IMG/VR virus record: IMGVR_UViG_3300037847_007825 | Coordinates: 7,177-31,737 of that record | Length of the DNA stretch: 24,561 bases | Origin: a virus | Strand: one strand, 5' to 3' | Part shown: one piece after another, positions 1 to 24,561 of the stretch | Position numbering within the stretch: position 1 is the first letter of the stretch | Layout: every line of letters starts with the position of its first letter | Position numbers and translations under genes: made by a program | The notes under the pieces: generated by a model | What the model was told of the DNA's origin: nothing | What the model saw: the letters and a program-made list of their open reading frames with translations, nothing else | Databases searched by the model: none

Positions 1-423
1 CATATTTGGAATTAATCCAAGTGGTGAAACCAAAATAAAAATAGAAGGATCATGTTTTTTAAATAATTTTTCTAAATGATCTAAATCACAAGATAAATCT
101 TCTAAATTACAATCACACATAAAAGTATTATAACCTAAAAGCATAGGTGAACTTACATCTGTAGCCCAACTAAGAGATGGAACTATAATATTTAAATTTC
201 TTATTTTATTACTATATTTTAAAGCAGCTAAAGTAAGTAATATAGCTGATGAGCCCGAGTTAACAAAAACAGAATATTTAGTACCTATTTTTTTAGCCCA
301 CTTTTTTTCTAGTTCCCAAGTTAATTCACCCTTAGTTAGTCTTGGTATCTCGTCTTGAGATAACCAGTTAACTAAAGAATTTATATCTTTTTTATCTATT
401 GTGTCACTAACTAATTTTATCAT
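1..423 (-). CDS. DegT/DnrJ/EryC1/StrS-family aminotransferase, N-terminal part (runs off left edge)
   Basis: The first 141 codons of an open frame starting at ATG 423 stay open to base 1. The translation contains VFVNSGSSAILLTLAAL (about residues 52-68), the PLP-phosphate-binding region of DegT-type sugar aminotransferases, then a VPSLSWATD stretch (81-89) where the family has its 'P.(T/S)(F/W)xAT' segment. The catalytic lysine lies beyond the window. Enzymes of this family transfer an amino group to a 4-keto or 3-keto nucleotide sugar, or are dehydratase relatives. The start overlaps the end of the GDP-fucose synthase gene by 17 nt, so it is the next gene of the same operon. It differs in sequence from the other DegT homologue at 21254-22453, so the phage has two. 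The substrate cannot be assigned. Family call fairly sure; role inferred from context. Confidence 0.8.
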   Translation of the reverse strand, partial: MIKLVSDTIDKKDINSLVNWLSQDEIPRLTKGELTWELEKKWAKKIGTKYSVFVNSGSSAILLTLAALKYSNKIRNLNIIVPSLSWATDVSSPMLLGYNTFMCDCNLEDLSCDLDHLEKLFKKHDPSIFILVSPLGLIPNM

Positions 424-1294
424 AAACTTGTTTTATACCTGTTTTTAAATCAGTAAATTTAAAATCAGGAAATATATTTCTTAATTTTTTATTACTTACA
501 TCCTTTCTAAATTGTCCGTCCAATTCAGGTTTAGAATAAATAATATTATATTTTTTGTTGGTAACCTCTAAAGCCATTTCAGCCATTTCATTTATGGAAT
601 AATTGAAATCCGGAGCAACATTAAAACTTTCTGTAATATTATTATCTATAACCTTTTTTATTATTTTAGCTAAATCACCAGCATACATAAATTGTCTTAG
701 TGGTTTACCTGTACCTAATAAATGTAATGAATTATCTTGGCTTTTCCTAATTTTATTTAAAAGAGCTGTGATGAAATGCATTTTATTTTCATTATGTAAG
801 TTATCATAATCACCATAAAGATTACAAGGTATTAGATAATTATATTCTGTATTGAATTGTTTATTATAAGCATCAATTTGAACAGCTAAACAGCGTTTAG
901 CATAACCATAACTAAAATTAGACGGTGGTGGAGGACCTATAAATAAATCTTCTTCAGTCATTGGATAATTATCCACTACACTAGGGTAAATACAAGTACT
1001 TAAAATACCAATAAATCTTTTTACATTATACTCCTTACATACTTTAACTATATTAGTGTTAATTAAAACATTATCATCAAAATAATCAGCTGGGTATTTT
1101 AGGTTATCTTGAATACCTCCTACTTTAGCTGCTAAATGGACAACAACATCAGGTGTATAAGAAGAAATCATCCACCTAACTTTTTTTATATCTGTAAGAT
1201 CACAATCTTTACTACTTAAATAAAAAGCATCAGGTAATATTTCTTGTAAATGTTTACCTACTAATCCACTTCCTCCTGTAACTACTATTCTCAT
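407..1294 (-). CDS. fcl: GDP-L-fucose synthase (GDP-4-keto-6-deoxymannose epimerase/reductase)
   Basis: This is an extended short-chain dehydrogenase of 295 aa; the bacterial enzyme is about 310-320 aa. It has the NADP-binding GGSGLVG at residues 7-13, the S-T-C triplet at 99-101 (counterpart of the Ser/Cys pair used in epimerisation), YGYAK at 129-133 with the catalytic Tyr and Lys, NLYG, a His in MHFITALL, and GTGKPLRQFMYAGDLA, which is typical of GDP-fucose synthases. The enzyme converts GDP-4-keto-6-deoxy-D-mannose to GDP-L-fucose in the cytoplasm. The GDP-mannose 4,6-dehydratase that would supply the substrate is not in this window. The start overlaps the carbamoyltransferase stop as ATGA (4 nt), suggesting coupled translation. 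Its product is the donor needed by the two fucosyltransferase domains encoded two genes upstream. A different 4-keto sugar reductase is possible but less likely. Confidence 0.88.
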   Translation of the reverse strand: MRIVVTGGSGLVGKHLQEILPDAFYLSSKDCDLTDIKKVRWMISSYTPDVVVHLAAKVGGIQDNLKYPADYFDDNVLINTNIVKVCKEYNVKRFIGILSTCIYPSVVDNYPMTEEDLFIGPPPPSNFSYGYAKRCLAVQIDAYNKQFNTEYNYLIPCNLYGDYDNLHNENKMHFITALLNKIRKSQDNSLHLLGTGKPLRQFMYAGDLAKIIKKVIDNNITESFNVAPDFNYSINEMAEMALEVTNKKYNIIYSKPELDGQFRKDVSNKKLRNIFPDFKFTDLKTGIKQVYDKIS

Positions 1295-2844
1295 TTTGTA
1301 AATAAATAATTTTCTATTATTAAATAATCTAATTCCGTATTTTCTAAAACATAAATAGCATCCTCTATAGTTGTTAAAATTGGTCTGCCCTTAATATTAA
1401 AAGAGGTGTTTACAATAACTGGAATTTCATCTGATTTATCTAGTTCACTTAAAATATTATAGAAAGTACTATGTTGATCCTTAGTTACTGTTTGTAATCT
1501 TGCAGTACCATCTTCGTGAGTTATAGTTTTTAATTGTTGTTTATATTGTTCTTTAACTTTAGGAGCGTAACTCATAAATTCAGATTCATAGGCATCATCA
1601 AAAAATTTATCTTTATCTTCTAACCTACATACTGGTGCAAATGGTCTAAACCATTCCCTAAATTTTACTTTTGCATTTAAGGTATCTTTCATGTTAGGGA
1701 AAGAGGGATCACAAATAATACTTCTATTACCTAATGCCCTAGGACCTATTTCTGAACAACCTTCTACTAGACCAATAATTTTTCCTTTCTTTAGTAAATC
1801 TACTATTTCTTGAGTACCTATTTTATGAGCTTGATATTTATCCTTATAGTATTCAAATTTATCTCTATCTAATAAATCAAATCCACTATAAACATTAACA
1901 TCTACATTAGGTTTATGAACTAAATATTGACCTAAAGATAAACCACAATCATTTGGATTAGGGGGTATATATAAGTTTTTATTTTTTTTATCTAATAATT
2001 TTTTAAATCTTTGATTAAATAAAACATTTAAAGCACAACCCCCAACTAAAATAAAATTATCATATTCATCAATATAATCTTTTAAAATTTCCAATACATA
2101 TTGCTCAAAAACAAATTGAGAAGTAGCAGCTAAATCATAACTTAATTGTCCTTTTAAAGAATTAAAACTTAAATCTAAACCAGTAACATTACCTAAAATA
2201 TCCAGTGATGAATGGGGACCATTATAATAGTTAGCCATAAACTCTAACCATTCATTTCTAATATTACCATATGCACATAAACCCATGACTTTACCTGCAT
2301 AAACTAATGAATCTTCATTTGAATCAGGACCCGGTTTAATTTCTGATATTGGGCACCCAATTTTACCATAGGCCGTACCTAAATTAATAGAAGGTACAGT
2401 TAATGGAATAATAGATTTATCTCCCTTAAATATTTTAGTAAATGATACTTCATTATAATCCTTTCCTCCTCCATCAATGGATAAAATTAAAGCTTTATTA
2501 AATCCCGAAAGATAATAACCACTAGCTGCATGGGCTAAATGGTGTCCACAAAGCTCAAATTTAGCATTTGGGAAATATTCTGTTAGGAGTTGTTGATCTA
2601 AACTAGATAATTCATTATATACTATTTTTTTTACTTCATAATTAATTTGAGATTTTATATAAGACAAAAATTTTCTTCTGTCTTTATCATTTGACCCCAA
2701 AGCTCTACCATCAAATCTTTCAGAAAACATAGCATATCTATTTCTAACAAACCTTTCATATTCTAATACTTTTACTTTATTATTAGAATCAAGAAATGTT
2801 ACTGATGCATCATGTGAACCGTATATGCTTAATATATTACTCAT
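1291..2844 (-). CDS. NodU/CmcH/TobZ-family O-carbamoyltransferase
   Basis: This 517-aa protein has both parts of the NodU family, which usually runs somewhat longer. The N-terminal Kae1-like domain starts with a GSHDAS motif (residues 9-14), has the metal-binding-type CGHHLAHA (99-106; H101, H102, H105) and a LSIDGGG phosphate loop (121-127). The C-terminal half carries GPRALGNRSI, FREWFRPFAPV and IVNTSFN. These enzymes use carbamoyl phosphate and ATP to carbamoylate a hydroxyl, usually on a sugar; NodU acts on Nod factors. Its stop overlaps the next start by 4 nt, and its own start overlaps the upstream fusion glycosyltransferase by 8 nt. Context points to decoration of the glycan built by this operon. 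Carbamoylation of a modified nucleobase in phage DNA is an alternative I cannot exclude. Family call strong, acceptor unknown. Confidence 0.87.
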   Translation of the reverse strand: MSNILSIYGSHDASVTFLDSNNKVKVLEYERFVRNRYAMFSERFDGRALGSNDKDRRKFLSYIKSQINYEVKKIVYNELSSLDQQLLTEYFPNAKFELCGHHLAHAASGYYLSGFNKALILSIDGGGKDYNEVSFTKIFKGDKSIIPLTVPSINLGTAYGKIGCPISEIKPGPDSNEDSLVYAGKVMGLCAYGNIRNEWLEFMANYYNGPHSSLDILGNVTGLDLSFNSLKGQLSYDLAATSQFVFEQYVLEILKDYIDEYDNFILVGGCALNVLFNQRFKKLLDKKNKNLYIPPNPNDCGLSLGQYLVHKPNVDVNVYSGFDLLDRDKFEYYKDKYQAHKIGTQEIVDLLKKGKIIGLVEGCSEIGPRALGNRSIICDPSFPNMKDTLNAKVKFREWFRPFAPVCRLEDKDKFFDDAYESEFMSYAPKVKEQYKQQLKTITHEDGTARLQTVTKDQHSTFYNILSELDKSDEIPVIVNTSFNIKGRPILTTIEDAIYVLENTELDYLIIENYLFTK

Positions 2845-5233
2845 TTATTATATTTTTATAAATCCAATCTTCTGTTACGTTATATTCTTTACTTTTTTCT
2901 AAATTATCTTTTATAGCATCCATTTTAGAATTATATAATTTATTATTTAAAGTAGGTAATATATCATTTAATTCATCTAATGTATTAAAAGTAATAATAC
3001 CATCCAAATTAAAATAGTTATCTAAATTTGGACAACCCCAATAAATTGGTATAGTTCCTACTGCTAAACAATCAATTAATTTTTCAGTAAAATAATTATC
3101 CGTTTTTGAATTTTCAATTACAATAGAGTATCTGTAATCCAATAAAGAATCTTCTTTAAAATCAATAGGATTAGAAGTACCTCTGCCAAATAAATCTACT
3201 TCATGTACATTATTAGCTACATTATGTCTTAATTGATGACCCTCAAGTGTATTTTTATCTGAGTAAATCATAGAAATGTTTTTTGATTTATCACTAATTC
3301 TAAAATTAGAATCTTTAATCCAGCATCCCCCAAAAGGTACTAATTTTGTTCTAGTAGGGTATTTATTTAAAAGTTCTTTATCATGAGTAAGAATAAATTC
3401 AAAATCGTCCATATAATCTTCAAATTGCTCATAACGTAGTGGGTAAACTTCTCTAGTTTCCATTAGCCAACCTATTTTTCTATCTGACGAAGTATTTTTA
3501 GCCGTTCCATTAGTTAGATATTCATCTGTAAATAAAGTAATACCTTGATATTCATTATTATCTCTTACAAACTTAACATATTTAGATATTTTATCATGTA
3601 CCGTAGAATATCTTCCATTAGGTTTTACTAAATGTCTACAAGCATTATCAAATAAATTTATTTCAATTTGGGGAACATTTTCTGTTAAACAGATCCAATC
3701 AGTAGGAAATAAATCTTGGGTTGAAAAATCCTTATAAACAGGACCAAACCATTTATCTGGGTAGATTACTTTTTTATTCTTATTTGGGTTAAGGTAACCT
3801 GCCCACCAACTAAATGTTGAATTAGCAATTACATTATGTTCACATTCAATCATCATATACAAATCTTCATAATCATTCTCATTTTGTATAAACTCAAATT
3901 GGTCACCTTTAAAATTTTCTTTACACCATTCTAAATCATCACTAAAAACTAAAAATTTATATCCTTTAAAATAATCAATAGCATTATTATAATAATCAAT
4001 ACTTAAATTATGGTGAAATTGAGATAAATTAATATAATCACCTCTTCTAACATGTAATGAAACATAACCAGCTCTTTGTTTATAACTAGAGGGTAGGAAT
4101 AATTTTGAAATATAATCTTTACAATTATCAAAGTATTTATAAGATTGATAATATCCAAATAATTGTACATCACTATTAGGAATTATTACATCTGGTTTAT
4201 AAGTAAAATTACTAACTTCTGTGTTTACTTTAGCTGCACCGGTTAAATCAATTTCTAGAAACTTAATATTTTTAAATAAATTATCTTTATATGTAATAGG
4301 AGGTTTATGTAAAGTTCCTATATGAGAATAATCAGTTACTATTTCAAAATTTCGTTTTTGAGTTAACCCAGCCGCCGCTGCAATTTGGAACATCATATTA
4401 CCTAATCCCCCAGCTAATATAGGTTGAATTTTTCTTATGGGGTCAGTAGAATATAGTGTTTTATAAGGTTCCTTAGCTCTAATTTCTGCCTCTTGTCCTT
4501 CGGGGTTTTCTATATCTTTGTTTTGTCTTTCTAAACCTCTTTTTACTATTTCAGGATCCTCATTATAAACATAAGTTGGGAAGTTTAATACACCAATTTT
4601 TTCTTTTGGACACATTTCTAAACAGAAAAAGGAAACAGCTAAATCCTCGGCATTATAATAATATTCACCTGTTTTACTCCAAATTAAATCTTCTTTTTTA
4701 ATTTTATTATATAAAAACCATCTAAAACTTCTTAAATGACTAGCTCTCCAAATATCTTTTCTATATAATTTTTTACTATGAACTTCTTCACTATAAACTG
4801 AATTTTGTGGGTGGGCCAATTTGCCAGAAGGATAACAATACATACCCCCATAAGTCATCCAACAATCAGTAGAATTATAATATTCATTTAACCTTTCAAA
4901 TACATTTTCATCATATAACCAATCATCACCATCAACAAATAAAATAATATCATCTTCATTATCCATAAAATTAATTATATGGTCTTCATTTGGGTTTACA
5001 TTATATCCTCTCTGTTTATTATTCTTCCAATTAAGCAAAGTCCAATTATCTAATTTATAGTCATTTATTATCTTTTGAATAATATTAGGCGTATTATCTG
5101 TAGATGCATCATTAATATATAACACCTCATAATTAGTATAAGTTTGTTTAAGTATACTAGCTACATTAGCTTCTACCCATTTTTCATTATTATATGAAGG
5201 AATTACTACTTTAAATTTATTTTTTCTTTCCAT
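2837..5233 (-). CDS. Three-domain glycosyltransferase: GT2 + GT11 (alpha-1,2-fucosyltransferase-like) + GT10 (alpha-1,3-fucosyltransferase-like)
   Basis: One uninterrupted 798-codon frame encodes three glycosyltransferase domains. Residues 1-230 are a GT2 domain: VVIPSYNNEKWV near the start, NDASTDNT at 41-48 and the metal-binding VDGDD at 100-104. Residues about 270-515 are GT11-like: GGLGNMMFQ (275-283), HVRRGDY (394-400, the GDP-fucose-binding motif of alpha-1,2/1,6-fucosyltransferases) and NSTFSWWAGYL (471-481). Residues about 525-795 are GT10-like: VPFGGCW (632-638), then the signature YSIVIENSKTDNYFTEK (702-718) and GTIPIYWG (726-733). Each domain is near full length with its own motifs intact, so all three could be active. 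GDP-fucose synthase lies two genes downstream. The gene overlaps its upstream neighbour by 28 nt. Exact linkages and acceptors are inferred from family names only. Confidence 0.88.
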   Translation of the reverse strand: MERKNKFKVVIPSYNNEKWVEANVASILKQTYTNYEVLYINDASTDNTPNIIQKIINDYKLDNWTLLNWKNNKQRGYNVNPNEDHIINFMDNEDDIILFVDGDDWLYDENVFERLNEYYNSTDCWMTYGGMYCYPSGKLAHPQNSVYSEEVHSKKLYRKDIWRASHLRSFRWFLYNKIKKEDLIWSKTGEYYYNAEDLAVSFFCLEMCPKEKIGVLNFPTYVYNEDPEIVKRGLERQNKDIENPEGQEAEIRAKEPYKTLYSTDPIRKIQPILAGGLGNMMFQIAAAAGLTQKRNFEIVTDYSHIGTLHKPPITYKDNLFKNIKFLEIDLTGAAKVNTEVSNFTYKPDVIIPNSDVQLFGYYQSYKYFDNCKDYISKLFLPSSYKQRAGYVSLHVRRGDYINLSQFHHNLSIDYYNNAIDYFKGYKFLVFSDDLEWCKENFKGDQFEFIQNENDYEDLYMMIECEHNVIANSTFSWWAGYLNPNKNKKVIYPDKWFGPVYKDFSTQDLFPTDWICLTENVPQIEINLFDNACRHLVKPNGRYSTVHDKISKYVKFVRDNNEYQGITLFTDEYLTNGTAKNTSSDRKIGWLMETREVYPLRYEQFEDYMDDFEFILTHDKELLNKYPTRTKLVPFGGCWIKDSNFRISDKSKNISMIYSDKNTLEGHQLRHNVANNVHEVDLFGRGTSNPIDFKEDSLLDYRYSIVIENSKTDNYFTEKLIDCLAVGTIPIYWGCPNLDNYFNLDGIITFNTLDELNDILPTLNNKLYNSKMDAIKDNLEKSKEYNVTEDWIYKNIINE

Positions 5234-6183
5234 ACTTTTATATCATAGTGTTCTCTATATAGTTTTTTAGATTGATTACTACATTTATTATAAAAATCTT
5301 TGTCGCTTTTAAGTCTATAAGCTAATTGTCTAGCCTTTTCTACATCATCCACTGCTACTGATAATTCAGGGTGACAATACCTTTGAGTGTCTACTTTTAT
5401 ATTACCAATACAAGGAATGCCAAAATAAGCACAATTCAAACTAAAAGTACCAGCAGCAACAGTAGGCATTAAATGTACAGCGTATTTGAACGTAGATAAC
5501 ACACTCATCCAACCCGCCCATGGTAGTCGTTGAAGATGATTTAAATCAGGGATTTTAGATTCATTAGGTCTTTTAGCATGAGAATCCTGAGTCCACTTTG
5601 CAACTCCAAAAACATCTGCAACAACATAACTTTGAAAACCACCATACCATCTTGCAAAATTACCTCCTATAATTACTTTTTCTTCTACTACAGGGGTAAT
5701 ATGTTTAATTAATTCTTCTATAAGTAAGGTACTAATAACATTTACTTTTTTTTCGGGAAATAAACCTTTATAAAATCTAGTATCTATTTCATTATGCGCA
5801 AATATACTATCACATTTAGATAAAAAATTATAAAAATTGAACTGATCAAATATTTCATAATCATTAAAAAACCATGAAGGACCCTCTTGAATATAGTGAA
5901 TTTTTTTATTATTATTTTTAAGGGTATCAATAAAATTAGACTGTAATAAATTAGAGGCCGGGTTAGGTTTTTCAGATAATTTTACACCTACTGCATTTAA
6001 AAATGTTTCACCTTTTGGGAATATAATAAATACATGGTCTTGATTTTTAACATTTTGATAATCAAAAAGAGTATGATGATTTGCCTCTAAGGCATACATC
6101 CAAGCAAACTCCGTTCTCATATTAGGATGATTTAAAGGTACTTTACCTTCAAACCCCATTTCAGTTAAAAATGTTATATTCAT
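5206..6183 (-). CDS. Putative GT-B-fold glycosyltransferase
   Basis: A 325-aa protein without a clean diagnostic motif. The C-terminal half looks like the donor-binding lobe of a GT-B enzyme: a VIIGGNFARWYGG strand-loop (about 171-183), a segment LMPTVAAGTF followed by NCAYFGIPCIGN, which resembles the 'A.E.G.P.I.' part of GT4-type enzymes without the usual EX7E pair, and an ending QLAYRLKSDKDFYNKCSNQSKKLYREHYD typical of the closing helices of such proteins. There are no membrane segments or signal peptide. It starts at ATG 6183, just after the stop of a 46-aa ORF, and its stop (TAG followed directly by TAA) overlaps the triple glycosyltransferase. Its position among sugar genes supports a glycan role. 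It could be a degenerate, non-catalytic partner. Family uncertain. Confidence 0.55.
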   Translation of the reverse strand: MNITFLTEMGFEGKVPLNHPNMRTEFAWMYALEANHHTLFDYQNVKNQDHVFIIFPKGETFLNAVGVKLSEKPNPASNLLQSNFIDTLKNNNKKIHYIQEGPSWFFNDYEIFDQFNFYNFLSKCDSIFAHNEIDTRFYKGLFPEKKVNVISTLLIEELIKHITPVVEEKVIIGGNFARWYGGFQSYVVADVFGVAKWTQDSHAKRPNESKIPDLNHLQRLPWAGWMSVLSTFKYAVHLMPTVAAGTFSLNCAYFGIPCIGNIKVDTQRYCHPELSVAVDDVEKARQLAYRLKSDKDFYNKCSNQSKKLYREHYDIKVWKEKINLK

Positions 6184-6324
6184 TTATATGTTTCTAAAAC
6201 GTCTTTTATCAGACCATTGTACTTTACTACTCTTACCTAAATAAGCTAATTTACTAACTCTTTGATTTAGATTATTTCTATCAGTATTAAGTTGGGTATT
6301 ACCATTATTTTGATTATCCGCCAT
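6184..6324 (-). CDS. Small hypothetical protein, 46 aa, Asn/Gln-rich N-terminus and basic C-terminus
   Basis: ATG at 6324 opens a 46-codon frame ending in TAA at 6184-6186, directly before the ATG of the next gene at 6183. The ATG follows the GT2 stop with one base between, so it fits exactly into what would otherwise be a 142-bp hole in an operon that otherwise has almost no gaps. The first half is rich in Asn, Gln and Thr. The second half holds KLAYLGK and ends in a basic stretch, SDKRRFRN. I do not recognise a family. The exact head-to-tail fit is the main argument that it is translated; the alternative is a remnant of a longer gene. No Shine-Dalgarno sequence is visible, as for most genes here. 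Confidence 0.5.
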   Translation of the reverse strand: MADNQNNGNTQLNTDRNNLNQRVSKLAYLGKSSKVQWSDKRRFRNI

Positions 6325-6325
6325 T

Positions 6326-6949
6326 TTAAAGTGTATTATAATAATTATTTTGTTTTTCTTGTTTATCTATAGTTTTATGATGATATAAAGCTAAATCCTC
6401 CATAGGAGGTAGGGCTGTAAATATTTTATGTCCCTCTAATTTTTCATGAACTTTATTTTTCCATTTAATTTCTGGTTTGTTTTTCCAAATACGCCATTGA
6501 TAATCAGGCCAATTAACCCAACTTCTTTCATTTAACTTCCAACCCCATTTTTGAACATGATCTTCAGTTAACCCTTCTACTGTGTTTACTCTTGGAACTA
6601 GATATACTTCACTAGATGGATTTGATTCTAAAATTTTAGGTAAACTTTTTATTAGTAGTCTATTTGGAACCTCATCTGCATCTATTTGAAATATATAATC
6701 ACCAGAACATAGATCAGTTAGTTTATTTTTCCAATCTGCAAAATGATTATGAAAATCACCTTTATGCCACATAAACTGACCATTAACAGAATGACTTCTT
6801 AAAAACTCCTCAATTCCTTCATCACCATTTTTATGATCATAAAGAATAATAATTTCATCTTCTGTTCTTTTATGATCTAATAAAAATAGAACTAATTTTT
6901 GTATCTCAACAAATTCATTACAAACTGTAATTGCATAACTTATTTTCAT
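6326..6949 (-). CDS. GT2-family glycosyltransferase (GT-A fold)
   Basis: A 207-aa protein that begins with YAITVCNE (residues 5-12), the nucleotide-sugar-binding strand of GT2 enzymes. It has the metal-binding D-A-D within FQIDADEVP at 87-95. A later WKNKVHEKLEG segment and a histidine pair near the C-terminus resemble short GT2 proteins often annotated 'glycosyltransferase family 2' beside polysaccharide genes. It is shorter than typical GT2 enzymes of 250-300 aa and has no membrane segment, so it is probably soluble and cytoplasmic. Its start overlaps the epimerase stop as ATGA. Donor and acceptor unknown. Confidence 0.78.
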   Translation of the reverse strand: MKISYAITVCNEFVEIQKLVLFLLDHKRTEDEIIILYDHKNGDEGIEEFLRSHSVNGQFMWHKGDFHNHFADWKNKLTDLCSGDYIFQIDADEVPNRLLIKSLPKILESNPSSEVYLVPRVNTVEGLTEDHVQKWGWKLNERSWVNWPDYQWRIWKNKPEIKWKNKVHEKLEGHKIFTALPPMEDLALYHHKTIDKQEKQNNYYNTL

Positions 6950-7794
6950 AAACTTTGTATATATTCTTCTAATCTATCTTTTGGTTCCCAATTTAGTAAA
7001 TCTAATGCATCGTCTCTTTCTCTTAAAGTAACTCTATAGTTTCCTTTTTGATCTGGAATGTAAACACAATCAACATTGAATTTATCTTTAAACATCTGGT
7101 AGACTTCATTAATAGAATGGTTATTACCAGTACCTAATTCCCACGCATCATCTTGTTTATGATTAGTATTACTAATTTTAATCAACCCATCTACTATGTC
7201 ATCAACATGAGTAAAATCTCTTCTTTGTTCTCCATCTCCAACAATAGTAATTGGTTGGTTATCTCTAACTTGCTTTCTCCATATACCAATTACAGCAGCC
7301 CAATCACCATCTACAACTTCATAAGGACCATAAACATTATAAAAACGAGCAATTTCAATATCCATATCATAAGTAAGTTTATACATTTTACAAATCTCTT
7401 CACCTAAATACTTACAAGTAGAATATGGTGACTGATACGGATTATGCCATTTAGAAGATGAACCAGCATATACTATTTTTGCTCTAATTGTTCTAGCAAA
7501 TTCACAAACTCTTTGTGTACCAATAGTATTAACGTCAAATGTTCTTGTTGGATTAGTAAATGAAGGTTGAATTCTAGATAATCCTGCTAAGTGATAAATT
7601 AATTCAAATTTTTGATCAGTTAATTCCATCACATCACAAACATCACCTGTCATATACTCACAACCATCAACATGGTTACTACGGGTTCCAACTGAGTAAT
7701 TATCCAAAGAAGAAACCTCATGTCCCTCCTTAATTAATCTTTTAATTAAATTAGTTCCTATAAACCCTGCTCCTCCTGTAACTAGTATTTTCAT
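6946..7794 (-). CDS. NAD(P)-dependent NDP-sugar epimerase/dehydratase (extended SDR)
   Basis: A 282-aa extended short-chain dehydrogenase. Evidence: the GGAGFIG dinucleotide loop at 7-13, YHLAG at 67-71, a Ser-rich YAGSSS strand at 109-114, the catalytic Y-S-T-C-K at 124-128, ARFYNVYGP, and the substrate-binding region VGDGEQRRDFTHVDD. This pattern is that of UDP-glucose 4-epimerases, UDP-glucuronate decarboxylases and NDP-hexose dehydratases. The protein is shorter than GDP-mannose 4,6-dehydratase (about 345-370 aa) and lacks its look, so I would not use it to fill that gap in the fucose route. One base separates it from the zinc-ribbon gene upstream. Substrate unresolved. Confidence 0.82.
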   Translation of the reverse strand: MKILVTGGAGFIGTNLIKRLIKEGHEVSSLDNYSVGTRSNHVDGCEYMTGDVCDVMELTDQKFELIYHLAGLSRIQPSFTNPTRTFDVNTIGTQRVCEFARTIRAKIVYAGSSSKWHNPYQSPYSTCKYLGEEICKMYKLTYDMDIEIARFYNVYGPYEVVDGDWAAVIGIWRKQVRDNQPITIVGDGEQRRDFTHVDDIVDGLIKISNTNHKQDDAWELGTGNNHSINEVYQMFKDKFNVDCVYIPDQKGNYRVTLRERDDALDLLNWEPKDRLEEYIQSL

Positions 7795-7795
7795 A

Positions 7796-8239
7796 TTATT
7801 CTGGTATTACTCCAATATAAGACAATGCTTCCATGAAATCTTTTTCCATAAAATATTTTACTGTACTCATATCAGATTTATATTTTTCTCCTTTATATTT
7901 TTCTTTTTCTTCTTCTGGCACTAAAATTGATTTTACAGCACCCCATCTCCAATTACCTCTTCCATTTCCAGTAGCAAATATCATACCCTTATCTTTAACG
8001 TTAATATGAGATGGCATCCAAATTTTACCATTATCTTCTTCCTCATCCATTAATACTTTATAAAGTTCAGGTAATAATTCCCACTGTTGATTAAAAAATT
8101 CGCTTCCTTTTTTCATTAAAGAATTAGATTGAAAACCACAACCATAACATAATTCTATAGAAATATCTTTACTAATTTCCTGTCTATAACAAGCATCTGA
8201 TCCACATCGGGTACATTCTTTTAATTCATCAAAATTCAT
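7796..8239 (-). CDS. Hypothetical zinc-ribbon protein
   Basis: A 147-aa protein with an N-terminal zinc-ribbon-like cysteine set: C9-x2-C12, C17, then C31-x2-C34. The rest is hydrophilic and acidic or basic with no other motif I recognise; it includes ATGNGRGNWRWGAV and a KEKYKGEKYKSDM stretch. Proteins of this look are common as unnamed genes in marine T4-like phages, to my recollection. It sits between a GT4 gene (1-nt overlap, TAATG) and the epimerase gene, so it is cotranscribed with glycan genes. No function can be assigned. Confidence 0.72.
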   Translation of the reverse strand: MNFDELKECTRCGSDACYRQEISKDISIELCYGCGFQSNSLMKKGSEFFNQQWELLPELYKVLMDEEEDNGKIWMPSHINVKDKGMIFATGNGRGNWRWGAVKSILVPEEEKEKYKGEKYKSDMSTVKYFMEKDFMEALSYIGVIPE

Positions 8240-9534
8240 TATTTAACTTTTTTTAAATTAGGTAAATTTAGTTCAGGTAATTTTATTTCAACTTGTTGTG
8301 CAAATTGTGGAACATTAGTACTAAGTTTAATATTAATAAATTCCTTCATTTTATCCCAACTAAAATTTGTTTTAGCGTAATGTTTTTGTTTTTTACCTTT
8401 AACTACATATTTTTTATAGTTTTTAAACACATCTTTAAAAGTAGATAAAGCATGTTGATAACTTACTTGAAACCATTTAGCTTCTTTAAGTAACCAATCA
8501 TTAGCAGCACTAGGATGAACATTTTCTAAATTACCAGGTAATAAAGTAGTATACTCAGGATTTAAAAAATCAACATGACCAGACCAACCTGATGCTATTA
8601 TAGGTTTACCTGTCATACTAAACTCTAATAATGGTCTTCCAAAACCTTCACCTTTTGTTAGACTAACCATAGCCTTAACTTTAGGATGATTATATAATTC
8701 ATTCATTTCTGAGTCATCAAATTCTCCATTAAGTAAATAAATATTAGGTAAATCTGTAGTTTTAAATGATTCTTTAAGTTGTTTAATTTTATCCAAAATA
8801 GCATCCCTACTTATGTAAGAAGCTACACCAACTGAACATTTTAATATTAAAGCAGGTTTAGATCCCCGTTTATCCTTAAATGCCTCATAGAAATTTTTAA
8901 CTAATGTTCCTACATTTTTTCTATCATGACCAACTTCTCCAGCCATCCAATGTCCAACAAATAGAAAACAAAAGGATTCTTTAATGTCATCTAAATCAAT
9001 AGTTTTAATTTCTGATGGAGATATAGGTTTATATTTAGTTACATCAACACCTTCAAATAAAACTTCTATAGGTTTTTGTATCTTTACTTGTCCAACAGAC
9101 TGTTGTGTTCGTGGATCTTTTTGATCAAATACCATAGATTCAAGAGTTCTTTTTGAAAAATTAGATGACACCCAATTTATATCCATTCTATTTAATCCTT
9201 GAATCCATTCCGCTTTACATGCAGTAGCTTCAATTCCCGCAGTAAGACCTATATTATATTTTCCTACAGGTTGGAACTCATTAGGTATTGTTATTTGCAT
9301 CCAAATATCAGGTTGTTGTTTTTGCCAATCTTGACTAGCTAAATGACTATATAAAAAATTCCACTCAGGATGATCTTTACAGAAATTCCAAGATGTTTCA
9401 CCCCATCTTTGGGATAATAACTCAACTTTATATTTATCTAATTCAATAATAGCCTTAACTACATCTCTTGCTCTAGCCCCATAACCCGAATAAGTGTCAA
9501 AGGGGCATGATATTACAAATCTTGGTTTATTCAT
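8239..9534 (-). CDS. GT4-family (group 1) glycosyltransferase
   Basis: A 431-aa GT-B enzyme. The N-terminal lobe has SGYGARARDV (16-25), the glycine-rich acceptor-side loop of GT4 proteins. The C-terminal lobe begins near residue 188 with CFLFVGHWM and has the EX7E pair E296/E304 within GEGFGRPLLEF, followed by GKPIIASGWSGHVDFL, which binds the nucleotide-sugar donor. Length is normal for the family. The start overlaps the preceding gene by one nucleotide (TAATG). With the next gene upstream it forms a tandem GT4 pair; their sequences differ clearly, so they are not a recent duplication. Donor and acceptor unknown. Confidence 0.87.
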   Translation of the reverse strand: MNKPRFVISCPFDTYSGYGARARDVVKAIIELDKYKVELLSQRWGETSWNFCKDHPEWNFLYSHLASQDWQKQQPDIWMQITIPNEFQPVGKYNIGLTAGIEATACKAEWIQGLNRMDINWVSSNFSKRTLESMVFDQKDPRTQQSVGQVKIQKPIEVLFEGVDVTKYKPISPSEIKTIDLDDIKESFCFLFVGHWMAGEVGHDRKNVGTLVKNFYEAFKDKRGSKPALILKCSVGVASYISRDAILDKIKQLKESFKTTDLPNIYLLNGEFDDSEMNELYNHPKVKAMVSLTKGEGFGRPLLEFSMTGKPIIASGWSGHVDFLNPEYTTLLPGNLENVHPSAANDWLLKEAKWFQVSYQHALSTFKDVFKNYKKYVVKGKKQKHYAKTNFSWDKMKEFINIKLSTNVPQFAQQVEIKLPELNLPNLKKVK

Positions 9535-10976
9535 TAATATAATATTTTATGATTTAAAAATTTACCTTTATAATTATTTGCATTAACTAATTCATATTTT
9601 TCTCTTGGTTTCCAAGTATCAAATAATTCCTTAAATGCCTCTATTACTCTATTACCTTGATGTTCAGAAGTAAATCCGGCTTCATCACTAATAGCCCATT
9701 CTCTACCTTTTAATCCTCTTCTTTTTAATTCTTTCCTTCCTAATTTATAACATTCCTTTATTCTATCAGCTGCATCTTCCCATCTACATCTATCATCAAA
9801 AATATAAGGTGTAGGAGGGGATCCCTGAATAGATCTAGAAGTAGGATAAACTGGAAAAGCCCACTCTCCATGCTTTTTAAAAGTTCCTCTATGATTAGAA
9901 GGTATATTAGCATCTGGAGTAAACCAATTACCATCACCATCTACAAATCTCATTTGATCCTGCATTCCACCTGTAACATTAGCAATAATTGGAGTACCTG
10001 CTAAAATAGCTTCAGTATTTGCTAATCCCCAACCTTCATTTGATGTTAGTAATATTTGTACATCTGCTATGTTATATAAATGATTCAAATATTTTTCCTC
10101 TATTTTACCAAAAATAAACTTAACATTATTTTTATATTTCTCATCAAACAAATATTCTTTTACTTTAGGTAAATCAGTACCTGGGTCTGTAACAGGTTCC
10201 GTTTTCATTACTAGGAAACAATCTTTAGCTTCATCTTCAGGTAAAGAATCTAGAAATGCTCTAAAGGCTAACATTGTATCTGGTACTTGTTTCCTTCTTA
10301 TATTTCTAGAATTATAAAATACAACAAATTTAGGTTTTTGTCCTTTAAATAAATTTTGAATAGATAATTGATAATCTTTATCATTTTCATCTAATGGGAA
10401 ATAAATATTTTCATCTTTTCCATGTGGAATATACTTAAATAATCTATTACCCTCATGACCCTTAAGTACTAGTTTATTAATATTAACAGTTTGTTTAGAT
10501 ATTCCCATTAATAAATCACAAGATTCATAATAAGGTCTATTATACATTGGTGCTGGGTAGTCATCCCATATATTTAAGTATGTAATAGGAATATTTTTAC
10601 GTATTTCTTGTTCCAGATTAAACACATGAATGAAATATCTAGGATCAGTAAATAAAAATATGGCATCAGGTTTCTCAATATTAATTATTTGCCTAATAAA
10701 TTGAGGATGCCCATACCCATCTACTGGGTATACAATTACGGATGAATCATTAATACCTGCTAAATTATTAGTATCTGGAGATAAATCCAATTTTTTACCC
10801 TTTTCAGGATGTTTTATTGCCCCACCTAATTGTACCCAATTAAAATGGTGAGCTGTATGGACTACTATTTCTTTTGCTACAGTTGCAACACCAGAATGTA
10901 CTCTAATATCATCACAAATTAATAGTATTTTTTTCCTTTTCTCTTTTGGTATGTAAGGGAACTTCTTATTCTTCAT
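9534..10976 (-). CDS. GT4-family (group 1) glycosyltransferase
   Basis: A 480-aa GT-B enzyme. An N-terminal KILLICDD strand and HSGVATVAKE loop (27-36) precede a GT4 donor lobe: FVVFYNSRNIRRKQ (217-230), EKYLNHLYNIADVQILLTS, and the EX7E pair E314/E322 in NEGWGLANTE, then ILAGTPIIANVTGGMQD. These are the usual GT4 landmarks in order. It starts at ATG 10976, overlapping the end of the ribbon-helix-helix-like gene by 11 nt, which makes it the second gene of the glycan operon. No membrane segment is seen. Substrate unknown. Confidence 0.87.
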   Translation of the reverse strand: MKNKKFPYIPKEKRKKILLICDDIRVHSGVATVAKEIVVHTAHHFNWVQLGGAIKHPEKGKKLDLSPDTNNLAGINDSSVIVYPVDGYGHPQFIRQIINIEKPDAIFLFTDPRYFIHVFNLEQEIRKNIPITYLNIWDDYPAPMYNRPYYESCDLLMGISKQTVNINKLVLKGHEGNRLFKYIPHGKDENIYFPLDENDKDYQLSIQNLFKGQKPKFVVFYNSRNIRRKQVPDTMLAFRAFLDSLPEDEAKDCFLVMKTEPVTDPGTDLPKVKEYLFDEKYKNNVKFIFGKIEEKYLNHLYNIADVQILLTSNEGWGLANTEAILAGTPIIANVTGGMQDQMRFVDGDGNWFTPDANIPSNHRGTFKKHGEWAFPVYPTSRSIQGSPPTPYIFDDRCRWEDAADRIKECYKLGRKELKRRGLKGREWAISDEAGFTSEHQGNRVIEAFKELFDTWKPREKYELVNANNYKGKFLNHKILY

Positions 10977-11166
10977 TTTCTAAATCGAGATTAATTTGAT
11001 TGGTTATTTGTTTACGGAAATTTTCATCTGTAAGATACAAAAACAAACTACGGTCAGCAAGTTTTTGAAAAGAAAATTTACGTTTAACACACTCGATTTT
11101 GAAATTGTCGAACAAGTCGCTCTTTACTTTAACACTAGTTAGTGTCATTTTTTTATTATTACTCAT
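10966..11166 (-). CDS. Small ribbon-helix-helix-like protein (possible transcriptional regulator)
   Basis: A 66-aa protein. Residues 8-15 (TLTSVKVK) could form the beta-strand, about 16-29 the first helix and 32-45 the second helix of an Arc/MetJ-type fold, with an acidic tail ending in LENEE. That is a fold guess from length and pattern, not a strong match. It is the first gene after a 61-bp gap holding promoter-like and inverted-repeat sequence, and it overlaps the first GT4 gene by 11 nt. Its DNA shows more CG dinucleotides and a less AT-biased look than the glycan genes behind it. If the fold is right it may regulate its own operon. Alternative: an unrelated small phage protein. Confidence 0.6.
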   Translation of the reverse strand: MSNNKKMTLTSVKVKSDLFDNFKIECVKRKFSFQKLADRSLFLYLTDENFRKQITNQINLDLENEE

Positions 11167-11192
11167 AATCTTAATTTAATTTAAAACATTTG

Positions 11193-11203
11193 TTATACAT
11201 ATA
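11193..11203 (-). promoter_or_regulatory. Promoter-like -10 motif upstream of the glycan operon
   Basis: Read on the minus strand this is TATATGTATAA, about 27 nt before the ATG at 11166, within the 61-bp gap between the nuclease gene and the RHH-like gene. The same 11-mer occurs in the gap before hsp20. TATAAC/TATAAT-like -10 sequence; a TTTTGA hexamer lies about 16 nt upstream. AT-rich DNA gives such matches by chance, so this is tentative. Confidence 0.35.
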
Positions 11204-11205
11204 TA

Positions 11206-11227
11206 AGTATTATTCAAAATCAATACT
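11206..11227. repeat. Short inverted repeat (candidate operator) upstream of the RHH-like gene
   Basis: AGTATT at 11206-11211 and its exact complement AATACT at 11222-11227, separated by 10 bases, fill the space between the -10-like motif and the stop of the nuclease gene, where a -35 region would lie. It could be an operator for the RHH-like protein or a weak hairpin. The arms are short and AT-rich. Confidence 0.3.
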
Positions 11228-12121
11228 CTATTCACAATATCCACAAGTACATGGATAATGTTGTTCTTTAATTTTTCCTTGGGAATTAAATACATGAGAC
11301 ATAAAATCGTTCACATATTTAGTAGCCCTTCCTAATTTAATTTTACCACTTGGGGGTGAAAATTCTTGTATTCTTGTTTGTGCCCAGTCACAATTTTCAT
11401 ATAATTTTCTTTTAACTATAAAAAATTTAATATCTATTTTATCTAGTGGAATATTATATAGTTCTGAAAAGTATTTTTTGTATAATATAAGTTGAAATTG
11501 TTTATCTTCATTCTTTTTCATTTTATCATGCCATCCCCTAGTACTAGTTTTTATATCAATAATAGTAAAGGTATCACTATATTCATGGTATAAAACAATA
11601 TCTAACATTCCCTTAAATAATAAATTATTTAACATTTTATTAGGTGTATTAATTATTGGTAATTCTATACCTACTAAATAAGTACCTCTTTTAGAAAAAT
11701 AACCACCTACTTTCTTTTTAAAAAATTTTAATATTTCAACCCCATCTTCAAAAAATTCTCTCATTTGAGCAGCATCTGAAAAATGAACTTCATCATTTTG
11801 TTTATATTGTTTTTGGTATGCTTCTATAAACTTTTCTTGAAATGATGACTCTAAATCTAATTCATTCGCTTTTACTTTGCTTTTAGAATAAAATACAGTT
11901 AAATAATCTTGGATCACTTCGTGAATAGCAATTCCAAAAACCAAATATATAGAAACATCTCTTTGATTAATCTTATCCTTATAATGTAATGCCCATTTTC
12001 TTTGACATTGTTTAAACATAGATATCTGGGAATAAGAAATATTCTTTTGATATGAATAATCAATTTCATGTGGAGGATTCTTTTGAATCTCCCTAACTAT
12101 TTTAGGTATTTTTTTAGCCAA
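11228..12121 (-). CDS. RecB-family PD-(D/E)XK nuclease with putative Fe-S cluster
   Basis: A 297-aa protein with the RecB/Cas4/AddB-type nuclease core. It has SQISMFKQCQRKWALHY (31-47), GIAIHEVI with H67, E153 in GIELP, D174 in GMLDIV, the D189-I-K191 catalytic triplet in IIDIKTS, and the Q208/Q210 helix QFQLILY. C39 together with C291, C293 and C296 at the extreme C-terminus matches the arrangement of Cas4/AddB proteins, which hold a 4Fe-4S cluster, though the C-terminal spacing is tighter than usual. The start is TTG at 12121, because the next ATG (codon 35) would remove the start of the conserved N-terminal motif. It lies at the end of the replication block. A role in recombination, DNA processing or host-DNA degradation is inferred. 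Confidence 0.82.
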   Translation of the reverse strand: MAKKIPKIVREIQKNPPHEIDYSYQKNISYSQISMFKQCQRKWALHYKDKINQRDVSIYLVFGIAIHEVIQDYLTVFYSKSKVKANELDLESSFQEKFIEAYQKQYKQNDEVHFSDAAQMREFFEDGVEILKFFKKKVGGYFSKRGTYLVGIELPIINTPNKMLNNLLFKGMLDIVLYHEYSDTFTIIDIKTSTRGWHDKMKKNEDKQFQLILYKKYFSELYNIPLDKIDIKFFIVKRKLYENCDWAQTRIQEFSPPSGKIKLGRATKYVNDFMSHVFNSQGKIKEQHYPCTCGYCE

Positions 12122-12124
12122 AAT

Positions 12125-12574
12125 TTATTTTTTCCATTTATTACGTCCTACTAACATTCCTATTATACCATAATTAGCAATGTCAATAAACGTATCTTCT
12201 ATTCCTTCTCCTTTTACATAATTTTTACCATTAATTAGAAGATTTTTAAGTCTACTAATTTTATCAGTAAGTCTAATAGCTAAACCAGTAAGTGAAAATT
12301 TTTTATCTTGTTCATTAGTTAAATCACCTCCTAAAGCAATATTATTTAGTCCATAATCCATATGTTTAGCGGCAAACATTTCATACATTTCTTGGCCTAT
12401 TTTTTTATATTCAGAAGATAATTCTGGGTATTCGTTTTCAAATGCTTCTACAGCACTAGTAACTTTTACTCCAATATCCTTAGGTGCTTTATTTCTATCT
12501 ACATCCCAATAATATTTAGAGTGTTCATAATTATCCTGTTGCATTTCCTCATACTTTTTTCTACTATCACCCAT
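12125..12574 (-). CDS. DUF1599-like protein (nucleotide modification associated domain 1)
   Basis: A 149-aa all-helical-looking protein. Three segments match my memory of the DUF1599/Nmad1 family: KHMDYGLNNI (70-79), RLTDKISRLKNL (101-112) and IEDTFIDIANYGII (125-138). The acidic and histidine-containing helices recall all-alpha NTP pyrophosphohydrolases, and the family has been linked by context to modified nucleotides in phage. It overlaps the preceding 75-aa gene by 8 nt and ends 3 nt before the nuclease start. Catalytic activity is not established here. The family match is by eye. Confidence 0.68.
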   Translation of the reverse strand: MGDSRKKYEEMQQDNYEHSKYYWDVDRNKAPKDIGVKVTSAVEAFENEYPELSSEYKKIGQEMYEMFAAKHMDYGLNNIALGGDLTNEQDKKFSLTGLAIRLTDKISRLKNLLINGKNYVKGEGIEDTFIDIANYGIIGMLVGRNKWKK

Positions 12575-12794
12575 TCACTTGTTCTTTAGTATTGAAATAT
12601 TTTTCTAAAATATCTAATCTTTCATCCGCTGATGCTAATAATCTAAGTGCCTCATTACAGTTATCCCAATAGTCTTTAGTTGAATGATCACCAATACCTG
12701 CAGGATGGTTAGTTAATAATTCTATACTTGCTAGAGCTTTATTTTTATCCGCCTCAGCTTCGGATTTTAGAAATTTGTATACTTGTACGTTCAT
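12567..12794 (-). CDS. Hypothetical protein, 75 aa
   Basis: A small helical-looking protein containing LLTNHPAGIGDHSTKDYWD (26-44) between two charged, Ala/Leu-rich helices. I do not assign a family. Its ATG overlaps the gp62 stop as ATGA, and its end overlaps the DUF1599-like gene by 8 nt, so it is translated with the replication genes. The tight coupling and non-random composition support it as real. Confidence 0.7.
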   Translation of the reverse strand: MNVQVYKFLKSEAEADKNKALASIELLTNHPAGIGDHSTKDYWDNCNEALRLLASADERLDILEKYFNTKEQVNG

Positions 12795-13201
12795 AATATT
12801 TTTTTTAATTCTTTTTTATTTAAACCTCTACTAATCAAAATTTGATTAATATCATTTTTACTTAAAATATTTAAATAATCATTTACTTCTCTAGATGAGA
12901 CTTTAAAATGATCCCTTAAATGTTCTATTAACTCTTTATTGGCTAATTTTTTAGTTGATTTAATATATTTATTCCATTGGTTATTTTTAGGAATATATTC
13001 TTTGTAAATATTATAAATAGCTTTTTTTTCATGAGGTGGATAATCTTGTACAAAATTAACTATCTCTAAAAAATCTCTATTCATAGATATAAACCTATGT
13101 ATCATATAAGAATTCCAAACTTCCCAATCTTTTTCTGTAAAAGAATCAACTGGTGATTTCTTATAATTTATTTCCTTAAGCCAATCAAATATATTTTTCA
13201 A
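12791..13201 (-). CDS. 62: Clamp-loader small subunit (T4 gp62-like)
   Basis: A 136-aa protein, shorter than T4 gp62 (187 aa) but near the size I recall for marine T4-like phages. It has the N-terminal FDWLKEINYKK, then NSYMIHRFISMNRDFLEIVN (29-48), a pattern of gp62 relatives, and PKNNQWNKYIK. It would bind the gp44 ATPase ring to load the gp45 clamp. Identification rests mainly on position just downstream of gene 44 and on this pattern. The start is TTG at 13201; the only nearby ATG (codon 33) would cut the conserved region. The frame is the same as that of the preceding 82-aa gene, separated only by TAG and one GGA codon. Confidence 0.75.
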   Translation of the reverse strand: MKNIFDWLKEINYKKSPVDSFTEKDWEVWNSYMIHRFISMNRDFLEIVNFVQDYPPHEKKAIYNIYKEYIPKNNQWNKYIKSTKKLANKELIEHLRDHFKVSSREVNDYLNILSKNDINQILISRGLNKKELKKIL

Positions 13202-13204
13202 TCC

Positions 13205-13453
13205 CTAATCAATTAATTCATCAGCTAATTCCTCTCTAAGATCAGCAGGAACTGATGCCTTATGGATTTTCATAGTTGATGGATCATAAAATACTGGGAT
13301 AGGTAATAGTGCATCCTCTTCTGATCCCATTACAAATTTAGATACTGTTCTTAAAATAACTCCTTGTTGAAAAATACTACCACCATTAAAGTTTTTTACT
13401 TCAGTTGTATTTTTTAAATCAATAGGAGGTCCTTGTGGTTGTTGTTGTTGCAT
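13205..13453 (-). CDS. Small conserved-looking protein between genes 44 and 62, 82 aa
   Basis: An 82-aa protein with a Gln/Pro-rich start (MQQQQPQGPP), then QQGVILRTVSKFV (29-41) and ALLPIPVFYDPSTMKI (48-63). From memory, cyanophages and related marine T4-like phages have a similar small gene at the same place between 44 and 62; I cannot verify this here. Function unknown; a role with the clamp loader is a guess from position. It starts 2 nt after the gene 44 stop and ends in TAG, in frame with gp62. Confidence 0.7.
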   Translation of the reverse strand: MQQQQPQGPPIDLKNTTEVKNFNGGSIFQQGVILRTVSKFVMGSEEDALLPIPVFYDPSTMKIHKASVPADLREELADELID

Positions 13454-13455
13454 AA

Positions 13456-14385
13456 TTATTTATTATTTATTAATTGTGAAATTAAACTCATTGCATTGAT
13501 TTCTTTATCAATACGGAAATTAGCCCTATATTGCTGTTCATTAACTATTATAGCTACTGTACCTTCTTTACCTGGAAGGTATTCTGATGACCTTTCATAT
13601 AAAGCTCTAAATAGTTCATCAAAATCGTCTACGTTAGCGTCAGCTATAATTTGACGTATTTTTTTAAAACTATCTGTATCTTTTTTTAATTCATTAATAA
13701 CTTCATCTATATAATTAGATGAAACTAATACTGATTTATCTAAACTAAGATATAAATCATTTGCTCCACCATCTACAGTTGATAATTGGATTGTATTAAT
13801 ACATTTACGTAAATCAGGATAATATTGATTAACTAAAGGTACTAAATCATTTATTTCATGTGAAATTGATTCTTCATTACAAATCCAAGATAAATGTTTA
13901 GCAACATCTTTTTTAGTAGGAGGTACAATTTTAAGTACTTGGCACCTGGATTGTAAAGGATCAATAATACGTTCTACAAAATTACAAGTCATAATAAATC
14001 TTGTAGTACGTGAAAATGTTTCTATTATGTTTCGGAGCGACGCTTGCGCTTGAATAGTAAGAAAATCAGCTTCATCTAAAATAACTACTTTAAGTGGTTT
14101 AAAAGAAGCTACACTTGCAAAACTAGATACTTTATCTCTAATAGTTTCAATACCTCGTTCGTCAGAAGCATTAATATAAATGTAATCACAATCTAGGTTT
14201 TTAACTATTAGTTTAGCTAATGTAGTTTTACCAGTACCAGCTGGTCCATAAAATATTAGATTTTGGATATCATTTTGGTCTAAATATTTAGAAATAGACT
14301 TTTTAATAGTTTCATTACCAACATAATTTTCTAACTTAATTGGCCTATATTTTTCTACTAATAAACTATGCTCCAAATTCTCCAT
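13456..14385 (-). CDS. 44: Clamp-loader ATPase subunit (T4 gp44-like, AAA+)
   Basis: A 309-aa AAA+ protein; T4 gp44 is 319 aa. Landmarks: EKYRP at 11-15, Walker A GPAGTGKT at 47-54, Walker B VILDEAD at 101-107, sensor-1 region FIMTCNF at 130-136, and the SRC motif at 146-148 that carries the arginine finger in clamp loaders. With gp62 it opens the gp45 ring and loads it on primer-template DNA using ATP. The start overlaps the preceding 90-aa gene by 20 nt. All key residues are present. It could be confused with archaeal RFC small subunit or DnaX, but the context of 45 and 62 settles it. Confidence 0.93.
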   Translation of the reverse strand: MENLEHSLLVEKYRPIKLENYVGNETIKKSISKYLDQNDIQNLIFYGPAGTGKTTLAKLIVKNLDCDYIYINASDERGIETIRDKVSSFASVASFKPLKVVILDEADFLTIQAQASLRNIIETFSRTTRFIMTCNFVERIIDPLQSRCQVLKIVPPTKKDVAKHLSWICNEESISHEINDLVPLVNQYYPDLRKCINTIQLSTVDGGANDLYLSLDKSVLVSSNYIDEVINELKKDTDSFKKIRQIIADANVDDFDELFRALYERSSEYLPGKEGTVAIIVNEQQYRANFRIDKEINAMSLISQLINNK

Positions 14386-14638
14386 AAATAGAATATTTTT
14401 TCTCTGGTTCAGGTATTACTTCAGTTTCTTTAGAATCAATAGCATATAAATTACTTTTTAAAGGTTCTAATCTATAATTACCTTTAAATCCTGTTTTTAT
14501 CATATAGGCTTCTAAAGTATCTGTAAGTGAGGCATGTACAGGACCATCTGGTTCATTTGCTACTAATCTCCACTTGTCTCCAGGTGGTACCCTACGTGCT
14601 ATTAATATATTTTTTTCTTCAATTTTAGTCTTAGGCAT
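14366..14638 (-). CDS. Hypothetical protein, 90 aa
   Basis: A 90-aa protein with no family I recognise. It has a basic N-terminus (MPKTKIEEKN), a middle RRVPPGDKWRLVAN (15-28) and HASLTDTLEAYMIKTGFKGNYRLEPL (35-60), predicted as mixed alpha/beta, and an acidic, proline-containing tail. It lies between groEL (16-nt gap) and gene 44 (20-nt overlap). The ATG directly abuts a sequence motif that is also found before the clamp gene and near the groES leader. Likely real because of the tight packing. Confidence 0.68.
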   Translation of the reverse strand: MPKTKIEEKNILIARRVPPGDKWRLVANEPDGPVHASLTDTLEAYMIKTGFKGNYRLEPLKSNLYAIDSKETEVIPEPEKKYSIYGEFGA

Positions 14639-14649
14639 AATATACGAAA
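14639..14649 (-). promoter_or_regulatory. Shared TTTYGTATATT motif before the 90-aa gene and gene 44
   Basis: On the minus strand this gap reads TTTCGTATATT directly before the ATG at 14638. Nearly the same sequence lies before gene 45 (18587-18597) and before the groES leader gene (16967-16977). TATATT resembles a -10 element, but here it touches the start codon, so any transcript would begin inside the gene and mainly serve gene 44. A post-transcriptional site is the alternative. Confidence 0.35.
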
Positions 14650-14654
14650 TTATT

Positions 14655-16274
14655 TTACATCATCCCCATCATTGATGGATCTATTTGGGGTTGTTTTTCT
14701 TCCTCTAACTCATTAACTACTGTACATTCTGTAAGTAAAACTGTACCAGCTACTGAAGCAGCATTTTCTAATGCTAATCTAGCTACTTTTGTTGGATCTA
14801 TAATACCTGCTTCTTTCATATCAACTGTATTATCGGTTTTTATATCAAATCCTAACCAACCATCATTACCAGAATTAATCATTCCATCAGCAATAATTTG
14901 TCCCTGAACTGCATCATAACCAGCATTAACTAAAATTTGATTAAATGGTTTAGCACAAGCTCTTTTTACTATTTGAGCACCCGTAGTTTTAGTCTCTAAA
15001 CCTGAAGATGCATATAGTAGTGCAGTTCCACCTCCTGGAATTATCCCTTCTTCAATAGCAGCTTTTGTAGCATGTAGTGCATCATCAACTCTATCTTTCT
15101 TTTCCTTCATTTCAGTTTCTGTGTTTCCACCAACATGAATAATAGCAACACCACCTACAAACTTAGCTAATCTTTCTTGTAGTTTTTCTATTTCAAATGG
15201 TGTAGTAGCCTTATCAATTTGTTTTTGAAGTTCTTCAATACGTGCTTCAATTCTATCAATATCTCCTTTACCATCAACAATAGTGGTTTGTTCTTTTTCT
15301 ACTGTAACAGTTCTAGCTTCACCAAACCATTCCCAACTAAACTTATCTAACTTCATTCCCTTTTGTTTATCAAAAACAACACCACCAGTAGTAATAGCAA
15401 TATCTTCCAAAGCTAATTTTCTTCTATCTCCAAAATCTGGGGCTTTAACTGCTACTACTTTCATAGTTCCTCTCATTTTATTTACAATAAGAGTTGCTAA
15501 TGCTTCATTATCTATATCTTCAGCTACAATAACAAGAGATTTAGCTTGTGCAGATACAGCTTCTAGAATAGGTAATAATTCTTTTACTTGTGTAATTTTT
15601 TGGTCTGCAAGAAGAATGAGGGGGTTTTCTAATGTGGCAGTCATTGTATTATTGTCTGTAACAAAATAAGGTGATTTATAACCTCTTCCAAACTGTAACC
15701 CTTCAACAGTTTCAAGATAGGTTTCACCTGTACGAGATTCTTCTATATGAACAACCCCCTCCATTCCTACTTTATCTATTGCAGTGGCAATTAATTTGCC
15801 AACTTCTTTATCATTATTAGCAGATATAGTTGCAATTTGTTCTAATTGCTCTTCACCTGTAATTTCCTCTGATATATTATTTCTTAAATTATCTACTACT
15901 TTATTTACTGTAGTATCAATATCTCTTTTTATTTGAACTGCATTTTCATTATTATTTAAAGCACTTAAACCTGCTTTAATCATCTCTCTAGCTAATAAAG
16001 TAGATGTTGTTGTACCATCACCTGCTTTTTCAGCTGTTTTAATTGCAGCTTGTTTTACTAGTTGTATTCCTAATTCTTGCTCGGGATCCTTTAAATTTAT
16101 AGATTTAGCTACTGTTACCCCATCTTTTGTAGATTGAGGTACTCCCTGATTATTAGCTATAACTACATTTCTTCCATTAGGACCTAAAGTTGAAACTACA
16201 GCATCAGCTAATGTATCAATACCTTTAACTAAATTAGTTCTGGCATCTGTTCCAAATTGTACTTGTTTATTCAT
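14655..16274 (-). CDS. groEL: Phage-encoded GroEL chaperonin (Hsp60)
   Basis: A full-length 539-aa group I chaperonin; E. coli GroEL is 548 aa. ATP-site residues are intact: TLGPNGRNV near 29-37, D51 (counterpart of D52), DGTTT at 86-90, D398 in RVDDALHATK and GGG at 414-416. The apical substrate-binding positions Y199, Y203, F204, L234, L237, L259, I263 and V264 are hydrophobic as in E. coli. It lacks the classical GGM-repeat tail and ends in DPSMMGMM. It should form a folding chamber with the GroES encoded immediately upstream (8-nt overlap). Full domain structure and conserved sites argue for a working chaperonin. Phage-encoded GroEL is known from a minority of phages. Confidence 0.96.
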   Translation of the reverse strand: MNKQVQFGTDARTNLVKGIDTLADAVVSTLGPNGRNVVIANNQGVPQSTKDGVTVAKSINLKDPEQELGIQLVKQAAIKTAEKAGDGTTTSTLLAREMIKAGLSALNNNENAVQIKRDIDTTVNKVVDNLRNNISEEITGEEQLEQIATISANNDKEVGKLIATAIDKVGMEGVVHIEESRTGETYLETVEGLQFGRGYKSPYFVTDNNTMTATLENPLILLADQKITQVKELLPILEAVSAQAKSLVIVAEDIDNEALATLIVNKMRGTMKVVAVKAPDFGDRRKLALEDIAITTGGVVFDKQKGMKLDKFSWEWFGEARTVTVEKEQTTIVDGKGDIDRIEARIEELQKQIDKATTPFEIEKLQERLAKFVGGVAIIHVGGNTETEMKEKKDRVDDALHATKAAIEEGIIPGGGTALLYASSGLETKTTGAQIVKRACAKPFNQILVNAGYDAVQGQIIADGMINSGNDGWLGFDIKTDNTVDMKEAGIIDPTKVARLALENAASVAGTVLLTECTVVNELEEEKQPQIDPSMMGMM

Positions 16275-16644
16275 TAGATATGTCTTTTAAATTTTCAATT
16301 TCTTCTTCACTTATATTCTGTAAAGTATCACTTAATGCATCATTAAATGACTCTTTTTTACTTATTTTTGCTAAAACCTGATTTTCAGGGCCTACATAAT
16401 ATTCTTCCCCATCATAAGGAAGTTTTGTAAATCCCATAGTGGGTAAAACAACTTTATCTCCTACTTTTAGTTTAGTAGGAATAAAATCTCCTGTAATAGT
16501 TGGTTTTCCAGGACCTACAGCCATAACTGTACCCATTTCATTTTTTTCTTTTCCTAAATCAGGTACGATTATATTACCATAAGTAGTTTCTTCCGCCTCA
16601 AAGGGCTTAACTATAACAGCGTCAAACAGTGCTTCTAATTCCAT
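16267..16644 (-). CDS. groES: Phage-encoded GroES co-chaperonin with C-terminal extension
   Basis: A 125-aa protein; typical GroES is about 95-100 aa. The beta-barrel core starts ALFDAVIVKP (5-14), the mobile loop covers about 16-34 with the GroEL-binding hydrophobic triplet I25-I26-V27, and the roof and core continue through MGTVMAVGPGK and VGDKVVLPTMG to VLAKI (90-94). About 30 residues after this are an acidic, Ser/Glu-rich extension absent from host GroES. It caps GroEL. Order groES-groEL is as in bacteria. Its start overlaps the preceding small gene by 23 nt. T4 gp31 is a functional analogue but much more diverged; this one is a recognisable GroES. Confidence 0.93.
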   Translation of the reverse strand: MELEALFDAVIVKPFEAEETTYGNIIVPDLGKEKNEMGTVMAVGPGKPTITGDFIPTKLKVGDKVVLPTMGFTKLPYDGEEYYVGPENQVLAKISKKESFNDALSDTLQNISEEEIENLKDISNE

Positions 16645-16942
16645 CTGTATATTCTTTTATTTGGTTACTAATTATTCTATATTCTTCTATATATTCACTA
16701 AGTGAATCATAATTTCTTTTTGTATGCATAAGTTCCTCTGAGATTTTAACTAATGCCAATTCAAAACTTGCATAATAACCCTGAGGTTTAGCATATTCAG
16801 TTCCTACACCTTTGGATCTAAAATGATCTTTATTAGGAGTTATTCTTTCATTTACTGTATAACATAAATCATCTTTTGTTATATAGTAAGGTTCCATTAA
16901 AGGATCTGAAATTACTGTGATTGATTTTGCTTTTTTAGCCAT
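16622..16942 (-). CDS. Hypothetical protein, 106 aa, upstream of groES
   Basis: I choose ATG 16942 (MAKKAKS) over an upstream TTG at 16975, because the upstream 11 codons overlap a promoter-like motif and look unlike coding sequence. The protein has SITVISDPLMEPYYITKDD (7-25), a YYASFELALVKI segment and a C-terminal helical part rich in Tyr/Glu. Small single-domain proteins with a 'PYYI..D...Y.V' start and a '.Y..s...Al..I' middle are common in phages, but I do not name a family. Its end overlaps groES by 23 nt, so it belongs to the chaperonin operon. A GGAG lies about 20 nt before the ATG, too far for an ordinary ribosome binding site. Confidence 0.68.
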   Translation of the reverse strand: MAKKAKSITVISDPLMEPYYITKDDLCYTVNERITPNKDHFRSKGVGTEYAKPQGYYASFELALVKISEELMHTKRNYDSLSEYIEEYRIISNQIKEYTDGIRSTV

Positions 16943-16966
16943 TTGTAATTTTTTTATTAATACTCC

Positions 16967-16977
16967 AATATACAAAA
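16967..16977 (-). promoter_or_regulatory. Shared TTTYGTATATT motif before the chaperonin operon
   Basis: The minus strand reads TTTTGTATATT, followed by GGAG and then about 20 nt of A/T-rich leader to the ATG at 16942. It differs at one position from the copies before gene 45 and the 90-aa gene. Here the spacing suits a promoter -10 element with transcription starting just before the chaperonin operon. Tentative. Confidence 0.38.
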
Positions 16978-16980
16978 AAT

Positions 16981-17508
16981 ATTGAGCTAGGACACGCTTT
17001 TTTAATAAAAAATACTACTTAATTTTAATGGACTTTGGTTTTGCTTCATCAGCCAAAGGTATAAAAATATCTAATAATCCATTTGCTAAAGATGCATCAG
17101 TTTTTGATAAATCAAATTTAGGTGCAATTTTATATCTTAAGTCAAAAGATTTTTTAGATAAACCACTATGGATAGTTCCTTCATGGAATTTTTCATCCTT
17201 TGGTTTTTTATAACTTATTTTTAAAATATCCCCTTCAATATCAAGAATAACGTCTTTTTTAGTTAACCCAGTACAGGCAACTTCAAAATAAAGACCTTTA
17301 TCATCATAGTAAATATTAAGTGGATGTGGTTGTTTTGAATTTAAAGCTGGTGCGAATTGCGATTCAGCGTTGAAGTGATTCCTAAATAGGATGTCGAAAG
17401 GACTTATATGCCTTTCCAAAATTTCTAATGTACTCATATCATTTTTATTTGTGAGCGCCTAAGCTAACTCGATTAAACATAAAACATAACTTGTGCCCTA
17501 GCTACAAT
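16981..17508. repeat. Inverted repeat pair flanking the hsp20 gene
   Basis: The left arm ATTGAGCTAGGACAC (16981-16995) and the right arm GTGCCCTAGCTACAAT (17493-17508) are reverse complements over about 15 bp, with one mismatch (a G-U pair in RNA) and one bulged base. They bracket hsp20 and lie outside the coding region. A weaker, direct-repeat relative of the right arm is at 17449-17468 (TTGTGAGCGCCTAAGCTAAC). Possible roles: pairing between the 5' and 3' untranslated parts of the hsp20 message, a protein-binding site, or a scar of cassette insertion. Confidence 0.4.
17015..17437 (-). CDS. hsp20: Small heat-shock protein, Hsp20/alpha-crystallin family
   Basis: A 140-aa protein. It has a variable N-terminus (1-35) and an alpha-crystallin domain from about 38 to 130, including YFEVACTGLTKKDV, LKISYKK and the signature ASLANGLLDIFIP (115-127). 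The C-terminal I-x-I motif is at 137-139. It should bind unfolding proteins without ATP as oligomers and pass them to GroEL-type machines. Hsp20 genes are common in T4-like cyanophages. It has its own leader gap of 107 bp with promoter-like sequence and is bracketed by an inverted repeat. The first 30 codons and the leader contain more CG-containing codons than neighbouring genes. No Shine-Dalgarno sequence precedes ATG 17437. Confidence 0.93.
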   Translation of the reverse strand: MSTLEILERHISPFDILFRNHFNAESQFAPALNSKQPHPLNIYYDDKGLYFEVACTGLTKKDVILDIEGDILKISYKKPKDEKFHEGTIHSGLSKKSFDLRYKIAPKFDLSKTDASLANGLLDIFIPLADEAKPKSIKIK

Positions 17509-17544
17509 GTTATTTTATTATACATATAATATAAAAAATAAAAA
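17438..17544 (-). promoter_or_regulatory. hsp20 leader gap with promoter-like sequence
   Basis: This 107-bp gap is the longest non-coding stretch in the window. On the minus strand TATATGTATAAT (about 17517-17528) is a good -10-like element, the same 11-mer as before the RHH-like gene, some 80 nt before the hsp20 ATG. Downstream of it lie the right arm of the hsp20-flanking inverted repeat (17493-17508) and its imperfect direct copy (17449-17468), which would be in the 5' untranslated RNA. I see no GC-rich hairpin with a T-run that would be a terminator. Confidence 0.4.
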
Positions 17545-17862
17545 TTAACCCTCCAAGCTATTTTTTAAATCATCTTCCATATCTTCATTCATAAAAGCTT
17601 CCCATTTACCTTGGGGACATCTAGAAGAAAGTGATCTAACTTTAAGATTAAGTATACAACCACAATCGCTACAACAGGGAGCGGTACCAGGTACTGCACA
17701 CTCATTACCTACTGTATCAAAATAATTACATTGGGTACAAATTTGCCAACGTTTCCAAGCTATTTCTTCTATTTCTTCTTTTTGAAATAATTTATTTTTT
17801 ATACCATTAGCTATTTGATCTAAATTACCAAAAGCATTTATTAGTTTATTTATTCTACTCAT
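17545..17862 (-). CDS. Small cysteine-rich (zinc-binding) protein, 105 aa
   Basis: I use ATG 17862 rather than TTG 17871. Eight cysteines are present: C42, C45, C55, C63, C64, C67, C69 and C82, in an order 'CTQC...C...CCSDCGC...CPQGKW'. The closing CP-x-GKW resembles small zinc-binding proteins of the DUF6171 type seen in phages and bacteria; this is recall, not a verified match. The N-terminal 35 residues are helical. It overlaps the end of gene 45 by 8 nt. A nucleic-acid or protein adaptor role tied to the clamp is possible but unproven. Confidence 0.72.
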   Translation of the reverse strand: MSRINKLINAFGNLDQIANGIKNKLFQKEEIEEIAWKRWQICTQCNYFDTVGNECAVPGTAPCCSDCGCILNLKVRSLSSRCPQGKWEAFMNEDMEDDLKNSLEG

Positions 17863-18580
17863 TTCTAGCAATATAATATTCGCTATAAATATTTTCAGAA
17901 GAAAAATTTAATTTTAGTATACCCAGTTTTGATAAGCTTAATACACCGGAAGTTTGATCTTTATTAGAATTTAAAATATCCTTAAATATGTCTGAATCAT
18001 ATGGAATTGAAATTCCAGTTTCTTTAATATCACCATTCATTTGATATGATATTTTATTAGAATAACCTGTACTATCTCCAAAAATAAATTCACATACATT
18101 ATTATTATCAAAATCTTTTGTTGTTGTAATTAACATATTATTAACGTCTGTTAGGGCGTTTTTTGCTTTAATTAAATGGTCTATATCTTCTGGAGATAAA
18201 TTTAAAACTATCTCATATCCCTCTTCCGGATCATCATAATAGGTATTTTTTCCTAGAATTAGAGTATCCGCTAAAGAATAAGTTAAATCAAAATTTGAAT
18301 CCTGAATATGGATTTTAGTATAAATGGCTTTCATTTTTTCTAATGAAATCATTAAATCACCATTTGTAATGGATATCAATTTACTTAATTTATGGGTATC
18401 AAATACTCCTAATTCAGCATCTTCCAATGGAAAATTTTCATGTACTATTTTACATACTCTACCTGCTTCACCAGCATAAATAGTAAGTTGATTATCTTTA
18501 ATTCTCCATTTTACCTGGTTATTTAAACCGTTTAGGTAATATTTGGAAATAATACTTGTTAATTGGTTTTTACTTATCAT
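17855..18580 (-). CDS. 45: Sliding clamp, DNA polymerase processivity factor (T4 gp45-like)
   Basis: A 241-aa protein; T4 gp45 is 228 aa. It follows the C-terminal polymerase gene and shows the clamp pattern: an N-terminal helix (MISKNQLTSIISKYY), FPLEDAELGVFDTHKLSKLISI (50-71, matching the DFDVAIYDLNGFLGILSLV region of gp45), NLSPEDIDHLIKAKNAL at the start of the second repeat, and a C-terminal strand run. It forms a trimeric ring that tethers the polymerase, and in T4 it also activates late transcription. Start ATG 18580 follows a 23-bp gap with the shared TTTYGTATATT motif. Sequence identity to T4 is low; the identification leans on pattern, size and position. Confidence 0.87.
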   Translation of the reverse strand: MISKNQLTSIISKYYLNGLNNQVKWRIKDNQLTIYAGEAGRVCKIVHENFPLEDAELGVFDTHKLSKLISITNGDLMISLEKMKAIYTKIHIQDSNFDLTYSLADTLILGKNTYYDDPEEGYEIVLNLSPEDIDHLIKAKNALTDVNNMLITTTKDFDNNNVCEFIFGDSTGYSNKISYQMNGDIKETGISIPYDSDIFKDILNSNKDQTSGVLSLSKLGILKLNFSSENIYSEYYIARNE

Positions 18581-18586
18581 AACTAT

Positions 18587-18597
18587 AATATACGAAA
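18587..18597 (-). promoter_or_regulatory. Shared TTTYGTATATT motif before gene 45
   Basis: The minus strand reads TTTCGTATATT 6 nt before the ATG of gene 45. The surrounding run TAAAATAATTTTCGTATA (from the upstream stop codon) is nearly identical to the gap between groEL and the 90-aa gene, apart from one extra T. It may be a promoter element or an RNA site near the start codon. Confidence 0.38.
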
Positions 18598-18603
18598 ATT
18601 ATT

Positions 18604-19539
18604 TTATATTTCAAACGATTTTAAAGCGTTTACATAAGGATTTAAATTAAGAGACCAACCTAAATCACTAAAAAATCCCTCTAATTTATTTAATAAAATT
18701 GAGTCAAATACTTTTTGTCTGTCAGCATAAGTATTTAAAAAATCTATTATTTTATCTGGCATTTCATAATCAAAAAATGCTAGTGCCTCTATTTTATATG
18801 GGTTATCCTTTAAATAAATCCATTTTACTTTATCTGCCATTGTAATTAGATTATATTTTCTATCTAATTGCCATAATCTAAGTAAATCATTATAACGAAT
18901 AGCAGCACGAACAGGAGCAGGAGCACCTTTTAATATTTCAGTAAACATTTCACCTGCACGGGCACTTTTACCACTATATTTTTCTAATTTTTTTACAGCA
19001 GTTGGATTACCTAATTTAGCTAAAGGAATAGTACCATCTAGTATTTGTTTTTTAAATACTTTAATTTGAGATATAATACTTTCTTTACCTTCACCTTTTA
19101 ATACTTGTTGTAAAATATCATTAAAGAAATCTCCTAATATAGGAGGAAAATTTGCTTTCATAAACTCTAAACCTTTAATATCTAGAGTTTCCTTAGCAAT
19201 ACCTTCTTGTTTAGTAATCCATTGAGCGTATCTTCTAGTAGCTCTAAAATAAGCAGAACGAATAACACATTCTGTTTTCATTTCAAGTCTATGTTTAGGA
19301 ACATTAAAACATTCCTTAGATAAAACATTATAATGATCAGTAATAATATCCTGATATTCAATGGCAACTTTTTCTAATAATTGATCTTTTTTCTTATCAT
19401 TAAAAGATTCAAAATTAGGATATAAATGAAGAAGTAAAGGTTCGGCATTAAAGTAATTTGAATCTGTGTCTACATAGGCACAAAAATTTGTATCTCCTTC
19501 ATCGCAAATAAACCAAGGTGTATCTTCTAAATGTTTCAT
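18604..19539 (-). CDS. 43: DNA polymerase family B, C-terminal part (motif C and thumb), split gene
   Basis: A 311-aa protein that supplies what the other polymerase gene lacks. Motif C is YVDTDS at residues 22-27 with the catalytic Asp pair D24/D26. A TRRYA segment at 101-105 corresponds to the K-K-R-Y region of T4 gp43, and IKGLEFMKANFPP (121-133) to its MGMETQ..STP region, followed by a helical thumb. Together with the 592-aa N-terminal part it makes 903 aa, close to T4 gp43 (898 aa), so nothing major is missing. No exonuclease or motif A/B is present, so it cannot work alone. ATG 19539 follows the TAG of the 87-aa gene immediately and in the same frame. The two halves must assemble in trans. 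Confidence 0.92.
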   Translation of the reverse strand: MKHLEDTPWFICDEGDTNFCAYVDTDSNYFNAEPLLLHLYPNFESFNDKKKDQLLEKVAIEYQDIITDHYNVLSKECFNVPKHRLEMKTECVIRSAYFRATRRYAQWITKQEGIAKETLDIKGLEFMKANFPPILGDFFNDILQQVLKGEGKESIISQIKVFKKQILDGTIPLAKLGNPTAVKKLEKYSGKSARAGEMFTEILKGAPAPVRAAIRYNDLLRLWQLDRKYNLITMADKVKWIYLKDNPYKIEALAFFDYEMPDKIIDFLNTYADRQKVFDSILLNKLEGFFSDLGWSLNLNPYVNALKSFEI

Positions 19540-19803
19540 CTAAAATTGTGTATCTCCAGGTATTTGAATTACACCAGAATCTTTTGTTCCATCAGATCTG
19601 GTTCTGGAGTCTTTAGTTAATTCAACTTCATATTTTACTCCTTTTAATCGAAAATGACCTCCTTGTTTTAACATTTTTCTAAAGAAATTTTCTTGAGTTT
19701 CATTCCAGTCTTCACTGATTAATATCAATTCATCCTTAGATATTTTATCCCCATTTACTACAATGTTCATATTTTTTCTTATTGACTGTTTCTTTAAAGG
19801 CAT
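19540..19803 (-). CDS. Hypothetical protein, 87 aa, directly upstream of and in frame with the polymerase C-terminal gene
   Basis: I place the start at ATG 19803, 4 nt after the preceding stop, instead of a start at 19911 that would overlap the upstream gene by 104 nt. A GGAG lies 12 nt before this ATG. The protein is basic at the start (MPLKKQSIRKN), has a WNETQENFFRKMLKQGGHF helix-turn (about 44-62), then RLKGVKYEVEL and a Thr/Ser/Asp-rich stretch. No family recognised. The gene ends in TAG, and the next codon in the same frame is the ATG of the polymerase C-terminal part, so readthrough would fuse the two. Probably a separate small protein. Confidence 0.65.
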   Translation of the reverse strand: MPLKKQSIRKNMNIVVNGDKISKDELILISEDWNETQENFFRKMLKQGGHFRLKGVKYEVELTKDSRTRSDGTKDSGVIQIPGDTQF

Positions 19804-19807
19804 AATT

Positions 19808-20680
19808 TTATTTTTCTCCGTAATAAGTTGTTTTTGTTTTATAACATTCCATAGCATCAATATACGATAAAGGTTTATGATTATCAAGAAATTCTCCATC
19901 CCAAGATTCAAACCAATTATAACTTTTATCCGTTTCTGTTAAAAAGGCAGGATAAATTAAATCTTTTTCATTCCACCAAAAGATTCTCCATATGTCATTT
20001 CCATCTTCTTCTGTCCAGGCAAAATTAACTCTATAATCATCTCTAATATCATATATATTTAATCCAATTTCTAGAAAAGCAAAACTAAAACGTATTTGAG
20101 CTTCCTCTCCTGAAACATAGTCAGATTCTTTACTATGTGGTAACATACCAAACTTATCCCAAATCTTTTTTAGATTTTTACTAGATGCAATTCCTGTAGA
20201 TAACCCAGCATATTTTCTAAAACCATTATGTCTATGGGGTTCTCTTAAAAAAGGACATAAATAACCACAATCTGAATAGGAATTATGTTTATTAATTAAA
20301 TATTGATCCCAATTATGTTGAACAAAAAAATAATCATCCTCATTAAAGATATAATAATCATAATTTAATTGATACTTTCCAAATACATCAGACCAAGCGC
20401 CATAACTTATACCCTTATTTTCTCTTATGATTATTTCTACTTCTGTATCTTTTATTTTCTTTGGAGTAATTTTATAAACTTCAGTTAAATAAGAGTAATG
20501 ATCTATATCTATATTAAAATTAAATATAATTTTATCTAAACTATGTTTAACTTCTTCTAAATGTTTTATTTGGGTTTTTAATAAGTAAAATTTATCTTCC
20601 CTACAGGACTCTAACATTTTTCTTCTTTCGCCTAAGTAAAAGTTAACTACATAACAACTAGTTGGAATAAATTTATTCAT
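19808..20680 (-). CDS. Putative GT-A-fold glycosyltransferase
   Basis: A 290-aa protein. RENKGISYGAWSDV (86-99) resembles the GT2 segment before the metal site, and IFNEDDYFF (111-119) with E114-D115-D116 occupies the DXD position. Later, LSTGIASSKNLKKIW and SGEEAQIRF fit the acceptor half of GT-A enzymes. The usual N-terminal nucleotide-binding strand is less clear. No membrane segment. It lies between the formyltransferase (8-nt overlap) and the 87-aa gene, inside the interruption of gene 43. It probably transfers the amino sugar made by the two preceding enzymes, but this is inference from position. Confidence 0.62.
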   Translation of the reverse strand: MNKFIPTSCYVVNFYLGERRKMLESCREDKFYLLKTQIKHLEEVKHSLDKIIFNFNIDIDHYSYLTEVYKITPKKIKDTEVEIIIRENKGISYGAWSDVFGKYQLNYDYYIFNEDDYFFVQHNWDQYLINKHNSYSDCGYLCPFLREPHRHNGFRKYAGLSTGIASSKNLKKIWDKFGMLPHSKESDYVSGEEAQIRFSFAFLEIGLNIYDIRDDYRVNFAWTEEDGNDIWRIFWWNEKDLIYPAFLTETDKSYNWFESWDGEFLDNHKPLSYIDAMECYKTKTTYYGEK

Positions 20681-21263
20681 ATTTGTTTCTTAATTTTGTT
20701 AAAGTTAGTTTATATAAGTCATTATCACTTTCTTTTACTTTACCTCTTTTAAATACTCTAGGAGGTAATTTAGTACAGGAATTAATTTCTTTAACTGTCA
20801 TAGTTTCTAATAATTTTAAGCTATTTAAAACAAATAAAGGAAATATGTTAACCATTTTATCATACAATGTTATCATAGTATCTTCTTTAGTTACTGGATA
20901 AGTTATTTTACTAATAATATTACCATAATCTAATTCTTTACCCATTTTATGAAAAGTTAATCCTTGTTCTACAGATTTTTCTTGTAAAGTGTGATATAAA
21001 ATATCTGTACCGCCCCACATAGGTAACAAACCCGTATGAACATTAAATGCATTTTTTATATTAATTAATTTTTTATCATACTGTAAAGAAAGTTTAATAT
21101 CATGCTCTATATTATCTTTTACTATAGGTAAATTAACTTTACCTTTTATTGTAGGTGATGTTGAAGGAATATGGCCTACTAAATTATAATAATCTTTTAA
21201 TAAATTAACTGTTATAGCAGTTAAATAAGAAGAACCATAAATTAAAATATTTTTTATTTCCAT
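20673..21263 (-). CDS. Formyltransferase-fold protein, probably sugar N-formyltransferase
   Basis: A 196-aa formyltransferase-fold protein. NVHTGLLPMWGG (74-85) gives the catalytic Asn74 and His76, GLTFHKM (101-107) is the second conserved element, and Asp112 in ELDYGNI completes the Asn-His-Asp set. These enzymes use 10-formyl-tetrahydrofolate. It is shorter than methionyl-tRNA formyltransferase and lacks its C-terminal tRNA-binding domain. It overlaps the end of a sugar aminotransferase gene by 10 nt. That pairing is the usual one for N-formylated amino sugars such as Qui4NFo or N-formylperosamine. PurN-like activity is less likely given the context. Confidence 0.85.
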   Translation of the reverse strand: MEIKNILIYGSSYLTAITVNLLKDYYNLVGHIPSTSPTIKGKVNLPIVKDNIEHDIKLSLQYDKKLINIKNAFNVHTGLLPMWGGTDILYHTLQEKSVEQGLTFHKMGKELDYGNIISKITYPVTKEDTMITLYDKMVNIFPLFVLNSLKLLETMTVKEINSCTKLPPRVFKRGKVKESDNDLYKLTLTKLRNKYE

Positions 21264-22453
21264 TTTTTAATACAGTCAACTATATATTTTCTTTCTTTTT
21301 TAGTTACCCACCATCCAACTGGGATATTTACTACTTTTCCTATAGTTTTTTCTAAATTAGGTAGATTAGTTACAAATTCTTTCACACAAGTATGTTTATC
21401 ATTTCTTTCATGAACTTGTGAAACAGCAATATTACATTCATCCATATATTTATAAAAATCTTCTCTATTATCTACTAACATAGAATAAATCCAAAATGCA
21501 GATTCACAGTCCTTATGTCTTTCTAATAAAGTTACTCCAGGAACATTTTTTAAATGTTTATCATAATAATTAGCATTATCTTGATGTTTTGTTATTATTT
21601 TATCTGCATGTTTTAAATTTTCAATACCTACAGTAGCACAAACATCATTCATATGAAATTTAAATCCCCATTCTAAAACATCAGCTTCACATCTAAAATC
21701 TTTCCTATCTCCATCCCTATCAATACCATACCACCTTACTAATTTACCTCTTGTAAATAAATCCTTATAAGGTACTGTTAAAATACCACCATCAACAGAA
21801 GTTACATGCTTAATAGCTTGAAGGGAAAACATAGCAATATTACCATGATTACCAACTTTTGTACCTTTAAATTTAGAACCAAAAGCATGAGCACAATCCT
21901 CAATAACTAAGGGTTTAAATCCATACATAGAATGTGCCTTTTCTTGGATTTCTTTAATTTTGTCTAAATTATTAGGATAACCCCCCCAATGAACTAACAT
22001 AATAACTTTAGTTTTAGGAGTAATTTTTCTAGCTAAATCATCTAAATCCATATTTAAAGTAGAAGGATCTATATCAACCCATTTAATTTTTAAATTATTA
22101 GCTAAAATAGGCCAGTTAGTTGCAGTACAAGTCATAGGTGTAGCTAGTACTTCATCACCGTCTTCAATTCCAGGCCAATTAGGATTGGTAAAAATTAATC
22201 CCTGATACTCATCATCTAAATAATCTTTATTTGGTTTTTTAAGTAAATGTAAAGCTAAATGTAAAGCAGAAGTTCCTGAATTAGTAGTAAATAAATTTTT
22301 ATTCCAAAGATAATCTTTTAATTGATCTTCAAATAATTCTACTTTAGGACCTTGTCCTATATATCCACTATCTAATACTTCTCCCACTCTTTTTTTAGCT
22401 GTAGGGGACATAAAAACTTTAAATAGGGGTATTTTATTTTTTGGTTTATTCAT
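21254..22453 (-). CDS. DegT/DnrJ/EryC1/StrS-family PLP-dependent sugar aminotransferase
   Basis: A 399-aa enzyme of normal family length. SGYIGQGP (29-36) and TNSGTSALHLAL (57-68) form the PLP-phosphate region. E185-D186 in VIEDCAHAFGS binds the pyridine ring, and K215 in FSLQAIKHVTSVDGG is the Schiff-base lysine. A glycine-rich NIPVGWWV near the end is typical. It would aminate a keto-deoxy nucleotide sugar, for example to GDP-perosamine or a dTDP-4-amino sugar. It starts 13 nt after the stop of the N-terminal polymerase gene and is followed directly by the formyltransferase. It is the first gene of the four that separate the polymerase halves. Exact sugar unknown. Confidence 0.9.
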   Translation of the reverse strand: MNKPKNKIPLFKVFMSPTAKKRVGEVLDSGYIGQGPKVELFEDQLKDYLWNKNLFTTNSGTSALHLALHLLKKPNKDYLDDEYQGLIFTNPNWPGIEDGDEVLATPMTCTATNWPILANNLKIKWVDIDPSTLNMDLDDLARKITPKTKVIMLVHWGGYPNNLDKIKEIQEKAHSMYGFKPLVIEDCAHAFGSKFKGTKVGNHGNIAMFSLQAIKHVTSVDGGILTVPYKDLFTRGKLVRWYGIDRDGDRKDFRCEADVLEWGFKFHMNDVCATVGIENLKHADKIITKHQDNANYYDKHLKNVPGVTLLERHKDCESAFWIYSMLVDNREDFYKYMDECNIAVSQVHERNDKHTCVKEFVTNLPNLEKTIGKVVNIPVGWWVTKKERKYIVDCIKKWK

Positions 22454-22466
22454 TTTATTTAATTAA

Positions 22467-24245
22467 TTACCACATAGGTCTTGGTTGTTCCTTAATATCA
22501 GGAGTAAATTCTTCCTCCTTAACTTTAGATTTTTTAGTTAATTTTAATTCTTTTTTACCTCTTATAACATCATTCATATGTCTATTGGCACAAAGAGCTG
22601 ATTCTTGTATAATTCTATGTCCTGTTAAAGTAATAGCTTCACTTAATATTGAATAACTCATTCCATATCTAAAAGAAGGTAATGCTGTTGCTCCGTATAA
22701 ACTATTTAATAAAATTTTCATTGTATATTGCATTAAAAAATAATACTCACCTTTTTCTTTATCATTAGCCTTATATGCTTTTGCCATCTTAGCTTTATAT
22801 ACTTTACGTTCCTCAAACCATTTAGCTAATATTGTAGATAAAGTTGATTGTCTATCAGTAGTAAATAGAGAACCGTTAGCTGAAATAGCTAAATTATTTT
22901 GTTCAATCATAGAAATTAATCTTCCCACATTAACTGTAGTTTGTTGTCCTTTATTATTTTCAACTAATAATTCTTCATAATGAGCAAGTTCTTTTAAATC
23001 ATTAAGACCCAATCTATTATTACGGTCATCAGCATCTATGATACGTCCCTTAAATGTTTCTTTTCCTATGTTTAAAGACATTATTATAGATGGATATAGT
23101 GAAGTTAAATCCTCATCAAACATGTATTTATATAATCCGGCTTTAGGACAAAATAAATAACCACCAGCATACCCTTTTTTACTTTTAGGATTAGGATCCC
23201 TGGGAGGAGGAATAATATTTTGAGATAATAAATAGGCCGAAATTGCTCCATCTTGAGTTATGCTATTAGAATATACTTCACTATAGTTATGATTACCTTT
23301 ATGTGATAAATTTTTAGTTAAAGCTATATATTGTAATTTTTCATCTAGTAGTTTTAATATTTCTACATCACGAAAATTATATTGAATAAATTTATTAATA
23401 TCTGTTTCAAATAATTGATCTAAATTTCCATCATAATCTATTTTTTTTACTTTAGCATACTTTTCTCCAATAGCATCTAATTTCCAACTTGGTTCATCTT
23501 TCCAACTATATTTTTTATGTAATCTCATATAGTCTAAAGATTCAACCCCTATAATATCTACAAATTGATTACGTTTAAAGAAATATTGATTATTTTTCTT
23601 TGCATTAACATCCCCTAAAGGTGATAATTGATCAGCCCATTCTTGACCTAAAACACTACACATTCTATAATACAAATAAGGAATATCAAAGAAATCACTA
23701 TTGTAACCTATTAAAATATCTGGGTCTATTTCTCTAAAGTGTTCTAAAAATTTAGCTAATAATTCTTGTTCTGTAGAACAAGGGATGATTTCCTTAGATT
23801 TAGCTTTAGTATGTTTAAGTTGGTTTTTTTTATCTAAAATTAAAATATGCCAAGTATCAGGAGTTTTATCCCACCAAGCAATAGAAGTAATAGGCATAGG
23901 AGCTCTTTCTATATATTCTTCCGTTAAGGCTCCTCCTATTTCACACTCAATATCAAAAAATAATTCTCTATGTCCTGTGGAGGGTGTATCGTCAGTACCA
24001 TATTTTTCCACTAAATATTTTTGGTGGGGTTTCATATCATGGAAATGAAGATTATTGTAATTTTTATTCCATTTATATATTTTTTTTAAGGATTCACCAC
24101 CTAAACCTTTATACTCTTCTTCATCTTCAGAACATTCTTGGTAAGCATAATTATACCATTCGATTTCATCATAACCTCCTTCGTCCCAAAGATGAATCTT
24201 ATATTTATTTTCTCCTAATCTTGTTGCATAACATTTTTTATACAT
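22467..24245 (-). CDS. 43: DNA polymerase family B, N-terminal part (exonuclease, motifs A and B), split gene
   Basis: A 592-aa protein with the N-terminal and 3'-5' exonuclease domains and most of the palm and fingers. Exo I is FFDIE with D98/E100, Exo II YNSDFFD (181-187), Exo III YNFRD (289-293). Motif A is DLTSLYPSII (379-388, catalytic D379) and motif B KILLNSLYGA (510-519). After the helix following motif B the protein ends in a charged, Lys/Glu-rich tail closing with PRPMW, before motif C. Motif C and the thumb are in the gene at 18604-19539. The ATG overlaps the upstream stop by one nucleotide. The clean motif set and the complementary second gene argue for a functional two-subunit polymerase instead of a broken gene. 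Confidence 0.94.
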   Translation of the reverse strand: MYKKCYATRLGENKYKIHLWDEGGYDEIEWYNYAYQECSEDEEEYKGLGGESLKKIYKWNKNYNNLHFHDMKPHQKYLVEKYGTDDTPSTGHRELFFDIECEIGGALTEEYIERAPMPITSIAWWDKTPDTWHILILDKKNQLKHTKAKSKEIIPCSTEQELLAKFLEHFREIDPDILIGYNSDFFDIPYLYYRMCSVLGQEWADQLSPLGDVNAKKNNQYFFKRNQFVDIIGVESLDYMRLHKKYSWKDEPSWKLDAIGEKYAKVKKIDYDGNLDQLFETDINKFIQYNFRDVEILKLLDEKLQYIALTKNLSHKGNHNYSEVYSNSITQDGAISAYLLSQNIIPPPRDPNPKSKKGYAGGYLFCPKAGLYKYMFDEDLTSLYPSIIMSLNIGKETFKGRIIDADDRNNRLGLNDLKELAHYEELLVENNKGQQTTVNVGRLISMIEQNNLAISANGSLFTTDRQSTLSTILAKWFEERKVYKAKMAKAYKANDKEKGEYYFLMQYTMKILLNSLYGATALPSFRYGMSYSILSEAITLTGHRIIQESALCANRHMNDVIRGKKELKLTKKSKVKEEEFTPDIKEQPRPMW

Positions 24246-24561
24246 TAAAAGAACTGTTTTAAATCAGGTTTAAAATAATTTATTGATTTCATTACTTTTC
24301 TATCTCTTGTTCTGTATACTACAAATCTTTCCCCCACCTTCTCGTAGTGACATGGCTCAGCTTGTTCTTTAGAACGGAGGGTGACAGTTTCCATGGCTTC
24401 TTCTTCAGTGCTGCAAGACTTCGACATATTACTTGCTTGTACTTCTTGATATGCTGGCCATATCTTATCCTTAAGGCCGTGTAACATAACACCGTTCCCA
24501 AGGGAAACGTAAGTAATATCACACAAAGCATCCAAAACTTCCACGATGTCTCCGTTTTCGC
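24245..24561 (-). CDS. MazG/PRA-PH-like nucleotide pyrophosphohydrolase, C-terminal part (runs off right edge)
   Basis: The frame is open to the right edge, so the gene begins outside; a Met-like codon near 24544 is an internal GTG. The visible part begins ENGDIVEVLDALCDITYV, matching the 'E..D...D..YV' metal-binding helix of all-alpha NTP pyrophosphohydrolases, followed by NGVMLHGL and YQEVQASNMSK, typical of phage PRA-PH/MazG-like proteins that hydrolyse NTPs or dNTPs. After that come a Cys/Glu-rich stretch and a basic tail. The stop overlaps the polymerase ATG by one nucleotide. Bases 24330-24561 look much richer in G+C than the rest of the window, while the last 80 bases of the gene return to the AT-rich norm. 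Confidence 0.75.
   Translation of the reverse strand, partial: ENGDIVEVLDALCDITYVSLGNGVMLHGLKDKIWPAYQEVQASNMSKSCSTEEEAMETVTLRSKEQAEPCHYEKVGERFVVYRTRDRKVMKSINYFKPDLKQFF

Follow-up and report, generated by a model that had tools for sequence, protein, structure and literature searches.

The window analysed here is a stretch of 24,561 nucleotides (positions 7,177 to 31,737 of IMG/VR virus record IMGVR_UViG_3300037847_007825). Its minus strand carries, at 2837–5233, a gene for a 798-aa tri-domain glycosyltransferase (GT2-GT11-GT10), recognised from Pfam and PHROG matches, relatives and a structural model. The frame starts with ATG and has no internal stops, and its domain borders lie at about residues 1–260, 266–520, and 522–798. 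The GT2 domain (4454–5233; GT-A fold) matches PF00535 at residues 9–161 (67.3 bits, Pfam cut-off 23.3; E 2e-18), with DxDD at 4922–4936; the GT11 domain (3674–4438) matches PF01531 at residues 385–515 (91.8 bits, cut-off 23.9; 6e-26), which PHROG 2644 widens to residues 275–515 (4e-52), with HVRRGDY at 4034–4054 and NSTFSWW at 3803–3823; the GT10 domain (2840–3670) matches PF00852 at residues 647–762 (37.0 bits, cut-off 23.9; 3e-9), with ENSKTDNYFTEK at 3080–3115. In the protein, these motifs occupy residues 100–104 (VDGDD), 394–400 (HVRRGDY), 471–477 (NSTFSWW), and 707–718 (ENSKTDNYFTEK). Invariant in all 12 distinct tri-domain proteins compared are D.DD, HxRRGxY, SDD, NSTFSWW, ExR, GHxLRH, EN, TEK, and GTxPxYWG, including D101, D103, and D104 of the DxD-type metal site of GT2 and E707, N708, Y714, T716, E717, and K718 of GT10, where the donor-site motif EN...Y.TEK is kept together with GTIPIYWG. 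The original prediction of one intact 798-aa frame with three domains is upheld, each domain scoring above its Pfam cut-off and every quoted motif being present; the GT11 and GT10 family assignments are borne out by the profiles, which place residues 270–515 and 525–795 as proposed, with borders agreeing within a few residues, and the GDP-sugar signatures are intact, with no loss of that site seen. No 19-residue stretch of the fusion protein reaches transmembrane-like hydropathy (maximum 1.44). All three domains are very probably active, and GDP-linked 6-deoxy-L-sugars would, with equally high probability, be the donors of GT11 and GT10.

Structure prediction, proposed earlier as a check, gave confident models of the whole protein (pLDDT 89.8) and of the GT11 domain alone (pLDDT 93.3), the latter folded by itself because GT2 matches filled the PDB match list of the whole model. 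The GT2 domain aligns with the second glycosyltransferase domain of chondroitin polymerase K4CP (VIA-align Z 20.9, rmsd 2.7 over 226 residues); WrtF, a fucosyltransferase, is among its closest folds (Z 20.1), which cautions against taking GT2 for a transferase of galactose or GlcNAc. For the GT11 model, the best 43 PDB entries are all GDP-fucose transferases (VIA-align Z 12.5 to 10.6; NodZ 12.5, AtFUT1 12.4, POFUT1 12.2, FUT8 12.2), and the model has the fold of the alpha2/alpha6/protein-O-fucosyltransferase group; heptosyltransferases come next at Z 10.4, so the GT11 fold alone discriminates weakly. Sequence search found no solved relatives of the GT11 domain above noise. The GT10 domain (residues 522–798) resembles human FUT9 (Z 15.7, rmsd 4.1), and a profile comparison aligns it with 2nzw, the FucT of H. 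pylori (E 1e-16), across the ENxxxxYxTEK region.

The fusion gene is tightly packed among other minus-strand genes. Its 3′ end is overlapped by eight bases by a NodU/NolO-like carbamoyltransferase gene (1291–2844; PF16861 5e-62, PHROG 1601 1e-122), a neighbour that adjoins the fusion only in L001, L002, L003, and L010. Directly before the fusion, and overlapping it by 28 bases, lies a conserved 325-aa gene (5206–6183), retained in relatives, without any Pfam or PHROG match and glycosyltransferase-like by context only. These same-strand overlaps suggest an operon. Further along are a second, small GT2-type glycosyltransferase (6326–6949; PF00535 8e-6), an NAD-dependent sugar epimerase/dehydratase (6946–7794; PF01370 3e-46), and two GT4-like glycosyltransferases (8239–9534, PF00534 2e-5, narrowly missing the cut-off, PHROG 2170 4e-19; 9534–10976, PF00534 2e-11, PHROG 2170 3e-22). 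By its T4-type DNA polymerase (phrog_262 1e-109) and clamp loader (phrog_168 2e-76), the uncultured phage is a T4-like tailed phage.

Predicted genes for donor synthesis lie beyond the carbamoyltransferase gene. A homologue of GDP-L-fucose synthase (GFS) and GDP-L-colitose synthase (ColC) is encoded at 407–1294 on the minus strand, followed on that strand by a ColD-type 3-dehydrase gene represented by its first 141 codons (1–423), which runs out of the window and is whole at L013:6436-7599; it is assigned from its PDB match, a histidine and the absence of Fe-S cysteines. The cluster also holds GDP-mannose 4,6-dehydratase (GMD; TIGR01472 393 bits), and the ColD-type gene, which lies between the GFS/ColC homologue and GMD, is conserved. 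Among PDB entries, this DegT-fold gene matches ColD best (193 bits vs. 89 for perosamine synthase), and it has His at the position of ColD H188, here and in every close relative spanning the site, whereas an aminotransferase of the window (21254–22453) has Lys at that catalytic position; a perosamine aminotransferase is ruled out by the Lys-to-His replacement and the scores. [2Fe-2S] cysteines distinguish E1 from ColD (PMC8987622); they are absent from the ColD-type gene, which rules out an E1-type dehydrase. Clustered cysteines, giving an E1-type look, were seen in the dehydrases of L032, L042, L050, and L060. The adjoining GMD gene supports GDP-4-keto-6-deoxymannose as the putative substrate of the ColD-type enzyme.

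In the GFS/ColC homologue, the active-site Cys, YxxxK, and His are kept. GFS and ColC have active-site residues in common, and the residues of the homologue do not tell the two activities apart. It scores 143 bits against O55 ColC (BLAST), 134 against E. coli Fcl, and 135 against a cyanophage GFS; its best PDB match, human GFS, reaches 206 bits in phmmer, a different program from the one behind the ColC score. With NF047922, the GDP-fucose synthase equivalog, it scores 177.9 bits, below the 500-bit cut-off, and the cyanophage GFS (473.6) is below it too. Almost all loci that extend far enough have the homologue as well as the fusion, with one full-length copy found per contig, beside GMD and ColD. 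Colitose is 3-deoxyfucose, a rare dideoxy sugar close to fucose. The joint presence of GMD, the GFS/ColC homologue and the ColD-type gene suggests that the donor is probably GDP-L-colitose, alone or with GDP-fucose, and the chances are slightly in favour of colitose being transferred by at least one of GT11 and GT10. WbgN, a GT11 alpha-1,2-colitosyltransferase, takes both GDP-colitose and GDP-fucose (PMC11987014, PMC12723683).

The suggested search of viral metagenomes for the same architecture yielded the 12 distinct full-length tri-domain proteins, all in IMG/VR contigs and 46–100% identical. In close pairs (window, L001, L003), dN/dS is 0.04–0.15 in each domain, so the fusion is under purifying selection. 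The relatives form a fusion series, from separate adjoining GT2 and GT11 genes (L053, L056, L057, L058, L061) through GT2-GT11 fusions with GT10 as its own gene (L031–L035) and the tri-domain form to four-domain proteins (L021, L030); the unfused GT10 of L031–L035 means that fusion is not required. There are also GT2-GT10 fusions without GT11 (L036–L051), GT2 domains related to that of the fusion protein but joined with GT6, with a GT11 gene alongside (L054, L055), and one tri-domain relative with an extra region that gives a weak GT29 match. In L008, L025, and L030, a distant GT2 stands in place of the window-type GT2 while GT11 and GT10 are retained; the GT2 module is thus exchanged at the GT2/GT11 border, and the GT2 sugar may differ among phages. 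High GT2 identity between the window and L004 and between L020 and L024 was rejected as a sign of recombination, synonymous divergence being not clearly lower in GT2, so the swap is claimed only for L008, L025, and L030.

The original prediction that no such phage enzyme had been described agrees with annotated records: among 50,697 phage records, no tri-domain protein was found and no place covers 80% of it, and searches of open-licence literature yielded no phage fusion of this type. A bacterial source was considered and set aside: none of the 12 bacterial loci fetched in a contig search encodes a tri-domain protein, and in 296 genomes from the phylum of one Bacteroidales MAG the GT11 or GT10 matches lie in frames of about 280–460 aa, none spanning the query. 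As the sample comes from one phylum, with at most three candidates scored per genome, this is weak evidence of absence from bacteria.

Taken together, a soluble tri-functional glycosyltransferase using phage-made GDP-L-sugar donors is the explanation that we favour, with fair confidence. The fusion protein would be at work in the host cytoplasm during infection, and since GT2, GT11, and GT10 share one polypeptide, three steps could be carried out by one protein: GT2 would add one sugar to a growing glycan, after which GT11 and GT10 would each transfer a single 6-deoxy-L-sugar out of a GDP-linked donor. It is conceivable, at somewhat less than even chances, that the residue capped by GT11 is the one added by GT2. 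The donors would be made by the phage starting from host GDP-mannose, which GMD would convert into GDP-4-keto-6-deoxymannose; the ColD-type 3-dehydrase would remove its 3-hydroxyl, and the GFS/ColC homologue would epimerise and reduce the ColD product to GDP-L-colitose. Substrate bypassing ColD could be turned by the same homologue into GDP-L-fucose. The product would most likely decorate the virion or the host surface. The three domains with intact signature residues, the conservation of the fusion, the pathway genes, and the ColD-type active site are observed, whereas domain activity, order of action, the colitose donor, and all that concerns acceptor and target are inferred.

Several observations bear on this tri-functional reading and its competitors. 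The sugar made through ColD could be used by some other transferase in the cluster, the score of the GFS/ColC homologue is higher with human GFS than with O55 ColC (by different programs), GT10 stands alone in L031–L035, and GT2 is exchanged in L008, L025, and L030; all four count against the explanation favoured here. The original prediction had GT2 adding a backbone sugar and both GT11 and GT10 transferring fucose, to give a Lewis-Y- or H-type difucosylated product. Its three domains and two family assignments stand, and the cluster has GMD and a GFS homologue. Against fucose as both sugars is the ColD-type gene that lies between GFS/ColC and GMD and would draw off their shared intermediate towards colitose; the three genes together point to GDP-L-colitose. 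Cyanophage S-SRM01, which has separate GT11, GT10-like, GMD, and GFS genes and no annotated ColD-type dehydrase in the 26-kb stretch, and the GT2-GT6 fusions beside a GT11 gene speak for fucose; family membership does not give linkage, and GT11 also includes a colitosyltransferase (PMC11987014). We regard the difucosylated reading as a whole as unlikely. Lewis/H-type branching is nevertheless possible, because of those GT2-GT6 fusions and the weak GT29 match in a tri-domain relative. GT6 is the blood-group A/B family.

A mixed product, with one domain transferring colitose and the other fucose, both sugars being made by the phage through a GFS/ColC homologue that acts before and after ColD, would fit the single full-length homologue per contig beside GMD and ColD and the active-site residues common to GFS and ColC; assigning a donor to either domain would be speculative, however, and donor promiscuity blurs the test, WbgN taking both (PMC11987014). 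This product seems about as improbable as the difucosylated one. Slightly less probable still is that the domains do not act in sequence on one glycan and that fusion serves equal expression or joint localisation. The separate GT10 of L031–L035, the GT2-GT10 fusions lacking GT11 (L036–L051) and the recombination of modules at a domain border would suit it, but these families repeatedly adjoin or are fused in a constant order, which usually marks consecutive steps, and PgtA acts sequentially and A111/114R is proposed to (PMC6939170, PMC7826918). Chance, misassembly, or a decayed gene, which the metagenomic origin and four undefined codons in the ColD-like neighbour might bring to mind, can hardly be credited: the same fusion in a dozen divergent, independent contigs rules out a chance frame or joined assembly, and low dN/dS and the confident full-length model agree.

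On a wider and tentative view, which we hold doubtful but worth stating, an undescribed and widespread group of aquatic T4-like phages would make its own GDP-L-colitose, and modular, recombining enzymes (GT2 with GT11, GT10, GT6, or GT29-like domains) would build Lewis/blood-group-like glycans, with colitose replacing fucose, on the virion or infected cell. Deoxysugars of the colitose kind are typical of bacterial O-antigens. If the favoured explanation is right, phages hold a full route from GDP-mannose to a colitose glycan with three transfers per polypeptide, and autonomous viral glycosylation, known in chloroviruses, extends to tailed phages with deoxysugars. Glycan synthesis would also gain a tri-functional enzyme that is ready for use, phage ColD-type dehydrases now annotated as aminotransferase or hypothetical protein would receive a corrected label, and the targets modified by phage glycan clusters could be tested directly.

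Known systems share parts of this arrangement. The middle domain resembles WbgN of E. coli O55 (GT11, 28% identity, 96 bits), whose cluster likewise holds GMD, ColD, and ColC, but WbgN is a single-domain bacterial O-antigen enzyme. The GT10 domain shares fold and the ENxxxxYxTEK donor-site motif with H. pylori FucT (2nzw) and human FUT9, neither of which is fused to other glycosyltransferase domains; its sequence similarity to them is remote. Cyanophages S-SRM01 and ACG-2014f_Syn7803US26 are also T4-like with GMD, GFS, and GT11, S-SRM01 additionally with a GT10-like gene and the Synechococcus phage ACG-2014f_Syn7803US26 with an uninterrupted run of four genes, for GMD, GFS, a dehydrase of the ColD type, and GT11; in both phages, unlike the fusion, all are separate genes. 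The top fold matches among viral models, the giant-virus GT2/GT11-like proteins A0A2H4UUT1 (Bodo saltans virus) and A0A3G4ZNB7 (Terrestrivirus), span more than one query domain; at about 490 aa they would hold at most two, as judged by their names, their length, and the extent of the alignment. In Toxoplasma and Dictyostelium, PgtA (GT2 + GT74 beta1,3-GalT/alpha1,2-FucT on Skp1) is cytoplasmic, as the phage fusion would be, and joins a GT2 galactosyltransferase to a sequentially acting alpha-1,2-fucosyltransferase, but it is eukaryotic, with two domains, GT74 for GT11, and no GT10 (PMC6939170). PBCV-1 A111/114R, compared by its published description only, is a viral protein of about 860 aa with three glycosyltransferase domains of about 300 aa each, the C-terminal one a proposed fucosyltransferase, and has been proposed to add several residues to a single glycan; it differs in belonging to a eukaryotic algal virus and in its first two domains, for which galactosyl- and xylosyltransferase activities are proposed (PMC7826918). 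As multidomain viral glycosyltransferases are thus known, the phage fusion extends a known type of enzyme.

The tri-domain protein is read from an uninterrupted minus-strand frame of 798 aa (5233-2837), with domains in the order GT2, GT11, GT10, each exceeding its curated Pfam cut-off; the original prediction of three glycosyltransferase domains in one frame is thus borne out. Residues 275-515 are covered by a PHROG glycosyltransferase family. All signature residues quoted in that prediction are found in the protein, and nearly all are invariant among the 12 distinct tri-domain proteins, the exceptions being the D/N position of HVRRGDY and the inner positions of the GT10 motif.

The whole-protein AlphaFold2 model has a mean pLDDT of 89.8, that of the GT11 domain a pLDDT of 93.3. 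When models were compared with solved structures, the GT2 part resembled GT-A enzymes, K4CP (Z 20.9) being the best match and the fucosyltransferase WrtF (Z 20.1) tied with it. A sequence search for solved relatives of the GT11 part gave none; by structure, its best 43 PDB entries are GDP-fucose transferases (Z 12.5 to 10.6), followed by heptosyltransferases (Z 10.4), a gap so small that the evidence lies in the ranking and not in the margin. FUT9 matches the GT10 part across residues 522-798 (Z 15.7), and the GT10 profile matches H. pylori FucT (1e-16) over a span including the ENxxxxYxTEK region. In the structural search of viral models, the top matches belong to giant viruses; these proteins have about 490 aa and align over more than one domain.

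Relatives, collected by two viral-contig scans and domain profiles built in this analysis, form a graded series from separate genes to four-domain proteins. GT2 and GT11 are separate neighbouring genes at five loci (L053, L056, L057, L058, L061); at L031 to L035 they are fused, with GT10 as its own gene nearby; a common form is a GT2-GT10 protein of about 550 aa (L036-L051). For the tri-domain architecture, 12 distinct full-length proteins and a single partial one (L023) were collected, and two four-domain forms were found: L030, with about 236 extra N-terminal residues, and L021:5001-8234 (1078 aa), whose extra C-terminal region weakly matches GT29 sialyltransferases (1e-4; 22.2 bits, just below the Pfam cut-off of 23). 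Viral GT2-GT6 fusions, each adjoined by a GT11 gene, were also seen (L054:3795-6482, GT6 E 2e-39; L055:4056-6458, 1e-38, with a methyltransferase domain in front); GT6 is the blood-group A/B transferase family.

The proteins of L008, L025 and L030 share only 31-36% identity with the window protein in GT2, but 54-66% in GT11 and 56-77% in GT10. L008 and L025 are about 56% identical up to the neighbourhood of residue 260 and about 90% identical beyond it, with a matching fall in synonymous divergence (pS 0.49 in GT2, 0.17 in GT11), which indicates that the GT2 module was exchanged. Domain-by-domain dN/dS among close relatives is 0.04-0.15.

The source record, a virus contig of 31,737 bases, carries T4-type DNA polymerase and clamp loader genes, and phage-carried GroEL, GroES and Hsp20 homologues (14655-16644 and 17015-17437). 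The fusion gene lies within a minus-strand run of overlapping sugar genes, followed downstream by a NodU/NolO-like carbamoyltransferase, a GDP-L-fucose synthase/GDP-L-colitose synthase (GFS/ColC) homologue, a DegT-fold gene and GDP-mannose 4,6-dehydratase (GMD). The genes were annotated by general, not family-specific, searches, and none of those annotations pointed to a flippase, a polymerase or an initiating phosphoglycosyltransferase.

The polymerase gene is split into parts about 2.9 kb apart (18604-19539 and 22467-24245), just ahead of a motif read as YVDTDS; the N-terminal part corresponds to phrog_262 positions 14-568, the C-terminal part to 565-842. Between them (19808-22453) lie an aminotransferase (21254-22453) retaining the catalytic Lys, a gene resembling sugar formyltransferases and one with weak resemblance to glycosyltransferases, a set as would be expected for an N-formylated amino sugar. 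At L013, the locus holding the whole DegT-fold gene, two small genes resemble by eye the halves of a transketolase-type enzyme (2259-4326 and 4323-5465); they adjoin a dTDP-glucose 4,6-dehydratase-like gene and another 3-dehydrase-like gene that lacks Fe-S cysteines, a group possibly serving a branched deoxysugar.

The donor sugar turns on the DegT-fold gene, judged by published criteria separating ColD-type dehydrases from aminotransferases and E1 (PMC8987622). Its best PDB match is ColD (193 bits), and it has His at the catalytic position, like ColD and close relatives. A perosamine synthase-like aminotransferase is rejected on the lower score (89 bits) and on His in place of the Lys kept by the aminotransferase at 21254-22453, an E1-type dehydrase on the absence of the Fe-S cysteines; by sequence, the gene belongs to the ColD-type dehydrases. 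It occurs together with GMD and the GFS/ColC homologue in nearly every close relative with a long enough contig, and this conserved grouping, with the dehydrase identity, makes GDP-L-colitose the most likely pathway product. The GFS/ColC homologue may have either activity: it is 32% identical to O55 ColC (the E. coli O55 comparison cluster being taken from its RefSeq record) and 29% to Fcl, and retains the active-site residues common to GFS and ColC; the GFS equivalog profile gives it 178 bits and the cyanophage enzyme 474. In the deposited phage ACG-2014f_Syn7803US26, four consecutive genes encode GMD, GFS, a ColD-type dehydrase (annotated aminotransferase) and GT11. Another cyanophage gene annotated aminotransferase, NC_047714.1 gp211 (L105:8968-10161), contains FGHHMT but none of the E1-type cysteines, and so resembles a ColD-type dehydrase.

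In the search of 50,697 phage genomes, no record had a place covering 80% of the tri-domain query. The nearest, S-SRM01, has GT11 and GT10-like genes separated by one methyltransferase gene, and its cluster also includes GMD and GFS. The bacterial loci, retrieved with the same alignment, hold single-domain versions, and the matches from 296 genomes of a single phylum are of this sort too.

The GT11 family covers alpha-1,2-fucosyltransferases and the alpha-1,2-colitosyltransferase WbgN, which accepts either GDP-colitose or GDP-fucose (PMC11987014, PMC12723683). The protein is best read as a cytoplasmic tri-functional enzyme whose single polypeptide would attach a first sugar, followed by two 6-deoxy-L-sugars of which probably at least one is colitose. 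Reported targets of phage glycosyltransferases are virion proteins, DNA and the host surface (summarised in PMC12619734). The open-licence papers and annotated records searched contained no description of the phage GT2-GT11-GT10 arrangement, of its module exchange or of its tie to a colitose pathway. The kind of enzyme is known, since multidomain viral glycosyltransferases already exist. That the domains may act in sequence is suggested by the fusion series and by two precedents: PgtA, whose GT2 and GT74 domains work in order (PMC6939170), and the multidomain viral glycosyltransferase A111/114R of PBCV-1, for which sequential action has been proposed (PMC7826918).

Follow-up and report, generated by a model that had tools for sequence, protein, structure and literature searches.

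The stretch of DNA analysed here, referred to as the window (24,561 nt), belongs to an IMG/VR virus record of 31,737 bp. It encodes a gp43-type family-B DNA polymerase in two genes on the minus strand, spaced 2927 nt apart, with four other genes in the gap between them:

22467..24245, minus strand, N half of the gp43-type family-B DNA polymerase, 592 aa
22467..22538, minus strand, N-half tail TKKSKVKEEEFTPDIKEQPRPMW, 23 residues and the stop codon, lying past the usual end of the half
21254..22453, minus strand, gap gene 1, DegT/DnrJ/EryC1/StrS-type sugar aminotransferase, 399 aa (PF01041, E 1.3e-71)
20673..21263, minus strand, gap gene 2, formyltransferase-domain protein, 196 aa (PF00551, E 1.5e-10)
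19808..20680, minus strand, gap gene 3, weakly glycosyltransferase-like, 290 aa (phrog_14945, E 0.0011)
19540..19803, minus strand, gap gene 4 (c87, MPLKKQSIRK...), 87 aa, start codon set by comparison with relatives
18604..19539, minus strand, C half of the polymerase, 311 aa
17855..18580, minus strand, downstream gene in the sliding-clamp position, 241 aa, named from its position and its similarity to the relatives' neighbours

The coordinates, strand and lengths of the two halves are as given in a preliminary description of the locus. The N half comprises the N-terminal domain, the 3′-5′ exonuclease, palm motif A, the fingers and motif B, and matches DNA_pol_B_exo1 and DNA_pol_B (profile 23-208 of 453). 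The C half, in which 23 residues precede the DTDS of motif C, carries the motif-C hairpin (YVDTDS), the remaining palm, the thumb and the C-terminal end. The matches to PHROG 262 adjoin, at positions 14-568 of 856 for the N half (E 1e-109) and 565-842 for the C half (E 2e-41), so that between them the two halves span nearly the whole family, with no loss. Exo I-III and motifs A, B and C are all present with their catalytic residues: the exonuclease residues D98, E100, D187 and D293, motif A D379 and motif B K510 of the N half, as well as motif C D24 and D26 of the C half, are invariant among 68-71 aligned relatives. The cut falls in the linker between the helix that follows motif B and the motif-C hairpin, and consequently the catalytic aspartates sit on two polypeptides. 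A single polypeptide is usual for gp43 but not required, and Aeromonas 43A/43B is accepted as gp43; here the enzyme is encoded in two open frames, as in all 165 contigs of the survey given below. The two lengths do sum to 903 aa, as first pointed out, but the match to a whole gp43 is a coincidence, given the 23-residue tail, which is common only to the window and L022/L023, and an intact sister of 888 aa; typical relatives have about 556-569 + 310 aa. In L420 and L432, the usual end of the N half is replaced by a long unrelated tail (...GTSFSLGTSESLER).

When the halves were folded with AlphaFold2, each separately and from alignments in which one row from a phage database record was left out, the models had mean pLDDT values of 86.9 (N half) and 87.5 (C half). 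Both show the RB69/T4 gp43 fold, with RB69 gp43 as the top PDB match, and the C-half profile matches RB69 residues 602-902. The new termini of both halves fall in disordered or low-confidence stretches: the last ordered helix of the N-half model spans residues 530-561 and is followed by a disordered tail (562-592), and about ten low-confidence residues lie ahead of the motif-C strand in the C-half model. The intact sister, found in L272/L275, is 49-55% identical to the window's halves and has similar surroundings, with the clamp-position gene adjoining and GroES, GroEL and the clamp loader downstream. Its gene order is partly that of the split loci, which, together with its 888 aa, shows that nothing was lost in the division. 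Alignment, profile coverage, the two models and the intact sister agree with the initial proposal of a lossless division between motifs B and C, and indicate, as was also proposed, an active site formed from two polypeptides.

The gap had been described as holding sugar-biosynthesis genes. It contains four genes and not sugar genes alone, namely those for the aminotransferase, the formyltransferase and the weakly glycosyltransferase-like protein and the 87-aa gene, which had been missed. The ends of the formyltransferase gene overlap both neighbouring genes, and the 87-aa gene ends in a stop codon directly next to the C-half start codon. Searches of Pfam, PHROGs and the phage collection gave no match for the 87-aa protein. 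Its gene is present in 94 gaps of split loci, in a single copy per genome where checked, whereas four L270-type relatives carry it 7-9 kb upstream of the polymerase. Clamp-position and clamp-loader genes adjoin the polymerase halves. The 241-aa downstream gene, without a family match of its own, is probably the sliding clamp, judging by its position and its similarity to neighbours in relatives; the clamp-position gene adjoins the polymerase likewise in L272, Microcystis phage Mel-JY01 and the uncultured huge phage LR756508. Elsewhere in the window, GroEL, GroES and Hsp20 genes lie within the replication gene cluster (14655-17437), and a large glycan cluster (407-10976) contains epimerases, a carbamoyltransferase, group-1 glycosyltransferases and a 798-aa protein with GT2, GT11 and GT10 domains.

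Viral-contig scans, with the halves and relatives as queries, and one genome-contig scan yielded 258 distinct loci with motif C, namely 166 split, 82 intact and 10 without an N part. LR756508 was treated as a separate case and removed, leaving 165 split loci on distinct contigs, all cut at the identical point. A search of metagenomic phages for the same split, with other genes or none between the halves, had been suggested, and loci of both kinds were found. An independent contig (L005) has the same 2927-nt gap as the window. A family-B polymerase search found no other PolB gene in the 31.7-kb record, and a PHROG 262 search of 15 related records found no intact polymerase, just the two halves. 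Two of these 15 records, of about 164 kb (G007 and G008), are circular assemblies as judged from their 126-bp matching ends. Both halves are under purifying selection, with dN/dS values of 0.14 (N half) and 0.11 (C half) over 40 pairs; their distances co-vary (r 0.91), although shared ancestry alone yields a high value. Within the annotated phage collection, the intact polymerase of Mel-JY01 matches best, at 34-35% identity, and the clade therefore appears to be uncultured; MAG binning hints weakly at flavobacterial hosts. The contig ends L435/L436, which are the ends of the 164-kb G007, are diverged tandem repeats.

The commonest single state of the junction between the halves is a 4-nt ATGA overlap, which accounts for 48 of the 57 loci with a bare stop-start overlap, the other 9 overlapping by 1 nt. 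The remaining junctions range from 2 to 4214 nt. Inserted genes amounting to 0.2-4.2 kb are present in 103 of the 165 loci and usually abut or overlap the C-half start: the last ORF of the gap ends -4 to +3 nt from this start in 78 of 87 gapped loci, and the N-half stop overlaps a start codon in 66 of the 87. The gap genes of relatives, some of them named by eye, include DUF6165, mannose-6-phosphate-isomerase-type cupin, cytidylyltransferase-like, aminotransferase, methyltransferase-like and Smr genes and one GIY-YIG endonuclease. Genes have thus settled repeatedly between the two polymerase genes, sugar-related ones in the window. The endonuclease, a SegE-type GIY-YIG homing endonuclease, is encoded in the gap after the N half of L424; the earlier statement that the gap holds no homing endonuclease is true of the window but does not extend to this relative. 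Inserts of more than 150 nt occur at 103/165 junctions between the halves, and also at 39/162 junctions between the C half and the clamp-position gene and at 30/131 upstream junctions. These numbers, and the fact that shared inserts reflect ancestry, weaken the idea of a unique insertion hotspot. Since neighbouring junctions carry inserts too, though less often, the cut junction is better likened to a busy intergenic site.

Split polymerases are already known in other phages and archaea, and the present cut site is a variant. In the Aeromonas phages 25 and 44RR, gp43 is likewise encoded by two adjacent genes; according to the account given in PMC2988022, 43A and 43B of phage 25 purify together and polymerise (citing Petrov 2010), and a seg endonuclease is associated with the split. 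However, motif B (KILINSLYG) and motif C of 44RR are both in 43B and its cut consequently lies between motifs A and B, whereas the N half of the window's polymerase includes motif B and the cut follows it. Moreover, the 44RR spacer is only 49 nt, against 2927 nt in the window, and the phage group is a different one. The Aeromonas precedent invoked in the preliminary description is a real split gp43, but cut elsewhere. The huge phage LR756508.1 (L003, 1928-9852) also has a PolB cut in this linker, after motif B and before motif C; its gap contains four larger ORFs, and a clamp-like gene follows downstream. It differs in carrying two inteins (327 and 312 residues), located in motifs B and C. It stands outside the window's clade in the tree, and its division is therefore probably an independent event; a viral-contig scan with its C half as query found no relatives. 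The PolB genes of Pseudomonas phage MIJ3 and of L194 are also interrupted and divided in two. For MIJ3, the proposal is a split intein that includes an HNH endonuclease ORF (PMC6892783), and the L194 gene (6001-10085) is, by eye, broken just after GDTDS, with apparent intein halves and an extra ORF between. These breaks would be of the intein type, and no such element is found at the window's break. The other precedent first named was a split family-B polymerase in Methanothermobacter, supposedly with motif C on the small subunit. The split itself is confirmed in the treatment of Methanobacteriales PolB3 in PMC4104785 (citing Kelman 1999), where the two-chain enzyme is thought to be due to erratic intein excision; it is archaeal, as opposed to the phage polymerase here. 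Finally, a conserved split DNA polymerase has been described in the OM43 phages MEP401 and MEP402 (PMC10580990), which, unlike the window's phage, are related to Zobellviridae.

In combination, these observations make it very probable that the locus encodes the replicative gp43-type polymerase of an uncultured phage lineage, made from two co-directional genes as separately translated halves that assemble non-covalently. The N half (exonuclease, motif A, fingers and motif B) and the C half (motif-C hairpin and thumb) would fold together into one polymerase, as reported for Aeromonas 43A/43B, with the motif A aspartates of one chain meeting the motif C aspartates of the other across the subunit interface. 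A single division is most likely, in the linker between the post-motif-B helix and the motif-C strand, and the simplest route would be a frameshift or point change creating an overlapping stop-start (ATGA). The linker would thereby have turned into an ordinary stop-start junction in which other genes were able to settle, in the window the aminotransferase, formyltransferase, glycosyltransferase-like and 87-aa genes. Translational coupling would be kept, since the last gap gene, the 87-aa one, still abuts the C half.

With regard to the order of events, the trees favour a single origin of the division without proving it: when all split rows were held as one clade, the likelihood was 5.05 above that of the free tree (p-AU 0.595). 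In the free trees, the intact pair L272/L275 is placed beside one split group (SH-aLRT 86-91), and there may therefore have been a re-fusion in this pair, or two divisions. Growth of the linker seems to have preceded or accompanied the cutting, since 45 residues separate the post-motif-B helix from DTDS in L272 and 43-49 in the split polymerases, against about 28 in those of the Mel-JY01 type (counted by eye). Rather than a frameshift, the division could be the remnant of a mobile element, i.e. a homing endonuclease or intein in the linker that was later lost or replaced. This reading bears only on how the split arose and fits the same two-piece enzyme. Polymerase genes are favoured by homing endonucleases (PMC2988022), the gap of L424 contains one of SegE type, the Methanobacteriales split is attributed to intein excision (PMC4104785), and LR756508, with its inteins in motifs B and C, is divided at the same linker. 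Still, 57 loci have no insert, only an exact ATGA or 1-nt overlap, and an endonuclease in the gap was seen in one relative only, so that a mobile origin is possible but rather unlikely.

It is improbable that the split is purposeful, with the ratio of the exonuclease- and thumb-bearing chains set by separate translation or the 87-aa protein serving as a third subunit. Rejoining of the halves into one chain, via an intein, RNA splicing of an intron or frameshifting across the junction, is very unlikely. The split intein proposed for MIJ3 (PMC6892783), the intein-like ends and extra ORF of L194 and the two inteins of LR756508 provide models for it, but neither half of the present polymerase has an intein family match or intein-like ends, and a search of 18000-24561 for self-splicing introns returned one Rfam match, far below the gathering score and to an unrelated family; neither an intein nor an intron was found at the window's break. 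The C-half frame is at offset 2 from the N-half frame in 58/61 overlap loci, where a -1 shift could join them. However, a 4-nt overlap by itself fixes the frame offset. Where gaps hold whole genes, of differing kinds, the offsets are mixed (41/35/29) and frameshift fusion is untenable; the bare overlaps still allow it. Separate roles for the halves, such as that of a stand-alone exonuclease for the N half after loss of polymerisation, are highly implausible: separate genes could differ in expression, but motifs A, B and C are all retained, the constraint on both halves is similar, clamp-position and clamp-loader genes adjoin, and no other PolB gene was found in a search that covered polymerase family B. 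An assembly chimera, or a decayed polymerase with an intact backup elsewhere, the two outcomes first named as fatal to the claim, can practically be dismissed, for although the 31.7-kb record makes for an incomplete virus genome, L005 repeats the gap, 165 contigs share the division point, both halves are under purifying selection, and neither the record nor the circular relatives hold an intact copy.

The two-piece replicative polymerase is thus an essential enzyme cut through its active-site domain and retained in this form across a large phage lineage, and the locus shows gene accumulation inside a formerly single essential gene. Since the split is kept lineage-wide and an intact sister is available for comparison, it becomes directly testable how a two-piece polymerase arises and assembles.
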